Assembly (NCBI GenBank): GCA_016124195.1
Contig: WGOE01000002.1
Location: 372,001 to 436,000, forward strand
Source of the DNA: a bacterium
GTDB lineage: Bacteria; Pseudomonadota; Alphaproteobacteria; Rhodobacterales; Rhodobacteraceae
Direction of reading: 5' to 3'
Length of the DNA stretch: 64,000 nt
Under the pieces are notes generated by a model. That model was not told the origin of the DNA, ran no database searches, and saw only the letters and a program-made list of their open reading frames with translations. Every line of letters begins with the position of its first letter. Within the stretch, counting starts at the first letter, position 1. Below, one piece after another: positions 1-64,000 of this stretch. The position numbers and the translations under genes were made by a program.

Positions 1-795
1 GGGTCCTTGCAGTGTGACGGGTTTCAGGCCGACCGCTTCGATGTGCTGGTCTCGTGCCTTGCGTCGCGCACCGGTCGGCCGGGCGATGCCTGGGCCATCG
101 ACCACCGCGCCCAGGTCGCGGCGCTGCGGCTGGCCAAGGCGGCCGGGGTCGGGCAGGTCGTTCTTTTGTCGGCGCTCTGTGTGCAGCGGCCCAAGCTTGC
201 CTTTCAGGAGGCCAAGCTGGCCTTCGAGGCGGAATTGGCCGCCTCGGGCCTGACCTATTCCATCGTGCGCCCCACCGCCTTCTTCAAATCGCTCTCAGGC
301 CAGATCGAACGGGTGCGGCGCGGCAAGCCGTTCCTGATGTTCGGCGATGGTACCCTGACCGCCTGCAAGCCGATTAGCGATGCCGATCTGGCCGCCTATC
401 TGGCCGATTGCCTCGACGATCCGGCGCGCGCCAACCGCATCCTGCCGATCGGCGGCCCGGGCGAGCCGATCAGTCCACGCCAGCAGGGCGAGGCGCTGTT
501 CCGCATCTTGGGGCAGGTGCCAAAGTTTCGCAGCGTGCCGGTCGGGTTTCTGGATGCGATCATCGCCACCCTGAGCCTGCTGGGCCGCCTGTCGCCCCGC
601 CTGCGCGACAAGGCCGAACTGGCGCGGATCGGGCGCTATTACGCCACCGAGTCCATGCTGGTGCTGGACCCCGCCACCGGCCGGTATGAAGCGCAGGCCA
701 CTCCGTCGACCGGGCAGGACACGCTGTTTGACTTCTACGCCCGGGTTCTGGGCGGCGAGGCCCGGGTCGATCTGGGCGAACACGCGGTGTTCTGA
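1..795 (+). CDS. bciA: 3,8-divinyl (proto)chlorophyllide 8-vinyl reductase, BciA type (5' end missing)
   Basis: The reading frame is open from the first base, so the gene starts left of the window; 264 codons are visible and roughly 70 residues of the NAD(P)-binding N-terminus are probably missing. The protein is an atypical short-chain dehydrogenase/NmrA-like reductase. The stretch from FFKSLSGQ through FGDG to TACKPISDADLAAY closely resembles plant DVR and bacterial BciA, which reduce the C8 vinyl group of divinyl chlorophyllide with NADPH. This step belongs to bacteriochlorophyll synthesis, so the host is probably a phototroph or descends from one. The gene converges on the ABC operon at 806, with only 10 bases between the stops. 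Family call is confident; activity is inferred. Confidence 0.85.
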   Translation, partial: GSLQCDGFQADRFDVLVSCLASRTGRPGDAWAIDHRAQVAALRLAKAAGVGQVVLLSALCVQRPKLAFQEAKLAFEAELAASGLTYSIVRPTAFFKSLSGQIERVRRGKPFLMFGDGTLTACKPISDADLAAYLADCLDDPARANRILPIGGPGEPISPRQQGEALFRILGQVPKFRSVPVGFLDAIIATLSLLGRLSPRLRDKAELARIGRYYATESMLVLDPATGRYEAQATPSTGQDTLFDFYARVLGGEARVDLGEHAVF

Positions 796-805
796 GGTCT
801 GGCTC

Positions 806-1767
<962 letters not shown>

Positions 1768-1771
<4 letters not shown>

Positions 1772-2724
1772 GGGGCACCGGTCAGGAAGCAGGCGGTTTC
1801 GTGGGGCGGCAGGGTCAGGCGCGGCCTGGCCGCGCAGGCCGCAAAGCGTTTGGGACAGCGCGGGCCGAAGGCGCAGCCCTGCGGCAGGTTGGACAGCGAG
1901 GGCGGGGCGCCGGCGATGGTTTGCAGCCGGTGCGGGCGTGCCCCTTCGAGCGGCGGGATCGAGTTCAAAAGCGCCACCGTATAGGGATGCTGCGGATCGG
2001 CGAACAAGGGCTCGCGCGCGGCGCGTTCGACGATGCGGCCGGCGTACATCACCATGATCCGGTCAGCCAACTCGGCCATCACCCCCAGATCATGCGTGAT
2101 GAAGACGATGGCAGAGCCATGCGTCGCCTGCAATTTGCGCAAGAGATCGAGGATCTGCGCCTGAACCGTCACATCCAGCGCCGTGGTAGGCTCATCGGCT
2201 ACCAGAAGGGCGGGGTTGCAGGTCAGCGCCATGGCGATCACGGCGCGCTGGCGCATGCCGCCCGACAGCTGGTGCGGATAGCGGTGGACGGCCTCTTCCG
2301 GCCTTGGGATGCCGACCTCGGCCAGCAGGGCTATGGCGCGGTCCCATGCGGCCTTTTTCGACACCTTCTCATGGGTCAGGATCTGTTCGGCGATCTGCCA
2401 GCCGATGGTATAGACCGGGGTCAGCGCCGTCATCGGGTCCTGAAAGATCATCGCAATCTCGCGGCCGCGCAGGTCGCGCATCTCGCGCGGTCGCAGCCCC
2501 ACGAGTTCACGCCCGCGGAACTTGATCGAGCCTTCGATGACCGCGTTGGGGTCGGTGATCAGGCCCATCACGGCCAGCACGGTCATGGTCTTGCCAGAGC
2601 CGCTTTCGCCGACGATGCCCAAGACCTCGCCCTCGGCCACGTCAAAGGAAACGCCGTCCAGCACGCGGACCATGCCATGCTCGGTCCGGAAGGACACGCG
2701 CAGATCGGTGACTTGCAAGATCAT
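1768..2724 (-). CDS. Peptide/nickel-type ABC transporter ATP-binding protein (DppD/OppD family)
   Basis: This 318-residue ATPase carries Walker A GESGSGKT (39-46), signature LSGGMRQR, Walker B LLVADEP and the oligo_HPN tail (FGPRCP). These are the DppD/OppD hallmarks. It overlaps the permease gene upstream by four bases and the second ATPase downstream by four bases, so it lies in the middle of a tightly coupled five-gene transport unit. It is expected to pair with the DppF-like ATPase at 806-1771 on the inner face of the membrane. Confidence 0.93.
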
Positions 2725-3692
2725 GAGGTGCGCACCCGCGGGTCCAGAAGGATATAGACGACGTCAACCACCGCATTGGCCAGCACGACAAAGAAGCTGG
2801 CGTAAAGCACGGTGGTCATGATGACCGGCAGGTCGAGGTTCTGCAACGCATCGAAGGTCAGCTTGCCCACGCCCTGCAGGCCGAAGACCACCTCGGTCAA
2901 CAAGGCCGACCCGCCGACCAGCGCCCCGAAATCAAGGCCGAACAGCGTGACGAAGGCGATGAGCGAGGTCCGCAGCGCATGGCGCAAGAGGATGCGGGTT
3001 TCCGACAGGCCCTTGGCGCGGGCGGTGCGGATGTAATCTTCTTGCAGCGCCTCGGTGATCGAAGCGCGCAGCACCCTTCCGTACAGCCCGATGTAAAGGA
3101 TCGACAGCGTGATCCAGGGGATCACCAAGGTCAGGAACCAACCCTCCGGGTCCTTGCCGAACTCCTTGTAGCCCAAGGGTGGCACCCAGGCGAAGAGCCA
3201 GATGTCATGAAACCGGCTTTGCGTGATCAGGTTCATCACCTCGCCCAGCCAGTAGACCGGCATGGAAATGCCGATCAGGCCGAGGATCATCAACAACTTG
3301 TCCGGCCAGCGGTCGCGGAAGGCCGCGGCGACCACCCCGATGATCAGCGAGAACACCACCCAGAGAACGGCCGCGCCAAAGACCAGCGACAGCGTGACGG
3401 GGATCGTGTCCAGAACCGCCGGCACCACCTTCCAGCCCCGGTTGACGAAAGAGGTCAGATCGCCCGTGACGAAGATCTTCTTCATCATCGTCAGGTACTG
3501 GACGTAAAAGGGCTGGTCGAAGCCGAAGGAATGGCGCACGGCCTCCAGCACCTCGGGCGAGGCGTTGCGGCCGGCGATCCGCGCGGCGGGGTCGACCCCG
3601 GGCGTGCCGAAGAAGATCAGAAACACCAGAAGGCTGATGCCGAACATCACGAACAGCATCTGGGCCAGGCGTTGCAGAATGGCATAGGTCAT
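2721..3692 (-). CDS. Peptide-type ABC transporter permease (DppB family)
   Basis: The 323-residue protein starts at an ATG (MTYAILQRL) that shares one base with the stop of the next permease (TGATG); an in-frame extension to 3989 overlaps that gene and is not credible. It has the DppB layout: an N-terminal membrane helix at residues 10-30 with a GTPGVDP segment, a periplasmic region, five further hydrophobic segments, and the cytoplasmic EAA loop EDYIRTARAKGLSE that docks on the ATPase. With the DppC-like partner it should form the membrane channel of the importer. Confidence 0.93.
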   Translation of the reverse strand: MTYAILQRLAQMLFVMFGISLLVFLIFFGTPGVDPAARIAGRNASPEVLEAVRHSFGFDQPFYVQYLTMMKKIFVTGDLTSFVNRGWKVVPAVLDTIPVTLSLVFGAAVLWVVFSLIIGVVAAAFRDRWPDKLLMILGLIGISMPVYWLGEVMNLITQSRFHDIWLFAWVPPLGYKEFGKDPEGWFLTLVIPWITLSILYIGLYGRVLRASITEALQEDYIRTARAKGLSETRILLRHALRTSLIAFVTLFGLDFGALVGGSALLTEVVFGLQGVGKLTFDALQNLDLPVIMTTVLYASFFVVLANAVVDVVYILLDPRVRTS

Positions 3693-4696
3693 CAGCCGCG
3701 CCCCAGTTTGATTTTCGACCGCGGGTCCAGGGCATCGCGCAACCCGTCGCCAAAGACGTTCAGCGACAGGACCGAGATCACGATCATGATCCCCGGCGCC
3801 AAGGCCACGGCGGGGCGGGTGTACAACAGCGTCTGGCCGTCCTGGATGATGGTGCCCCAGCTTGCCGCCGGAGGTTGCACGCCGATCGAAAGGAAGGACA
3901 GCGCACTTTCGGTCAGCATGTTCAGCGCCATCATGATCGGGATGAAAACGATCAGCGTGGTCGAGACATTGGGCAGGATGTCCTTCCACAGGATCCGCCC
4001 GCTTGGCGCGCCAAGGCCGATGGCGGCCATGACGAAATCGCTTTGCCGCAGCGCCATGACCTGACCGCGCACCGGTCGTGCCACATAAGGAATGTAGATC
4101 ACCCCGATGATGAAGACCGGCAGGGCCAGCGAACTCGACTCGATGGTGATCGGGCCTATGCTGATGCCTTGGGTGATCAGCACGATGGATAGCGAGATCG
4201 CCAGCAGATAGACCGGAAAAGCCCAGAGCACGTCAAGGATGCGGCTGATCACCATGTCGATGACGCCGCCGAAGAACCCGGCCAGCAGGCCGAAAGCGGT
4301 GGCGAAGATCAGCGTGAAGGCCGTTGCCGCGCTGGCGATGACGATCGAGTTCAAACCGCCATACAAGAGCCGGGCCATCACGTCGCGGCCCTGATTGTCC
4401 GCGCCCAGAAAGTAGTTGCCCAGCCGCCAGGTCGGCCCGATGGGCGTGTAGCCAAGCGCCAGACCGGTGGTCGGAAGCTCCATCACCGGATGCTGGACGC
4501 CGTCGATAGTGATCACGGCATCCAGGGTCGATTTGAACGGGTCCACGCCGGCCCACCAGGCGTAGATCGGGGCCGACAGGCAGGACAGCACGATCAGCAC
4601 GAAAAAGGCCAGCGCGACCAGGGCGGTGCGGTCGCGGCTGAGCCGGTGGAGCGCCGTGGCCCAGGGGCCACGGCTGATATTGGCGGCGGTGTTCAC
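3692..4696 (-). CDS. Peptide-type ABC transporter permease (DppC family)
   Basis: I place the start at GTG 4696 (VNTAANISRG), 334 residues, preceded by AGGG six bases upstream and lying just past the stop of the substrate-binding protein gene (4719); the longer frame to 4804 would overlap that gene with unlikely sequence. The protein has the extended first periplasmic loop of DppC proteins (FLGADNQGRD motif) and the EAA loop ending GRILWKDILPN. It is the second half of the permease pair. An alternative start a few codons away is possible. Confidence 0.88.
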   Translation of the reverse strand: MNTAANISRGPWATALHRLSRDRTALVALAFFVLIVLSCLSAPIYAWWAGVDPFKSTLDAVITIDGVQHPVMELPTTGLALGYTPIGPTWRLGNYFLGADNQGRDVMARLLYGGLNSIVIASAATAFTLIFATAFGLLAGFFGGVIDMVISRILDVLWAFPVYLLAISLSIVLITQGISIGPITIESSSLALPVFIIGVIYIPYVARPVRGQVMALRQSDFVMAAIGLGAPSGRILWKDILPNVSTTLIVFIPIMMALNMLTESALSFLSIGVQPPAASWGTIIQDGQTLLYTRPAVALAPGIMIVISVLSLNVFGDGLRDALDPRSKIKLGRG

Positions 4697-4718
4697 AGCG
4701 ACCCTGAAGCCCGAACCG

Positions 4719-6377
4719 TCACTGGACCCATGATTGCGACACCATCCAGTAGAATTGCGAGTTGAACTGGAAGTTGCCGACCCGCTTGGAGACGAAGTCC
4801 ACATGCTTGGGCGTGAACAGGGCCGCCATCGGCGCCTTGTCGGTCACGTCCTTGTCGACCTCGGCCCAAAGCTTGTTGGCCGCGTCCTGATCGGTCACGC
4901 CAAGGGCAAGGGCCTTGTCCATCTTGGCCTGGATGTCCTTGTCGCAGAAGCCCGCGATGTTGATCGAACTGTCGGACCCGGGGGTGAAGCTCGCGCAGCC
5001 GAACAGGATGTTGAGGAAGTCCGACGCCGCCGGATAATCCTGATACCACTGGGTGATCGAGATCTGCACCTTGTTGTTGGTGTTCTGGATATAGGTGAAC
5101 TGGATGTTGGGCGAGATCGGCTTGACATCGGCGTCATAGCCGATGTCGCTCAGGACCGATTGCATATAGGTGCCGATGGCCTTGGAGACGGCAGTATCCT
5201 CGGCGATGATCGTGACCTTCTGGCCCTTGGTGCCGGACTCCTCGACCAGCTGCTTGGCCTTGTCGAGGTCAGGCGCCGACCATTTGGTGCCGGGGTCCTT
5301 GCTATAGGGGCAGTAATCGACATGTCCGGGGAAGCCGGGCGGCAGGACCTGACAGACGGGCGATGCGAGGACCGGCCCGCCGAAGAGGTTGACGAGTGCG
5401 TTGCGATCCAGCGCGTAGTTCACCGCCTGACGCGCCTTTTCATTGTTGAACGGCGGCAGGTTCACGTTCATCGGCGCATACCACCAAGCGGTCAGCGTGT
5501 TCAGATGCACCTGATCCTGATATTTGGTGCCGATCTCGCCCAGACGGTCGGTGGGCGGCTGGTCGAACATCCAGTCGGCCTCGCCGTTCTGCACGGCCGT
5601 CACCTCGGCCTCGTCGGTCAGGCCGAAATCGAACTGGATCGTGTCGGGATAGCCGTCGGGCTGGGCGTCCTCGCTCCAGACCTTGAAGTTGGGGTTGCGC
5701 GACATGGTCATGCCCTTGTTGGGGTCATAGGCCGAGACGTAATAGGCACCGGTGCCTGGGATCGGGGTCGATCCGGCATCGGTCGTCGGCGCATCGGCCG
5801 GCAGGATCGAAGCATGGGGCAGGGCGAGCTTGTCGAAGAATTCGGCATCGGGCTGGGTCAGGTTGAAGGTGACGGTGCCTGCCGCCTCATCGCCCACCAC
5901 CCCGCCGTCAAGCGTGCAGGTCGCAGGTTCCTTGAGGCATTTGTCCGCGCCCACGATCACGGCATAAAAGCCGCCCGCCGTGGGCGATGAGACCTTGAAG
6001 ATGCGCTGGAACGAGGCCACCACGTCCTTGACCGTCACCTCTTGCCCGTTTGAGAACTTGATCCCCTTGCGCAGCTTGAAGGTGTAGGTCTTGCCGCCGT
6101 TCGAGACCTCGGGCATCGCCTCGGCAAGGTCGGGGACCTTGGTGAAACCCTCGGCGCCCGGCGCCTTCTTGAAGGCCAGCAGCCCGTCATAGATGCCCTG
6201 GTACAACTGCCAGTATTGCAGCGTGTAGTTGATCTGGGGGTCAAGCGTGCCGGCAGCCGCATGGGCCACCAGCCGCATCGTGCCGCCGCGATGGGCTGTC
6301 TGATATTCGGCCTGGGCCGGTGTCACGGCAAGGCCGAACAGGCCGGCTGCCGCCGTGGCCAAAAGAAGCTTCTTCAT
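4719..6377 (-). CDS. ABC transporter substrate-binding protein, SBP family 5
   Basis: This 552-residue periplasmic binding protein has a clear Sec signal peptide (MKK, hydrophobic core, cleavage after PAQA at about residue 23). The family 5 (peptide/nickel) signature lies near residues 80-115 (KTYTFKLRKGIKFSNG). A good GGGAGAG ribosome site precedes the ATG. It supplies the ligand specificity of the importer encoded immediately downstream. Family 5 proteins bind di-/oligopeptides, opines, glutathione or oligosaccharides; the neighbouring peptidase-like hydrolase at 6404 favours peptides or amides. Confidence 0.93.
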   Translation of the reverse strand: MKKLLLATAAAGLFGLAVTPAQAEYQTAHRGGTMRLVAHAAAGTLDPQINYTLQYWQLYQGIYDGLLAFKKAPGAEGFTKVPDLAEAMPEVSNGGKTYTFKLRKGIKFSNGQEVTVKDVVASFQRIFKVSSPTAGGFYAVIVGADKCLKEPATCTLDGGVVGDEAAGTVTFNLTQPDAEFFDKLALPHASILPADAPTTDAGSTPIPGTGAYYVSAYDPNKGMTMSRNPNFKVWSEDAQPDGYPDTIQFDFGLTDEAEVTAVQNGEADWMFDQPPTDRLGEIGTKYQDQVHLNTLTAWWYAPMNVNLPPFNNEKARQAVNYALDRNALVNLFGGPVLASPVCQVLPPGFPGHVDYCPYSKDPGTKWSAPDLDKAKQLVEESGTKGQKVTIIAEDTAVSKAIGTYMQSVLSDIGYDADVKPISPNIQFTYIQNTNNKVQISITQWYQDYPAASDFLNILFGCASFTPGSDSSINIAGFCDKDIQAKMDKALALGVTDQDAANKLWAEVDKDVTDKAPMAALFTPKHVDFVSKRVGNFQFNSQFYWMVSQSWVQ

Positions 6378-6403
6378 CGAACTCTCCCGGTTGGTTTCTT
6401 GTT

Positions 6404-7306
6404 TCAGTCGTGCGCGTTCAGAAAGCCGCCCACCACGCCCATGCAGAATTCGGTTTCCTCGACATGGGGCATGTGGCTGGACTCTTCAAAGATCATCCAG
6501 GCGGCGCCCTTGATGTGATCCTTGTAGGGTTGCACCGTGGCCGGGGTCGCCTCGTCATGGCGACCCGAGATCAGCAGGGTCGGCACAGTGATCTTGTGCA
6601 GTTCGGGGGTGATGTCCCAATTCTTCAGCGAGCCCACCACGAAGAATTCGTTGGGCCCGTTCATCGTGTGATAGACGGTCGGGTCCTGCATCAGCTGGGT
6701 GAAGCTGGCCACCACCTCGCGCGGGTTGGGCACCACGCGGCAGACATGGCGGGCATAGACCCAGTCCGTCGCGGCCTTGTAGGCGGGGTTGTCGTAATCG
6801 CCACTGGCCTCATGCGTGTTCAGCGCGTCCTGAATGTCCTGCGGCATCTCGGACCGCTGGCGCATAGCCTCCGAAGTCCAGAGCGCCATCGAGGCAGGCG
6901 AATTCGCAATCACCAGAGATTTCAGCCCCTTGGGGCGGCGCACGCCATATTCGGCGCCCAGCATGCCGCCCCAGCTTTGCCCCAGAACGTGAAAGCCCGC
7001 GCGCTGGCCCAGATGGTCGATCAGGTTTTCCAGCTCGTCCACGAAAAGCTGCGGCACCCAGAAATCGGCGCCCTTTTCGGGCAGATGGGTCGAGTTGCCA
7101 CAGCCGATCTGGTCGTAATGAATCACCGCACGCCCGTCGCGCGCGAGAAGCTTGTAGCTGTCGATGTAATTGTGCGCGACACCCGGCCCGCCATGCAGCA
7201 GAAAGATCGGCGCCTTGCCGGAGTTCAGATCGCCGGTGATGCGATACCACGTCTCATAGTTGCCGAAGGGGGCGCGCCCCTCGACCTGTTTCAATGGCGT
7301 GTTCAT
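6404..7306 (-). CDS. Proline iminopeptidase-like alpha/beta hydrolase (S33 family)
   Basis: The 300-residue protein is an alpha/beta hydrolase of the prolyl aminopeptidase/L-amino-acid amidase group. The oxyanion motif HGGPG is at residues 38-42, the nucleophile elbow GQSWGG puts the catalytic Ser at 111, a C-terminal SGRHDE supplies the Asp, and SSHMPH supplies the His. No signal peptide, so it acts in the cytoplasm. It is the first gene of the operon; 26 bases separate it from the binding protein. It probably hydrolyses N-terminal amino acids or amides brought in by the transporter. Proline specificity is not certain, since the family also includes amino-acid amidases. Confidence 0.87.
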   Translation of the reverse strand: MNTPLKQVEGRAPFGNYETWYRITGDLNSGKAPIFLLHGGPGVAHNYIDSYKLLARDGRAVIHYDQIGCGNSTHLPEKGADFWVPQLFVDELENLIDHLGQRAGFHVLGQSWGGMLGAEYGVRRPKGLKSLVIANSPASMALWTSEAMRQRSEMPQDIQDALNTHEASGDYDNPAYKAATDWVYARHVCRVVPNPREVVASFTQLMQDPTVYHTMNGPNEFFVVGSLKNWDITPELHKITVPTLLISGRHDEATPATVQPYKDHIKGAAWMIFEESSHMPHVEETEFCMGVVGGFLNAHD

Positions 7307-7393
7307 GTGGTCCCCTGTTGTCGTCCGACTCTTCGGTTCTGGTTGAGGCTTACGGTGGTGCGCGCGTCTTCACAGTCAAGAAAATTCACGCGT

Positions 7394-7402
7394 GGTATAT
7401 AC
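7394..7402. promoter_or_regulatory. Possible operator, GTATATAC palindrome upstream of the hydrolase-ABC operon
   Basis: In the 186-base gap between the amidase stop (7493) and the hydrolase start (7306) there is a perfect 8-bp palindrome GTATATAC (7395-7402) within GGTATATAC. Short GTAT-type palindromes are typical GntR-family operators, and a GntR gene lies at 12656. A TTGACT (minus strand, 7379-7374) is a possible -35, without a clear -10. Weak evidence. Confidence 0.25.
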
Positions 7403-7492
7403 GTTTGCACCGAGTCCGGGCGGGGTGCTGCTGCAAGACTGATCAGTTCCGCGCGGCGGATGCGCGGCAGTGTCGCGAGCCTGTCAAGGGGT

Positions 7493-8803
7493 TCAGCCAA
7501 TCAGCAGGTCCTCGATCTGGCGCGCGATGGACATCAGGCGCTGGTCCTGACCCAGTGGCCCGGTCAGTTGCAGGCCGACCGGCAAGCCATCCAGCGCGCC
7601 GCAGGGCAGGCTCAGCGACGGGTGGCCAGTCAGATTGGCAAAGCCGCTCGACAGCATTTCGCTGTCCTGGTCATCGGCAATCCGCGGGTCTTCGTGCGGG
7701 GCAACGAAGGGGACCGCGGGGGCGACCAGCACATCCACGTCCTGAAACAGGGCCTCGACCCGCTGGCGCAGATCGGCCTGAAGCCGGGTTGCGGCGATAT
7801 AGGCGGTGGCCGGTGTCAGGGCACCCGCCTCGATCTGGGCACGGGTGCCGGGCGCATAGCCGGCAGGGTTCAGCGCCATCAGATCGGCATGGATCAGCGC
7901 GGCCTCGGGCGCGAGGATCGTCATCAGCGTGGCATTGGCCTGCCCGATCCAGGGGCAGTCCAGGTAGATCAGCTCCGACCCTCGTGCCCGCAAATTGCGC
8001 AGGCGGTCCAGCACCAGATCGGTGACCGGCCGCCCGATCGGCGTGTGCGAAAACTGCCAGGCGATCAGCCCGATCCGCAAGGGGCCCGGTTCGCTTGCCA
8101 AGGGCATGGGCCGGTCCGCAAGGCAGGCCAGCGCCAGCGCAGCATCGGCCACGCTCCGCGCGAGGGGGCCTGCGTGATCGAGGCGCCACGACAGGGGAAA
8201 GACGCCGTCCAGCGGCACAAGGCCAAAGCTGGGCTTCACCCCAACGATGCCGCAATAGGCGGCCGGAATGCGGATCGACCCGCCGGTGTCGGTGCCGATC
8301 GCCAGCGGCACGATCCCGGCCGCGACCGCCGCCGCCGACCCGCCGCTGGACCCGCCCGCCGTGCGCGTCGGATCATGCGGGTTGTTGGTCTGGCCGATTT
8401 CGGGATGCGCCACGCCATAGGCGTATTCCAGCAGGTTGGTCTTGCCGAAGATCACCGCCCCCGCCGCCCTGAGCCGGGCCACCAGCGTGGCATCCGCTGT
8501 CGCCATGCGTGGCATCTGCACCTTCGAGCCGTGTCCGGTGGGCATGCCCTCCACCTCGATCAGGTCCTTGATGGCCACGGGTATGCCGTGCAGCGGGCCA
8601 AGATCGCGCCCTGCGGCAAGGTCCAGGGTGGCGCGTCTGGCCTTGGCGCGCGCAAGGTCGGCCATCGGTGCCGCAAAGGCGTTCAGCGCGGGCTCCAGCC
8701 TTTGCAGACGGTCCAGCGCCGCATTGACCACATCCAGCGGCGTGAAACGTCCATTGCGATAGCCAGCACCCAGGTCGGCCACGCTGAGAAAGGCGGTCTC
8801 CAT
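7493..8803 (-). CDS. Amidase (amidase signature family)
   Basis: The 436-residue protein starts at the ATG of METAFLSV (8803), directly after the M20 peptidase stop; a longer frame to 9013 overlaps that gene. It shows the Ser-cisSer-Lys triad: Lys79 in VAIKD, cis-Ser152 in the GGSSGGS glycine-rich block, and nucleophile Ser176 in GTDTGGS, with the usual 24-residue spacing between the two serines. It hydrolyses a carboxamide. The gene ends the GntR-led catabolic operon, so its substrate is probably an amide released or imported by neighbouring systems. It differs from the allophanate hydrolase at 43413, which has a C-terminal extension. Confidence 0.9.
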
Positions 8804-8804
8804 C

Positions 8805-10181
8805 CTACACCCGCCGCGCCAGATGGTCGAACAGCCGGGCCCAGGCGATCTGCCCTGTGCGAAAGCTCGACAGGCGGAAGTGTTCGTTGGGCGCGTGGTA
8901 ATCCTCGTCCGAGGTCGAGAAGGAAAAGAAAATCGTCCCGACGCCCAGATTGCGGGCAAAGACCTCGCCGATCGGAATCGTGGCGCCCATGGCAACACGC
9001 AGCGGTCTGGCACCCAGTACCTGGGCCAGGATGTCCTCGGCCACTTTCAGTTCGGGCAGTGCCGGGTCCAGCGCAAAGGCCGGCGTGCCCGGGCCCTTCT
9101 GCGTCACGGTGAGCCGGAAGCCGGTGGGCAGTTCGGCCTCAAGATGCCGCCGGATGGCTGCGACCACGTCATCGGGCACCTGGCCCGGCACCAGACGGCA
9201 GGTGATCTTGGCCGAGGCGGTCGCGGGGATCACGGTCTTGGTCCCGGCCCCGGCATAACCACCGCTGATGCCGTTGAATTCCAGCGTGGGGCGCAGCCAT
9301 TGCCGGGTCAGCAGCGAGACGCCGTCGGGCAGGGGGCTGGGTTGCGGCGCGCCGATCTCGGCAAAATAGCCGGCGGAGTCATAGTTCACCCCGCGGATGG
9401 CAGCCTCGATCAGAGGGTCGGGCGGCAGGGCCGCGCTGGCAAAGCCCGCGACCCGCACCTCACCCTCGGCATCGTGCAGGCTCGACAGGATCCGCGTCAG
9501 CGCGCGGATCGGATTGGGCGCGCTGCCGCCGTGCCGGCCGGAATGCAGGTCCTTCATCGCGCCATCGACCGTCACTTCCAGCGCCACCAGCCCGCGGCTC
9601 GCCACCGTGACCGAGGGCAGATCGGCCCGCCACATCGCCCCGTCGGCCGACACGACCAGATCGCAGACCAGCCGGTCCTTGAGCCCCGCCACGGCGGCGT
9701 CGAAATTCGGACTGCCCGATTCCTCTTCGCCCTCGATCAGGACTTTGACGTTCAGCGGCAGGCCGCCAGTTACGGCGCGGTAGGCCGCAGCCACTAGGAT
9801 CGGGATCAGCAGGGGGCCCTTGTCATCGGACACGCCGCGCGCATAAAGCCTGTCGTTGCGCAGGGTCGGCTCGAAGGGTGGAGAGAGCCATTTCTCAACC
9901 GGATCAGGTGGTTGCACATCGTAATGGCCATAGACGAGGATGGTCGGCGCGCCCGGCGCCTCGCACCATTCGGCCAGAACGCAAGGATGGCCGGGCGTCG
10001 GGATGATCTCGACCGCGGGAAAGCCCGCATTGGACAATTCGCCCGCCACAAAGGCGGCCGCCTGCCGGATGCCGGTCTGATAGGCCGGGTCGGTGCTGAC
10101 GCTGGGGATGCGGCAGAACTGCTTGAGCGTTTCCAGCGCCTCTGCCTCGTGCGCGGCAAGCCAGGCCTCGACCGCGCTCAT
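8805..10181 (-). CDS. M20 family metallopeptidase (dipeptidase/carboxypeptidase type)
   Basis: This 458-residue protein has the M20 metal-site pattern in order: GHYDVQP (first His), GVSDDKG (bridging Asp), EGEEESGS (general base Glu and metal Glu), then a later Asp and a C-terminal His in DEDYHAPNE. It has an intact dimerisation lid domain in the middle. It is cytoplasmic. Members of this branch hydrolyse dipeptides or N-acyl amino acids. Its start overlaps the SDR stop by four bases, and the amidase follows after one base, so the enzymes are co-expressed. Confidence 0.92.
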   Translation of the reverse strand: MSAVEAWLAAHEAEALETLKQFCRIPSVSTDPAYQTGIRQAAAFVAGELSNAGFPAVEIIPTPGHPCVLAEWCEAPGAPTILVYGHYDVQPPDPVEKWLSPPFEPTLRNDRLYARGVSDDKGPLLIPILVAAAYRAVTGGLPLNVKVLIEGEEESGSPNFDAAVAGLKDRLVCDLVVSADGAMWRADLPSVTVASRGLVALEVTVDGAMKDLHSGRHGGSAPNPIRALTRILSSLHDAEGEVRVAGFASAALPPDPLIEAAIRGVNYDSAGYFAEIGAPQPSPLPDGVSLLTRQWLRPTLEFNGISGGYAGAGTKTVIPATASAKITCRLVPGQVPDDVVAAIRRHLEAELPTGFRLTVTQKGPGTPAFALDPALPELKVAEDILAQVLGARPLRVAMGATIPIGEVFARNLGVGTIFFSFSTSDEDYHAPNEHFRLSSFRTGQIAWARLFDHLARRV

Positions 10182-10933
10182 TTGCCGCCATCCACGCCCA
10201 GAACCTCGCCGGTGATCCAGCCGGCCAGGTCAGAGGCGAAGAACATCACCGCATGGGCGATGTCTTCGGGCGTGCCAAGGCGGCGCATGGCGATTTGGTT
10301 CATCAGGGCGGCCTGACCTTCGGGGCCCATCGCCTCCCATTGCTTTTCGGTCGTGGGGTTGGAGCGCACGAAGCCGGGCGCCACGCAGTTGACCGTGATG
10401 CCGAAGGGGCCAAGTTCATGCGCCAACTGCCGGGTCAGGCCGATCTGGCCGGCCTTGGCGCTGGCATAGGCCTGAATGCCGGTCAGGCTGATGGTGCGCC
10501 CGGCCCCGGACGAGATGTTTACGATCCGCCCGCGGCCCTGGCGCTTCATCAGGGGGGCCACGGCCTGCGCCATGAAGAAAGTGCCCGACAGGTTGACGTC
10601 GAAGATGTCCTGCCAGTCGCGGGCAGTGATCTCTTCGATCGGCCGACCCTTCTGGCCGCGCACGCCGCCTGCGTTGTTGACCAGAATATCGACCGAGCCG
10701 GCTTGGGCGATCTTGGCCACCACAGCCTGCACGGCGTCGCGGTTGCCCACGTCCACCACATGGGTCTGACAGGCCGCGCCGCACAGGCGCGCGGTTTCGG
10801 TCAGGCCCTCGGCATTGACATCAAGCGCTGCGACCCGCGCGCCCCTTGCGGCAAAGGCCTGCGCCATGGCGCGGCCAAAGCCGTGCGCGGCCCCGGTGAC
10901 GATCACGCCGCGTCCGTCGAAGGTGATGTTCAT
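10178..10933 (-). CDS. SDR family NAD(P)-dependent oxidoreductase
   Basis: A classical short-chain dehydrogenase of 251 residues. It has the cofactor motif TGAAHGFG (13-20), NNAGG (86-90), the catalytic Ser near 141-142, and Tyr156-x3-Lys160. A Asp at the end of beta-2 (ALDVN) suggests NAD(H) preference. Overlapping start and stop codons join it to the reductase upstream and the M20 peptidase downstream. The substrate is unknown; by context it oxidises or reduces an intermediate of the operon's amide/peptide pathway. Confidence 0.9.
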   Translation of the reverse strand: MNITFDGRGVIVTGAAHGFGRAMAQAFAARGARVAALDVNAEGLTETARLCGAACQTHVVDVGNRDAVQAVVAKIAQAGSVDILVNNAGGVRGQKGRPIEEITARDWQDIFDVNLSGTFFMAQAVAPLMKRQGRGRIVNISSGAGRTISLTGIQAYASAKAGQIGLTRQLAHELGPFGITVNCVAPGFVRSNPTTEKQWEAMGPEGQAALMNQIAMRRLGTPEDIAHAVMFFASDLAGWITGEVLGVDGGK

Positions 10934-11961
10934 GCCGGGTTTCCTTGTGTGACCTTGGCAAGGTCGTCCAGGTTTTCAAGGCTGAGCACGCGCTGACCGG
11001 ATTCGATCTGCTGAATCAGCGAGATGAGCCGAGCGGTCAGCGGCGTGGGCACGCCGTGGCGGCGGGCGGTCTCAACGATCGGGCCCAGTTGTGCCACGAC
11101 CTCGGTCTTGCGTTTGCGTACGGCCAGATCGCGCCAGATGCCTGAGTGGGATTTGGTCGAACGGCGGTTGTGGGCCACCATGTCGGCGAAGGACTTGTCG
11201 ATGGCAGACTGCGCGGCATCGGGGCGGAATGCAGCGGGGTCGAAGCCGTCGAAAGCCTCGGTCCGGATGCCTTCGGCCGCGGCGACGGCGCCGGTCTCCT
11301 GGCCAAGACGGGTCAGGACGGCGCGCGCCTTGGGGTTGTCCAGCACATCGGCGATGCTGTCGTTGGTGACGGCCGTGGCGAAAAGCAGCGCACCATAGAC
11401 GAGCTTGCCCCAGAGATAGCCCCAGATGTTCTGCGTCAGCACGGCCTTGGGGTCGAAATCCTGCATCAGGCGGTGCAGGGTCCGGATGCGCGGGGTGATC
11501 GCCCCGTCCAGCTCGCCGATCACGGCGGCGCCGTGACCCGAGTAATGCACCAGCCCAGGCTCCAGATAATCGGCGCCGAAGTTGACAAAGCAGCCGATGG
11601 TGCGCGCAGCCCCCACAACCTTGGCGATAACCAGTTCGTTCAGCCCGTTCTGCGCCGAGACGACCACGCCATCCTCGGCCAGATGCGGGGCGAGGGCGGC
11701 CACCGCGGCTTCGGTATGCAGGGCCTTGACGCAAAGGAAGATCAGCGCGTGCCGGCCCGTCACATCCTGCGGCAGGAAGGCGGGGGCGCGGACGACGTCC
11801 TGAAAGATCGGGCCGTCAATGCGCAGACCGCCGGCATTGATCGCCGCGACATGGGCCGGATCAGAATCCACGAAGATCACCGCATGGCCCGCGCGCAGGA
11901 AGGCCGCGCCCAAGGTGCCGCCGATCGCCCCGGCCCCCCAGATGACGATCGGCGCGCTCAT
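10930..11961 (-). CDS. Ketopantoate reductase family protein
   Basis: This 343-residue protein has an N-terminal Rossmann fold with GAGAIGGTLG (about residues 10-19) and the two-domain layout of 2-dehydropantoate 2-reductase (ApbA/PanE), including a Lys-containing segment before the C-terminal helical domain (IWGYLWGKLVYG). It is longer than typical PanE (about 300). Because it sits in a catabolic operon next to a creatininase homologue and an SDR, I infer a 2-hydroxy/2-keto acid reductase rather than the pantothenate enzyme. Both its ends overlap neighbours by four bases. Confidence 0.85.
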   Translation of the reverse strand: MSAPIVIWGAGAIGGTLGAAFLRAGHAVIFVDSDPAHVAAINAGGLRIDGPIFQDVVRAPAFLPQDVTGRHALIFLCVKALHTEAAVAALAPHLAEDGVVVSAQNGLNELVIAKVVGAARTIGCFVNFGADYLEPGLVHYSGHGAAVIGELDGAITPRIRTLHRLMQDFDPKAVLTQNIWGYLWGKLVYGALLFATAVTNDSIADVLDNPKARAVLTRLGQETGAVAAAEGIRTEAFDGFDPAAFRPDAAQSAIDKSFADMVAHNRRSTKSHSGIWRDLAVRKRKTEVVAQLGPIVETARRHGVPTPLTARLISLIQQIESGQRVLSLENLDDLAKVTQGNPA

Positions 11962-12659
11962 GCCCAGGGTCCCTGCATCAAGGCCCGGGTCTCAGCGATG
12001 GCCACGTCCCAGATCGCCTGCATCTCGGCATCGGGGCGTTCGTAATAGCCGCCGAAATTGCCGTCGCCCAGCAGCGCGCGGGTCGCCGCCGGCCCCATGG
12101 CGCGCATCCGGTCGAAATCGACCATCGGTTTCTGCTGGCTGGGCAGCACGACGCCGGGCAGGCGCGTCCAGGGGAAATTCTCCATCCACGAGGCATGCGA
12201 CGCGACGGGGTCGGTTTCCTGCACCGCTTTGAGGGTCTTGGGCGCGTTCCACCAGTTGTGGAACTTGACCGAACAGCCGGGATTGTCGGCCATCCATTCG
12301 ATGCCAAGGCTGCCGGCCGGTGAATTGCCGCCATGGCCATTGACGATGAAGATGCGGCGAAAGCCCTGCGACCTGAGGCTGTCCAGAATGTCGCGCACGA
12401 TGCGGACATAGGTTTCAACCCGGATGCTGATCGAGCCGGGATAGGCCAGGAAATAGGGGGTCACCCCATAGGCCAGCACCGGAAAGACCGGCGCGCCCAA
12501 GGGCTCCGCCGCTTCCAGCGCCACGCGCTCGGCCAGGATCGAATCGACCGACAGCGACAGGCCGGCGTGCTGTTCGGTGCTGCCCAGCGGCAGAACGGCC
12601 AGGTCAGAGGTCTTGAGATAGGCCTCGACCTGTTCCCAGTTCATCTCGGAGATTTTCAT
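11958..12659 (-). CDS. Creatininase family amidohydrolase
   Basis: The start is the ATG at 12659 (MKISEMNWEQ), giving 233 residues, close to the family's usual 240-260; a longer in-frame extension lies inside the regulator gene. It keeps the likely metal ligands of the family: GSTEQH (Glu29, His31), Asp39, and VNGHGGN (His109). Creatininase-fold enzymes open cyclic amides or cleave formamides. The usual GPHLPLGTD segment is replaced by AGLSLSVDS, so it is a divergent branch and creatinine is not a safe substrate prediction. It overlaps the regulator upstream and the reductase downstream. Confidence 0.85.
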   Translation of the reverse strand: MKISEMNWEQVEAYLKTSDLAVLPLGSTEQHAGLSLSVDSILAERVALEAAEPLGAPVFPVLAYGVTPYFLAYPGSISIRVETYVRIVRDILDSLRSQGFRRIFIVNGHGGNSPAGSLGIEWMADNPGCSVKFHNWWNAPKTLKAVQETDPVASHASWMENFPWTRLPGVVLPSQQKPMVDFDRMRAMGPAATRALLGDGNFGGYYERPDAEMQAIWDVAIAETRALMQGPWA

Positions 12660-13669
12660 GAGGCTTCCTTTCTGGCGTCGACGGGCAGGCCATGGGCTGG
12701 CAGGCTGTCGAGTTTGCGGGGTGGCGCCAAGAGCGGCATCACCAGCCGGTCTATGTCGCCCGGGTCGGGAATGTGGCGATATTCGATGCGTGGGGCGCCG
12801 GGTTTGGCCAGACGCGCCGCCGCGTCCGCGCCGGTGGCCAGCACGACCGCATCGCAATCGGCCAGAAGCGCTGCGATGTCGGGATCGTCGAGGTTGGCGG
12901 CCACGATGTCGCGGACATGGGCGGCAAAGCGGCGCACGCCCAAGGTCAGCACCGGCAGGAAATCGGCGAAGCGCGAGACGACGCCGACCTTGGCCATCGG
13001 GTCGATCGAGGCCAGCGCCATGCGTGTTGCCTCGGACGGGATGAAGCGGATCGACAGGATCGGCACGCCGGGCAGGGCGGCGGTGACGGCGGCCTGCAGA
13101 TTCGAGAAGGTCAGCACGATGTCCGCACCCTGCAGCCGCTTTTGATAGGCAGGATCGGCGGTGATCTGATCGAGCGTCGTCGCTTCGACAAAGGCATGGT
13201 CGCCAACCTGATCGGCCACGCGCTGCGCATAACTCGCCGTCGCGTCGGCAAAAAGCCCGACCATCGCTATGAACTGGCGCCGCCCCAGCGCGAGGCGCGC
13301 CGTGACCCTGGCGTGGATCAGGCCGGCTAGGTCCTCGGGCGCGGCACCGAGATTGATCGCCTGGTCGATCACGGCATCTATGGCGCCGCGCAGGCGCAGC
13401 ATCTCGGACCCCGAAGCCAGCCGGGCCTGCGCCGAATCGGCGACGAAAGTCCCCGAGCCCGAGCGCGTCTCGATCAATCCGGCGGCCTTGAGTTCGGCAT
13501 AGACCTTGGCGACCGTCATCGGCGCCACATCCGCCTGCAGGGCCAGATCGCGGACCGAAGGCAGGCTGGACCCGATCGGCCATTCGCCAAAGGTTATGGC
13601 ATGTTCCAGCGCGCCCTTCAGCTGCTGGCGCAACGACAGGTTGGATTTTCGATCAATCTGCACCTTCAC
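12656..13669 (-). CDS. GntR family transcriptional regulator
   Basis: I choose GTG at 13669 (VKVQIDRKSN) because a GGAG lies six bases upstream; the ATG at 13690 has no ribosome site. This gives 337 residues: an N-terminal winged helix (about 8-75, ending SGSGTFVADS) and a long C-terminal effector domain of about 260 residues without an aminotransferase Lys or FCD metal motif. The C-terminal part looks like a periplasmic-binding/Asp-Glu racemase-like fold by its alternating strands, which is only a guess. It is the first gene of the minus-strand catabolic operon and divergent from the second ABC importer, so it probably controls both. Confidence 0.88.
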   Translation of the reverse strand: MKVQIDRKSNLSLRQQLKGALEHAITFGEWPIGSSLPSVRDLALQADVAPMTVAKVYAELKAAGLIETRSGSGTFVADSAQARLASGSEMLRLRGAIDAVIDQAINLGAAPEDLAGLIHARVTARLALGRRQFIAMVGLFADATASYAQRVADQVGDHAFVEATTLDQITADPAYQKRLQGADIVLTFSNLQAAVTAALPGVPILSIRFIPSEATRMALASIDPMAKVGVVSRFADFLPVLTLGVRRFAAHVRDIVAANLDDPDIAALLADCDAVVLATGADAAARLAKPGAPRIEYRHIPDPGDIDRLVMPLLAPPRKLDSLPAHGLPVDARKEAS

Positions 13670-13689
13670 CGTCGTCTCCAAGTGATACA

Positions 13690-13847
13690 TACATGTAGTA
13701 CGCAGCCTCGCCCCGTTGCTTCATAATTCAACAGTTAGTGGCCATTATCAACAAGATTCCGCAAAAACTGTACTATTGACAGAGTTTTGCTGCCGTGTGA
13801 CGCTAAAGCATAATAGAACACTAACAAGAAACTCGGAGGTTGATGAC
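13690..13847. promoter_or_regulatory. Divergent control region between the GntR gene and the second ABC operon
   Basis: This AT-richer segment holds a perfect TACATGTA palindrome at 13690-13697, 20 bases before the regulator GTG, and CTGT-N7-ACAG at 13768-13782 overlapping a perfect TTGACA (13776-13781) on the plus strand. No convincing -10 follows at 16-18 bases; CATAAT at 13809 is too far. GGAGG at 13835-13839 is the ribosome site of the binding-protein gene. The palindromes are candidate GntR operators. Confidence 0.45.
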
Positions 13848-15425
13848 ATGAAAATGGTGGCGTCTGCTGCGCTTGCGGCAGCTATACTGGTAGGCGGCAG
13901 CATCTCCGCCTATGCAACGGATCGCGGCGGCGTGATGACCTATGGCCGCTATGCCGACAGCCTGTTCCTTGATCCGGTCCTCAACGATGCCAACGTGGAC
14001 ATCTGGATCCTGTCCAACCTGTATGACACGCTTTTGCTGCCGACCGACGACGGGCAGGGCGTGCAGGCGGGTCTGGCCACGGAATGGAAGGTTTCGGACG
14101 ACGGGATGACCGTGACGCTGAAACTGCGCGATGGCATCAAGTTCTCGGACGGATCGCCGATCGAGGCCTCCGACGTGATCTGGTCGCTCAAGCGCGCCGC
14201 CAAGCCTGACAACGGGATCTGGGGCTTTCTGGTCAGCGCCATCAAGGATGTGACTTCGGGCGCCGACGGCTCCATCGTGATCTCGCTGAGCCGGCCCGAC
14301 CCGTCGATCATTCCGGCTCTGACCGTGTTCAACACCGCCATCATGCCCGAAAAGCTGTTCGAGGCGATGCCGGGCAAGGATGACGCCGAAAAGGCCAAGG
14401 CCTTTGCCGAACACCCGGTGGGCTCGGGCCCCTTCATGTTCCAGTCGTGGGAGCGCGGCTCCACCATGAAACTGGTCAAGAACCCCTATTATTGGGCGAT
14501 GGGCGATGATGGCAAACCCTTGCCCTATCTGGACGGCGTGACCTTCGAGGTCATCCCCGACGACGCCACCCGCATCCTGCGTCTGCAATCGGGCGAACTG
14601 GACGGAGCAGAGTTCATTCCCTATGCCCGCGTGGCCGAACTCAAGGCCGATCCCAAGCTGGACATGAACCTCTATCCTTCGACCAAGATCGAATATGTCA
14701 CGCTGAACGTGCGGCCGCAGGTCGATGGCAAGGACAATCCCCTGTCCAACGTCAAGGTGCGTCAGGCGCTGAACTATGCCACCAACAAGGACGCGATCAT
14801 CCAGATCGTGACCCAGGGTGTCGGTAGCCCGATGAAATCCTTCATGTCCTCGGCAACGCCGCTGAACTCGGGCACGGGGCCCCTGTTCCCCTATGACCTC
14901 GACAAGGCCAAGTCGCTGCTGGCCGAGGCGGGTTACAAGGATGGCTTCTCGATCGACCTGCTGGTCCTCGCCGGCAACCAGGACGAGACCGGCATCGCCA
15001 CCGCCCTGCAACAGATGTGGGCTGCCGCAGGTGTCAAGCTGAACCTCAAGCAGGTGGACAATGCCACGCGGACCGACCTTTACCGCAGCGGCAAGTTCTC
15101 GATGCGTCTGGGCGCCTGGACGGATGACATCGCCGATCCCAGCGAGATCACTTCGTACTTCGCCTATTCGCCCACCATCGAATCGCAGCATTCCGGCTGG
15201 AAGAGCGAAGAAGTCGACAAGCTCTTCGAACAGTCGCAATCGGAACGCGACCCGGCCAAGCGCACGGCGCAATATGCGCGGATCCAGGAGATCGCCAATG
15301 CCGAAGGGCCGATGGTCTATCTCTATGAATCGCCCTATCCGGTGGCGCTGAGCAAGAAGGTCAAGGGTTTCATCCAGATCCCCCTCGGCAACAATATCTT
15401 CCGCGCAGCCTCGCTGACGAAGTAA
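13848..15425 (+). CDS. ABC transporter substrate-binding protein, SBP family 5 (second importer)
   Basis: The start is ATG 13848 (MKMVASAAL), eight bases after GGAGG; the frame extends upstream but without coding character. The 525-residue protein has a Sec signal peptide (about 1-23, cleavage after AYA) and the family 5 block KLRDGIKFSDGSPIEASDV. It delivers its ligand to the permease pair at 15487-17240. It is only distantly similar to the binding protein at 4719, so the two importers probably see different ligands rather than being a recent duplication. Confidence 0.93.
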   Translation: MKMVASAALAAAILVGGSISAYATDRGGVMTYGRYADSLFLDPVLNDANVDIWILSNLYDTLLLPTDDGQGVQAGLATEWKVSDDGMTVTLKLRDGIKFSDGSPIEASDVIWSLKRAAKPDNGIWGFLVSAIKDVTSGADGSIVISLSRPDPSIIPALTVFNTAIMPEKLFEAMPGKDDAEKAKAFAEHPVGSGPFMFQSWERGSTMKLVKNPYYWAMGDDGKPLPYLDGVTFEVIPDDATRILRLQSGELDGAEFIPYARVAELKADPKLDMNLYPSTKIEYVTLNVRPQVDGKDNPLSNVKVRQALNYATNKDAIIQIVTQGVGSPMKSFMSSATPLNSGTGPLFPYDLDKAKSLLAEAGYKDGFSIDLLVLAGNQDETGIATALQQMWAAAGVKLNLKQVDNATRTDLYRSGKFSMRLGAWTDDIADPSEITSYFAYSPTIESQHSGWKSEEVDKLFEQSQSERDPAKRTAQYARIQEIANAEGPMVYLYESPYPVALSKKVKGFIQIPLGNNIFRAASLTK

Positions 15426-15431
15426 GCTTGG

Positions 15432-15466
15432 CCCGGCCGGGTCCTGTCCCGGCCGGGTTTTCTTTT
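15432..15466 (+). terminator. Intra-operon hairpin terminator/attenuator
   Basis: Two copies of CCCGGCCGGG (15432-15441 and 15448-15457) form a 10-bp GC stem with a 6-base loop, followed by TTTTCTTTT. It lies between the binding-protein gene and the permeases, where partial termination commonly keeps the binding protein in excess. Confidence 0.85.
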
Positions 15467-15486
15467 GCGGATCAAAGAGGCGCGCC

Positions 15487-16425
15487 TTGTCGATGTCCCT
15501 GTTCTTCCTGAGGCGGCTGATTCAACTGATCCCGACCTTGGCCTTCATTCTGGTCGTGGTCTTCGTGCTGGTGCGCCTGCTGCCCGGAGACCCGACCAGC
15601 GCCATCCTGGGCGACCGGGCACTGGATGCCGATGTGGCGCGGATCAACCACGATCTGGGTCTGGACCGGTCGATCCCGGTGCAGTTCGTCCTGTTCCTCA
15701 AGGCGGTGGCGACGGGCAACCTTGGCAACTCGATCACGCTGAAATTGCCAGTGACCACGCTGATCGCCCAGCGTCTGCCGGTGACGGTGATGCTGACGGT
15801 GATGGCGGCGCTGATGTCGCTGGTGATGGCCGTGCCGCTGGCCTTTGTGGCCGCGCTGCGCCGCGATGAACTGGCCGACAGTGCGATCCGCGGCACCTTT
15901 CAGGTCGGCCTGTCGATGCCGGTCTTTTACCTTGGCCTGATCCTGTTGACCGTATTCGGCGCGCGGCTCGGCTGGTTCCCGGTCGGAGGCTATGGCGACA
16001 GTTTTGGCGAGCACATCTATCATCTGTTCCTGCCCGCTTTCACGCTCGCGCTAAGCCTTGCCGCCATCCTGATGCGAAACCTGCGCGCCGCGATCATCGG
16101 GGTCGTGGGGGCGGAATATGTGGTCTTTGCCCGGTCCAAAGGCATCATGCCCGGTGTGATCCTCATGCGCCATGTGCTGCGCAGCGCCCTGATTTCGACC
16201 GTCTCGCTCTTTGGCCTTTCCGTCGGCACGCTTCTGGGTGGCGCCGTGATCACCGAAACCGTCTTTGCCATCCCCGGTGCCGGGCGCCTGATGATCGACA
16301 GCATCTATGGCCGCGACTACCCCGTGGTGCAGGGCATGACGATGGCGCTGGCCGTCGTCGTCTCGCTGACCTTCTTTCTGACCGATGTGGTCGAGGCCTG
16401 GCTTGATCCGCGAGTGGCACGATGA
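15487..16425 (+). CDS. Peptide-type ABC transporter permease (DppB family, second importer)
   Basis: The 312-residue protein probably starts at TTG 15487, because AGAGG ends six bases before it; the ATG two codons later is 12 bases from that site. It has an N-terminal helix, the LVRLLPGDP motif of DppB proteins, about six hydrophobic segments and the EAA loop around EYVVFARSKGI. It overlaps the next permease by four bases. Together they form the channel of the second importer. Confidence 0.93.
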   Translation: MSMSLFFLRRLIQLIPTLAFILVVVFVLVRLLPGDPTSAILGDRALDADVARINHDLGLDRSIPVQFVLFLKAVATGNLGNSITLKLPVTTLIAQRLPVTVMLTVMAALMSLVMAVPLAFVAALRRDELADSAIRGTFQVGLSMPVFYLGLILLTVFGARLGWFPVGGYGDSFGEHIYHLFLPAFTLALSLAAILMRNLRAAIIGVVGAEYVVFARSKGIMPGVILMRHVLRSALISTVSLFGLSVGTLLGGAVITETVFAIPGAGRLMIDSIYGRDYPVVQGMTMALAVVVSLTFFLTDVVEAWLDPRVAR

Positions 16426-17240
16426 CGCTGTCTCTACGCCAGATCCCGCGCCCCCTGCTGCTGGGCGGGCTTTTGATCGGGGCGAGCCTTGTGCTGGCCG
16501 TCTTCCCCGCGACCTTCGCGCCCTATGATCCGGTGGCGATGGATTACAACGCCCTGATGCATGCCCCCTCCTGGGCGCATCCGATGGGCACCGACAATTT
16601 CGGCCGCGACGTGCTGAGCCGGGTGATCCACGCCTATACGATCGACATGCAGATCGCCTTCTTCGGCACGATCTTTTCCTTCAGCTTCGGCATCGTTATC
16701 GGCGCGCTGGTCGGCTATGCCGGCGGGCTGGCCGACACGATCTTTGGCCGGATCGTCGATGCCGTCATCACCTTTCCCTTCCTCGTTCTGGTCATCGCCA
16801 TCGTCTCGGTCCTTGGGCCTGGCCTTGTGAACATGTATGTGGCGCTGGCCGTGGTGGGCTGGGTGTTTTACGCCCGCATCATCGCGGCCGAGGTCAAGGT
16901 GCAGAAAAGGCTCGACTATGCCGATGCCGGCCGTGCCATGGGCTACACGCCGATGCGGGTGATCTTTCGCCACCTTCTGCCCAATGCCATCACGCCGGCC
17001 ATCGTCTATCTGGTGACCGACATGGCGCTGGCCATCCTGCTGGGGTCAAGCCTTGGGTATCTGGGCCTTGGCGCCCAGCCGCCCACCGCCGAATGGGGCG
17101 TGCAAATCGCCGATGGCAAGAATTTCATGACGACGGGCTGGTGGATCTCGGTCTTTCCGGGCGTGGCCATCGTGCTGACCGGCCTTGGCTTCAGCCTGAT
17201 CGGCGATGGTCTGGCCGAAGTCTTGAGGACGCGCAAATGA
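16422..17240 (+). CDS. Peptide-type ABC transporter permease (DppC family, second importer)
   Basis: This 272-residue permease has the short periplasmic loop form of DppC with the HPMGTDNFGRDVLSR motif, six hydrophobic segments, and the EAA loop YADAGRAMGYTPMRVIFRH. It is translationally coupled at both ends (ATGA overlaps with the DppB-like permease and the first ATPase). Confidence 0.93.
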   Translation: MTLSLRQIPRPLLLGGLLIGASLVLAVFPATFAPYDPVAMDYNALMHAPSWAHPMGTDNFGRDVLSRVIHAYTIDMQIAFFGTIFSFSFGIVIGALVGYAGGLADTIFGRIVDAVITFPFLVLVIAIVSVLGPGLVNMYVALAVVGWVFYARIIAAEVKVQKRLDYADAGRAMGYTPMRVIFRHLLPNAITPAIVYLVTDMALAILLGSSLGYLGLGAQPPTAEWGVQIADGKNFMTTGWWISVFPGVAIVLTGLGFSLIGDGLAEVLRTRK

Positions 17241-18226
17241 CCCCCGCCCTGCAAGTGCGCCACCTTTCCACGACCTTCGGCCATCACGGCACGCCGGTGA
17301 CAGCGGTCGATGACATCTCGTTTGACGTGATGCCGGGCGAGGTTCTTGGGCTGGTCGGCGAATCCGGCTCTGGCAAAAGCGTCACGCTCCGGTCGATCAT
17401 GCGGCTGATGCCGCATCATTCCGCGGTCACGGGCAGCGTGCTCTGGCAGGGATGCGACCTGATGACCATGACCGAGGCAGAGCTGCGCCGGGTGCGGGGC
17501 GGCGAGATTTCCATGATCTTTCAAGAGCCCGGCACGGCGCTGAACCCGGTTCTGCCGGTCCGCGTGCAGATCGAGGAAAACCTGCGCGCCCATACCGAAT
17601 TGAGCGCCGCCGGCCGCGCCGCCCGCTGTCTGGAACTGATGGACCTTGTGGGCATTCCCGATGCCAAGCGGCGCCTGACCCAATATCCGCACCAATTCTC
17701 GGGCGGGATGCGGCAGCGGGTGATGATCGCCATTGCGCTGGCCAGCAATCCCAAGCTTCTCCTCGCTGACGAGCCGACCACGGCGCTGGATGTGACGATT
17801 CAGGACCAGATCCTCAAGCTGATCCTCGATCTGCGCGACGAACTGGCGATGAGCGTGGTCTTTGTCACGCATGACCTTGGCGTGGTGGCTGCGACCTGCG
17901 ACCGGATGGCCGTGATGTATGCCGGCCGCATCGTGGAAAGCGGGCCGGTGCCGGCGGTCTTTGCCCAGCCCAATCACGCCTATACGCGGGGGCTTCTGGG
18001 GTCGGTGCCCCGCAGCGGCACGGAACGCAGCCCGCTTTTGTCGATCGAGGGCACGCCGCCCGGCCTGACCAGCCGGCCTGCAGGCTGCGCCTTCCATCCG
18101 CGCTGTGCCTTTGCGACCGACCTTTGCCGCAGAGAAAGCCCCGCGCTGCAAGACCGCGCGGCAGGCCAGGCCGCAGCCTGTTTCCACAGCGACCGCGTCA
18201 TCGCGGCAGGATTGGCCGGATCATGA
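17237..18226 (+). CDS. Peptide-type ABC transporter ATP-binding protein (DppD family, second importer)
   Basis: Starting at ATG 17237, which overlaps the permease stop (ATGA), the protein has 329 residues with Walker A GESGSGKS at 41-48, signature FSGGMRQR, Walker B LLADEP and the oligo_HPN tail (FHPRCA). A longer frame from 17093 lies within the permease and is rejected. It pairs with the DppF-like protein encoded next. Confidence 0.93.
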   Translation: MTPALQVRHLSTTFGHHGTPVTAVDDISFDVMPGEVLGLVGESGSGKSVTLRSIMRLMPHHSAVTGSVLWQGCDLMTMTEAELRRVRGGEISMIFQEPGTALNPVLPVRVQIEENLRAHTELSAAGRAARCLELMDLVGIPDAKRRLTQYPHQFSGGMRQRVMIAIALASNPKLLLADEPTTALDVTIQDQILKLILDLRDELAMSVVFVTHDLGVVAATCDRMAVMYAGRIVESGPVPAVFAQPNHAYTRGLLGSVPRSGTERSPLLSIEGTPPGLTSRPAGCAFHPRCAFATDLCRRESPALQDRAAGQAAACFHSDRVIAAGLAGS

Positions 18227-19218
18227 CCGAGATGAAACCGCTGCTTTCAGTGCAGGATATCACGAAGGCCTTCCCCTTTCCGCGCGATCTGTTGCAGCGC
18301 CTGCGCCGCCAGCCCGGCCAGGCCGTGCATGCGCTGAACGGTGTGACCCTGGACATCAGGCGCGGCGAAACCCTTGGCATCGTGGGAGAAAGCGGCTGCG
18401 GCAAGTCCACGCTCGCCCGCTGTCTGGTGCGCCTGCACGACTGCGACAGTGGCCGGGTTCTGTTCGGCGACACCGATATCGCCACCCTGTCCGGTGCCGC
18501 CCGGCGTGCCTTCAACGCCAAGGTGCAGATGATCTTTCAGGATCCCTATTCCTCGCTGAACCCCCGTATGCGGGTGCGCCAGATCCTGACCGAGGCGCTG
18601 TCGGTCCACAGGATGCGCCCCGCGGCCGAAATTCCTGCCCGGATCGCCGAGCTTCTGGACCTTGTCCGCCTGCCCATGGATGCCGCCGACAAATACCCGC
18701 ATGAATTTTCCGGCGGCCAGCGTCAGCGCATCGGCATTGCCCGCGCACTTGCGGTCGAGCCTCAGGTGCTGGTCGCCGATGAACTGGTCTCGGCGCTGGA
18801 TGTCTCGGTTCAGGCGCAGGTGGTCAACCTGCTTCTGGCCTTGCAGGATCAGCTGCATCTGACCGTGGTCTTTGTCGCCCATGACCTGCGGCTGGTGCGC
18901 CACATCTCGCATCGGGTTGCGGTGATGTATCTGGGCAAGGTGGTCGAGGTCGGCCCGACCGAGGCGCTGTTTTCTGCCCCGTTGCATCCCTATACCCAGG
19001 CGCTTCTGGCCGCGGCACCCGAGATCGACCCCGCCCGCCGCAGCCGTCGCGTGGCGGCCAAGGGCGAATTGCCCAGCCCGGTGAACCTGCCGCAGGGTTG
19101 CCTGTTCAACACGCGCTGCCCCTTGGCCTTTGAGCGCTGTTTCAAGGAACGGCCCGCGCTGCCCGCGTCAGGCGACCACCGCGCCGCCTGCCATCTGACC
19201 CAAGCCGAAAAAGAGTAA
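18223..19218 (+). CDS. Peptide-type ABC transporter ATP-binding protein (DppF family, second importer)
   Basis: The ATG at 18223 overlaps the stop of the preceding ATPase, giving 331 residues. Walker A GESGCGKS is at 55-62, signature FSGGQRQR, and a Walker B in which the usual DEP is DEL (VLVADELVSALD), a small deviation that keeps the catalytic Glu. The C-terminus has the oligo_HPN pattern (FNTRCP). It completes the second five-component importer. Confidence 0.92.
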   Translation: MTEMKPLLSVQDITKAFPFPRDLLQRLRRQPGQAVHALNGVTLDIRRGETLGIVGESGCGKSTLARCLVRLHDCDSGRVLFGDTDIATLSGAARRAFNAKVQMIFQDPYSSLNPRMRVRQILTEALSVHRMRPAAEIPARIAELLDLVRLPMDAADKYPHEFSGGQRQRIGIARALAVEPQVLVADELVSALDVSVQAQVVNLLLALQDQLHLTVVFVAHDLRLVRHISHRVAVMYLGKVVEVGPTEALFSAPLHPYTQALLAAAPEIDPARRSRRVAAKGELPSPVNLPQGCLFNTRCPLAFERCFKERPALPASGDHRAACHLTQAEKE

Positions 19219-19222
19219 CCCC

Positions 19223-20719
19223 ATGTCCTATGCCGCGTTCCAGACCGAAATCGGGCGGATCAACGACATCCTGTGCAGCGTCAACCTGTTGTCCTGGGAT
19301 GCGCGCACCGTGATGCCGCACGGCGGGGTCGACTCGCGTGGCCGGCAGATCGCCACGCTGACCAGCCTTGCCCGCGACCTCGCCACCGGCGACACCCTGC
19401 GCCGCGCGATGGACGAGGCCCGCCATGACGCCACCCCAGACGCCCTGCGCGCGCTGGATCTGGCCGCGGCCGAGATTGCCACCCTGACCCGTATCCCCCC
19501 GGCCCTGATCGGGGAACTCGCCAGCCTCAAGACCGCCGCCCATGCCGCCTGGGCCGAGGCGCGTGCCGCCAATGACTTTGCTACCTATGCGCCGCTTCTG
19601 ACCCGGATGATCGCCATGCAGCGCGAGATTGGCCAGGCGCTGGGGGACAATCCCTATGACGCGCTGATCGGACTTTATGAACCGGGGATGACGCAGGCCC
19701 GGCTTGCGGTTCTGTTCGGCGAACTGAAGGCCGCGCTGGTGCCCCTGATCGAAAAGGCCACCGCGGCCGCGCAACCCCGCACCGATTTTCTGACCCGCAG
19801 CTACCCGATCCCGGTGCAAAAGGCCTTCGCGCTGAAGATCGCGGCCAGGATGGGCTATGACCTCAACCGCGGGCGGCTGGATGACACGGTCCACCCGTTC
19901 GAGATTTCCTTCACCCGGAACGACGTGCGCATCACCAGCCGCTTCCGCGAGACCTGGCTGCCCGGCGGCATGTTCGCCCTCTGGCACGAGGCGGGCCATG
20001 GCATGTACGAACAGGGCGTCGATCCGGCTTATACCCGGTCGATCTTTGCGACCGACCTCGCCAATCTGTACGCGGTGGGGGGGGCGAGCTTTGGCATGCA
20101 CGAATCCCAGTCGCGGCTGTGGGAAAACCGGGTCGGCCGCTCGCGCAGCTTCTGGGAGCTGCATTTCCCTGAACTTCAGGCGCATTTCCCCGACCAACTT
20201 TCCGATGTCACGGCGGGTGAGTTCTGGGCGGCGGTCAATCAGGTGCGCCCCGATTTCATCCGGGTCGAGGCGGACGAACTGACCTATGACCTGCACATCA
20301 TCCTGCGCTGCGAGATCGAGGCGGCGCTGATGTCTGGCGATCTGGCGGTGCGCGATCTGCCCGCGGTCTGGGCCGAGAAGATGCGCGCCTATCTGGGACG
20401 CGAGGTGCCAAACGACACTTTGGGCGTGCTGCAGGATGTGCATTGGTCGCAGGGCTATGTCGGCTCTTTCCCGACCTATACGCTGGGCAACATCATGTCC
20501 TCGCAGGTCTTTAAGGCGGCGCAGGCCCAGCCCGCCATTGCGGCAGGTCTGGCAGAGGGCGATTACGCGCCCCTGCATGGCTGGCTTCAGCACGAGATCT
20601 ACGCCCATGGCCGCGGCGCCTCGCCGGCGCAGACGCTGCAAAAGGTTGCGCAGGGCCCCTTGGACACAGCCCCCTATATCGCCGATCTGACGCGCAAGGT
20701 GGCCGATCTGACCGGGTGA
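19223..20719 (+). CDS. M32 family carboxypeptidase (Taq type)
   Basis: This 498-residue protein is the normal length for M32 metallocarboxypeptidases. The zinc motif HEAGH is at 255-259 (FALWHEAGHGMYEQG), followed by the conserved HESQSRLWEN segment that supplies the third ligand Glu. It is helical and cytoplasmic without signal peptide. It follows the importer ATPase after four bases, so it is the last gene of the same operon and probably trims C-terminal residues from imported peptides. It meets the guanine deaminase gene tail-to-tail. Confidence 0.94.
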   Translation: MSYAAFQTEIGRINDILCSVNLLSWDARTVMPHGGVDSRGRQIATLTSLARDLATGDTLRRAMDEARHDATPDALRALDLAAAEIATLTRIPPALIGELASLKTAAHAAWAEARAANDFATYAPLLTRMIAMQREIGQALGDNPYDALIGLYEPGMTQARLAVLFGELKAALVPLIEKATAAAQPRTDFLTRSYPIPVQKAFALKIAARMGYDLNRGRLDDTVHPFEISFTRNDVRITSRFRETWLPGGMFALWHEAGHGMYEQGVDPAYTRSIFATDLANLYAVGGASFGMHESQSRLWENRVGRSRSFWELHFPELQAHFPDQLSDVTAGEFWAAVNQVRPDFIRVEADELTYDLHIILRCEIEAALMSGDLAVRDLPAVWAEKMRAYLGREVPNDTLGVLQDVHWSQGYVGSFPTYTLGNIMSSQVFKAAQAQPAIAAGLAEGDYAPLHGWLQHEIYAHGRGASPAQTLQKVAQGPLDTAPYIADLTRKVADLTG

Positions 20720-20725
20720 GAGCGT

Positions 20726-22006
20726 TCAGCGTCCCGTCACGCTCTGGCGTTGCCCGCCGATCCAGACGGCACAGATCGCTCGGTCATCGCCCATCATGAT
20801 CGTGGGAAATACCGCCTGCCACAGATCCTCGGCCCGCCGCGTCGCCTGCTCGATCGCCGGGGTCGAGGCGAGGTCGATCACCACCAGATCGGCCTCCATC
20901 CCGGGGGCGAGGTTGCCGATCTGATGTTCGGCCCGCAGCGCCCGGGCCGACCCCTGGGTCGCCAGCCACCACAATTGCGAGGGATGCAGCGCCTGCCCGC
21001 GCAACTGCCCGACCTCGTAGGCCGCGGCCATGGTGCGCAACATCGAAAACGACGAACCGCCGCCGGTGTCCGTGGCCAGCCCCACCCTGAGCTGCCGCGC
21101 CAGCCCCATGTCGAAAAGCCCCGATCCGATGAAGGTGTTCGAGGTCGGACAATGCACGAGGCTCGCCCCCGCCTCGACCAGCCGGGATTTCTCGCGCGCG
21201 GTCAGATGGATGGCATGGCCATAGACGGCCCCCTCACGCAACAGACCCTGAGTTTCATAGGTGTCCAGATAGTCGCGCGACTGCGGAAACAGGTCCTTGA
21301 CCCAGGCGATCTCGTCGGTCTGTTCGCTGAGGTGAGTCTGCATCAGGCAATCGGGATATTCGCGCCAGAGCGCGCCCATCGCGGCCAGCTGTTCCGGCGT
21401 CGAGGTCGGAGAGAAGCGCGGCGTGATCACATAGGACAGCCGGTCCACGCCATGCCACTTCTGCAACAGGCGTTTGCTGTCGTCATAGGCACTTTGCGCC
21501 GTGTCGCGCAGGCCATCGGGCGCGTTGCGGTCCATGCAGGTCTTGCCGGCAAAGGCGCGCAGGCCGCGGCTGCGGGCGGCCTCGAAAAACGCATCGACCG
21601 AGGCGGGGTGGATCGTGGCATAGCTGCACATCGACGTCGTGCCATGCGCCAGAGCGAGGTCGAAATAGCGGGCCGCCACCTCGGCCGCATAGGCCGGATC
21701 GGCAAAGCGCATCTCTTCGGGGAAGGTGTAAAGGTTCAGCCAGTCGATCAGCCGCTTGCCCCAGGAGGCGATGATCGCGGTCTGCGGGTAGTGGACATGA
21801 GCATCGACAAAGCCTGCCGAAATCAGGCTGCGGCCATAGTCGGTGACCTGCGCGCCGGGATGGGCGGCGCGCAGCGCCCCTGCTGCGCCAAGGGCGCGGA
21901 TCTTGCCGCCCTCAATCACCACGGCCTCGTCCAGCCGGACAGCATCGGCCGCCTCGAACGGGTCTCCGGCAAAGGACAGCACCTGCCCCAAAAGCAAATC
22001 GGCCAT
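20726..22006 (-). CDS. guaD: Guanine deaminase
   Basis: This 426-residue amidohydrolase-superfamily protein contains the metal-binding HxH (His70, His72 in DAHVHYPQ), the guanine-deaminase segment TPRFSPTSTPEQL, the third His in QTHLSEQ, and the diagnostic DTGGGSSFSM block with the catalytic Asp. It converts guanine to xanthine and ammonia in the cytosol. It stands alone: no xanthine dehydrogenase of the classical XdhAB type or purine permease follows, although a molybdenum hydroxylase lies 33 kb away. Confidence 0.92.
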   Translation of the reverse strand: MADLLLGQVLSFAGDPFEAADAVRLDEAVVIEGGKIRALGAAGALRAAHPGAQVTDYGRSLISAGFVDAHVHYPQTAIIASWGKRLIDWLNLYTFPEEMRFADPAYAAEVAARYFDLALAHGTTSMCSYATIHPASVDAFFEAARSRGLRAFAGKTCMDRNAPDGLRDTAQSAYDDSKRLLQKWHGVDRLSYVITPRFSPTSTPEQLAAMGALWREYPDCLMQTHLSEQTDEIAWVKDLFPQSRDYLDTYETQGLLREGAVYGHAIHLTAREKSRLVEAGASLVHCPTSNTFIGSGLFDMGLARQLRVGLATDTGGGSSFSMLRTMAAAYEVGQLRGQALHPSQLWWLATQGSARALRAEHQIGNLAPGMEADLVVIDLASTPAIEQATRRAEDLWQAVFPTIMMGDDRAICAVWIGGQRQSVTGR

Positions 22007-22373
22007 GGCTCACCTCATCTTCCGCGGCCAGACTAATCCGTTCCGCCGCGGGGGTAAAATGCGCTTCGCCCCTGTTTTGCCGAAACAGCTTTCGCTAAGG
22101 TTGTCATAATCGAAGCGGGGCGGGGTGGCCGACCGTCAGGCAGGGCGGGATGACAAGGCCCAAGCGCGATCGGACAGCCTTAGGTCCAATGGATGCGGAG
22201 GACGGTGGGGATGAACGGTTTGGGACTGCGCTTCGACCGGCGGTGCATGCCCGCCAGGCGGATCATCGCCGCGCGGGGCGGCGTTGCGGTGCTGCCGGAA
22301 CCGGACCGGCCGCTTTCGCGACGACCCTGACCGATGCGATGAAGGATCTGACGCTGGCTAAGGTGGTGATGAT
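22007..22373. other. Intergenic region upstream of the 5-formyl-THF cyclo-ligase gene
   Basis: No convincing gene in 367 bases. A 39-codon frame at 22211-22330 (plus strand, MNGLGLRFDR start) is preceded by GGAGG at nine bases, and a second frame at 22150-22377 overlaps the cyclo-ligase start; neither resembles a protein I know. In many proteobacteria 6S RNA lies directly upstream of this ligase gene, but I cannot make out the 6S fold by eye. Confidence 0.4.
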
Positions 22374-22919
22374 ATGAACGATGTCAAGGCTTTGGCCCGC
22401 AAGATGGCCTTCGCCACCCGCAAGGTCGCCTTTGGGGCCGGGCAGGGGCAGGCGGCCGAACTGCTGGCGGATCTGCTGGGCGGCCATCGTGGCAAGGCGC
22501 TGGCCGGCTACATGCCGATGCGGACCGAGATCGACCCAATGCCAGCCATGGCCGCGTATCAGGGTCCGGTCGGCGTGCCGGTGATCCTCGCCCCGGCCTC
22601 GCCCTTGCGGTTTCGCGAATGGGGGCCGGGTGCTGCGATGACACCGGGCGAGTTCGGCGCCCTGATCCCGGCCGAAGGCGCCTGGGTCGAGCCTGAGGTC
22701 CTGATCGTGCCGCTTCTGGCCTTCGATGCGCGCGGCTACCGGCTCGGCTATGGCGGCGGGTTTTACGACCGCACCCTGCAAGGCCTGCGCGCCCGTCACC
22801 CCACGCTCGCCGTAGGCTTCGCCTTTGCCGCGCAAGAGGTGGACGAGGTGCCGATCGACGATTTTGACCAGCGTCTGGATGCCGTGGTGACCGAGCGCGA
22901 GGTGCGATGGTTCGCCTGA
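22374..22919 (+). CDS. 5-formyltetrahydrofolate cyclo-ligase
   Basis: The 181-residue protein shows the family blocks: a Lys/Arg-rich N-terminal helix, GPVGVPVI strand, the EPEVLIVPLLAFD segment, and the substrate/ATP loop RLGYGGGFYDRTL. It converts 5-formyl-THF plus ATP to 5,10-methenyl-THF in the cytosol. Its length matches the family. It overlaps the next gene by 13 bases. The one-carbon gene purU at 58483 is far away, so there is no local folate operon. Confidence 0.92.
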   Translation: MNDVKALARKMAFATRKVAFGAGQGQAAELLADLLGGHRGKALAGYMPMRTEIDPMPAMAAYQGPVGVPVILAPASPLRFREWGPGAAMTPGEFGALIPAEGAWVEPEVLIVPLLAFDARGYRLGYGGGFYDRTLQGLRARHPTLAVGFAFAAQEVDEVPIDDFDQRLDAVVTEREVRWFA

Positions 22920-23452
22920 CGCTGATGCTGGCCCTTCTGGCCGGGCCGGCCGCCTCCGCCTGTTTCGGTCCACGCTTTCCCGAAAAGCTCATCGACGACC
23001 GCGGGCACAGTATTGCGATCCTCAGTCACACCGGACAGGATGTCACCTTTCGCACCGCAGCGCTTGACGGTGCCCTGACCGTTACAGCCCTGCGCCAGGG
23101 CATTTTCCCCATCGCAGCCAGCGCGGCCGGCGCGACTTTCGCCTATGACTGGCAAACCGACTTGCCGCCCCTCGCCACGTTGGAACCCGGCCAGAGCCTG
23201 CAGTTCCAGGCCGACCTCGTGGTCGAACACGCCAGCCGCAGCTTTGTGGAGTTGGACATCCAAGTCCTGCGCGCCGACCACTTGAGCATTGCCGGCTGCG
23301 ACTATCCGGTCCTTGTCGTGGCCCGCCGTCTCAAGGAAGCCGGCCGTCTTTCGGTGGATGAGGTGTCGTGGCTTTCCCTCGACCTGCGGTTGCCGCTGCG
23401 TGTGGAAAGCCTGCCAGCGGGCCCCATCTCGACCGTCATGGCACTGGAGTGA
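22907..23452 (+). CDS. Exported hypothetical protein
   Basis: The 181-residue product begins with a short Sec signal peptide (about 1-18, cleavage before CFG), so it is periplasmic or, if the Cys is lipidated, a lipoprotein, though the residues before Cys do not form a good lipobox. The mature part is beta-rich with alternating hydrophobic strands and a second Cys (AGCDYP), suggesting a disulfide. I do not recognise a family. The ATG lies inside the end of the cyclo-ligase gene, so translation is probably coupled. Confidence 0.7.
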   Translation: MVRLTLMLALLAGPAASACFGPRFPEKLIDDRGHSIAILSHTGQDVTFRTAALDGALTVTALRQGIFPIAASAAGATFAYDWQTDLPPLATLEPGQSLQFQADLVVEHASRSFVELDIQVLRADHLSIAGCDYPVLVVARRLKEAGRLSVDEVSWLSLDLRLPLRVESLPAGPISTVMALE

Positions 23453-23491
23453 CGGGGGCGCCGCCCCCTTCATCAAGACAAGAATACGCCC

Positions 23492-24808
23492 CTACCTCGC
23501 GATGGTCTCGTCACGCACGAACATGTTCGACCAGGCCCGGTCGATCAGATCGGGGTTCATCTGATAGGGGATCCCCTCGAACTCGCAGATCGAGATCATC
23601 TGGTCGATCAGGAATACCGGCTGGTAGTTCGCGAAATTGTTGTTGATCGTCGGGTACTTGGTCTTCAAGAGGTGGATCAGCGTCGCCTCGTCCAGCGGCA
23701 TCTTCTTCTTGCGCGCGACCATGGCAAAGATTTTCAGGAAATTGTCCTGGTTCGGCCCGTCCACCTTGATCTTGAAAAAGATCCGGCGGAGTGCGGCGCC
23801 GTCGAAAATCTCGTTCGGGTGGAAGTTGGTCGAAAAGATCACCAGCGTGTCGAAGGGCACGGTAAACTTCTCGCCCGACTGCAGGGCCAGGATGTCGCGG
23901 TTTTCTTCCAGAGGCACGATCCAGCGGTTGACCAGCTTTTGCGGCGGTTCGGACTGACGGCCAAGGTCGTCGACGATGAAGATCCCGCCTGAGGATTTGA
24001 GCTGCAGCGGCGCCTGATAGGTCCGCGCCACGGGATTGTACTTCAAATCCAGCATGTCCAGCGTCAGTTCGCCGCCCGTCACCACCGAAGGCCGCTCGCA
24101 ATAGACATAGCGCGCGTCATAGCGGTTCGCGCTGCGGCGCAGGGCTGACGGGTCGTCCAGGGTCTCTTGCGCCTGGGCATGCACGATCGGGTCATAGACG
24201 GTGATCACCTGGCCCGAATATTCGATGGCGCGCGGAATATAGATCCGGTCGCCCAAGGCCGCACGGATGCCGTTGGAAATACTGGATTTTCCGTTGCCGG
24301 GCGGGCCGTACATCAGGATGGACCGGCCCGAGGTCACGGCAGGGCCGAGATTGTCGATCAAGTCGTTGGGCAGGATCAGGTGCCCCATGCCCCGCATCAG
24401 TTCGGTGCGGGTGATCTTCATGTTGCGCACCGACTGGCGCTTCATCTGCTCGCCATACATGGCCAGCGGGACCGGCATCGCGCCGTAATATTCCGACTGC
24501 GACAGCGCATCCAGGGCGCGTGATTTGCCGGCATCGGTCAACTGATAGCCCATCTCGTTGCCCGAGGTCGCATGCATCGTGCCCGTGGCCTCCAGCAGGC
24601 GCTGGCTGCGAGCCAGGTCAACCAGTTCCTGCGTGATCACGACCGGCAGGCACAGCACCCGGGAGAGGACCGTCACCAGATCGAGGTTCATGCGGAACAT
24701 GGTTTTCAGCAGGATGTCACGCATCATCACCGGCGTCAGGCCCACCTCGGCCATCGACTTCGGCGGGGCGGGGGGCTGCACTCCGGGGGGCTGCACTTGC
24801 ACGTTCAT
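23492..24808 (-). CDS. AAA+ ATPase associated with the Tad locus
   Basis: This 438-residue protein has a helical N-terminal region (1-130), then an AAA+ core: Walker A GPPGNGKSS at 168-176, Walker B GGIFIVDDLGR, and a sensor-1-like IFSTNF. The Pro-rich N-terminus (PPGVQPPAPPK) is probably disordered. It follows the prepilin peptidase after 45 bases on the same strand, so it is the last gene of the pilus block. It is not a CpaF-type secretion ATPase; an MoxR/chaperone-like role is suggested only by the fold. Confidence 0.8.
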   Translation of the reverse strand: MNVQVQPPGVQPPAPPKSMAEVGLTPVMMRDILLKTMFRMNLDLVTVLSRVLCLPVVITQELVDLARSQRLLEATGTMHATSGNEMGYQLTDAGKSRALDALSQSEYYGAMPVPLAMYGEQMKRQSVRNMKITRTELMRGMGHLILPNDLIDNLGPAVTSGRSILMYGPPGNGKSSISNGIRAALGDRIYIPRAIEYSGQVITVYDPIVHAQAQETLDDPSALRRSANRYDARYVYCERPSVVTGGELTLDMLDLKYNPVARTYQAPLQLKSSGGIFIVDDLGRQSEPPQKLVNRWIVPLEENRDILALQSGEKFTVPFDTLVIFSTNFHPNEIFDGAALRRIFFKIKVDGPNQDNFLKIFAMVARKKKMPLDEATLIHLLKTKYPTINNNFANYQPVFLIDQMISICEFEGIPYQMNPDLIDRAWSNMFVRDETIAR

Positions 24809-24853
24809 GTCATGGCCTCGCTGGGGCCTGCGTCGGCAGGCCAGGTCAGCCCA

Positions 24854-25372
24854 TCACATACTCTGCAAAAGTGACGAAATTGGTGCGGCGATAAGGTAGA
24901 AATTCAGCATTCCGGCCAGGGCGAGGCCCATCGGAAATTTCTGATGCGTCCAGCTTTGCCAGTCGGGTGTCGCGCGCCGCATCGCCGGGACCAGCCGCAT
25001 CAGCCGGTGCGCGGCAAAGGCGCCCAGCAGGCAGCCCGCCAGAAGCCCCATGACAAGCCGCGGATCGGCCAGAACAAAGAACGGCGCCATGGCCGCGCCG
25101 AACTTGGCATCGCCCGCCCCGATCAGCCCGGCCGCATTGGCCAGAAACAGCGCCAACAGCGTGACCAGTCCAAGGCCCATGGCCCTGGCCCAGATCATGA
25201 AGGGTAGTCCACCCGCTACCACCACGACGATCCCCAGGATCACCCAGACCGCAACCAGCGCCAGCACCGCCTTGTTGGGGATCTTCATGAAGCGCATGTC
25301 GCTCCACGCGACCCAAAGCCCGATGGCGAGCGTGAAGGGCAGAAAGACCAGCGACGGCACCAGCGGCAGCAT
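24854..25372 (-). CDS. cpaA: Prepilin peptidase, A24 family (CpaA/TadV)
   Basis: The 172-residue protein is the short, single-domain form used by Tad systems. It has the two catalytic aspartates: Asp25 in WSDMR and Asp88 in GAGDAKFG, the GxGD motif. About five hydrophobic segments place it in the inner membrane. It should cleave the Flp prepilins encoded at 35057-36520 after their Gly. The N-terminal Cys-rich methylase domain of PilD is absent, as expected. Its start overlaps the stop of the TPR lipoprotein gene by one base. Confidence 0.92.
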   Translation of the reverse strand: MLPLVPSLVFLPFTLAIGLWVAWSDMRFMKIPNKAVLALVAVWVILGIVVVVAGGLPFMIWARAMGLGLVTLLALFLANAAGLIGAGDAKFGAAMAPFFVLADPRLVMGLLAGCLLGAFAAHRLMRLVPAMRRATPDWQSWTHQKFPMGLALAGMLNFYLIAAPISSLLQSM

Positions 25373-26220
25373 CAGCCCCCCAAAGCGGCGAGACTGCGCG
25401 CGGCCTGTTCGAAATAGGTGGGCGACGTGTCGATCGCCTCTTGCAACAGGCGCTTGCCGTTGCCGGTGTCGCCCTGCTTCACCGCGGCGATGCCGGCGGT
25501 ATAGAGCAGTTGGGCCCGTTCTTCCTGCGTCATGCTGACGATGGGCAGGTCATATTTGTGCTGGGCAGCACGGGCCAGAACCAGATTGTTCTTGGCGATG
25601 AACATGGTCGGATCATAGGTCAGCGCCTGGATGAAGAGCTTCTCTGCACCCGGCCCATCGCCGCGCGACAGTTTGGAAAAACCCCAGTTGTTCAGAACAC
25701 CCTGCGGCTTGGTCGTCATGCCCACGGCAACCGAATAGAAACTGTCCGCCTTCTTCCAGTCTTTCTTGCTGTCGGCCACCATCGCCTCGAGCCGGTAGCG
25801 TTCAAAGCTTTCGACAGTGGGCGGGATGGAATTCAGCGTGGCCTCGGCGTCCTTCCAGTTGTTGGAGCGGATCTGCACATCGGCCAGGGCCAGACGGTCG
25901 TCATCCGTGGCATCCTTGGATTTGATGATATCGGCCAGAACCACGGCGGCCTCGGCGTAAAGCCCGGCCCGCGCCTCGGATTTGGCGAGCGAGCGTTTGA
26001 GGCTGACCCGGTCGGGCGTCACGGCCAGCGCGTTCTTGAAATAGGTGACCGCCTCGGTCGGATCCTTGGCCGACAGCATGACCTGATCGGTGATGCTTTG
26101 GTCGGCGGCTTGGGCCTCTGCGACGGCCTTGGCGGCTTGCGATTGCGACAGGCCCTGTTGACAGGCTGTCAGCGCGGCCGTGCCCATCAGGCACAGCACA
26201 ATCAATCCGGGGTGGCGCAT
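25372..26220 (-). CDS. TPR lipoprotein of the Tad locus (TadD-like)
   Basis: The 282-residue protein has a lipoprotein signal peptide with lipobox LTAC (Cys20) and several TPR-like helical pairs between about residues 60 and 280. TadD-type TPR lipoproteins help assemble the outer-membrane secretin. A second TPR lipoprotein lies directly upstream at 26269, so this locus has two. Which one corresponds to TadD cannot be decided by eye. Confidence 0.82.
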   Translation of the reverse strand: MRHPGLIVLCLMGTAALTACQQGLSQSQAAKAVAEAQAADQSITDQVMLSAKDPTEAVTYFKNALAVTPDRVSLKRSLAKSEARAGLYAEAAVVLADIIKSKDATDDDRLALADVQIRSNNWKDAEATLNSIPPTVESFERYRLEAMVADSKKDWKKADSFYSVAVGMTTKPQGVLNNWGFSKLSRGDGPGAEKLFIQALTYDPTMFIAKNNLVLARAAQHKYDLPIVSMTQEERAQLLYTAGIAAVKQGDTGNGKRLLQEAIDTSPTYFEQAARSLAALGG

Positions 26221-26268
26221 TTTGCGTCCTTTTTGCTGCTCGAACCAGAACGGTCCGGCCTTCCCCGA

Positions 26269-26844
26269 TCAGAGCTGCGACAAGAGAACGAAATCCCCCT
26301 CACCGCGGCGCACGAGGTTGAACCTGGGCGCATCCTTGGCTTCCGGTTCAACATATACAGAGTTCTCGGTCCGGGCGATAGCCAAGCGCAAATTCTGGCG
26401 GATTTCATCAGAATTGCCACTGTCGAGCTCGAAGGCGGTCTGGAAGATGCCGCGCGCCTCGCCGTATTTGCCCTCTTCCATCAGGACGACGCCCAGATTG
26501 TTGATGGCGGGCACGAAGGTCGGCTCTTCCTGCACGGCGCGGCGCAGGATCTGTTCGGCCTGATTGAGGCGCCCCAGCTTCAGGTCGGCCGACCCAACGG
26601 CCGACAGCACATCCGAGGTCATGCCATGTTCTGCAGCCGCCCGGTAATAGGCCTTGAGCGCCAGTTCGTATTCCCCCGCGGCCATCAGGCGATGCCCGAC
26701 TTCCAGCCCGTCGACGCTGGGGCGGCTGGCATCGGCCACCGGGGCGGTCGTGCCCGATGACGACAATTCCCCCGACATCGCGCAAGACGCCAGCAGGGGG
26801 AACAGGAACAGATACGTCACGCGCCACAAAGCCAAATCAACCAC
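26269..26844 (-). CDS. tadD: TPR lipoprotein of the Tad locus (TadD-like)
   Basis: A 191-residue protein with a lipoprotein signal ending LLASC (Cys21) and two or three TPR repeats (AAGEYELALKAYYRAAAEHG; EEPTFVPAINNLGVVLMEEGK). The start is GTG 26844; a second GTG nine codons later would leave a shorter signal, and neither has a strong ribosome site. It is placed just behind tadC, the usual position of tadD. It probably acts as a pilotin-like factor for the secretin at 32551. Confidence 0.8.
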   Translation of the reverse strand: MVDLALWRVTYLFLFPLLASCAMSGELSSSGTTAPVADASRPSVDGLEVGHRLMAAGEYELALKAYYRAAAEHGMTSDVLSAVGSADLKLGRLNQAEQILRRAVQEEPTFVPAINNLGVVLMEEGKYGEARGIFQTAFELDSGNSDEIRQNLRLAIARTENSVYVEPEAKDAPRFNLVRRGEGDFVLLSQL

Positions 26845-26883
26845 CTTGTCTGGCCTTGGGGTGCGGGCGCGGCATGTGCCCCG

Positions 26884-27861
26884 TCAGTGCCCCATGTTCA
26901 GAACCTTGGATATGCCCGCCACCGAAGGCCCGATCAGGATGATCAGCAGCGGCGGCACCGTGAACAGCATTGTGCCAAGGGTCAGCTTCGTGGGCAAGGT
27001 GTTCGCCTTCTCTTCGGCGCGCATCACGCGCTTGTCACGCATTTCTGCCGAATAGATCCGAAGCGCCTCGGCGATCGAGGTGCCGTAGGTCGCGCTTTGC
27101 ACCAGAGTGGTGACAAAGGACGAGACGTCGGGGATGTTCACCCGCTCGGACATGTCGCGCAGCACCTGCACGCGTTCCTTGCCGGCCTTGACCTCGTGGC
27201 TGACGATTTCCAGTTCGTCCGCCAGGGCCGGATAGCCGGCGCGGGTTTCCTTGGCCATGCGGTTGATCGACTGGTCCAGCGACTGACCGGCCTCGACACA
27301 GACCAGCATCAGGTCCAGCGCATCCGGAAATCCTTCGGTGATCTGCTTTTGCCGCTCTTGCAGGCGGCGCTGCACCCAATATTGCGGCAGATAATAGCCG
27401 GCGCCGCCCGGAATGATGGTGGCCAAAAGCTTGAACTGGGTTGTCACTTCCTGGTGCTGCGCCACCAGCATCGTGTAGATCAGCCCCACCAGAAGCAGCC
27501 CGATGCCCAGGGCGAACTGGGCAAAGTGGAACATGCGAACGGCGTTCTTGTTGGTATAGCCCGCCCGCAGCATCTTGAGCCGCGACGCCGACATCGTCTC
27601 GGCATCTTGCGGTTCGAGGAAGGTGGCGAACTTTTCCAGCTTGTCCTGCTTTTCGCCACGCCGCAGCATCGGCCCCTTTTCCGTGGTATTGGACTTGGCG
27701 CGCATCGCCTTGAGCTTGTCGAAGGGCTCGGGCTTTCTCTTCAGCATCGACGGCAGGACGGTCAGGATCAAGAGGATGCCCAGAAGGCCCACGGCATAAA
27801 GCGGTCCCAGCGGGCCGAACTTGGCCACTAGCAGAGCATTGAGATTGGCTAAGGCGTTCAT
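26884..27861 (-). CDS. tadC: Tad pilus inner-membrane platform protein TadC (T2SS F family)
   Basis: The 325-residue protein has an N-terminal helix, a second membrane segment near 110-135, the T2SSF domain (QITEGFPDALDLMLVCVEAGQS pattern) and two C-terminal membrane segments. This matches TadC. With TadB, encoded upstream after four bases, it forms the inner-membrane platform that couples the CpaF ATPase to prepilin extrusion. Confidence 0.92.
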   Translation of the reverse strand: MNALANLNALLVAKFGPLGPLYAVGLLGILLILTVLPSMLKRKPEPFDKLKAMRAKSNTTEKGPMLRRGEKQDKLEKFATFLEPQDAETMSASRLKMLRAGYTNKNAVRMFHFAQFALGIGLLLVGLIYTMLVAQHQEVTTQFKLLATIIPGGAGYYLPQYWVQRRLQERQKQITEGFPDALDLMLVCVEAGQSLDQSINRMAKETRAGYPALADELEIVSHEVKAGKERVQVLRDMSERVNIPDVSSFVTTLVQSATYGTSIAEALRIYSAEMRDKRVMRAEEKANTLPTKLTLGTMLFTVPPLLIILIGPSVAGISKVLNMGH

Positions 27862-27865
27862 TGGC

Positions 27866-28834
27866 TCAGACCTTGATATTGACCATGATTTTCATGAAGA
27901 TGACATTCATCACCAGAAAGGCGCCGACGACCAGGCAGGCCGGGATGAAGGCGGGCGAATCCTTCACGCCGTCGTAGTAGTGCGGCTGGATGACGTTGAT
28001 CATGACAAGCGCGCCGATCGGGAAGGCCGACAGGAACATGCCCGACCACTTCGCCTCGGCCGTGATGGCCTTGACGCGGCGGAACAGTTTGAAGCGGGCG
28101 CGGATCACCTTGGCCAGACCTTCGAGGATCTCGGCCAGGTTGCCGCCCGATTGCTGCTGGATCGTCACGGCCACGGCCAGAAAGCGCAAATCCTGACTGT
28201 CGAGCCGTTCGGCAAAGGCCTTGAGCGTTTCGGCCACGTCGCGCCCATAAGAGGCCTCGTCCGCGATGATGCCGAATTCTGTGCCCAGAGGATCGGCGAT
28301 TTCCTTGGCGACGTTGCCGATGGCAGATGAGAAGGGGTGTCCGACGCGCAACGACCGCACCATCAGTTCGACGGCGTCGGGCAGTTGCTCCTCAAGAAGC
28401 GCCATGCGCTTCTTGGCCTTGTTGTTGACCCAGATATAGACCCCGCCGATCCCCATGGCGACGGCCACGATAAGGCGCACGGCCATGCCCGCCTCGGTCC
28501 CGATGGTCAGGCCGATATAGGCAAAGACCGCAAGGCCGGCCATGATCCCCATCAACTGCTTGGGCGAAAAGGCGATATTGGCCTTTTGAGCCTTGGTCGC
28601 CAGAATCGAATAGAGCGGGATGCCGCGCGCGTTGACATGCTGGCTCATCTCCTTGCGGAGCTGTTCCAGAACCTTTTCGCGGTCATGCGTCTTTTCCAGC
28701 AGCGCAAGCCTGCGCGACAGGCGGCTGTTCAGGCTGATCGATTTGCCGAAAACCGTCAGGTAAAGCCCCTCGACGAGGAACACGACCGCGGCAAAGATCA
28801 GAAGATAGATGAAGGGGGCAGCGCTGATCTGCAT
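27866..28834 (-). CDS. tadB: Tad pilus inner-membrane platform protein TadB (T2SS F family)
   Basis: The 322-residue protein has the TadB layout: an N-terminal helix, paired helices near 95-135, the T2SSF domain with LPDAVELMVRSLRVGHPF, and a C-terminal helix pair. It lies nine bases behind cpaF and four bases before tadC, on the same strand, the usual cpaF-tadB-tadC order. It is a paralogue of TadC and its probable partner. Confidence 0.93.
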   Translation of the reverse strand: MQISAAPFIYLLIFAAVVFLVEGLYLTVFGKSISLNSRLSRRLALLEKTHDREKVLEQLRKEMSQHVNARGIPLYSILATKAQKANIAFSPKQLMGIMAGLAVFAYIGLTIGTEAGMAVRLIVAVAMGIGGVYIWVNNKAKKRMALLEEQLPDAVELMVRSLRVGHPFSSAIGNVAKEIADPLGTEFGIIADEASYGRDVAETLKAFAERLDSQDLRFLAVAVTIQQQSGGNLAEILEGLAKVIRARFKLFRRVKAITAEAKWSGMFLSAFPIGALVMINVIQPHYYDGVKDSPAFIPACLVVGAFLVMNVIFMKIMVNIKV

Positions 28835-28843
28835 GATCTGGCC

Positions 28844-30307
28844 TTACTGGATGGGTTCATAAAGTGAGGCGGGCAGGTCAAAGCCCCACTGGCGGAAGCG
28901 TTCGGAATAGTGGCTGCGCACGCCCGTCGCATTGAAGCGGCCGATGATCTTGCCGTTGGGCTCGACCCCCAGACGTTCGTAGCGGAAGATTTCCTGCATC
29001 GAGATGACCTCACCCTCCATCCCGGTGATCTCGGTGATCGACACCATGCGGCGCGAACCGTCCTGCAGGCGACTGGCCTGCACGATCAGGTTGACGGCGG
29101 CGGCGATCTGGGACCGCACCGCCTTCAGCGGCATTTCGATGCCAGCCATGGCCACCATGTTTTCCAGACGCGAGATGCCGTCGCGGGCAGAGTTGGCGTG
29201 GATCGTGGTCATCGAGCCGTCGTGGCCGGTGTTCATGGCCTGAAGCATGTCGATCACCTCCTCACCCCGGGTTTCGCCGACGATGATGCGGTCGGGGCGC
29301 ATCCGGAGCGCGTTGCGCAAGCAATCGCGCTGGGTGACGGCGCCCTTGCCTTCGACGTTGGGCGGGCGGCTTTCCATCCGGCCGACATGGACCTGTTGCA
29401 GTTGCAATTCGGCCGTGTCCTCGATGGTCAGCACCCGTTCGTGATTGTCGATGAAGGAAGACAGAGCGTTCAGCGTGGTCGTTTTCCCCGAACCCGTGCC
29501 GCCCGAAACGATGATGTTCAGACGGCAGGACACGGCAGCCTGAAGATAGGCGCCCATTTCTTCGGTGAAGGCGCCGAACCTGATCAGATCGTCGATCTGC
29601 AGCTTGTCCTTCTTGAACTTCCGGATCGAGACGAGGCTGCCGTCCACCGCGACCGGCGGCACCATGCAGTTGAAGCGCGACCCGTCGGCCAGGCGCGCGT
29701 CGCAATAGGGGTTCGATTCATCGACCCGGCGCCCCACGGCCGAGACGATCTTGTCGATGATCCGCAGCAGGTGGCGTTCGTCCTTGAAGGTAATGTCGGT
29801 CAGTTCCAGCTTGCCCTTGCGCTCGACAAATATGCGGCGCGGACCGTTCACCAGGATGTCGTTGACTGACTCGTCCTTGAGCAGCGGCTCCAGCGGGCCA
29901 AGGCCCATGACCTCGTCGTAAAGCTCCTGGTTCAGCGTGGCGCGGTCGGTGGCGTTCAAGGACACCGACATCTCGTTCAGCGCTTCCGAGGTGATATCGG
30001 CGATCTCGGTCTTGAGGTCGCTTTCCGTCGCGGTTTCAAGGGCAGCGAGGTTCAGACTGTCCAACAGGCGCTTGTGCAGTTCGACCTTCAGCTCGCTGAT
30101 CTTTTCCTTGCGCTTGCGTTCCTTGTCGCTGGCCGCCACTTCGGCAGGGTTGGCCATGGCCGCCACGGGGCGCGTGGCAAGGCTGACCTTCGCAACCGGG
30201 GCAGGGGAGGCTGCCACGCCCGCGCGGGTCCCGGGCGCCCCGGACCCCACGGCGGTGGGGCCAGGCTTTTGCGGAGCGGAGTCAGATTTCTTGAAACGCG
30301 AGAACAT
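28844..30307 (-). CDS. cpaF: Tad pilus assembly ATPase CpaF/TadA
   Basis: This 487-residue secretion ATPase of the GspE/VirB11 superfamily has an Ala/Pro-rich disordered N-terminus, an N-terminal helical domain (about 65-200), Walker A GGTGSGKT at 269-276, an Asp box, and Walker B around [14 protein letters not shown] with the His boxes that follow. It powers Flp pilus extension at the inner membrane. Length and motifs are standard for CpaF. The gene follows cpaE after 19 bases. Confidence 0.95.
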
Positions 30308-30326
30308 TATACCCCCCAGGGGAATT

Positions 30327-31607
30327 TCACTTGCGAGCGGTTTCGACGGACTTGTTCAACTCGAACAAAGACTTGGCGAGTTTCTGGATTTCCTTGCGCA
30401 GCGGGTTCTTGGCCGCGCTTTCCGACAGGGGCAGGCCGTGGTCATTGGCTTGGGTGACCGGGGCGCCACCGTCCGGCAGCTGCACCTCGATGGCGATGTC
30501 CAGGCTTTCGGCCATGCGCTTGACGCGGGATTTGGCGCCAAGGTCGGTGAACTTGGGGGCCCGGTTCAGGATGTAGCGCAGCTTTTCATGCGGCAGACCC
30601 TCGGCTTTCAGCGCGCGGACAAAGCGCAGGACGTTCTGGGCCGAGCGGAGGTCCAGTTCCATCAGGGCAAAGTAGACATGGGCACGTTGCAGGACGGTTT
30701 CCGTCCAGGCCACGACCGTCTTGGGCATGTCGATCACGACGAAATCGAAATTGGCCCGCGCCATGTCGATGATGCGGCCGATGTCCTCGGGTCCGATGAT
30801 GTCAAGCGGCAGCATGTCGGCGGGCGCGGTCAGGACATGCAGCTTGTCGTTGAAGGTCAGCATGGATTGCAGCAGCGCGTCGCTGTCGGCCGATTGCGCA
30901 TCCGACAGCAGTTCAAACACCGATTCCTTGCGCGGCAGGTCCAGATAGGTCGCGGCCGATCCGAACTGAAAGTCAAAGTCTATCAGGCAGACGCGGGGCG
31001 GCTCCTTGCTGATCGTCGCCAGTTCCCAGGCGAGGTTGGTCGCAAAGGTCGAGGCGCCCGATCCGCCGCACAGGCCATGCACCGGCAAGACCACGGCATC
31101 GCGGTCGCCCTTGGCCTTGAAGCCGGGATGCGGCATCGTCTCGGCCGTGCCGGGCTCTTGCGGGGCGATCGGGACGGCGGCGGCGGGCTGCGCCGGGGCG
31201 GGTTTGCGGATCCGGTCGATGGTTTCGTGCAAGGCGCCTTCGGGCAGCGGATAGGGCAGGAAGTCATCCGCCCCGAGCCGCAGCAACTGGTGCAGCGCCA
31301 TCGGGCCGATCTGGTTGGCCACCAGCAAGACCTTGATATTGTGAGATTTCGCCTGCTTTATGATATCGGTAATCCGGCCGAGGTCGGATTCATCTTCGGC
31401 ATCAACCGCGATGGCCACGAATTCCAGTCCGCGCGCATCGGGCTGTTCCAGAAAGACCGCAGCGTCATCGAAAGACAGATCGCCCCAGCTTTCGCCGAGC
31501 TCCAGTTCCATGTCGTCGATCAGCAGTTCGAAATTCTGCACGTCGCGTGAAATGGTACACGCCAGGATCGGTGCTGGTTCCGGTTGAAGGTTTGCCACGC
31601 TCGTCAT
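30327..31607 (-). CDS. cpaE: Pilus polar-localisation protein CpaE/TadZ
   Basis: The 426-residue protein combines an N-terminal receiver-like domain (about 15-140) with a C-terminal ParA/MinD-like ATPase domain. The P-loop is a deviant one, HGLCGGSGASTFATN, without the usual Lys at the normal position, as known for TadZ/CpaE. It localises the Tad machinery. Start ATG 31607; a 288-base gap to the OmpA-like gene, including that gene's terminator, suggests that cpaE begins a separate transcript for the cytoplasmic/inner-membrane half of the machine. Confidence 0.92.
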   Translation of the reverse strand: MTSVANLQPEPAPILACTISRDVQNFELLIDDMELELGESWGDLSFDDAAVFLEQPDARGLEFVAIAVDAEDESDLGRITDIIKQAKSHNIKVLLVANQIGPMALHQLLRLGADDFLPYPLPEGALHETIDRIRKPAPAQPAAAVPIAPQEPGTAETMPHPGFKAKGDRDAVVLPVHGLCGGSGASTFATNLAWELATISKEPPRVCLIDFDFQFGSAATYLDLPRKESVFELLSDAQSADSDALLQSMLTFNDKLHVLTAPADMLPLDIIGPEDIGRIIDMARANFDFVVIDMPKTVVAWTETVLQRAHVYFALMELDLRSAQNVLRFVRALKAEGLPHEKLRYILNRAPKFTDLGAKSRVKRMAESLDIAIEVQLPDGGAPVTQANDHGLPLSESAAKNPLRKEIQKLAKSLFELNKSVETARK

Positions 31608-31842
31608 TGCCCAGTCCTACCAAATCGCCCCAAAATGCACGGCGGCCTTCCGATCTGGAAAGAACGCCCCACCCGGACCCGCCGCGACTCTTGTCGGTCG
31701 ACACACGTGTCCCGCTTGGCCAAGGTGCCCGCAGATATTGGCGACATTGGGGCTAAAAAATCGTCAATCTTTGGTATTTCGGGCTTTGAGTGGCGTTTGC
31801 GGAAACCAAGGCAGGATTGCGGGCCGGTCCTGGGCGCCCATG

Positions 31843-31872
31843 AATGCAAAGGGGCCCGACGATGCGGGCCCC
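31843..31872 (-). terminator. Rho-independent terminator after the OmpA-like gene
   Basis: On the minus strand GGGGCCCG and CGGGCCCC (plus coordinates 31851-31858 and 31865-31872) form an 8-bp stem with a 6-base loop followed by TTTGCATT. It lies 24 bases after the OmpA-like stop and separates that transcript from cpaE. Confidence 0.8.
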
Positions 31873-31895
31873 CGAACGCAACAGGCAGAGGCGGA

Positions 31896-32546
31896 TCAGC
31901 CGCCGCTACTGATCGCGGATTTCACATTCGTGTTGACCGGATGGACGCGGGTCGCGCTGTCGATGTATTCGCGCATGATGATGGCGGCGTATTTGCCATT
32001 CAGCAGGCCCGTATATCCCCGGGCAAAGCCGGAAACCCCGGTCACGGCGCGGCGATTGCGGACCTCGGGCGCCTGGGTGTCAACCACAGGGCGCGTCTCG
32101 CCATAGGAGACCAGCGCCTGCAGCCGCGACCCCGAAATCCCCTGGCCGATCAGATAGGCCACCACGGCCTTGGCACGGCGCAGGCCAAGGCCCTTGTTGT
32201 AGGCCTCGGTCCCGACGCGGTCGGTATAGCCGTAGACGCTGAACTTGACCTCGGGGAAGCGCTTGATCCAGGATGCTTGCCGCGACAGGGTCGCCATTGC
32301 ATCCGCGCTCAACTGCGACGAGTTGAATTCGAAGTTGACCGTGGTGTCGACGTCGCTGGCAAAGCGGTGGCCCAGCATCTGGGTCGCATCGCCCTCGTTC
32401 ATCATGGCGAGCTGGTTCATCATGGTGGGGTTGCCGAAGTTGCCTTCATCGACACTGCCACCGGCCTCGAGGGCGTCCTTGGTGTTGCAGGCCGCCAGAG
32501 GCAGCAAGGCAAGCGCGGCAATCATCAGCTTCATGCGCAGGGTCAT
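31896..32546 (-). CDS. OmpA-family lipoprotein in the Tad locus
   Basis: The 216-residue protein has a lipobox LAAC with Cys20, then a linker and a C-terminal OmpA peptidoglycan-binding domain (FEFNSSQLSADAM; VYGYTDRVGTEAYNKGLGLRRA). It starts four bases after the secretin stop, so both are co-transcribed. Caulobacter has CpaD at this position; here a peptidoglycan-binding lipoprotein takes the place, probably anchoring the secretin to the cell wall. Confidence 0.88.
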   Translation of the reverse strand: MTLRMKLMIAALALLPLAACNTKDALEAGGSVDEGNFGNPTMMNQLAMMNEGDATQMLGHRFASDVDTTVNFEFNSSQLSADAMATLSRQASWIKRFPEVKFSVYGYTDRVGTEAYNKGLGLRRAKAVVAYLIGQGISGSRLQALVSYGETRPVVDTQAPEVRNRRAVTGVSGFARGYTGLLNGKYAAIIMREYIDSATRVHPVNTNVKSAISSGG

Positions 32547-32550
32547 GCCA

Positions 32551-33948
32551 TCACTCCATCGAATAGCCGTAGGAGCCGCTGAAGTCCTGCCGGGCCACTT
32601 CGCCTGCAGGACCGCGCTGCTTTCCGGCGGTCTTGCCGAACAGGAACAGATCCGCTTCCGAGGGAAGCCGGATGCGGTCGGTGGGCAGGGTCAGCGCGTC
32701 GCCCCTGACCGGGTTGACCAGATGCGGCGTCACGATGATGACCAGTTCGGACTGCTTGCGCTGGTAATCGGCGCTGCGGAACAGGGCGCCCAGGATCGGC
32801 ACATCGCCGAGCCACGGGACCTGGCCGTTCAGGTCGGTGAAGTCGTCCTGCAGCAGGCCTGCGATGGCAAAACTTTCCCCGTCACGCATTTCGACCGTGG
32901 TCGAGGTCTCGCGCCGCTTGAAGGCGTTGACCGAAATGCCGTTGGTGGTGATCGAGGTCGAAGTGTCGATCGACGAGACGGCTGCGTTGATCACGAGGTT
33001 GATCGTGTTGCCATCGACCACGGTCGGGGTGAAGTTCAACTCCACACCGAAGGGTTTGTATTGGATGGTGATGGCGCCGTTCTGCCCGGTCACCGGGATC
33101 GGATATTCGCCGCCGGCCAGGAACTTGGCCTCCTGGCCCGACAGGGCGGTCAGGTTCGGTTCCGCCAGCGTCCGCACGACGCCCTTGGATTCCAGCGCCT
33201 CCAGCAGCACGCCGAATTCCAGCGATCCGGCGGTGAAGCCCAGCCCCAGCGCGCCCTGCGTGCCGGCGGCCGTCTGGTTGTTCGTGCCGTTGTTGAGGTT
33301 GTTCAGGATCGTGCCGGTGCCGCCGACTGTGCCCACGTTCTTGCCACCACGCACCCCAAGCGAGGCCGACAAGCTCTTGGACACCGAACGCTGCATTTCG
33401 GCAAAGCGGACCTTCAGCATCACCTGCTGCGTGCCCGAAACCATCATGAGGTTCGACACCTTGTCGGGCGCATAGCGCGAGGCGAGGTCGAGCGCCCGGT
33501 CGAGCTTGGCGGTCGAAGACACCGTGCCCGACAGGACGATCCCGTCATTGGCGGTGCGCACTTCGATCCGCTCGCCCGGCAGGATCTGTTGCAGGCGTTC
33601 CTTGAACTCTTCGATGTCGGGCGTGACATGAACCTCGACGTTCGAGATCAGCTTGCCGTCTTGGGTCAAGAGGGTCATCGTCGTGCGTCCGGGCGTCTTG
33701 CCCAGCACATAGATCGTCTTGTCCGACAGCGTCGAAATATCGGCGATGCCCGGGTTCGCAACCGAAAGCTCTGCGAATGCCGTATCGCTTTCCACGACGA
33801 CGGCGCGATTCATCGGCACATTCAGGGGGCCATTGGCCGAACCCTTCATGATGGATAGATTTTGCGCCATCGTCGGTGCAGGACACAAGATCGTGCCGGC
33901 CAGAGCCAGCCCCATCATGCCTGCCATCAATAGGCCCCGCAGCTTCAT
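32551..33948 (-). CDS. cpaC: Tad pilus outer-membrane secretin CpaC/RcpA
   Basis: The 465-residue protein has a signal peptide (about 1-29, ending TMAQ), an N-terminal pilus-secretin domain of the RcpA type (TDKTIYVLGKTPGRTTMTL), a BON-like segment, and the conserved secretin C-domain (residues about 220-430, with VPWLGDVPILGALFRS). It forms the outer-membrane pore for the Flp pilus. A 201-base gap with a terminator separates it from cpaB, so it may have its own promoter. Confidence 0.93.
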   Translation of the reverse strand: MKLRGLLMAGMMGLALAGTILCPAPTMAQNLSIMKGSANGPLNVPMNRAVVVESDTAFAELSVANPGIADISTLSDKTIYVLGKTPGRTTMTLLTQDGKLISNVEVHVTPDIEEFKERLQQILPGERIEVRTANDGIVLSGTVSSTAKLDRALDLASRYAPDKVSNLMMVSGTQQVMLKVRFAEMQRSVSKSLSASLGVRGGKNVGTVGGTGTILNNLNNGTNNQTAAGTQGALGLGFTAGSLEFGVLLEALESKGVVRTLAEPNLTALSGQEAKFLAGGEYPIPVTGQNGAITIQYKPFGVELNFTPTVVDGNTINLVINAAVSSIDTSTSITTNGISVNAFKRRETSTTVEMRDGESFAIAGLLQDDFTDLNGQVPWLGDVPILGALFRSADYQRKQSELVIIVTPHLVNPVRGDALTLPTDRIRLPSEADLFLFGKTAGKQRGPAGEVARQDFSGSYGYSME

Positions 33949-34100
33949 CGACCTGCCCTCTCAAAATGCCCACGACCGGGTCTTTTTCGCCCGTTTTCTC
34001 TGATCAAAATGCCTTACCTGACATTTTTATGCAAGAATCAAAAGGTTGGAAGCCATTCCTTATGTGGATAACTTGCAACAGCCTTCTAGCGCTTGCGACA

Positions 34101-34131
34101 ATGCAAAACGGCCCCACGAGAGGTGGGGCCG
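34101..34131 (-). terminator. Rho-independent terminator after cpaB
   Basis: On the minus strand CGGCCCCAC and GTGGGGCCG (plus 34123-34131 and 34109-34117) form a 9-bp stem with a 5-base loop followed by TTTTGCATT, 19 bases after the cpaB stop. Confidence 0.85.
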
Positions 34132-34149
34132 CAACCGAATTCTTGAAGC

Positions 34150-34998
34150 TCAATTCGTGCAGGGGATCGGCGCGTCGACCACATCGGCGCCCTTGCGCAT
34201 CTTGATCGTGCAGACTTTCGCCGTGACCGGGGCCGCGACGGTCTGTTGCGGTGTGATGCCCAGAAGCTGGTTGCTGTTGACCTCGATCTTTCCGGCCACC
34301 GTGGTGTCGGTGGCGCCAACCAAAGCCAGGTTCAGCCGCCCGGTGGCCTGGGCCTGGGTCAGCCGCGCCACATCTTCCCGCGCAGCGGCAAGCGTCACGG
34401 TACGTGCTACGCCCGGCGTGGCGGCCGAATTGTCGGATTGCTGGTCGACCCCCACCACACGCACGCCAGTTTCGATCAAGCGCGTCATGTCGCCATCGGT
34501 GCCGGCGACCGACCCGGTCCAGTAGATGTCGACCCGGTCGCCGACCTGAACGAAGCCCGCCACACCCGAGGCCACATCGACCTTGACCGCGAAGGCCGTC
34601 TCACCCGACTGCAAAGCGCCGGTCAGACCGGCCGGTTTGCCCGGTTCGGTCACGTTTTCGGCAAGGATGGGCTCGAATTTCTCGATCTGACGGCTGACGT
34701 AGCGCGGCTTCTTGCTCGAGTCCGGGAACAGGTCGCTCGCCTTCAGGAACGCGTGCTCGGGCAGCGCGTTTTCCTGCCAATAGATCATCTGGACATCGTC
34801 CTTGGTCAGGACCTCGCCGTATTTCTTGACCTTGTTGGCCACGAAGACCTGCACGAGTTTCCCGGTCTTCGCGCGCAGATCGCGTTCGTAGTTCAGTTCC
34901 GCCTGCGATTGGCTGAAGTATTTCTGGGTCATGTAAACCGCGAATCCCGCCAGAGCGAGACCCACGACCAGGACCAGGCTGAACACTGCTCTCATCAC
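34150..34998 (-). CDS. cpaB: Flp pilus assembly protein CpaB/RcpC
   Basis: The 282-residue protein has one N-terminal membrane helix (about 5-25), a SAF domain (VFVANKVKKYGEVLTKDDV) and the RcpC/CpaB C-terminal domain (QVGDRVDIYWTG; VRVVGVDQQSD). It is periplasmic and associates with the secretin. It lies between the Flp genes and the secretin gene, the standard order, and has its own terminator at 34101. Confidence 0.92.
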   Translation of the reverse strand: MMRAVFSLVLVVGLALAGFAVYMTQKYFSQSQAELNYERDLRAKTGKLVQVFVANKVKKYGEVLTKDDVQMIYWQENALPEHAFLKASDLFPDSSKKPRYVSRQIEKFEPILAENVTEPGKPAGLTGALQSGETAFAVKVDVASGVAGFVQVGDRVDIYWTGSVAGTDGDMTRLIETGVRVVGVDQQSDNSAATPGVARTVTLAAAREDVARLTQAQATGRLNLALVGATDTTVAGKIEVNSNQLLGITPQQTVAAPVTAKVCTIKMRKGADVVDAPIPCTN

Positions 34999-35056
34999 TC
35001 TACCCCTTCATCCCGCCTTGAACCGAGGAAATCCCCGGCCTTGGCCACCCCTTGCC

Positions 35057-35239
35057 TCAATACCCCAGTCCGACCGCGCCGATCTTGCTGCCGACCAGGC
35101 TCGCCGCATTGTCGGTGCCAAAAGCGATCGGGATCAGAACCAGCAAGCCTATGCCGACAAGCGCCGCCGTCAGGACCACCCAATCCACGGTAACGGCGCC
35201 CGTTTCATCCTTCGCGAAATGCAGCCAGTCAAATGTCAT
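35057..35239 (-). CDS. flp: Flp-type prepilin, divergent copy (60 aa)
   Basis: A 60-residue prepilin: short leader ending DETG, then AVTVDWVVLTAAL and a hydrophobic helix. It shares the core with the three larger-copy pilins at 35444-36520 but differs in the leader and the whole C-terminal half (AFGTDNAASLVGSKIGAVGLGY), so it is probably a minor or alternative pilin. AAAGGA lies eight bases before the ATG. It sits 58 bases ahead of cpaB and may be co-transcribed with it. Confidence 0.88.
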   Translation of the reverse strand: MTFDWLHFAKDETGAVTVDWVVLTAALVGIGLLVLIPIAFGTDNAASLVGSKIGAVGLGY

Positions 35240-35443
35240 ATTCTGTCCTTTGCTGCATCACTTTGCGAAATTGAAACCGGGTCATGAGACGGTCACGCTA
35301 TGAACTTTGGTCGCGGCAAAAATATGACCAATTCTTGACGGTATTTGGCGCCGCACCCATGTGCTTTTACTGGAGGATCCAAGGCCAGGCTGTGCCCGGC
35401 CCCGATCCTTGTTGCGCCGCCGTTTCAGGCGGGCGCTGTCAGA

Positions 35444-35632
35444 TCAGTAACCGACCTGCGTGTCGCCCACGGCGGTCGAGATCGTGCCGGCCAGCTTTTC
35501 GATGCCCGGGCCGACGGCGGTCATGACCACGAGGCCCAGGCCCACGATGGCAGCGGTCAGCACGACCCAGTCCACGGTGACGGCGCCGGAGTCGTCGTTC
35601 TTGAAGGATTTGAAGAGGCTGAGCAATTTCAT
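35444..35632 (-). CDS. flp: Flp family type IVb prepilin, copy 1
   Basis: 62 residues. The leader MKLLSLFKSFKNDDSG is followed by AVTVDWVVLTAAIVGLG, giving a class IVb prepilin with predicted cleavage after Gly16 by CpaA. The C-terminal half (GIEKLAGTIS, DTQVGY) is identical to copies 2 and 3. It differs from them at only two residues, both in the leader (Ser for Asn, Asp for Glu). Ribosome site AAGGA lies in a conserved leader block (ACATCAAGGA). Confidence 0.93.
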   Translation of the reverse strand: MKLLSLFKSFKNDDSGAVTVDWVVLTAAIVGLGLVVMTAVGPGIEKLAGTISTAVGDTQVGY

Positions 35633-35830
35633 GTCCGCATTCCTTGATGTTGTCTCTGGTTTCGACCTTCCGGGGCGGGGGCCTTGGCTTGCGCTTGGGG
35701 GGCCCTACCCGGATGACACCGGGATAGCCGGACTTTTCGGCACGAATTGGGCAGCTTCCCGAGTTTTCTGCAGCTTTTCACGTCAACTTTGCGACGATCG
35801 GCACCGGAGCACGGACCTGGCGGCCAGCTG

Positions 35831-35863
35831 CAAAAGCAAAAGGCCGCATCGCAAGATGCGGCC
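35831..35863 (-). terminator. Rho-independent terminator after flp copy 2
   Basis: Stem GGCCGCATC/GATGCGGCC (plus 35842-35850 and 35855-35863), 4-base loop, then on the minus strand TTTTGCTTTTG. It lies 25 bases after the stop of copy 2, so each pilin gene appears to be its own transcription unit. Confidence 0.85.
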
Positions 35864-35887
35864 CTTCGGTGTTCTGGATCCAAAGGA

Positions 35888-36076
35888 TCAGTAGCCGACC
35901 TGCGTGTCGCCCACGGCGGTCGAGATCGTGCCGGCCAGCTTTTCGATGCCCGGGCCGACGGCGGTCATGACCACGAGGCCCAGGCCCACGATGGCGGCGG
36001 TCAGCACGACCCAGTCCACCGTGACGGCGCCGGATTCGTCGTTCTTGAAGGATTTGAAGAGGTTCAGCAGCTTCAT
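35888..36076 (-). CDS. flp: Flp family type IVb prepilin, copy 2
   Basis: 62 residues, identical at the protein level to copy 3 (36332-36520). Leader MKLLNLFKSFKNDESG, cleavage expected after Gly16, then AVTVDWVVLTAAI. An upstream TTGACG (minus strand, 36231-36226) is shared with copy 1 at the equivalent place and is a candidate -35. It is probably the structural pilin together with its two sister copies. Confidence 0.93.
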   Translation of the reverse strand: MKLLNLFKSFKNDESGAVTVDWVVLTAAIVGLGLVVMTAVGPGIEKLAGTISTAVGDTQVGY

Positions 36077-36270
36077 GGTTCTAGTCCTTGATGTTGGGTT
36101 CGGTTTTCAACCGTCCGGTTTTCTGGCTTCGGCCTCTGTTCCGGCGCCCCGTTCGGATGAGATCGTTTTGACTGGGCATCGCGGCATGATTTGGGCGGGT
36201 TTCAAGAATTTTCGGCGTCATTTCGCGTCAACATTGCGGCGCCGCGGATTTCGGCGGGCAGAGCGTAAAA

Positions 36271-36299
36271 TGCAACGGGCCGCATCCGGGAATGCGGCC
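36271..36299 (-). terminator. Probable terminator after flp copy 3
   Basis: Stem GGCCGCAT/ATGCGGCC (plus 36278-36285 and 36292-36299), followed on the minus strand by GTTGCATTTTACG. It is the counterpart of the hairpin behind copy 2, about 435 bases away, with a poorer T-run. Confidence 0.65.
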
Positions 36300-36331
36300 T
36301 GTCAAATCTCTGGACCAGACGGTCGGACCTA

Positions 36332-36520
36332 TCAGTAGCCGACTTGGGTGTCGCCCACGGCGGTCGAAATGGTGCCGGCCAGCTTTTCGATGCCCGGGCC
36401 GACAGCGGTCATGACCACGAGGCCCAGGCCCACGATGGCTGCGGTCAGCACGACCCAGTCCACGGTCACGGCGCCGGATTCGTCATTCTTGAAAGATTTG
36501 AAGAGGTTCAGCAGTTTCAT
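36332..36520 (-). CDS. flp: Flp family type IVb prepilin, copy 3
   Basis: 62 residues, same protein as copy 2. The start is ATG 36520 with the conserved ACATCAAGGA block before it; an in-frame extension to 36670 has no ribosome site and no resemblance to a prepilin. It is the first gene of the Tad block. Its upstream region differs from those of copies 1 and 2 beyond about 20 bases, which marks the end of the tandem repeat. Confidence 0.93.
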   Translation of the reverse strand: MKLLNLFKSFKNDESGAVTVDWVVLTAAIVGLGLVVMTAVGPGIEKLAGTISTAVGDTQVGY

Positions 36521-36828
36521 GGCTCTATTCCTTGATGTTGGTTGGTCCGTATCGCCTACCGCATCGGGGCTTTGGCTGGTGTCCGTCGCCTTGTCCTGCC
36601 GATCCTTCGGTATGGGTCCAATTGGCCCGACCAAAGCGGCGGGGTTTGGACTGGAATGAGGATTTGTCATAGTGATTTTGTGGCAAAACTATGGCGACGC
36701 CTTTGAAATCCGTGTCCTTTCGGTCGCGCCCGGCGTCAGACTTGACCCAAGGCGCAGGCAAGGCTTGGCGCCAAGGCAAAGCTGTGCAAGCTCTTTTCCA
36801 ATAATAACAATCGGGCAGGCACCCGGCT
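36521..36828. other. Divergent intergenic region between flp copy 3 and the lytic transglycosylase
   Basis: 308 bases without a convincing gene. It carries the leader of flp copy 3 (ACATCAAGGA just before the ATG on the minus strand) and presumably two divergent promoters. A patch near 36665-36700 is AT-richer, but I find no clear -35/-10 pair, nor a good ribosome site for the plus-strand gene. Confidence 0.5.
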
Positions 36829-37704
36829 ATGCGAAGTGACAGGCCTTTGCGCGCCGTTTCGGCAGCGCTTTTCCTATGTGGGGCGGCGGCAACGGCCGAT
36901 GCCGAGGCTTTGCCCGCGACGCAGGGCTTCACATTCAAGATGGCCAAGGTTTCCGACATCAACCCGGCCAAGCGGATCACCGTGCAGATCGACCCGGCCG
37001 AACAGGCGGCGTTGCTGGCCGCGGCACCCAAGGTCGATCCGCATCCTGTCCACCACGCCGACCCCGAGGCAGCGGCGGCTCCGCTGGCGCCGCCCCAGCC
37101 TTCGGGCGCGCATTACGACTGGTTCTGGAATACGGTGCCGGTGTCCCTGACGGCGGCGGACGGACGCTTTCCCCTGGCCATGGCGACCCTGTCCTCGGGC
37201 CCGAACGGCGTGCGGGTCGACGGGCCGCGCCTGCAGTCCATGCAGATCATGGCGCAGACCTGGGGGGCCGAAATCCTGAAGGACACGGTCGGCACCCGCG
37301 TTTCGCCGGCGCTGGTTCTTGCGGTGATGTCCGTCGAAAGTGCGGGCAATGCGGCTGCCGCAAGCGGAGCCGGGGCGCAGGGTCTCATGCAGCTGATCCC
37401 CGATACGGCCAAGCGGTTCGGTGTGACCGATGCGCTTGATCCGGCTCAGAATATCAAAGGGGGGATCGCCTATCTGGACTGGCTGATGGGCAATTTCAAC
37501 CGCGACCCCCTCATGGTGATCGCCGCCTATAACGCGGGCGAGGGGGCTGTCACCGCCAATGGCGGCGTGCCGCCCTTTGCCGAGACCCGCGACTATGTGC
37601 CCAAGGTGCTGGCGGCCTGGCAGGTGGCGCAGGGGCTTTGCGTGACGCCGCCAGAGCTGGTCAGCGATCCTTGCGTCTTCAAGGTCCTGTCCGCCAGCAA
37701 CTAG
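36829..37704 (+). CDS. Lytic transglycosylase (SLT domain protein)
   Basis: The 291-residue protein has an N-terminal signal peptide (about 1-25) and a Pro/Ala-rich linker (70-95), then a C-terminal SLT domain: catalytic Glu170 in MSVESAGN, GAQGLMQLIPDTA, and AAYNAGEGAV. It cleaves peptidoglycan between MurNAc and GlcNAc in the periplasm. It is divergent from the Tad locus and may open the wall for pilus assembly, but a housekeeping role is equally possible. Confidence 0.9.
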   Translation: MRSDRPLRAVSAALFLCGAAATADAEALPATQGFTFKMAKVSDINPAKRITVQIDPAEQAALLAAAPKVDPHPVHHADPEAAAAPLAPPQPSGAHYDWFWNTVPVSLTAADGRFPLAMATLSSGPNGVRVDGPRLQSMQIMAQTWGAEILKDTVGTRVSPALVLAVMSVESAGNAAAASGAGAQGLMQLIPDTAKRFGVTDALDPAQNIKGGIAYLDWLMGNFNRDPLMVIAAYNAGEGAVTANGGVPPFAETRDYVPKVLAAWQVAQGLCVTPPELVSDPCVFKVLSASN

Positions 37705-37746
37705 CCGCGCGCGCCCCGGCCGGGACCGGGCTGCGCGGACGGTCGG

Positions 37747-38037
37747 TCAGACCGAAAAGGCATTCGCCCATTCGGGATGGCGCAGGCGCTGCGCGTTCAC
37801 GAAGGGGCAGAGCGGCATGATCCTGAACCCCTCGGCCCGCGCGTCCGCCACCAGACGGGTCACAAGCGCAAGCCCCGCGCCCGTGCCGCGAAAGCTGTCG
37901 GGCACATAGGTGTGGTCCGCGATCACCAATTCGGGCGCTGTGATCGAATAGGTCAGCTCGGCCTCTTCCGACCCGTTGCGGATCACATAGCGGCCCTTGT
38001 GGCCGGCCACCTCGCGCGTGATGACATGGTCAGCCAA
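37747..38037 (-). CDS. GNAT-like N-acetyltransferase (YjdJ type)
   Basis: A 96-residue small acetyltransferase-fold protein of the COG2388 type: antiparallel strands ([16 protein letters not shown]), then [19 protein letters not shown], the acetyl-CoA-binding loop R-G-T-G-A-G, and a final LCPFVNAQ segment. Substrate unknown. It overlaps the CoA-transferase beta gene by eight bases, so it is probably co-transcribed with it. Confidence 0.85.
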
Positions 38038-38662
38038 GAACGGTCGCCTCGGTTGCGGCGCGCAGGTCGGCCTCGCTTACGCCATCGGCTAGCTCCACGA
38101 TCTTCAGCCCACCTTCGACGACATCGAGCACGCCCAGATTGGTGATGATCCTGTTCACCACCGCCTTGCCGGTCAGGGGCAGGGTGCAGGCCTTGAGCAC
38201 TTTCGATTCGCCGTGCTTCGATGTGTGGTCCATGACGACCACCACGCGGCCGACGCCTGCCACCAGATCCATCGCCCCGCCCATGCCCTTCACAAGCTTG
38301 CCCGGGATCATCCAGTTCGCCAGATCGCCCGTCTCCGAGACCTCCATCGCGCCGAGGATGGCCATGGCGATCTTGCCGCCCCGGATCATGGCAAAGGACT
38401 GCGCGCTGTCGAAATAGGCGGTCTGCGGCAGTTCGGTGATGGTCTGCTTGCCCGCGTTGATCAGGTCAGGGTCTTCCTCGCCCTCGATCGGGAAGGGGCC
38501 CATGCCCAGCATGCCGTTTTCCGATTGCAGCGTGACGCTGACGCCTTGGGGAATGTAATTCGACACCAGCGTCGGGATGCCGATGCCGAGGTTCACATAG
38601 GTGCCGTCCTGCAGCTCCTGCGCCGCGCGGGCTGCGATTTGGTTGCGATCCCAGCCGGCCAT
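38030..38662 (-). CDS. scoB: 3-oxoacid CoA-transferase subunit B
   Basis: 210 residues starting at ATG 38662, which shares a base with the alpha-subunit stop. The catalytic Glu48 is in the family motif SENGMLG, and an N-terminal NLGIGIPTL loop is present. With subunit A it transfers CoA from succinyl-CoA to acetoacetate or another 3-oxoacid. Length and order match SCOT/Ato enzymes. Confidence 0.92.
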
Positions 38663-39366
38663 CACACGGCCTCCTTCTTGCGGACAGTGCGGTTTTCGAT
38701 GCGCTTTTCGTGCTGGCCCTGGATCAGGCGGTGCACGTAGATGCCGGGCAGATGGATCGTGTCGGGGTCCAGGCTGCCGAGCGGGACGATCTCTTCGACC
38801 TCGGCCCCGCAGACCTTGCCCGCCGTCGCCGCCGGAGGGTTGAAGTTGCGCGCGGTCTTGCGAAAGACGAGGTTGCCCGACGGATCGGCCTTCCAGGCTT
38901 TGACGATGGACAAATCGGCCACGATTCCGCGTTCCAGAATGTAGGTCTGGCCGTTGAAGTCCTTGTGTTCCTTGCCTTCGGCGATCACGGTGCCGACACC
39001 TGTCTTGGTGTAAAAGCCCGGAATGCCGGCCCCGCCGGCGCGCAGACGTTCGGCGAGGGTGCCTTGCGGGTTGAACTCCAGCTCCAGCTCGCCCGACAGA
39101 TACTGGCGCATGAATTCCGCGTTTTCGCCCACATAGGACGAGATCATCTTCTTGACCTGCCGCGTTGCAAGCAGGACGCCCAGTCCGAAGCCATCGACCC
39201 CGGCATTGTTCGAGGCGATGACAAGATCACGGGTTCCGGCCTCCTTGATGGCGGCGATCAGCAACTCCGGTATGCCGCAGAGCCCGAATCCGCCGCTGGC
39301 GATGGTCATGCCATCAAAGAGCAACCCCTCCAGTGCTGCCGCTGCACTGGCGTATTCCTTGTTCAT
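38662..39366 (-). CDS. scoA: 3-oxoacid CoA-transferase subunit A
   Basis: 234 residues from ATG 39366, with GGAGGG four bases upstream; a longer frame has no coding character. It contains the CoA-transferase family I block [16 protein letters not shown] and the later [11 protein letters not shown]. The subunit is coupled by a TGATG junction to subunit B. The pair serves ketone-body or PHB-derived acetoacetate use. Confidence 0.92.
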
Positions 39367-39486
39367 CCTACCCTCCGCGAAACGCTTGGCCCAAGCAAAG
39401 CGCGCCGCAGGGCACAAGTCAATGCCGCGTCGCAGAACTGCCGGGCCTTTACCCTGCTCGCAGATTGCCTATGGTGCACCCCGCGC

Positions 39487-39572
39487 GCCCGCGTGGTGAA
39501 ATGGTAGACACAGGAGACTTAAAATCTCCAGGCCGAACGGCCGTGCCGGTTCAAGTCCGGCCGCGGGCACCA
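39487..39572 (+). tRNA. tRNA-Leu (anticodon UAA)
   Basis: 86-nt cloverleaf with acceptor GCCCGCG/CGCGGGC, discriminator A, encoded CCA (39570-39572), anticodon stem GGAGA/TCTCC with loop CTTAAAA (anticodon TAA at 39520-39522), a long variable arm as in class II tRNAs, and a T-arm GGTTCAAGTCC. It reads UUA/UUG codons, which should be rare in this GC-rich genome. Confidence 0.96.
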
Positions 39573-40541
39573 TAATTCCGATATTATTTTATATAATTCA
39601 AATACTTACATGCCAACTATGTATTCAAATCCGCCCCATTGTACACCCTTTCGGCCGAGTTGGCGACGAAGATGTCACTCTTCCCCTTCGTACTGCGAGC
39701 GGTGAGGCGAAGGCCCCAGCGACAACAGTACTTCGGGGCGTCCCATATTGAAATAGTGCTGAGCCGCCGCTTGGCAGCGATTATCTGGTCGGATGTGCCC
39801 GCGCCAAACAGCAAGAAACCCCGCACAGATGCACATGGTCGAAACTCACAAGGCCGCCCACTTTGCCCTAACGTCCTTTCATGGCTTTGCTGTCGATCCT
39901 CCACACGTCGCCCTCTGTCTGATCGCACCTGAGGCCGCGCGGCGGTCTGGATCAGCAACCGGAGCGCGAGAGCGATGCGTCAAGGGCCGGAACGCCTTCC
40001 ACGGCCCTGATCCGAAATGGCCGATGGCCCGCCCTGTTGCCCCCCGCGAGGCTTTGGCCTGCGCGGTCGCCTGCAAGTCAACCGTCAGGCCTTGGCCGCC
40101 GCGCGCCTGAAGATCATGCCGATCTGGTTCAGGGCCTTGGGCGGAACCGTGTTTCGGGCCGTCATTCGCATCCTCGCGATCATTTGATCTTCGGCCAGAG
40201 CCAAGCGGGATTTGCAAGGAACTTAGCAGTGGCGGCTGCCAGAGCCGACCGGCCTGACCCACGGACCTTGCCTTTGTGGGGCAAGGCCCGTGGTGGCGCG
40301 GGCAACCCGATGGCCATGCGCAGCCCTTGGATTCGGCGGCAAGGCAACGCGTCTGCTTGCAAGATCCCGGCAACTTCCCACCCGCATCCTGCGCGGATGG
40401 GCGTGCCCGGGATGCGCCACCTCTTCCGACTTGCGCCGGACATTGCGGACAAACTCGCGCATAAAGCGGTACTCTTTCGGTTTACGCAACCGGGCGGACG
40501 GGCTAGACAGAACGTCCTGGCATCAGGAAAGGCGGTTCCGC
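39573..40541. other. Gene-poor segment behind tRNA-Leu
   Basis: 969 bases without a protein I can support. The first 45 bases after the tRNA are strikingly AT-rich, unlike the surroundings. A minus-strand frame at 39617-39958 (113 codons) and a 32-codon frame at about 40110-40190 (MIARMRMTARNT start) look like possible remnants, the latter behind an in-frame stop. No transposase or integrase motif seen. This could be a decayed island next to a tRNA. Confidence 0.5.
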
Positions 40542-40955
40542 ATGGAAAAGAGACTGCTTGTCGCGGATGACAATGAACATTTTGCCCGCCTCGTCGCCTT
40601 CGCGGCCGACCGCAATGGCTGGACAAGTTCGATCTATCCCAATGGTCGCGCCCTGATCATGGCCTTGCGCGAAATGACCGGGCCGGCCTTGCTGATCCTG
40701 GATGTGCTGATGCCGGAGCTTGACGGGATCGAAACGCTGGATCGGTTGAGCATACTGCCAATACGCGATGACCTGCGGATCATATTCGCAAGCGGCGGCG
40801 ATCATACCAATGTCGATGCGGCCTGCCAGATATCGCAGGCGAAATCTCTGGATGTTGGCGCCGCGATCTACAAACCTGTGACTCTGGCCGAGATTGAGGT
40901 GCTGCTGCAAGCCGAAAGCCTTGTCATGGAACGAAAATTTGGAGATCTGGATTGA
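40542..40955 (+). CDS. Single-domain response regulator
   Basis: 137 residues starting at ATG 40542 behind AGGAAAGG. It is only a receiver domain: acidic pair Asp9/Asp10, phospho-acceptor Asp54 in LILDVLMPELDG, Ser84 in the Thr/Ser position, and Lys111 in YKP. No output domain. It may work with the hybrid kinase encoded 250 bases downstream, as a relay or a competitor for phosphate. Confidence 0.92.
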   Translation: MEKRLLVADDNEHFARLVAFAADRNGWTSSIYPNGRALIMALREMTGPALLILDVLMPELDGIETLDRLSILPIRDDLRIIFASGGDHTNVDAACQISQAKSLDVGAAIYKPVTLAEIEVLLQAESLVMERKFGDLD

Positions 40956-41205
40956 AATTCGGCATGGCGCGGAAAAGACGCGGGTCAAAATGGCCGGGCT
41001 GCAGAGGCATTTCAAACCAGATCATCAGGGGCGCTTTCGATCCCGGGCTGCGTGCATGGATGTTGCATAAATAGACCAGATCTTGCCCCAGCCCGGAGCC
41101 ACCGGAACAGCGGATGACTTAGTCATGGAATGCCAAATCATAGTTTGCTAGGCAGGGCTCAGCTCAACCTCGATTGAACCGGGTGGATATTGGAAGGAGA
41201 GGCGG

Positions 41206-43164
41206 ATGCGAAAGTCGGCGGAACTTCCAAATCTGGTGCTCGCCGCAATCGGGGCGGGGACCTGGGATTGGGACCTTGGCACCAATATCGTCAGTCACAA
41301 CCGCGTCTTCAGCGAAATCGTCGGTCTGGATGACGGGCTGCTGGATCATCCCTTTCCCCTGACGCATCACCTCATTCACCCCGAAGATGCCCAAGCTGCC
41401 CTTGCCGCCTTCAACGCCGCTGTTCAGCACGGCGCCCCCTATGCCCACACGCACCGGATCTGCCGGCGCGATGGCTCGGTCATCTGGGTCGAGGATCTGG
41501 GGCGCGTGATCGAATTCGACGTGAACGGTGGGGCCAAGCGGATGGTCGGCGCCCTGCGCGATGTGACGGACGCGGTCACGACGCGCCGCATGCTGGATGA
41601 AACCCAGGACAACTTTGCCGATCTCGTCGAAAGCGTGCCCGGAGCCATCGTGCGCTGCAGCGCCGATGCAGGCGGCCGGACCGTCTTTACCTATATCAGC
41701 GCGAAATGTCAGGACATCTGGGGGCTTTCGGCCTCTGACATCCTCGCCAACCCGGACCTGATCTGGAACATGGCGGCGGTCGATGACGCGCCCATCCTGC
41801 GCAACGCGTTTTCCCTGTCCGACAAGAACGCCGCCGCACTGGACATCAAGGTGCATATCACGACCGTGGCCGGACGGCGCAAGCGCCTGCACGTCTTTGC
41901 CGCACCCCAGCATCGGCTGCGCCAGTCGACCAGCCGCACCGTTCTGGTGCTCGACATCACCGAACAGACCCGGATCGAAGAGGAATTGCGCAAGAGCCGC
42001 GAAATCATCCTGCAGACCCAGAAGGTCGAGGCGATCGGCAGTCTGACCGGCGGCATGGCGCATGATTTCAACAATCTGCTGGCGGTGATCCTCGGCAATC
42101 TGGAACTGTTGCGCGAGGACCCCGATCCCGACCATGTCGAGGATTACGTCAGCGAAGCCATTTCCGCGGCGCTGCGCGGGCGCGACCTGACCCGCAGCCT
42201 GCTCAGCTTTGCCCGCAAGGCACCGCTGGAACCTGTGACGATGGACCTCAACGCCGTGGTGCGCGGCATGGACAACATGATCCGCCGCACCCTGCCTGAG
42301 AACAACGAGATCGAAGTGTCGCTCAGCGGCGGCCTCTGGAAGGTGCAGGCCGACCGCAGTTCGACCGAAAGCATGATCCTGAACCTTGTGATCAACGCGC
42401 GCGATGCGATGCCCCGGGGCGGACGGATCACGATCGAGACCGCCAATATCCGCCTGACCGAAGACTATGTCGAAGAACGCGACGAGACGATCGAACCGGG
42501 CCGCTACGTGATGATTGCGGTGACCGATACGGGCATGGGTATTCCGCCGGAAAATCTGGAAAGGGTGTTCGAGCCCTTCTTCACCACCAAGCCGGTCGGG
42601 CAGGGTACGGGGCTGGGCCTGTCCTCGATCATGGGCTTTGCCCGTCAGTCGGGCGGGACAGTGCGGATTTACAGCGAAGTGGGGCATGGCACCACGGTCA
42701 AGGTCTATTTCCGGGCGGTCTTCCTGACCGCGGAAAGCCCTGACCTGGTGCCGGAGGCGCCCGCGCTCGGGCCGACACGCGGCAAGATCCTTTTGGTCGA
42801 GGACGAGCCCGCCGTTCGCAAGGTGATCCAGAGCCGCCTTCAGATCGAAGGTTATACCGTCGTGGAGGCGGAAAATGCCGCAGCCGCGATCAGGATCTTC
42901 GCGCGGGAGGCGCCGTTCGATCTGATCCTGACCGACATCGTGATGCCCGGCCAATTGCAGGGCACCGGACTGGTCAAGGAGTTGCGCAAGCTGGCGCCCG
43001 ACCTGAAGGCGATCTTCATGTCCGGTTATCCAAACGAGGCCGCCATCCACGGCAACGGCCTGCGGGTCGAAGATATCAAACTGATGAAGCCGGTCACCAA
43101 GGACGATCTGCTGCGCGCCCTGCGGCGCGCCGTCAAGGCGCAGGGCGGCAAGGCGGACAGCTAG
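41206..43164 (+). CDS. PAS-domain hybrid histidine kinase
   Basis: A 652-residue soluble kinase: PAS/PAC domain (about 8-125), a second PAS-like domain (130-255), dimerisation helix with H-box MAHDFNNLL (His286), ATPase domain with N-box NLVINARD (393-400) and G-box GTGLGLSSI, then a C-terminal receiver (about 526-645) with Asp577 in LILTDIVMP. No membrane segment, so it senses a cytoplasmic cue. The AHDFNN H-box is typical of the HWE-unrelated CckA-like family. GGAGAGGCGG precedes the ATG. Confidence 0.93.
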   Translation: MRKSAELPNLVLAAIGAGTWDWDLGTNIVSHNRVFSEIVGLDDGLLDHPFPLTHHLIHPEDAQAALAAFNAAVQHGAPYAHTHRICRRDGSVIWVEDLGRVIEFDVNGGAKRMVGALRDVTDAVTTRRMLDETQDNFADLVESVPGAIVRCSADAGGRTVFTYISAKCQDIWGLSASDILANPDLIWNMAAVDDAPILRNAFSLSDKNAAALDIKVHITTVAGRRKRLHVFAAPQHRLRQSTSRTVLVLDITEQTRIEEELRKSREIILQTQKVEAIGSLTGGMAHDFNNLLAVILGNLELLREDPDPDHVEDYVSEAISAALRGRDLTRSLLSFARKAPLEPVTMDLNAVVRGMDNMIRRTLPENNEIEVSLSGGLWKVQADRSSTESMILNLVINARDAMPRGGRITIETANIRLTEDYVEERDETIEPGRYVMIAVTDTGMGIPPENLERVFEPFFTTKPVGQGTGLGLSSIMGFARQSGGTVRIYSEVGHGTTVKVYFRAVFLTAESPDLVPEAPALGPTRGKILLVEDEPAVRKVIQSRLQIEGYTVVEAENAAAAIRIFAREAPFDLILTDIVMPGQLQGTGLVKELRKLAPDLKAIFMSGYPNEAAIHGNGLRVEDIKLMKPVTKDDLLRALRRAVKAQGGKADS

Positions 43165-43209
43165 GCCGCGCGGCGGCTGCCATGTCGCGCCCGCAGATTC
43201 AGTCCCTCC

Positions 43210-43228
43210 ATGCCCATTAATCGGGCAT
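43210..43228. promoter_or_regulatory. Inverted repeat between kinase and allophanate hydrolase genes
   Basis: ATGCCC-N7-GGGCAT (43210-43215 and 43223-43228) lies 46 bases after the kinase stop and 185 bases before the allophanate hydrolase start. It has no T-run, so a terminator is unlikely; it could be an operator for the hydrolase promoter. Confidence 0.3.
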
Positions 43229-43412
43229 CCGGCGGCAATTTGCCTTCTTCGTGGGCGGATCGGCCAGAAGGTGCCATGATCGCAGCTTCTCGCTTGCCAT
43301 GACGCGGCTCTGCGCTCTGGGATGCGCCCGGTCGGTATCGCCGGGGTCGGGTGCGGCCTGCACCGGCCAGGCGCCACGCTCCGATCCGAAACGTCACGAA
43401 TGGAGCCTGCCC

Positions 43413-45200
43413 ATGCTGCCTGCCGTCCTGTCCTTGCCCGCCCTGCAAACCGCCTATGCCAAGGGGGCCTCGCCCGTCGATGTGGTCGAAGAGGTCATCG
43501 CGCGGATCAAGGCGTCGGACGATGCCGCGATCTTCATCTCGGTCGCCGAGTTCGATGATCTGCGGGCGCAGGCGCGGGCGCTGGTCGCGCGCAAAGCGGA
43601 GGCGCTGCCGCTGTACGGCGTGCCCTGCGCGGTCAAGGACAATATCGACGTGGCCGGTCTGGCGACGACCGCGGCCTGCCCGGCCTATGCCTATCGGCCA
43701 GAAGCCGATGCCGCGGTCGTGGCGCGCCTGCGCGCGGCCGGGGCCCTGGTGGTGGGCAAGACAAACCTGGACCAGTTCGCCACCGGGCTGAACGGCACGC
43801 GCTCGCCCTATGGCGCGCCGCGGTCGGTGTTCGATGCCGATTACGTCTCGGGCGGGTCCTCGTCGGGGTCGGCGGTTGCTGTGGCTTCGGGGCTGGTGGC
43901 CTTTGCACTGGGTACAGATACGGCAGGCTCGGGGCGGGTGCCTGCGGCCTTCAACAACCTTGTCGGCATCAAGCCCACGCCGGGGCTGGTTCCGAACACC
44001 GGCGTGGTGCCGGCCTGCCGCAGTGTCGATGTGGTGACGGTCTTTGCGGGCTCGGTTGCCGACGGCGTGGCGGTGCGCCGGGTGATCGAGGGGGTGGACG
44101 CCGGCGACCCCTTCTCGCGCCCGGCCATCCCGGTCGGCCTGCCGCCCAAGCCGCGGATCGGCGTGCTGACCGGGGCCGAGCGCGAGTTTTACGGCAATGC
44201 CGAGGTCGCGGCCCTTTACGATGCCGCCATCGCCCGGGCCGAGGCGCTGGGTGCGACAATCCTGCCCTTCGACTACGTGCCCTTCCGCGAAGTGGCGGCA
44301 CTTCTCTACGAGGGCCCCTGGGTCGCAGAGCGCCTGGCCGCGGTCGAGGATTTCCTCGCCGCCCATCCCGAGGCATTCGATCCGACCGTGCGCCGGATCA
44401 TCGAGGGCGCGCGGGACAAGACCGCTGTCGAGGCCTTTCGCGGCCGCTACCGGCTCGAGGCGCTGCGCAAGGCGGTGGCGCCGGTCTGGCAGGCGGTCGA
44501 CATGCTTCTGCTGCCGACCGCGCCCACGACCTATACCGTGGCCGAAATGCTGGCCGATCCCGTGACGAAGAACAGCCATTTCGGCCGCTATACCAATTTT
44601 GCCAACCTGCTGGGCTATGCCGCGATTGCGGTGCCGGCGGGGTTTGGCGCGTCAGGTCTGCCGGCCGGGGTAACGCTGGTCGGGCCGGGCTTCAGCGACG
44701 ACGCTTTGGCGCCCTTTGCCGGCGCCCTGCATCAGGCAGCCGCCTGCGGCATGGGCAAGGACCGCAACGCCGCCATCCCGCCCGCGCCAGAGGTGCCGCT
44801 GCCGGAGGGCTGGCTGCCGATCTGCGTGGTGGGCGCCCATCTGACGGGCATGCCGCTGAACCCCGAACTGACCGGACCGGGCGGCGTCCTTCTGGGCGAG
44901 GCGAGGACCGCACCGGGCTACCGGCTTTACGCGCTGGCCGGAACCGTGCCGCCCAAGCCGGGCATGGCGTTGGACCCTCACTTCCGCGGACCCGGCATCG
45001 CGGTCGAGGTCTGGGCCCTGCCGCCCGCCGCCTTTGGCGCCTTCGTCGCGCGCATTCCGGCGCCGCTTGGCATCGGCAAGATCACGCTGGATGATGGCCG
45101 GCAGGTGCCGGGTTTTCTCTGCGAGGCGCATGGCCTGACCGGGGCAACCGAGATCACAAGCCATGGCGGCTGGCACGCCTACCGTGCGGCCCAGGCCTAG
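43413..45200 (+). CDS. atzF: Allophanate hydrolase
   Basis: Start ATG 43413 has GGAG seven bases upstream; 595 residues, the usual length. The amidase-signature core (1-430) has Lys75 in CAVKDN, cis-Ser149 in the SGGSSSGS block, and nucleophile Ser173 in GTDTAGS, 24 residues apart. The C-terminal domain (about 460-595) is the AtzF-type domain, with the GVLLGEARTAPGYRLY segment. It hydrolyses allophanate to ammonia and carbonate/CO2. It is convergent with the LysR gene, overlapping its stop by four bases, and is not preceded by urea carboxylase here. Confidence 0.93.
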   Translation: MLPAVLSLPALQTAYAKGASPVDVVEEVIARIKASDDAAIFISVAEFDDLRAQARALVARKAEALPLYGVPCAVKDNIDVAGLATTAACPAYAYRPEADAAVVARLRAAGALVVGKTNLDQFATGLNGTRSPYGAPRSVFDADYVSGGSSSGSAVAVASGLVAFALGTDTAGSGRVPAAFNNLVGIKPTPGLVPNTGVVPACRSVDVVTVFAGSVADGVAVRRVIEGVDAGDPFSRPAIPVGLPPKPRIGVLTGAEREFYGNAEVAALYDAAIARAEALGATILPFDYVPFREVAALLYEGPWVAERLAAVEDFLAAHPEAFDPTVRRIIEGARDKTAVEAFRGRYRLEALRKAVAPVWQAVDMLLLPTAPTTYTVAEMLADPVTKNSHFGRYTNFANLLGYAAIAVPAGFGASGLPAGVTLVGPGFSDDALAPFAGALHQAAACGMGKDRNAAIPPAPEVPLPEGWLPICVVGAHLTGMPLNPELTGPGGVLLGEARTAPGYRLYALAGTVPPKPGMALDPHFRGPGIAVEVWALPPAAFGAFVARIPAPLGIGKITLDDGRQVPGFLCEAHGLTGATEITSHGGWHAYRAAQA

Positions 45201-46099
45201 GCGAAGCGCGCATCCAGCGCCCTTCCAAGCTGGGCTGCGAACTTGGCCGCCGCCACCGGCAGGGTGCGCCCGCGCAACTGGCACAGGTAAAGCCGCCCCT
45301 CTGGCACATCGCGTGTATCGACCGGGCGCGAGACAACGCCCTCCGCCCCGGTTTCAGGCAGGCCGATCGGGATCTGAAAGCTGATCAGATGCTCCTGAAC
45401 CGGATAGCGGCGGAGGAATTCGAAATGATCGGAATCGAGCACCACCCGGAGATGGACCGAGGATTTGACCAGCGCGAGGTCGATCAGATGCCGGACGCCG
45501 TATTGCGCGGTGGGAAGGCCGATCGGATAGGCCGCACAGTCGCGCAGCCGCACCGCCGCGCGCCCGGCCAGGGGATGATCCTCGGCCATCACCGCATGGA
45601 TCACCTGCCGGGCCGAACCGAGGATCTGCACCTCGGACAGGCGCACGGGTTCAAAGATCAAGGCAAGGTCGGCGTCATGGCTGACCAGCGCCGCCTCGGC
45701 CGCCTCGCGGTCGCGCACCCTCACGCCAAAGGTCACGCCCGGATGCTCGCGCCTATAGCCGCCGATCTGGTCGGGCAGGAAAAACGGCAGGAAGGCCTGG
45801 CTGCAGGCGATGGCGACATGGCCGCGCCTTTCGCCGGCGAGATCGGCGATCTGGCTTTTCAGCTTCTCCAGTTCCGCGGCTTGCGTGCGCAGATGGTGGA
45901 TCAGCAACTCCCCCGCCGTCGACAGCCGCACCCCGCGCGGCAGCCGTTCAAAGATCGGTACGCCCAGTTCCTCTTCCAGCGCCAGCACGCGGCGGTTGAG
46001 CGCGGTCGAGGTCAGCGCCAGCCCCTCGGCCGCCTTGCGGATCGACCCGGCGCGGGCCACGGCGTCGATGAACTGCAAGGGCGTCAGAAGGCGCATCAT
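45197..46099 (-). CDS. LysR family transcriptional regulator
   Basis: A 300-residue LTTR with N-terminal winged helix (LLTPLQFIDAVARAGSIRKAAEGL; about 1-65) and C-terminal effector-binding domain. It is divergent from the BMP-type ABC operon and tail-to-tail with the allophanate hydrolase gene, so it is the likely local regulator of both. Two candidate LysR sites lie 12 and 34 bases upstream of its start. Confidence 0.92.
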   Translation of the reverse strand: MMRLLTPLQFIDAVARAGSIRKAAEGLALTSTALNRRVLALEEELGVPIFERLPRGVRLSTAGELLIHHLRTQAAELEKLKSQIADLAGERRGHVAIACSQAFLPFFLPDQIGGYRREHPGVTFGVRVRDREAAEAALVSHDADLALIFEPVRLSEVQILGSARQVIHAVMAEDHPLAGRAAVRLRDCAAYPIGLPTAQYGVRHLIDLALVKSSVHLRVVLDSDHFEFLRRYPVQEHLISFQIPIGLPETGAEGVVSRPVDTRDVPEGRLYLCQLRGRTLPVAAAKFAAQLGRALDARFA

Positions 46100-46110
46100 C
46101 GCTCCCTACT

Positions 46111-46148
46111 GCTGCAAAATATGCAGCGCATCGCTGCGAAGATAGCAG
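46111..46148. promoter_or_regulatory. Tandem LysR operator sites in the lysR-BMP intergenic region
   Basis: Two CTGC-N7-GCAG motifs: CTGCAAAATATGCAG at 46112-46126 (within the perfect inverted repeat GCTGCA-N5-TGCAGC, 46111-46127) and CTGCGAAGATAGCAG at 46134-46148. Both satisfy the T-N11-A rule of LysR boxes (TGC-N7-GCA) and are spaced 22 bp, two helical turns, on the same face of the DNA. Confidence 0.65.
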
Positions 46149-46233
46149 ACGACAGCAGCACTGCAATCCGCAACAGTTTTATTCAACGAGTCGTCGCGGC
46201 AGCGCGGCCCCCACCCCAGACCTGGAGATCCCG

Positions 46234-47358
46234 ATGCGCCTTTCCCCCAAGACCCTGTCGCGGCGCCACTTCCTGAACGGGGCGGCGGCCCTGTCGGGCG
46301 TGGCGCTGACCTCTAGCCTGCCCATGATGGCGCGGGCCGCGGCCCCCCTGACTGTTGGCTTCATCTATGTCGGCGCCAAGGACGACTTCGGCTACAACCA
46401 GTCCCACGCCGAAGGCGCCGCCGCCGTCAAGGCGATGGAGGGCGTGACCGTCGTCGAAGAGGAGAACGTCCCCGAAACCATCGACGTGCAAAAGACGATG
46501 GAGTCGATGATCAACCTCGATGGCGCGGCGCTGCTCTTTCCGACCTCGTTCGGTTATTTCGACCCGCATGTGCTGGCCGTCGCGCCGAAATACCCCGATG
46601 TTCGCTTCGAACATGCCGCAGGCCTCTGGCATGAAGGGCTGCCCACCAATGTCGGCAGCTACTTCGGCTATATCGGCATGGGCCAGTATCTGAACGGCAT
46701 CGTGGCCGGACACATGACCAAGTCGAAGAAGATCGGCTTCGTCGCGGCCAAGCCGATCCCGCAGGTTCTGTTGAACATCAACTCGTTCCTTCTGGGGGCG
46801 CGGGCGGTGGACCCGACCATCACGTGCCAGGTGATCTTCACCGGCGAATGGTCCCTGGCGGTCAAGGAGGCAGAGGCGACCAATGCCCTTTGCGATGCGG
46901 GCTGCGATGTGATCACCTGCCACGTCGATGGCCCCAAGGTCACGATCCAGACCGCCGCCGGCCGCGGCGCCTATGTCTGCGGCTATCACGCCAACCAGTC
47001 GGCGCTCGCCCCCGACAAATACCTCACCGGGGCCGAATGGAACTGGGCCGGCGTCTATACCGGCATGGTCAAGAAGGTTCTGGCTGGCGAGACCCTGCCC
47101 AACTTCATGCGCGGCGGGCTGACCGATGGCTATATCAAGATGTCGCCGCTTGGCCCCGCCGTCACCCCCGAGGCCAAGGCGCAGTTCGACGCGACCATGG
47201 CCGAAATCATGAAGGGCGGCTACGCCGTCATCAAGGGCCCGCTCAAGGACAACAAGGGCAATGTGATCCTCAAGGACGGCGAAAAGCAGGTCGAGACGGA
47301 TATCAAGTTGGAAAGCATGGATTACCTCGTCGAGGGCGTCCTTGGCGCGACATCCTAG
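46234..47358 (+). CDS. BMP-family ABC transporter substrate-binding protein, Tat-exported
   Basis: A 374-residue BMP/Med-type binding protein. The N-terminus has a twin-arginine signal (SRRHFLNG, Arg10-Arg11, hydrophobic core, cleavage near ARA at 34-36). The mature protein has the BMP pattern with GFIYVGAKDDFGYNQSHAEG. BMP proteins usually bind nucleosides or similar. Here the neighbours (biuret and allophanate hydrolases) suggest a urea-oligomer ligand, which is an inference. First gene of the LysR-controlled operon. Confidence 0.9.
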   Translation: MRLSPKTLSRRHFLNGAAALSGVALTSSLPMMARAAAPLTVGFIYVGAKDDFGYNQSHAEGAAAVKAMEGVTVVEEENVPETIDVQKTMESMINLDGAALLFPTSFGYFDPHVLAVAPKYPDVRFEHAAGLWHEGLPTNVGSYFGYIGMGQYLNGIVAGHMTKSKKIGFVAAKPIPQVLLNINSFLLGARAVDPTITCQVIFTGEWSLAVKEAEATNALCDAGCDVITCHVDGPKVTIQTAAGRGAYVCGYHANQSALAPDKYLTGAEWNWAGVYTGMVKKVLAGETLPNFMRGGLTDGYIKMSPLGPAVTPEAKAQFDATMAEIMKGGYAVIKGPLKDNKGNVILKDGEKQVETDIKLESMDYLVEGVLGATS

Positions 47359-47367
47359 GGGGCGGTC

Positions 47368-48459
47368 ATGGCAGATCAGACGATGATCGGCAGTACGGGG
47401 GCCACCTGGCTGCCCGCGCTGGCCCGCAGGTCCGAGGCTGTGGTGATCCCCCTTGCGGCGCTGGTTCTGGGGTTGGGCCTCTTCGGGCTGTTCCTGCTGA
47501 CCCAGGGCAAGTCGCCGGTCGATTTCATGGCGATCGTCTGGAAGGGCGCCTATGGTTCGGCCTTTTCCTTGCAGAACACCCTGTCGCGGGCGGCGCCCCT
47601 GCTGCTGGCGGCGCTCTGCGTGGCCCTGCCGGCGCGGTTGGGCCTCGTGGTGATCGGGGGCGAGGGCGCCATCGTGCTGGGCGGTGTGGCGACGGGCGCG
47701 CTTGGTCCGCATCTGGCTGCGGTGCCGCCCATCGTTGCACTTCCCCTGCTGGGGCTGATTGCAATGGCGGTGGGCGGCCTCTGGATCGGGGCGGCCGGCG
47801 CCTTGCGGTTCTACCGCGGCGTGAACGAGACGATCTCCTCGCTCTTGCTCGCCTATATCGCCATCGCCCTGATGAACCATCTGGTCGAAGGCCCGTTCCG
47901 CGACCCTGCCAGCCTCAACAAACCCTCGACCCTGCCGCTGGTCGACGCGCTGCGCGTGGGCAACCTGCCGGGGATGGAGGTGCATTGGGGCCTGGCCTTC
48001 GGCCTTCTGGCCTGCGTGGCAAGCTGGGTGCTGATCGACAAGACGACCTGGGGCTTTGCCGCGCGCATCGTCGGCGGCAATGTCCGCGCGGCACAGGTGC
48101 AGGGGCTGCCAGTCGGGCGGCTGATCCTGGGGTTCACCGCGCTGGCCGGAGGCTTCGCCGGGCTGGCCGGATTTTTCGAGGTGACGGCGGTCTTCGGGTC
48201 GGCCAATGCCTCGCTGGCTTCGGGCTATGGCTATACCGGCATCCTGATCGCCTTTCTGGCCCGGCATAACCCTTTGGCGATCATCCCGGTGGCGCTGCTG
48301 CTGGCAGGGTTCGATGCGGCCTCCGGGCTGATCCAGCGCCGGATGGACCTGCCCGATGCCACGATCCTGGTGCTGCAGGGCTTTGTCTTCCTCGTGATCC
48401 TGATTTCCGACACGGCTTACGGCCGCCTCAAGCTCTTTCACCCCGAAAGGTGGGCGTGA
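47368..48459 (+). CDS. ABC transporter permease, BMP/nucleoside type (YufP family)
   Basis: 363 residues with about eight to ten hydrophobic segments and the branched-chain/ribose-like permease core (RVVVIGGEGAIVLGG pattern: LGLVVIGGEGAIVLGGV). It follows the binding protein after nine bases and overlaps the second permease by one base (TGATG). With that partner it forms the membrane channel of the importer. Confidence 0.9.
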   Translation: MADQTMIGSTGATWLPALARRSEAVVIPLAALVLGLGLFGLFLLTQGKSPVDFMAIVWKGAYGSAFSLQNTLSRAAPLLLAALCVALPARLGLVVIGGEGAIVLGGVATGALGPHLAAVPPIVALPLLGLIAMAVGGLWIGAAGALRFYRGVNETISSLLLAYIAIALMNHLVEGPFRDPASLNKPSTLPLVDALRVGNLPGMEVHWGLAFGLLACVASWVLIDKTTWGFAARIVGGNVRAAQVQGLPVGRLILGFTALAGGFAGLAGFFEVTAVFGSANASLASGYGYTGILIAFLARHNPLAIIPVALLLAGFDAASGLIQRRMDLPDATILVLQGFVFLVILISDTAYGRLKLFHPERWA

Positions 48460-49382
48460 TGGAGCATGACATCGGCCTCTGGGGCATCCCGATCGCCATT
48501 CTGGGCGGCGCCATCCGGGTTTCGACCCCTTTCCTGTTCGTAAGCCTCGGCGAGGTTTTGACCGAACGCGCCGGCCGCATCAATCTGGGGCTCGAGGGGA
48601 CTTTGGTCTTTGGCGCCATGTCGGGCTATGCCACCGCCGTCCTGACCGGATCGGCCTGGGCCGGGGTCGCGGTGGCGGCGCTGGCGGGGGCGGTGTTCGG
48701 GCTGGTCCACGGCATCCTCTGTTCGCTGCCCAAGGTGAACGACATCGCCATCGGCATCGCGATGATGCTGTTTGGCACCGGGATCGCCTTCTACTTCGGC
48801 AAGCCCTATATCCAGCCGGTCGCACCGCATCTGCCGGCGATCCCCCTGGGCTTCTGGTCAGACCTGCCGCAGCTGCAGGCGGCCCTGCAGGTCAATGTGC
48901 TGTTCGTGGCGGGATTGGGCCTCGCACTCGGCATGGCGTGGATGTTGCGCGCGACGCGGATCGGGCTGACCCTGCGCGTGGTAGGCGACAGCACCGATGC
49001 CGCCCGCGCCATGGGACTGCGGCCCAATGTCATCCGCACCCTGGCCACGGCGGCCGGCGGGGCCTTTGCCGGGATTGGTGGCGCCTTTCTGTCGCTGTAC
49101 TACCCGGGCAGCTGGAACGAGGGCCTGTCCTCGGGTCAGGGCCTGATGGCCGTGGCGCTGGTGATCTTTGCCCGCTGGAACCCCATCGCCTGCTTTGGTG
49201 CGGCCTTGCTGTTCGGCGGGGCAGGGGCGCTGGGCCCGGCCCTGCAATCGGTGGGCATCAGCAGCGGCTATTACCTCTTTTATGCGGCACCTTACGTGCT
49301 GACCCTGGGCGTGCTGATCGCCACATCCTCGCCCAACCGCGCCATGGCCGGGGCGCCGGGCGAATTGTCCATCACAAAATGA
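48459..49382 (+). CDS. ABC transporter permease, BMP/nucleoside type (YufQ family)
   Basis: 307 residues from ATG 48459, with AAAGG eight bases upstream; GTG codons at 48450 and 48456 are alternatives. The segment [12 protein letters not shown] is the diagnostic block of the second permease in BMP-type importers. It ends seven bases before the biuret hydrolase gene, tying transporter and enzyme together. Confidence 0.9.
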
Positions 49383-49389
49383 GGCCCTG

Positions 49390-50067
49390 ATGACGACTGT
49401 CGCATCGACCCCCTATGCCTGGCCCTGGAACGGCGATCTGCGCCCGGACAACACGGCCCTGATCATCATCGACATGCAGACCGATTTCTGCGGAGCGGGC
49501 GGCTATGTGGACAAGATGGGCTATGACCTCAGCCTGACCCAGGCGCCGATTGGCCCGATCAAGGCCCTGCTGGCGGCGATGCGCGCCAAGGGCTATGCGA
49601 TCCTGCACACCCGCGAAGGCCACCGCCCCGACCTGTCGGACCTGCCGGCCAACAAGCGCTGGCGGTCGCGTCAGATCGGCGCGGGCATTGGCGATCCCGG
49701 CCCCTGCGGCAGGATCCTCGTGCGCGGAGAGCCGGGCTGGGACATCATCCCCGACCTCTACCCGCTGCCCGGCGAGGTGATCATCGACAAGCCCGGCAAA
49801 GGCTCGTTCTGCGCCACCGACCTTGAACTGATCCTGCACACCAGGGGCATCCGCAACCTGATCCTGACCGGCATCACCACAGATGTCTGCGTCTCGACCA
49901 CCATGCGCGAGGCCAATGACCGCGGTTTCGAATGCCTGATCGTCTCGGACTGCTGCGGGGCGACCGACCGCGGCAACCATGAAGCCGCGCTCAAGATGGT
50001 GACCATGCAGGGCGGCGTCTTTGGCGCGGTCACCGACAGCGCCAGCCTGATCGGAGCCCTGCCATGA
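49390..50067 (+). CDS. biuH: Biuret amidohydrolase (isochorismatase-like cysteine hydrolase)
   Basis: A 225-residue cysteine hydrolase closely resembling biuret hydrolase of Rhizobium leguminosarum. The triad is Asp28 (IIDMQTDF), Lys134 (IDKPGKGSF) and Cys167 (GITTDVCV), with Gln207 after it. From memory, the Rhizobium enzyme uses Asp36, Lys142, Cys175 and Gln215, a constant offset of eight, which supports the call. It converts biuret to allophanate and ammonia, the substrate of the hydrolase at 43413. The similar ureidoacrylate hydrolase RutB is less likely as no rut genes are near. Confidence 0.87.
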
Positions 50068-51593
50068 TCATCGGGGAAGACCCCGTCCTGCCCGGCGCGC
50101 TTGAGGTCGCCACCCTTGGAATGACCATGCGATTTGGCGGTTTTACCGCGCTGGACGACGTCTCGATCCGCGTGGCGCCCGGCAGCTTTCACGCTTTGCT
50201 GGGCGAGAATGGTGCCGGCAAATCCACGCTCGTCAAATGCATGATGGGGTTTTACCACGCGACCTCGGGCCAGATGACGGTGGGCGGCCGCGAGGCGAGG
50301 ATCGCCGATCCGCGCGATGCCCATGCGCTGGGGCTGGGCATGGTCTATCAGCATTTCACCCTTGTCCCTTCGCTGACGGCGGCCGAAAACCTGGTGATCA
50401 GCCGCAGGGACACGCCCGCCGTGATCGACTGGGCGCGCGAAAGCCGCGCCCTGCGGGACTTCATGGCCGCCATGCCGTTCCGGGTGCCCCTGGATCAACC
50501 CATCTCCCGCCTGGCGGCCGGGGAAAAGCAGAAGCTGGAAATCCTCAAGCAGCTTTACCTCGGCCGCCGCTTTCTGATCCTGGACGAGCCGACCTCGGTC
50601 CTGACCCCGGACGAGGCGGACGAGGTGCTGGGCCATGTCCGCGCCCTTTGTGCGGCGGGCGAGATTTCGGTCCTGATGATCACCCACAAGTTCCGCGAGG
50701 TCACAGCCTTTGCCGACGAGGTCTCGGTGCTGCGGCGCGGCCGTCTGGTCGGGCAGGGCCGCGTGGCCGACCTTGGTCATGCCGACATGGCCGCGATGAT
50801 GATCGGCACCTCGGCCGCCCGCACGCCCTTGCCGCGCCAGGGCGCGGCCGGGCCCGAGGTTCTGTCGGTGCGCGGTGTGAAGGCGCGCGACCGCTCTGGC
50901 CTGAAGGAAATCGCCATCGACGCCCTGACGGTCAAGGCCGGCGAGGTCGTGGGCATCGCGGGCATCTCGGGCAATGGCCAGATGGAGTTGATGGAGATCC
51001 TGACCGGCCAGCGCCCCGCGCAGGGAGAGATCCGCGTCGCGGGCCGGCCCTACCACGCGACCCGGACCGAGGCGCAGGCGCTGGCCGTGCGCTATCTGCC
51101 CGAAGAACCCCTGCGCAACGCCTGCGCCGGCAGGATGAGCGTGGCCGAAAACATCGCCTTCCGCAGCTTTGACCGAAACGGCGCCGCGTCACGCTTCTGG
51201 CTTGCGGGCGGGCAGATGCGGGCGCGGGCGGCGCAACTGGTCGACGCCTTCAAGGTCAAGACCGCCTCGCTCGATGCGCCGATCGCCGCGCTGTCGGGCG
51301 GCAATGTGCAGCGCGCGGTTCTGGCGCGGGAACTGACGGGCGAGGTGCGGCTTCTGGTGATCTCGAACCCGTGCTTTGGGCTCGATTTCTCGGCCGTGGC
51401 GGAAATTCGCGCCCGGATCATGGCGGCGCGCAACGCGGGCACGGCGGTCTTGCTGATGAGCGAGGATCTGGACGAGGTGATGGAACTGTCAGACCGCATC
51501 CTGGTGATGTCCGAAGGGCGGATCGCCTTTGAAACCCCGGCCGCGACCGCCGATCTTGCCACCATCGGCCATCACATGGGCGGGCACGCCTGA
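50064..51593 (+). CDS. ABC transporter ATP-binding protein, two ATPase domains (BMP importer)
   Basis: 509 residues with two ABC domains as in nucleoside/ribose importers. The first has Walker A GENGAGKS at 47-54 and Walker [11 protein letters not shown]. The second half has a degenerate P-loop ([14 protein letters not shown]) and signature LSGGNVQR, the usual pattern in this family. It overlaps the biuret hydrolase by four bases and the second cysteine hydrolase by one base, so importer and enzymes are interleaved in one transcript. Confidence 0.93.
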
Positions 51594-52261
51594 TGGCCCG
51601 GATCGCGGATGCCTTGCCCTTCGCCTTTGACTTCGATCCCGCCCGGACGGCGCTGATCGTCATCGACATGCAGCGCGACTTCATGGAGCCGGGCGGCTTT
51701 GGCGCAAGCCTTGGCAATAATGTGAGCCTGTTGCGCGCCATCATCCCGGCCACGGCGGCGCTGATCGCCGGTTGCCGGGCTGCGGGCGTGCCCATCATCC
51801 ACACCCGCGAATGTCATCTGCCTGACCTGTCCGACTGCCCGCCGGCCAAGCGTCTGCGCGGCGCGCCCGCCCTGCGCATCGGAGATGCCGGGCCGATGGG
51901 CCGCATCCTCATTGCGGGCGAGCCGGGGGCCGAGATCATTCCCGAAGTCTTTCCCCTGCCGGGTGAGACGGTGATCGACAAGCCGGGCAAGGGCGCCTTT
52001 CATGCCACCGGCCTGTCCAGTCTGCTGGCGGGCCTTGGCGTCGAAACCCTGCTTTTCGCCGGCGTCACCACCGAGGTCTGCGTGCAGACCACCATGCGCG
52101 AGGCCAATGACCGCGGCTTTGACTGCCTTCTGGTCGAGGATGCCACCGAAAGCTATTTTCCTGCCTTCAAGGCTGCGACGCTGCAGATGATCCGCGCACA
52201 GGGGGCCATCGTCGGCTGGACCGCCCCCGCCGCCGCGGTCGTGGAGGCGCTTGGTGTCTGA
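51593..52261 (+). CDS. Second isochorismatase-like cysteine hydrolase, possible triuret or related urea-oligomer hydrolase
   Basis: 222 residues, a paralogue of the biuret hydrolase at 49390. It keeps Asp25 (VIDMQRDF), Lys130 (IDKPGKGAF), Cys163 (GVTTEVCV) and Gln203, and the MREANDRGF stretch, but differs around the substrate loop: [14 protein letters not shown] for [14 protein letters not shown]. Triuret hydrolase (TrtA) belongs to this family and makes carboxybiuret, which decays to biuret, so a pathway role before BiuH is plausible. Its exact substrate is not shown by the sequence; other amides or a second biuret hydrolase are possible. Confidence 0.78.
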
Positions 52262-52595
52262 ACCCTTCTCCCTTGCCGCGTTCCTTCCCGATGCCTGGCG
52301 CAAGGCGGCCTATGAACCCTTCCGGGACGGCGTCGAAATCAGCCCGATCGTGACCGGCGAACCTGCCGTGGCGCTGTTGCGCTATGCCCCCGGCGCGGGC
52401 GTGCCCCGGCACCGACACCGCGGGCTCGAGACGATCCTCGTCCTGGAAGGCACCCAAAGCGACGAGCGCGGCACCTATGGCCCGGGCGCACTCGTCTTCA
52501 ACCCGGAAGGCAGCGTGCACAGCGTCTGGTCCGACACCGGCTGCGTCGTGCTGATCCAATGGGCCCGCAGCGTCGAGTTCGTCACGGCGGGCTAG
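52254..52595 (+). CDS. Cupin-domain protein
   Basis: 113 residues if GTG 52254 is the start (GGAGG six bases upstream; TTG 52251 is the alternative). It is a small ChrR/RmlC-type cupin with metal-site candidates PRHRHRGLE and later HSVWSD. It overlaps the end of the second cysteine hydrolase and closes the operon. Function is unknown; such cupins can be metal-binding hydrolases/dioxygenases or sensors. Confidence 0.82.
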
Positions 52596-52747
52596 GGCCC
52601 GGCCTGCGGCCCTTCTTCGGGTCTTTCGCGGCCGGGCAGGGCGCCCGAAGGCCGTGCGCCCGTCTCTGGGCCGAAAGTTTGAAACGTTCGGCCCGAGCCG
52701 ATGCGGAAAGACTTGCGGAAGGCGCGCTTTGCGGGTCATCTCAGGCC

Positions 52748-53899
52748 ATGGCGCAGGATATGGCCGAACCGATTGCCGAGACCGTGGCCGAGGCCCCTGC
52801 TGCCCCGGAAACGTCGCCCATGGCGCGCGATCTGACCGCGATCCGCCGCACGCTCGGCCTGATCCTGCTGGTCCTTCTGACCATGGGCTTTTACTTCGCC
52901 AAGGAGGTCATCCTGCCCCTGCTGATGGGCACGCTGCTGGCGCTGACGCTCAGCCCGCTGGTGCGCAACCTGCAACGCTTCGGGCTGGCGCCGGTCGTCA
53001 CGGCATCTGCGATGATCATCCTCTTGACAGTGGCGGTCGGCGGGTCGGCACTGATTGTCAGCGGTCCCGTCTCGACCTGGGTGGCCGAGGCGCCGCAGCT
53101 GGGCGCGGAACTGAAGGTCAAGCTCAAATCCTTTGCCTCTTCGGTGGCGGTGGTCAAGAAGGCCACCGATCAGGTCGAACAGGCAACGACGGGCAGCGCC
53201 GACCCGGCGGTGCAGAAAGTTTCCGTGCAGACGCCGGGCCTCTTGAGCCTGGCGGTCAGCAATGCCTTTTCCGTCCTTGCCACGGTGCTGGTGGCGCTGG
53301 TGCTGGCGCTGTTCCTGCTTGCCTCGGGCGATATGTTCTATGTCAAGCTGATCGACGCCTTCCCCCGCTTTGGCGACAAGAAGCGCGCCTTGCGCATCGT
53401 CTATGGCATCGAGCGCAGCGTGTCGCGCTATCTGTTCCTGGTCACGATGATCAATGCCGCGCTGGGCGTCGTGATCGGCACCGGCCTGTGGATGGTCGGG
53501 ATGCCCAAGCCCATGGTCTGGGCGCTGGTGGCGTTTCTGGTCAACTACCTGCCCTACATCGGCCCGCTGTTCGGCGCGGGGCTGGCCACCGCGGTGGCCG
53601 TGGTCAGCTTTGACCATCTGGGGCAGGCGGCCCTTGCCCCGGCGGTCTATCTGGCCGCCACCACGGTCGAAGGCCAGTTCATCACGCCCGTCGTGCTGGG
53701 TCGTCAGCTAGAGCTGAACACCGTCTCGGTCTTTGTCACGGTGGTGTTCTGGGGCTGGCTCTGGGGCATCGCGGGCGGGTTGATGGCGGTGCCTTTCCTC
53801 GTCTGCGTCAAGGTGATCTGCGACAATGTGGACTCGCTCAATACCTTCGGCAATTTCCTTGGTGCCGCCGCCCAACCCACGCCGCGCCCGGAAAGCTGA
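52748..53899 (+). CDS. AI-2E family transporter (membrane permease)
   Basis: 383 residues starting at ATG 52748; an in-frame extension upstream to 52559 is not convincing. The protein has an acidic/Pro-rich N-terminus, then seven or eight hydrophobic segments, a cytoplasmic loop (130-190), and the family C-terminal block LVNYLPYIGPLFGA. AI-2E/TqsA-like permeases export or facilitate many small molecules, so ligand is unknown. It is separated from the cupin gene by 152 bases and is probably independent of the biuret operon. Confidence 0.88.
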   Translation: MAQDMAEPIAETVAEAPAAPETSPMARDLTAIRRTLGLILLVLLTMGFYFAKEVILPLLMGTLLALTLSPLVRNLQRFGLAPVVTASAMIILLTVAVGGSALIVSGPVSTWVAEAPQLGAELKVKLKSFASSVAVVKKATDQVEQATTGSADPAVQKVSVQTPGLLSLAVSNAFSVLATVLVALVLALFLLASGDMFYVKLIDAFPRFGDKKRALRIVYGIERSVSRYLFLVTMINAALGVVIGTGLWMVGMPKPMVWALVAFLVNYLPYIGPLFGAGLATAVAVVSFDHLGQAALAPAVYLAATTVEGQFITPVVLGRQLELNTVSVFVTVVFWGWLWGIAGGLMAVPFLVCVKVICDNVDSLNTFGNFLGAAAQPTPRPES

Positions 53900-53904
53900 G
53901 CCCG

Positions 53905-54477
53905 TCAGCGCAGCCGCAGCCCGTCGATGAAGATGTCGAGCAGGCGCAGCACCTGCGCCTCCCAGCCCGGTTCGGGCTGACGGGCATAGCACAGGGCATA
54001 CATCGTGCGCAAAAGATCGTCGGCCGTGATGTCGGGCCGCAGCGCGCCCTCGTCCACAGCCCGCCGCAACAGCGCCTCCACCGCCTGGGTCAGACGGGCG
54101 GAGACTTCGGTATACATCGCCTTGGACTCGTCGGTCAGCACCACCGAAAGCGCGCCCAGAAGCCCGCGCTTGGTGGCGACCAGCGCCACATTGGCATGCA
54201 TCCAGTCCCGGAACGCCTCGACCCCGTCGGGCGCGTCGCGCAAATCGTCGGCCAGACGGATCAGCTGTTCGACCTCGTGGCGGTAAACCGCCTGAAACAG
54301 CGCCTCGCGGGTCGGAAAGTGGCGGTAAAGCGTGCCGATCCCCACTTCGGCATGGCGCGCCACGGCCTCAAGGCTTGAACCCGGGCCGCCTTGCGCCAGA
54401 ACTGTCTTGGCCGCGTCGATCAGACGCTCGCGGTTTCGCAGCCCGTCCGACCGTGGTTTGCGCCGTTCTTCCTGCAC
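53905..54477 (-). CDS. TetR family transcriptional regulator
   Basis: 190 residues: N-terminal HTH (about 15-60, GIGTLYRHFPTREALFQAV), then a helical ligand-binding domain. It is divergent from the molybdenum hydroxylase operon. The 17-bp palindrome at 54500-54516, between the two genes, is its likely binding site, overlapping the operon promoter, so it should repress that operon until a ligand binds. Confidence 0.9.
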   Translation of the reverse strand: MQEERRKPRSDGLRNRERLIDAAKTVLAQGGPGSSLEAVARHAEVGIGTLYRHFPTREALFQAVYRHEVEQLIRLADDLRDAPDGVEAFRDWMHANVALVATKRGLLGALSVVLTDESKAMYTEVSARLTQAVEALLRRAVDEGALRPDITADDLLRTMYALCYARQPEPGWEAQVLRLLDIFIDGLRLR

Positions 54478-54492
54478 CCTTCAACTTCCCTG

Positions 54493-54521
54493 TTGATAAA
54501 CGGAGGCAGCCTCCGTATAAC
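54493..54521 (+). promoter_or_regulatory. Promoter of the molybdenum hydroxylase operon with a TetR operator in its spacer
   Basis: TTGATA (54493-54498), a 17-base spacer, and TATAAC (54516-54521). The spacer contains the perfect palindrome ACGGAGGC-A-GCCTCCGT (54500-54516), 8-bp arms with a 1-base centre. Repressor binding there would block RNA polymerase directly. Confidence 0.75.
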
Positions 54522-54645
54522 CTGTCGCACGGTGGCCGTCGACTCGTGTCTCCGGCTTCCGCATCTGTTGCCCAAACGTCCCGGCAGTGTCGCACGTTCC
54601 GCGCCCTACGTGGACCATTTTCATAACAAAGCCAATGGAGGATGC

Positions 54646-55143
54646 ATGTCCCTCTCCATCAGCCTGACCGTAAACGGCGCTGTCCGTGACGTGACGCTGA
54701 ATGACGCCCGGGTCACCCTGCTGGACCTTCTGCGCGAGCGTCTTGCGCTGCCCGGCACCAAGAAAGGCTGCGATCGCGGCCAATGCGGCGCTTGCACGGT
54801 CTTGATCGACGGGCGGCGCATCAATGCCTGCCTGACGCTGGCCGCCACGCTGGATGGCGCCGAGGTCACCACCATCGAGGGTCTGGCCTGCGGCGACATG
54901 CTGCACCCGGTTCAGGCCGCCTTCATCGACCATGACGGCTTTCAATGCGGCTATTGTACCCCCGGCCAGATCATGAGCGCCGTGGGCCTGATTGCCGAAG
55001 GCCGGGCCGGCACCGACCCCGAACGCATCCGCGAGGGGATGAGCGGCAATCTTTGCCGCTGTTCGGCCTATCATGGCATCACCGAGGCCGTGCTGGACGC
55101 CACCACCCGCATCGCGGCCGAAAAGGCGAGGAAATCCGCATGA
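54646..55143 (+). CDS. Molybdenum hydroxylase, 2Fe-2S subunit (PaoA-like)
   Basis: 165 residues from ATG 54646, GGAGG four bases upstream. It holds two 2Fe-2S clusters: the ferredoxin-type set Cys42, Cys47, Cys50, Cys62 and the helical set Cys101, Cys104, Cys137, Cys139. No Tat signal, unlike E. coli PaoA, so the enzyme should be cytoplasmic. It passes electrons between the Mo site and the FAD subunit. Coupled by ATGA overlap to the FAD subunit gene. Confidence 0.93.
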   Translation: MSLSISLTVNGAVRDVTLNDARVTLLDLLRERLALPGTKKGCDRGQCGACTVLIDGRRINACLTLAATLDGAEVTTIEGLACGDMLHPVQAAFIDHDGFQCGYCTPGQIMSAVGLIAEGRAGTDPERIREGMSGNLCRCSAYHGITEAVLDATTRIAAEKARKSA

Positions 55144-56183
55144 ACCTGTTCGATTACACCCGCCCCGCCTCGGTCGAGGCGGCGATTGCCGCCTGGGTTC
55201 CCGGCGCGGCCTGGCTTGGCGGCGGCACCAACCTTGTGGACCTGATGAAAACCGGCGCGATGCAGCCGGGCAAGCTGATCGACGTGACCCGGCTGCCCGG
55301 CCTTGACCGGATCGAGACCCTCCCGGACGGCAGCACCCGGATCGGTGCCATGGTGCGCAATGCCGATCTCGCGCATGACGCGGGTTTTGCCCGGGCCTTT
55401 CCCATGGTGGCCGAGGCGCTTTTGTCGGGCGCCTCGGGCCAGTTGCGCAATGCGGCGACCGTGGGCGGCAACCTGATGCAGCGGACCCGCTGCGCCTATT
55501 TCGCCGACCCGCACAGCGCCTGCAACCGCCGCACGCCCGGCGCGGGCTGCGATGCAAGGGGCGGCGACACTGGCGGCATGGCGGTTCTGGGATGGAGCCC
55601 CGCCTGCATCGCCACCAACCCTTCGGACTTCTGCGTGGCGCTGGCCGCGCTGGAGGCGACAGTCGAAGTGCAGGGAACGGGCGGCAAGCGCGAGATTGCC
55701 TTTGCCGATTTCCACCGCCTGCCGGGCGATACGCCCGAGATCGAAACGGCGTTGCAGCCCGGGGAGTTGATCCTCGCCCTGCGCCTGCCGGCCGAGGCGG
55801 CGCAGTTTGCCGCCAACAGCCGCTATCTGAAACTGCGCGAGCGGACTTCTTATGCTTTCGCGCTGGTCTCTGCCGCGGCGGCACTGCGGCTGGACGGGGG
55901 CCGGATCGTCGCCGCCCGGCTGGCGTTGGGTGCCGTCGCCGCCAAGCCGTGGCGTGTCGCCTCCGCCGAAGCCCTGCTTGTGGGCCAGGCGCCGGAGCCC
56001 GCGCTGTTCGCCAGGGCCGCCGCCGAGGCCGTGGCGGGTGCCGCACCCTCGGGCGAGAATGCCCACAAGATCGAACTCGCCCGCCGCATCGCGGTGCGTG
56101 CCCTGACGGCGGCTGCGCAAGGCACGCCCGACCGCATGCCCGCGTTGCCGGCCTCTGTCTTCGGAGAACCCGCCCATGTCTGA
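55140..56183 (+). CDS. Molybdenum hydroxylase, FAD subunit with extra 4Fe-4S motif (PaoB-like)
   Basis: 347 residues from ATG 55140. An FAD-binding domain of the CoxM type (WLGGGTNLVDLMKTG, ATVGGNLMQRTR) is followed by Cys118, Cys128, Cys137 and Cys156 in the region RTRCAYF to PACIATNPSDF. PaoB of E. coli carries a 4Fe-4S cluster with this Cys arrangement, which ordinary xanthine dehydrogenases lack. Overlaps with both neighbours show a tight operon. Confidence 0.9.
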   Translation: MNLFDYTRPASVEAAIAAWVPGAAWLGGGTNLVDLMKTGAMQPGKLIDVTRLPGLDRIETLPDGSTRIGAMVRNADLAHDAGFARAFPMVAEALLSGASGQLRNAATVGGNLMQRTRCAYFADPHSACNRRTPGAGCDARGGDTGGMAVLGWSPACIATNPSDFCVALAALEATVEVQGTGGKREIAFADFHRLPGDTPEIETALQPGELILALRLPAEAAQFAANSRYLKLRERTSYAFALVSAAAALRLDGGRIVAARLALGAVAAKPWRVASAEALLVGQAPEPALFARAAAEAVAGAAPSGENAHKIELARRIAVRALTAAAQGTPDRMPALPASVFGEPAHV

Positions 56184-58425
56184 CACTTTGCCCTATGCCA
56201 CGCGCTTCGGGTCCAATTCGGGCCAATCGACCAGCCGCCGGGACGGTGTGGCCAAGGTCACCGGCGCGGCCACCTTTGCCGCCGACAACCACCCGCAGGG
56301 CCTGCTTTACGCCGTCTATGTCCCGGCCACGATCGCCCGCGGCAGGGTGACCCATCTGGATGTGGCCGCAGCCAAGGCGCATCCCGGCGTGGTCGAGGTG
56401 ATGACCCCGCAGAACCGCCCCGCGCTGGCCGGCGATCCCGATTCCAAGCCCTTCATGTTCGCCTTCCGCTTCGAGGCTCTGCAGGACGATACGGTGCGCT
56501 ACGCCAATCAGCCCATTGCCCTGGTGCTGGGCGAAACCATCGAGGCCGCCACCGAGGGCGCCCGCCTTCTGAACCCGCAGTATCAGGTCATGCCGCCCCG
56601 CGTCGGTCTGGACGCCGAGGCGCCCTACAAGGTCGTCGTCGGCAACTTCGGCCGCCCGGGCGAGACGGTGCATGGCGATGTCGCGGCCGGCCATGCCGCG
56701 GCGGTACAAAGCGTGGATGTGACCTATGAGACGCCGGCCCAGTATCACAACGCGATGGAGACTCACGCCGTTGTGGCCTCGTGGGACGGCGACCAACTCA
56801 CCCTGGACATGCCGCATCAAGCCATCGTGATGTCGCGCGGCGTCTTTGGCTATTACTTCGGCATCCCGGCCGAGAATGTGCTGCTGCGCAGCCCCTATCT
56901 GGGCGGCGGCTTCGGATCCAAGTCCATCGCCAACGGGCCGCAGGTGCTGGCCATCCTCGCCGCGCGCATGACGGGGCGGCCGGTCAAGCTGATGCTGCGG
57001 CGCGACCAGATGTTCGGCCCGGTCGGCCATCGTGGCGCCACCCGGCAACGCCTGCGCATCGGGATTGACGAGGCGGGCCACATGACGGTTCTGGAGCACG
57101 AGGCGCTGGCCGCCACCTCGACCTTCGATGATTTCGTGGAAAATGCCGCCAATGCCTCGCAGGGGCTTTACGCGGCCGGCGCCCTGCGTTCGGCGCATGA
57201 GGGCGTACGCATCGACATCGGCACGCCCGGCCCGATGCGTGCGCCCGGCGAGGCCTCGGGGTCGGCCGCGCTGGAATGTGCCATGGACGAGATGGCCGAA
57301 CGCGCGGGGCTGGACCCCCTGGAGTTCCGCCTGCGCAACTATGCCGAAACCGAACCCGGCACCGGGAAGCCCTATTCGTCCAAGGCCCTGCGCGCGTGCT
57401 ATGCGCAGGGGGCAGAGCGGTTCGGTTGGGCCGGCCGCCCGCTGAAGCCGCGCCAGATGCGGGATGAACAGGGCATGCTGGTGGGATGGGGCATGGGCAC
57501 CGCGCTGTTCCCGGCGCCGATGTTTGCAGCACAGGCCCGCGCCACGCTGAGGCCCGACGGCTCCGGTCTGGTCGAGACGGCCGCCGCCGACATGGGGCAG
57601 GGCGCCTGGACAGCGCTGGCCCAGATTGCCGCCGACGGTCTGGGTCTGCCGCTCGACAAGGTCGAATTCCGCTCGGGCAGTTCGGATCTGCCCGATGGCG
57701 GGATTGCCGGCGGATCGGGTCACACGGCGACGGCGGGCACGGCGCTCCATGCCGCCGGGGTCGATGCGGTGCGCCAGCTGACCGCGATGGCGGTGAGCGA
57801 TCCGGCCTCGCCCCTGTTCGGCGCCGGCAATGCCAGCATCGTCGCGCGTGACGGACGGTTGTTCGTCGCCGAGGACGCCAGCCGCAGCGACAGCTATGCC
57901 GACATTCTGGCCCGCGCGGGCGGTCAGGCGCTGGTCGGAACCGGCTCTGGCGGTCGGGCGCCAGAGGCGGCGGGACGTCACGCCATGTATTCGCACGGCG
58001 CGGTCTTTGCCGAGGTGAAGGTCGATCCCGACCTGTTCCAGATTCGGGTAACCCGTCTGGTCGGCGCCTTTGCGGCGGGGCGGATCATCAATCCCAAACT
58101 GGCCAACAGCCAGCTTTATGGCGGGATGATCTGGGGCATCTCTTTCGCCCTGCACGAAGAGGCGCGCTTTGATCCGCGCACCGGGCGGATCATGAATGCC
58201 GATTTCGCCGGCTATCACATCCCGGTCAATGCCGATGTGAAGGGGCTGGAGGTCATCACCGTGCACGAGGACGATCCTTTCGTGAACGCCCTGGGCATCA
58301 AGGGCGTGGGCGAGATCGGCATCACCGGCACCGTGGGCGCCATCGGCAACGCGATCTGGCATGCCACGGGCACCCGGATCCGGCGCTTTCCGATCCGGAT
58401 CGAGGATCTTCTGGCACACGCGTGA
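56176..58425 (+). CDS. Molybdenum hydroxylase, molybdopterin-binding subunit (PaoC-like)
   Basis: 749 residues, a typical size for this subunit of the xanthine oxidase family. It shows the N-terminal domain (RRDGVAKVTGAATFAAD), GGGFGSK loop, and the catalytic Glu713 in KGVGEIGITG. The PaoC branch oxidises aldehydes and probably carries Mo-MCD; aldehyde or N-heterocycle hydroxylation are both possible. No maturation chaperone of the XdhC/PaoD type follows, so that gene must lie elsewhere. Confidence 0.93.
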   Translation: MSDTLPYATRFGSNSGQSTSRRDGVAKVTGAATFAADNHPQGLLYAVYVPATIARGRVTHLDVAAAKAHPGVVEVMTPQNRPALAGDPDSKPFMFAFRFEALQDDTVRYANQPIALVLGETIEAATEGARLLNPQYQVMPPRVGLDAEAPYKVVVGNFGRPGETVHGDVAAGHAAAVQSVDVTYETPAQYHNAMETHAVVASWDGDQLTLDMPHQAIVMSRGVFGYYFGIPAENVLLRSPYLGGGFGSKSIANGPQVLAILAARMTGRPVKLMLRRDQMFGPVGHRGATRQRLRIGIDEAGHMTVLEHEALAATSTFDDFVENAANASQGLYAAGALRSAHEGVRIDIGTPGPMRAPGEASGSAALECAMDEMAERAGLDPLEFRLRNYAETEPGTGKPYSSKALRACYAQGAERFGWAGRPLKPRQMRDEQGMLVGWGMGTALFPAPMFAAQARATLRPDGSGLVETAAADMGQGAWTALAQIAADGLGLPLDKVEFRSGSSDLPDGGIAGGSGHTATAGTALHAAGVDAVRQLTAMAVSDPASPLFGAGNASIVARDGRLFVAEDASRSDSYADILARAGGQALVGTGSGGRAPEAAGRHAMYSHGAVFAEVKVDPDLFQIRVTRLVGAFAAGRIINPKLANSQLYGGMIWGISFALHEEARFDPRTGRIMNADFAGYHIPVNADVKGLEVITVHEDDPFVNALGIKGVGEIGITGTVGAIGNAIWHATGTRIRRFPIRIEDLLAHA

Positions 58426-58432
58426 TCCCTTG

Positions 58433-58460
58433 AACCGGAGGCCCCGGGCCTCCGGTTCTT
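58433..58460 (+). terminator. Terminator between the molybdenum hydroxylase operon and purU
   Basis: AACCGGAGGC/GCCTCCGGTT (58433-58442 and 58448-58457), a 10-bp stem with a 5-base loop, followed by CTT. It lies seven bases after the plus-strand stop, between convergent genes, and may act in both directions. Confidence 0.75.
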
Positions 58461-58482
58461 GGCCCGGCCTGACGTGCGGCCT

Positions 58483-59367
58483 TCAGCCCATGCGTTCCGA
58501 GGCGTAGGACCCCGGCGAGGCGGGAAAGACCACCGTCTTGTTGCCGTTCTGGAAAACCCGGTGGTGGATATGGGCATGGATGGCGCGCGCCAGCACCTGC
58601 GCCTCGACATCGCGGCCGAGGCTGACGTAATCCTCGGCACTTTGGGCATGGGTGATGCGCACGGTGTCCTGTTCGATGATCGGGCCTTCGTCCAGATCGG
58701 CTGTCACGTAATGCGCCGTGGCCCCGATCAGCTTCACCCCGCGCTCATAGGCCTGCTTGTAGGGATTGGCGCCTTTGAAGGATGGCAGGAAGGAATGGTG
58801 GATGTTGATGATCCGCCCCGACATGCGCTGGCAGAAGGCGTCCGACAGAACCTGCATGTAGCGCGCCAGCACCACCAGTTCGGCGCCCGAGTCATCGACC
58901 AGCGCCAGAAGGCGGGCCTCGGCATCGGCCTTGTTTTCCTTGGTCACCTTGATCATGTGGAAGGGCAGATCATGGTTTACCACCACCTTCTGATAGGTCA
59001 TGTGGTTGGAAACCACGCCCACGATGTCGATGGGCAGGGCGCCGATCCGCCAGCGGTACAGAAGATCGTTCAGGCAATGGCCGAAATTCGACACCATGAG
59101 CAAGACCTTCATGCGGTAGCTGCCCTCGTGCAGGGCCCAGGTCATGCCGAAGGGCTGGGCTACCGCGGCGAAGCCGTCGCGCAGCGCCTGAGCCTCCACC
59201 CCGGTTTCGGACCGGAACGAGATGCGGGCAAAGAACATGCCCGTCAGGTCATCGTCAAACTGCGCGGCATCCGTGATGTTGCACCCCTGATCGGCCAGAT
59301 AGGTCGAGACCGCTGCCACGATGCCGCGGCGCGAGGTGCAGTGAACGGTCAGAACGTAGGTCGTCAT
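58483..59367 (-). CDS. purU: Formyltetrahydrofolate deformylase
   Basis: 294 residues from ATG 59367; the frame extending to 59460 has no support. An N-terminal ACT domain (TTYVLTVHCTSRRGIVAAVSTYL; 1-80) is followed by a formyl-transferase domain with NIHHSFLPSF and the catalytic Asp of DLDEGPIIEQD. It hydrolyses 10-formyl-THF to THF and formate, balancing one-carbon units. The gene stands alone on its strand. Confidence 0.93.
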   Translation of the reverse strand: MTTYVLTVHCTSRRGIVAAVSTYLADQGCNITDAAQFDDDLTGMFFARISFRSETGVEAQALRDGFAAVAQPFGMTWALHEGSYRMKVLLMVSNFGHCLNDLLYRWRIGALPIDIVGVVSNHMTYQKVVVNHDLPFHMIKVTKENKADAEARLLALVDDSGAELVVLARYMQVLSDAFCQRMSGRIINIHHSFLPSFKGANPYKQAYERGVKLIGATAHYVTADLDEGPIIEQDTVRITHAQSAEDYVSLGRDVEAQVLARAIHAHIHHRVFQNGNKTVVFPASPGSYASERMG

Positions 59368-59682
59368 GCCGGAAGTCCCTTGTGAGGTTTTGAGGAAGGC
59401 GGGCCGCCGGGATGGACCCCTTTGGCGCGGCGGATCACAGCAGAGGACTTGGCCGAACACAAGCGAGCGCGCAAGGCCCGATCCGCCCCTCCGCAGACTT
59501 GCGCCGTCAGCGGACCGGGACTGCCTGTCTTTTGATCGCCCTGTCGTTTGAACGTGCCGCCGCGATCCCTTGAACGGACTGGTGGCAAGGCGCCACGCTG
59601 CGCAGCTCCATTCAGGCGACGCCTGCCCAAAGCTGCGGCTGTCGTGCCCGCAGCGCCACCCGATGGCCGTAACCGCTTCGGT
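59368..59682. other. Intergenic region between purU and a GNAT gene
   Basis: 315 bases upstream of purU (minus strand). I find no gene, terminator or known riboswitch by eye. The purU start has only a weak ribosome site. Confidence 0.4.
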
Positions 59683-60273
59683 TCAGATCCGGTGCACCAT
59701 GGTGATGGCGCTGTCAAAACGGAACACATGGCGCAAGAGGCCGATGCTCTGACGCCGGGTCTCGACAAAGCCAAGCCGGCGGTACAGCGCATGGGCGCGC
59801 CAGTTGCTGTCCACCACGTCCAGCCGGACCGAGCCATAGCCACGGCTTTGCGCCTCGGCACAGATGGCGCCCAACAGGGCCGTGCCCAGGCCTTGGCCGC
59901 GCCAGTCGGCCGCGACGCACAGGCCGTCCAGGAGGAAATTCTCGTTGTCGACCTCGGTGCTGAGCCAACTCAGCAGGCGCGCGCGCCAGGTGCCGCCGAT
60001 CAGGCCATAGCCTGCGCGCAGGTCGGTCAGCCCACCCGCCACAAAGCTGGCCTGCGGCGTCTTGAATCCCGCCAGCCCCATCAGATGGCCGTCCCGCGAC
60101 AGGGCGACCAGCACATGGTCGGCGCGGATCACACGGTAAAGGTAGGCCATCGCCTTGGGTTTCGGCCCGAGGACCCGGCCCAGCTTGCTGCCGAACGCCT
60201 CCCAGTAAAGCTCGGCCGCTTCGGCGCGCAACCGCTCCGGCAGGCCCTGTTGCAGGGTGTAGGCCGGGATCAC
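59683..60273 (-). CDS. GNAT family N-acetyltransferase
   Basis: 196 residues with the GNAT core: LDGLCVAADWRGQGLGTALLGAI holds the acetyl-CoA motif R-G-Q-G-L-G, and the C-terminal VDSNWRAHALYRRLGF is the usual motif B. The target is unknown. Its start overlaps the stop of the DUF429-like gene by four bases, so it is the last gene of the mobA-led run. Confidence 0.9.
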   Translation of the reverse strand: MIPAYTLQQGLPERLRAEAAELYWEAFGSKLGRVLGPKPKAMAYLYRVIRADHVLVALSRDGHLMGLAGFKTPQASFVAGGLTDLRAGYGLIGGTWRARLLSWLSTEVDNENFLLDGLCVAADWRGQGLGTALLGAICAEAQSRGYGSVRLDVVDSNWRAHALYRRLGFVETRRQSIGLLRHVFRFDSAITMVHRI

Positions 60274-61124
60274 AGCGCCGCCTGCAGAAGGCGCGCGGCG
60301 CCGGCCCCGAGGATCCAGCCCTCTTCGCGCCGCGCCTCGGGGGGGGCCGCTTCCAGCAGGGCGCCCAGGTCCCCGCTCTGGCCCAGCCGGTAGAGGGCGC
60401 GCGCCAGAAGCCGCACCTGCACCTCGTCCTTGATGGCCGCTGGCGTCAGGGCCGCTGCAACCTGCGGCGCCAGAAGCGAGGGATAGATCTCTGCCAGGGT
60501 GATCCGGCCCGGCGGATCGAAGGGCCAGACCGCGACCCCGGGCCGCTGGCTCAGCCGGTGGATCAGCGGCAGGCCGGTCAGGCTTTGGCTGCCCACGGCG
60601 CCGGTGGTGTAAAGCTTCCAGACCGGCTGGGCGCGCGGCACGACCTCTTCGACGCGCCGCCGCTCGGCCAGGCCAAGGCGGGCGTAATCCACCGTCTTGC
60701 GCGGGGGCAGGTCGGCGAAGGGCTGGCTTTGCGGCCGGCCCCAGAAGGGCCCGCCGCCAAAGCGGGCGTTGATCGCATCGGCCACGGCAAAGCGGTTGTT
60801 GCAGTTGTCAGGCCCATCGAGGATGGCATCCTGCAGCCAGCGCCAGACGGCCCGTGCCGAAGCCTCGCCGGTCAGCCGGGCGGCAAATCCATCGGGATAG
60901 CCCATCGGAAAGTCAAAGCCGACCAGCAGGCTTTGCCCCGCGGCATGCGCCTCGTCGATCAGCGCATCGACCGCCAGCCCGACCGAGTGACGCGTGGGAT
61001 GATAGCTCGTCTGCACCCCCGCCTCGGCGGCGAGGCCCAGCCAGATCGCATCGGCATGGGGTTGCAGGATCGGGCGCCCGCTGGAGGCCGACCAGTCCAC
61101 CACCGCCACACGGTCAAACCGCAT
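60270..61124 (-). CDS. Conserved hypothetical protein, DUF429-like
   Basis: 284 residues. The N-terminus (VAVVDWSASSGRP) and LLVGFDFPMGYP resemble the RNase H-like fold of DUF429 proteins, with acidic residues in the expected strands (Asp9; Asp in GFDFP). I cannot name a function. It overlaps mobA by 11 bases and the GNAT gene by four bases, and in related genomes it is, as I recall, found beside molybdenum cofactor genes. Confidence 0.7.
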   Translation of the reverse strand: MRFDRVAVVDWSASSGRPILQPHADAIWLGLAAEAGVQTSYHPTRHSVGLAVDALIDEAHAAGQSLLVGFDFPMGYPDGFAARLTGEASARAVWRWLQDAILDGPDNCNNRFAVADAINARFGGGPFWGRPQSQPFADLPPRKTVDYARLGLAERRRVEEVVPRAQPVWKLYTTGAVGSQSLTGLPLIHRLSQRPGVAVWPFDPPGRITLAEIYPSLLAPQVAAALTPAAIKDEVQVRLLARALYRLGQSGDLGALLEAAPPEARREEGWILGAGAARLLQAAL

Positions 61125-61704
61125 CGGGCCCTCCTCCCAGCCGGGCTTCCAGCCGGGCCAGATCGGCCGGGCTGTTGGCGTTGACGAAACTGTCCGGCGG
61201 AAAATCGGCCAGCCCCGCGCCGTGCTGCAGGGCGAAATCGCGCAGGCGCGGTACGGCGCCAGAGGCCAGAAAGTCCTGAAGCGCGGCGGTCAAGGTCACG
61301 GGCCAGAGCCCACAGGTCGGATGCTGATCCGCGCCGCTGGTAGCAAAAGCCGCCCCGCCCGCCTCGCCGGCAAGGCAAAGCCGCGGCACCAGGTCGGGCG
61401 GCAGGAAGGGCCCGTCGCAGGGAGCCGAGACGACGGCCGTGGCCCCCAAAGGCGCCGCCCAGTGCAGGGCTGCCAGAATGCCTGACAGCGGGCCGCGGCT
61501 TTCGGCATCGGGCAGGACCGGCAGACCCAGGTTCGCAAACCGGGCCGGATCGCCATTGGCCGAAATCGCCAGCGCCTCGACCTGCGGGCCAAGCCGTTCG
61601 GCCACCCAAGCAATCAAGGGCCGGCCCGCCAGCGGCACCAGCGCCTTGTCGGCCCCCATGCGCCGCGCCGCCCCGCCTGCCAGAATGACGCCAAAGATTC
61701 GCAC
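61114..61704 (-). CDS. mobA: Molybdenum cofactor guanylyltransferase
   Basis: 196 residues of the MobA/MocA nucleotidyltransferase family with the nucleotide loop LAGGAARRMGADKALVPLAG (8-27), then SRGPLSG and APCDGPFL. It attaches GMP to molybdopterin, giving the cofactor used by DMSO-reductase-type enzymes. Although near the molybdenum hydroxylase genes, PaoC-type enzymes need MCD made by the related MocA; MocA function cannot be excluded by eye. Confidence 0.88.
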   Translation of the reverse strand: MRIFGVILAGGAARRMGADKALVPLAGRPLIAWVAERLGPQVEALAISANGDPARFANLGLPVLPDAESRGPLSGILAALHWAAPLGATAVVSAPCDGPFLPPDLVPRLCLAGEAGGAAFATSGADQHPTCGLWPVTLTAALQDFLASGAVPRLRDFALQHGAGLADFPPDSFVNANSPADLARLEARLGGGPDAV

Positions 61705-61781
61705 GTCCGACCTCCTGAACGCTTGCCTGCCATGCCGGGTCCCTGTCAGGGCCGCCGCACGAGCCCGCCCGCAAGCCGGCG

Positions 61782-62408
61782 TCAGTGTGTCAGAGAACCC
61801 GAACTCATGTCCACGATCTGGTTGGCCGCCCCCAGTTCCTTGCCGCCATCCGGCCCCTGCAGGATCTGGCTTTGCACGCCGGGCATCTTGCCGAAGGATT
61901 TGGCCAGCGCCTTCGGAAAGAAGGTCACCGGCAGGCTTTCCAGGCCCGGCACCTGGCGCAGGATGGTCGAGGTCGAATGCGTGCAGAAGGCCTCGGGTGT
62001 CGACCCGAAGGCGGCGGCGGCGGCGATCTCGCGGTCGGCCACGTCGAGCGGCACCGGCAGGGTCTGGGAAATCACGTAAAAGATTCCCTGCGCCTGAAAA
62101 TCCAGATAGCTTTGCAGCGCGCCGGGGTTCATGCCGTAATGCAGGTCATTGCGTTCGGGCGCCTGACCGCCGGTCAGCTCCCACGAGCCGGCCGGGTCAA
62201 AGAGGACGCGCTGGCTGCCGTTGATTATGAGTGCGCTGTGCGCGCCCGACCCGCTGCGCCCGTTGATCGAGGTGATCAGCGTGACGGATGCAGGCGGGCC
62301 CGCGACATAGGTCGCGCGCGCCACATCGGCGTCGCTGGCCCATTTGTGATCGCCGCTGCACCCCGCAAGACAGGCGGCCGCGGCTAGGGCAAGAAGGCTG
62401 CGCAGCAT
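61782..62408 (-). CDS. Lipoprotein with possible permuted NlpC/P60-like fold
   Basis: 208 residues: lipoprotein signal with lipobox LAGC (Cys17). The mature part has HSALIING followed by VLFDPAGSWE, and later FCTHSTSTIL. A His strand followed downstream by a Cys at a helix start is the arrangement of circularly permuted papain-like (LRAT/NlpC) hydrolases; this is an inference. It is on the same strand as the aa3 subunit IV microprotein gene, 43 bases behind. Confidence 0.7.
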   Translation of the reverse strand: MLRSLLALAAAACLAGCSGDHKWASDADVARATYVAGPPASVTLITSINGRSGSGAHSALIINGSQRVLFDPAGSWELTGGQAPERNDLHYGMNPGALQSYLDFQAQGIFYVISQTLPVPLDVADREIAAAAAFGSTPEAFCTHSTSTILRQVPGLESLPVTFFPKALAKSFGKMPGVQSQILQGPDGGKELGAANQIVDMSSGSLTH

Positions 62409-62450
62409 GGGTCACCTGCATGTCGTAAAAGAAAAGGGCGTGGATCTGGC

Positions 62451-62585
62451 TCAGGCGTCGGCCAGGGCCATGACGATCAGCACGAGGATCGCGATGACGG
62501 CCCCCCAGGTGACCATCTTCAGGAAACCGTTGAACGTCTTTTCCTGTGCGCGGATGTCCATGCTGCCCGGAACGTGTTCGTTCAT
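62451..62585 (-). CDS. aa3-type cytochrome c oxidase subunit IV (microprotein)
   Basis: A 44-residue protein starting at ATG 62585 with GGAGG eight bases upstream. It has a hydrophilic N-terminus (MNEHVPGSMDIRAQEKTF) and one hydrophobic helix (MVTWGAVIAILVLIVMALADA-like, residues 24-42). The pattern D-I-x-x-Q-E-K-T-F-x-G-F followed by one helix is that of the small aa3 oxidase subunit IV in alphaproteobacteria. No other oxidase genes are in the window. Confidence 0.88.
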   Translation of the reverse strand: MNEHVPGSMDIRAQEKTFNGFLKMVTWGAVIAILVLIVMALADA

Positions 62586-62760
62586 CTTGCCAACCTCCAA
62601 ATTGTCAATGTCTCGAGGGTCCTGGGACCGTTGCTGTGGCCTTACCCGATTAGCCTGCCCCTGTCACGGGGGCAAGTGGTGCCGGGCGGCCCGTGGTGGC
62701 GGTCTGGCCCGGCCCGAGCCATTGCCTGCCGCAACTTTGCCCGGATCGGGGCGTTGCCGG

Positions 62761-63789
62761 TCAGGTGGCGCGCCAGACCCAGGCGCCATCCGGGCCCAGC
62801 TGGCGCGCGGCCCGGCCGGCCTTGCGCAGGCAGTTCAGATGGGCCACCGTCTCGGCCAGGGCGAGGTTGAACGTGTCGGGCCCGATGTCGCGCTTGAAAA
62901 GCGGCGCGAAACATTCGACAGCGCGCGACGGCGTTGTCAGGTGGGCCTGCAGGCGGTCCAGCGCCTCTTCCTGTTCGGCGATCATCTCGTCGAGCCTGCG
63001 CGGCAGGCCGGTGAAGGGCAGCTTATGCCCCGGCAGGACCAGCTGATCCTCCGCCGCCAGCGGGCGAAAGCGGCGGCACGAGGCCAGCCATTCGGTCAGC
63101 GGATCGGCCTCGGGCTCGGTCGCATAGACCCCGATGTTGGGCGAGATGGTCGCCAGAACCTGATCGCCCGCCAGAACGATCGGGTCATCGAGGCTCCACA
63201 GCGTTGCATGGTCGGGCGCGTGGCCCTGACCAAGGCGCACCAGCCAGCGCCGTCCGCCCGCCTGCAGCTCATCGCCCTCGTCGATCCGGGTGAAGCCCAG
63301 CGGCATTGGCGATACGACATCGCAGAAGTTGAAGGGGCGCTGCCCGGCGCGCGCGCTGGTGATGTCCTTGCCGACGCCGGCGCGGGTCAGGAATTGCAGC
63401 GCCTCGGGGACATGGCTTTGATGTTCGTCCAGCGTCAGCATGCGGCCGTAAAGCCAGGCAGTGCGCGGGATCAAAAGCTCGACCCCCTGATCCTGAAACC
63501 AGCCGGCCAGGCCCAGATGGTCGGGGTGATGATGTGTGGCAATCAGCCGCGTGACCGGCTTGCCGGCCAGGGTGACGGCCATCAGGCCCTGCCAGATCGC
63601 CTTGGTCCGGCGCGAGGACATGCCGGTATCCACCAGGGTCCAGCTGTCGCCGTCATCCAGCGCATAGACATTCACATGGTCCAGCGCCATGGGCAGCGGC
63701 AGCCGCATCCATTTGATGCCCGCCGCCACGTCAATCGCCGTCAACTCCGCCGGCGGATCGGGAAACGGATAGGCCAGGGGTGCGGTCAT
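62761..63789 (-). CDS. MBL-fold metallo-hydrolase
   Basis: 342 residues with the metallo-beta-lactamase zinc motif HxHxDH as THHHPDHLG (His86, His88, Asp90, His91), later His in GHAPDHATLW and GHKLPF. The length and C-terminal helical part are like LACTB2/glyoxalase II-type hydrolases. Substrate not evident; the adjacent acyl-CoA dehydrogenase end (overlap of four bases) suggests thioester or acyl-CoA work. Confidence 0.9.
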   Translation of the reverse strand: MTAPLAYPFPDPPAELTAIDVAAGIKWMRLPLPMALDHVNVYALDDGDSWTLVDTGMSSRRTKAIWQGLMAVTLAGKPVTRLIATHHHPDHLGLAGWFQDQGVELLIPRTAWLYGRMLTLDEHQSHVPEALQFLTRAGVGKDITSARAGQRPFNFCDVVSPMPLGFTRIDEGDELQAGGRRWLVRLGQGHAPDHATLWSLDDPIVLAGDQVLATISPNIGVYATEPEADPLTEWLASCRRFRPLAAEDQLVLPGHKLPFTGLPRRLDEMIAEQEEALDRLQAHLTTPSRAVECFAPLFKRDIGPDTFNLALAETVAHLNCLRKAGRAARQLGPDGAWVWRAT

Positions 63790-64000
63790 GCCATCAGCGC
63801 TTCGGGCGTCAGGTCGAACAGGGTGGTCGCGCCATGGCGCACCTCGGCCGCCCAGGCGGCGTGGCGCGGCAGAAGGCGGGTGACGGCGAAACGGGCCAAA
63901 GGCAGCCGCGCCGGATCGGCCTCGGCCGCAAGCAGGTGGAAATGCGTTCCCAGCACCTGCGCGAAGGCGCGCTGATAGGCCACCGCCGAGCCGCCCCGGT
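63786..64000 (-). CDS. C-terminal end of an acyl-CoA dehydrogenase (gene continues beyond the window)
   Basis: The frame is open at the right edge. About 70 residues are visible and end FDLTPEALMA. The pattern GTHFHLLAAE, then ARFAVTRLLPRHAAWAAE and a final L(T)PE resembles the extra C-terminal domain of acyl-CoA dehydrogenases of the DmdC-like group. It overlaps the MBL hydrolase by four bases. The call is based on the tail only. Confidence 0.65.
   Translation of the reverse strand, partial: RGGSAVAYQRAFAQVLGTHFHLLAAEADPARLPLARFAVTRLLPRHAAWAAEVRHGATTLFDLTPEALMA

Follow-up and report, generated by a model that had tools for sequence, protein, structure and literature searches.

The locus described here, which lies within a 64,000-nt stretch of DNA (the window), is well supported by sequence as a site of biuret and triuret degradation. 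Its pathway is a known one, to which the present analysis adds one candidate new enzyme, a cupin, and a firmer importer assignment, both with predicted functions. The gene set and order at 43413–52595 (Table 1), according to NCBIfam and Pfam profiles, are all as the original prediction had them, and so are the overlaps that link the importer to the hydrolases (BiuH–ATPase, 4 nt; ATPase–TrtA, 1 nt). With permease 2 starting at its listed GTG, the two permease genes overlap by 10 nt; a later ATG reduces this to 1 nt. Control of the operon is probably exerted by the divergent LysR regulator; a LysR gene holds the equivalent position in several Rhodobacteraceae loci, and a GntR gene in others.

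Table 1. Features of the biuret and triuret locus and the evidence for each.
Feature	Position	Strand	Evidence
AtzF, allophanate hydrolase (amidase + AH_C domain)	43413..45200	+	TIGR02713, Amidase, AH_C/PF21986
LysR-family regulator, divergent from importer operon	45197..46099	-	HTH_1, LysR_substrate
BMP-type substrate-binding protein	46234..47358	+	PF02608; best solved relative AtzT 6PI5
ABC permease 1	47368..48459	+	BPD_transp_2
ABC permease 2	48450..49382	+	BPD_transp_2; alternative start ATG 48459
BiuH, biuret hydrolase (P0006)	49390..50067	+	NF050097, 81% to 6AZO, diagnostic residues
ABC ATPase, two matched ABC stretches	50064..51593	+	domain matches
TrtA, triuret hydrolase (P0008)	51593..52261	+	62% to 6XIX, residues, tree
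Stand-alone cupin (Cupin_7), candidate carboxybiuret decarboxylase	52254..52595	+	domain match, trtA coupling

An operon that scavenges urea oligomers as a nitrogen source is, in our view, the probable overall explanation; biuret and triuret are fertiliser by-products of urea, according to PMC7948467, from which the enzyme functions of the pathway are also taken. The BMP-type binding protein, two permeases, and the ATPase would import biuret and triuret, and TrtA would convert triuret to carboxybiuret and ammonia. Carboxybiuret would then yield biuret and CO2, a step for which cupin catalysis is proposed and a spontaneous route is also possible; BiuH would release ammonia from biuret to give allophanate, which AtzF would split into ammonia and CO2. 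The identities of BiuH, TrtA, AtzF, and the ABC parts are established at the level of sequence.

As for AtzF, its expected role as the final enzyme of the route agrees with a TIGR02713 score of 760 bits (cut-off 511) and the presence of both the amidase and the C-terminal domain PF21986. The ORF list starts this gene at 43251, but the PRK08186 match sets in only at its residue 60, which makes the ATG at 43413 a fitting start. No urea carboxylase domain was seen in the 20 other window ORFs scanned, as had been claimed. BiuH is confirmed at the sequence level as the biuret hydrolase by the equivalog NF050097 (422 bits, cut-off 370) and by an alignment of 220 residues in which it is 81% identical to 6AZO of Rhizobium 3841. 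It keeps the catalytic D-K-C together with the K and Q (residues from PMC7948467) and carries the BiuH consensus at positions where TrtA differs (Y39, Y45, S139, D165, T192, and V210). The predicted constant offset of eight also holds: D28, F33, Y45, K134, K137, D165, Q207, and V210 of the window protein correspond to D36, F41, Y53, K142, K145, D173, Q215, and V218 of the Rhizobium enzyme, respectively (PMC7948467).

For the second hydrolase the original prediction had suggested triuret as a possible substrate, and on sequence criteria this guess proves right: the protein is the triuret hydrolase TrtA. It shares 62% identity over 212 residues with crystallised TrtA (6XIX) and 49% with BiuH (6AZO), and scores 252 bits against NF050097, under the cut-off of 370. 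All 14 positions checked are TrtA-like (D25, F30, F36, N42, E73, K130, K133, A135, T159, E161, C163, Y188, Q203, and I206), including the consensus residues F35, N41, A134, E160, Y187, and I205 with D24, K129, C162, and Q202 in the consensus numbering. An unknown BiuH relative was rejected on this identity and these positions, and RutB or an enzyme with a new substrate on the PDB match scores (295 bits for TrtA 6XIX, the best match, versus 92 for RutB). Among the families named for comparison, BiuH and TrtA were placed in a tree and RutB was compared by match score. In the tree, the BiuH clade has a support of 97/100 and a branch of 1.84, and the window protein falls outside it, with 6XIX; the TrtA rows had been selected for their similarity to the window protein, and the node with 6XIX is drawn open.

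The core cassette is already known. Plasmid pRL10 of Rhizobium 3841, the source of crystallised BiuH, has the same BMP protein, two permeases, BiuH, ATPase, TrtA, and cupin; it differs from the window in having atzD and a gene for a formamidase inserted, and the 18.7 kb examined there carry no annotated allophanate hydrolase. PMC7948467, however, describes a TrtA-BiuH-AtzF operon for Herbaspirillum sp. BH-1 and R. leguminosarum 3841, with AtzF in operons of both species; the window resembles this triuret pathway in both hydrolases, allophanate hydrolase, diagnostic residues, and operon-level association. Novelty of the arrangement as a whole is not supported: a BMP importer co-located with biuH, trtA, trtB, and atzF is in print for nitrifiers (PMC12625717, 2025). 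Their biuH-trtA-trtB-atzF-bmpA-nupABC clusters hold the window's enzymes and a BMP-type ABC importer, described there, however, as a nucleoside transporter. With genes called by our own codon-usage gene caller, most of the 80 TrtA loci retained carry the core cassette; this recurrence, seen also on pRL10, takes the arrangement beyond chance. Locus L117, which encodes a TrtA with 92% identity to the crystallised enzyme, has the gene order of the window, but with an AtzH-like gene after trtA instead of the cupin.

Regarding the importer, the literature searched gave no assignment for a biuret or triuret uptake route. The BMP protein is probably Tat-exported, judging from an N-terminal SRRHFL that we take to be a twin-arginine-like motif. 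Its closest solved relative, at about 36% identity, is AtzT (6PI5) of the AtzSTUVW importer of Pseudomonas sp. ADP, a BMP-type protein of the s-triazine operon on the atrazine plasmid, which lies beside cyanuric acid genes, has a Tat signal, and binds guanine (at 110 nM) and 2-hydroxyatrazine (PMC6834077). The window protein matches the AtzT fold and its aromatic sandwich (Y45/W194 in AtzT numbering), and the aligned pocket consists of Y54, S105, F106, Q151, Q177, N181, W206, H230, and D232. S97, F98, and both stacking aromatics of AtzT are retained, a PnrA-like Pfam family is matched, and the fold is near AtzT and the nucleoside binders. Like the guanine binding of AtzT, these features would suit a common nucleoside or purine transporter that simply happens to lie in the locus, in line with the published bmpA-nupABC annotation. 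That reading is nevertheless unlikely in light of the other pocket positions: E165, N218, N220, and T139 of AtzT become Q, H, D, and Q, so that the guanine-bonding Glu165 and Asn220 are replaced by Q177 and D232. Only the Glu-to-Gln change is telling, since D at 220 is common to other BMP proteins. Gln occupies the Glu165 site in 62/62 BMP proteins of the window and the 81-locus set, whereas Glu is kept in 28/34 other alphaproteobacterial BMP proteins examined. A wide gap in score also separates the cassette family from the remaining BMP proteins, and all 20 BMP matches that exceed 500 bits in 284 genomes have a BiuH-band match no more than about 4 kb away. An identical pocket is found in 3 BiuH-only operons; two further BiuH-linked BMP proteins have Ser at the Glu165 site and another pocket (H, S), which counts against the importer reading. 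The assignment is better supported than before, and biuret and triuret are the fairly probable predicted ligands. The pocket change could mark urea-oligomer importers apart from nucleoside importers that are annotated alike.

The cupin may be an overlooked enzyme and is the part of the locus with the most novelty. It has 114 residues, Cupin_7 only and no second domain, with putative metal ligands H54, H56, E60, and H90 (numbered from TTG 52251); from the GTG at 52254 it overlaps trtA by 8 nt, as in 26/41 relatives. Of the 13 strong matches in 385 genomes, 12 lie directly 3' of trtA. In some other loci this slot is taken by a homologue of AtzH (PF11533), a decarboxylating enzyme of Pseudomonas sp. 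ADP with an NTF2 fold (PMC6219798) in contrast to the window's cupin; PF11533 has no match in the window's own genome, where the protein after trtA is Cupin_7. Among 81 loci, 41 have the cupin, 25 AtzH, none both, and 15 neither (11 on incomplete stretches, 4 full-length); AtzH-like genes come immediately after trtA in 5 of these loci as well as in L117, and are likely of the TrtB kind. In the 24 genomes with TrtA of at least 360 bits, AtzH is present in 1/12 cupin-bearing and 12/12 cupin-free ones (G080 carries both), and only 4/12 alpha genomes have it within about 11 kb of trtA. This set is stricter than the first of 39 genomes, which takes in paralogs outside the cassette; both thresholds were set after the scores were seen.

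From this replacement pattern the trtA-coupled cupin is tentatively read as an alternative carboxybiuret decarboxylase, with almost even confidence. According to PMC12625717, ammonia-oxidising bacteria carry trtB whereas comammox lack it, and where it is missing the carboxybiuret step would fall to an unidentified enzyme or proceed spontaneously; the word "cupin" is absent from the main text of that study. The cupin is a concrete candidate for this step. It is possible, though doubtful, that the full proposal holds, i.e., a metal-dependent N-carboxybiuret decarboxylase unrelated to AtzH/TrtB that substitutes across several alphaproteobacterial families, together with the first urea-oligomer-specific BMP transporter, in which Glu-to-Gln and Arg-to-Gln substitutions would have adapted the purine pocket.

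ChrR consists of an N-terminal sigma-binding domain and a cupin. Its anti-sigma domains, of a regulatory family, are the nearest solved relatives of the window's cupin by both sequence and fold, and PMC7948467 documents spontaneous loss of CO2 from carboxybiuret in vitro, so a dedicated decarboxylase may be unneeded. A ChrR-like regulator or sensor, or a metal-binding accessory, is therefore conceivable but doubted, as a single 114-residue domain whose gene overlaps trtA, that is missing from the three BiuH-only operons, and that excludes AtzH-like proteins across the 81 loci fits it poorly; ChrR proper was rejected because the cupin domain stands alone. Ureide-acting cupins exist. Action on another intermediate, such as allophanate or dicarboxyurea, or a role as a different ureide hydrolase would match the proposal of 1,3-dicarboxyurea as the AtzH substrate (PMC6219798), but seems improbable: dicarboxyurea is not formed on the biuret route, and the BiuH-only operons do without the cupin although allophanate should still arise there.

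Several further observations weigh against the decarboxylase reading. Like the 15 loci mentioned above, 13 of 51 Burkholderiales genomes with TrtA matches (2 of the best 30) have neither cupin nor AtzH; the cupin model gave no positive in this set and does match in the 385-genome search. G080 has both genes, AtzH is seldom close to trtA in the alpha genomes (4/12), and AtzH-like proteins also act elsewhere, NCBIfam labelling the two tested HpxZ. PF09663, relevant to a cyanuric acid source, was silent in the window's own genome, as were its controls, and does match a pRL10 protein.

The locus lies on contig 5 of a 4.26-Mb genome and contains the genes named in the original prediction in the predicted order, with families assigned by NCBIfam and Pfam profiles. 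From the first permease onward, the genes of the operon overlap or lie 7 nt apart. The closest named relatives at this locus, among the matches listed, are Gemmobacter and other Rhodobacteraceae, with TrtA being 84% identical to that of Gemmobacter aquatilis. As judged from sequence, the import module, BiuH, TrtA, AtzF, and the cupin are all present, and the reactions from triuret to carboxybiuret, from biuret to allophanate, and from allophanate to ammonia are established for the respective families.

Genes of the locus and other features of the window
Feature	Position	Strand	Assignment
atzF	43413-45200	+	allophanate hydrolase, 760 bits (cut-off 511)
lysR	45197-46099	-	
operon	46234-52595	+	BMP, permease, permease, biuH, ATPase, trtA, cupin, in that order
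biuH (first hydrolase)		+	BiuH equivalog, 422 bits (cut-off 370)
trtA (second hydrolase)		+	BiuH equivalog, 252 bits (under cut-off 370)
remaining operon proteins			Pfam BMP; two BPD_transp_2 permeases; ABC_tran; Cupin_7
downstream of operon	54945-58425	+	FAD- and molybdopterin-binding subunits, xanthine-dehydrogenase/aldehyde-oxidase type (PaoC-like, 541 bits, under cut-off)
possible nitrogen-compound genes	1768-22006		include peptide-type ABC importer parts and an amidohydrolase
amidase	7493-9013		best match AtzE family, under cut-off
creatininase-domain protein	11958-13583		domain in C-terminal part only
Flp/Tad-looking secretion/pilus genes	26884-33948	-	T2SSF, T2SSE ATPase, ParA-like ATPase, secretin

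The first hydrolase shares 81% identity over 220 residues with the crystallised BiuH of Rhizobium leguminosarum 3841. As for the second, it is 62% identical over 212 residues to the crystallised Herbaspirillum TrtA (PDB 6XIX), versus 49% to BiuH. Residues distinguishing TrtA from BiuH are named in PMC7948467, and at all 14 positions checked the second hydrolase agrees with 6XIX and the first with Rhizobium BiuH. A phylogeny of these hydrolases, proposed earlier as a check, has a BiuH clade (97/100, branch 1.84) that takes in the window BiuH and leaves out the second hydrolase, which falls with 6XIX, the fork that contains 6XIX being drawn open. Its 48 rows are a subset of the loci, with three other hydrolases of the same genome as distant rows, and the TrtA rows were collected by searching with the window protein and are thus biased towards it. 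By identity, residues, and position in the tree, the earlier guess that the second enzyme acts on triuret is borne out. Since the NCBIfam matches of TrtA proteins include no TrtA model, it appears there as a sub-threshold BiuH.

TrtA-like genes also occur in other settings. Loci L121 (5896-9972) and L124 hold TrtA paralogs (63% and 66% identical, respectively, to the best TrtA of the set) outside any biuret cassette, beside genes resembling selB and selA (by eye in L121, by size only in L124). The L121 paralog, inspected by eye, does not have TrtA residues such as F35 and N41, and both paralogs possibly act on another substrate. In L118, neither BiuH nor cupin accompanies the TrtA-like gene, which stands beside atzF, an AtzE-like amidase, and apparent peptide-type importer genes, and a second, divergent BMP-type importer adjoins this cluster.

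The original claim of novelty proved mostly wrong, the arrangement itself being known; the cupin is its testable part. Plasmid pRL10 of Rhizobium 3841 carries the genes in the order BMP, permease, permease, formamidase, BiuH, AtzD, ATPase, TrtA, cupin, i.e., the order of the window with the formamidase gene and atzD inserted, and operons with TrtA, BiuH, and AtzF are described for both Herbaspirillum and Rhizobium 3841 in PMC7948467. The 18.7-kb pRL10 stretch fetched has no annotated AtzF. Best-hit scoring of 81 loci, consisting of pRL10 and the 80 best of 583 listed relatives (some cut by contig ends), gave TrtA in 81, followed by the ATPase (76), BiuH (73), the permeases (72 and 71), BMP (65), the cupin (41), AtzF (34), and LysR (25). 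Four loci (L019, L047, L075, and L085) have an SsuABC-like second importer between biuH and the ATPase gene of the BMP system (gene names by eye).

According to both sequence (E 1.9e-60) and Foldseek comparison of the AlphaFold model (mean pLDDT 88), the best solved relative of the window BMP protein is AtzT, encoded beside cyanuric acid genes in Pseudomonas sp. ADP. In AtzT, guanine lies between Tyr45 and Trp194 and contacts Ser97, Phe98, Glu165, Asn218, and Asn220 (PMC6834077). The window protein retains the sandwiching Tyr and Trp, the Ser, and the Phe, but Glu165 is replaced by Gln, Asn218 by His, Asn220 by Asp, and Thr139 by Gln. Among 62 cassette BMP proteins (the window's and those longer than 330 residues in the 81 loci), Gln165 and Asn169 occur in all 62, and Gln139 occurs in 61. 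In contrast, Arg139, Glu165, and Gly169 each occur in 28 of 34 alphaproteobacterial BMP proteins from outside this group (33 of 72 lower matches listed and one more from the same genome). Since His218 and Asp220 are common in both groups, the group-specific changes are those at 139, 165, and 169. Six further linked or partial members were fetched, in four of which (L162-L165) the pocket is the same, while L166 and L167 differ (H139, S165); the low-scoring L132 and L133 also have Gln165.

In 284 genomes, the BMP profile gave 20 matches above 500 bits and one cut-off match of 457 bits at a contig end, with none between 320 and 457 bits among the matches listed. Each of the 20 has a match of the TrtA profile in the BiuH score band no more than about 4 kb away. 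Three of the operons concerned (L163-L165) have BMP, permeases, BiuH, and ATPase and no TrtA or cupin; their genomes hold TrtA-profile matches of 315-334 bits elsewhere, with an adjoining AtzH match in G169 and G266. Such a distribution is consistent with an importer of which biuret would be the basic cargo, with triuret added where TrtA is present. Literature searches on biuret and triuret uptake, including biuret with basic membrane or solute-binding protein, returned nothing on a bacterial biuret importer, judged by the listings. We infer that the BMP-type system would import both compounds.

The cupin may start inside trtA (GTG at 52254; trtA ends at 52261). Its homologue follows trtA in the 41 cupin loci at spacings from -17 to +10 nt, and in 26 of these loci the two genes overlap by 8 nt, with starts set by our own gene caller. 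Among 20 aligned cupins, the putative metal ligands H54, H56, E60, and H90 do not vary, nor do Y45, Q69, D71, N84, and C98, among others; residues like the first four bind metal in cupins. The predicted structure (pLDDT 93.5) consists of one cupin barrel, and its nearest matches are ChrR domains, followed by other cupins including dioxygenases. Across 385 alphaproteobacterial genomes, 13 profile matches exceed 110 bits (the next has 85), and 12 stand directly after trtA, the exception being in G376. No literature naming triuret with cupin, or biuret with cupin and ABC transporter, was found. The cupin is a candidate enzyme for the decarboxylation of carboxybiuret.

A carboxybiuret decarboxylase gene, trtB, co-occurs with trtA according to PMC7948467, and the published TrtB would probably be the AtzH-like protein (PF11533). 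Across the fetched stretches of the 81 loci, an AtzH-like gene is present in 25 and the cupin in 41, the two never occur together, and 15 loci have neither (11 shortened stretches and 4 full-length). All four AtzH-like proteins tested were confirmed as PF11533; three are encoded in these 25 loci and the fourth in L117, a genome with a TrtA that shares 92% identity with the crystallised one over 212 residues. The gene directly follows trtA in five loci and in L117. Among 24 alphaproteobacterial genomes with TrtA of at least 360 bits, AtzH occurs in 1 of 12 with the cupin after trtA (G080) and in 12 of 12 without it (Fisher p 1e-5, or 4e-4 collapsed to genera, with the significance of both tests inflated by kinship). 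For a looser set of 39 genomes the values are 1/12 and 25/27, versus 24/346 elsewhere, so the enrichment of AtzH in genomes with TrtA is confined to those that lack the cupin. Among 399 Burkholderiales genomes, 51 have a TrtA match at E 1e-85; the cupin profile matches in none of the 51, and AtzH in 38 (28 of 30 where TrtA has at least 359 bits). Against replacement of the cupin by AtzH, however, 15 of the 81 loci and 13 of the 51 Burkholderiales genomes have neither, AtzH is far from trtA in 8 of the 12 cupin-less alphaproteobacterial genomes, and AtzH-like proteins are also named HpxZ in NCBIfam. Public annotation has a naming gap (NF050097 / NF033625): NCBIfam matches for TrtA proteins contain no TrtA model, and two tested AtzH-like proteins encoded next to trtA exceed the HpxZ cut-off.
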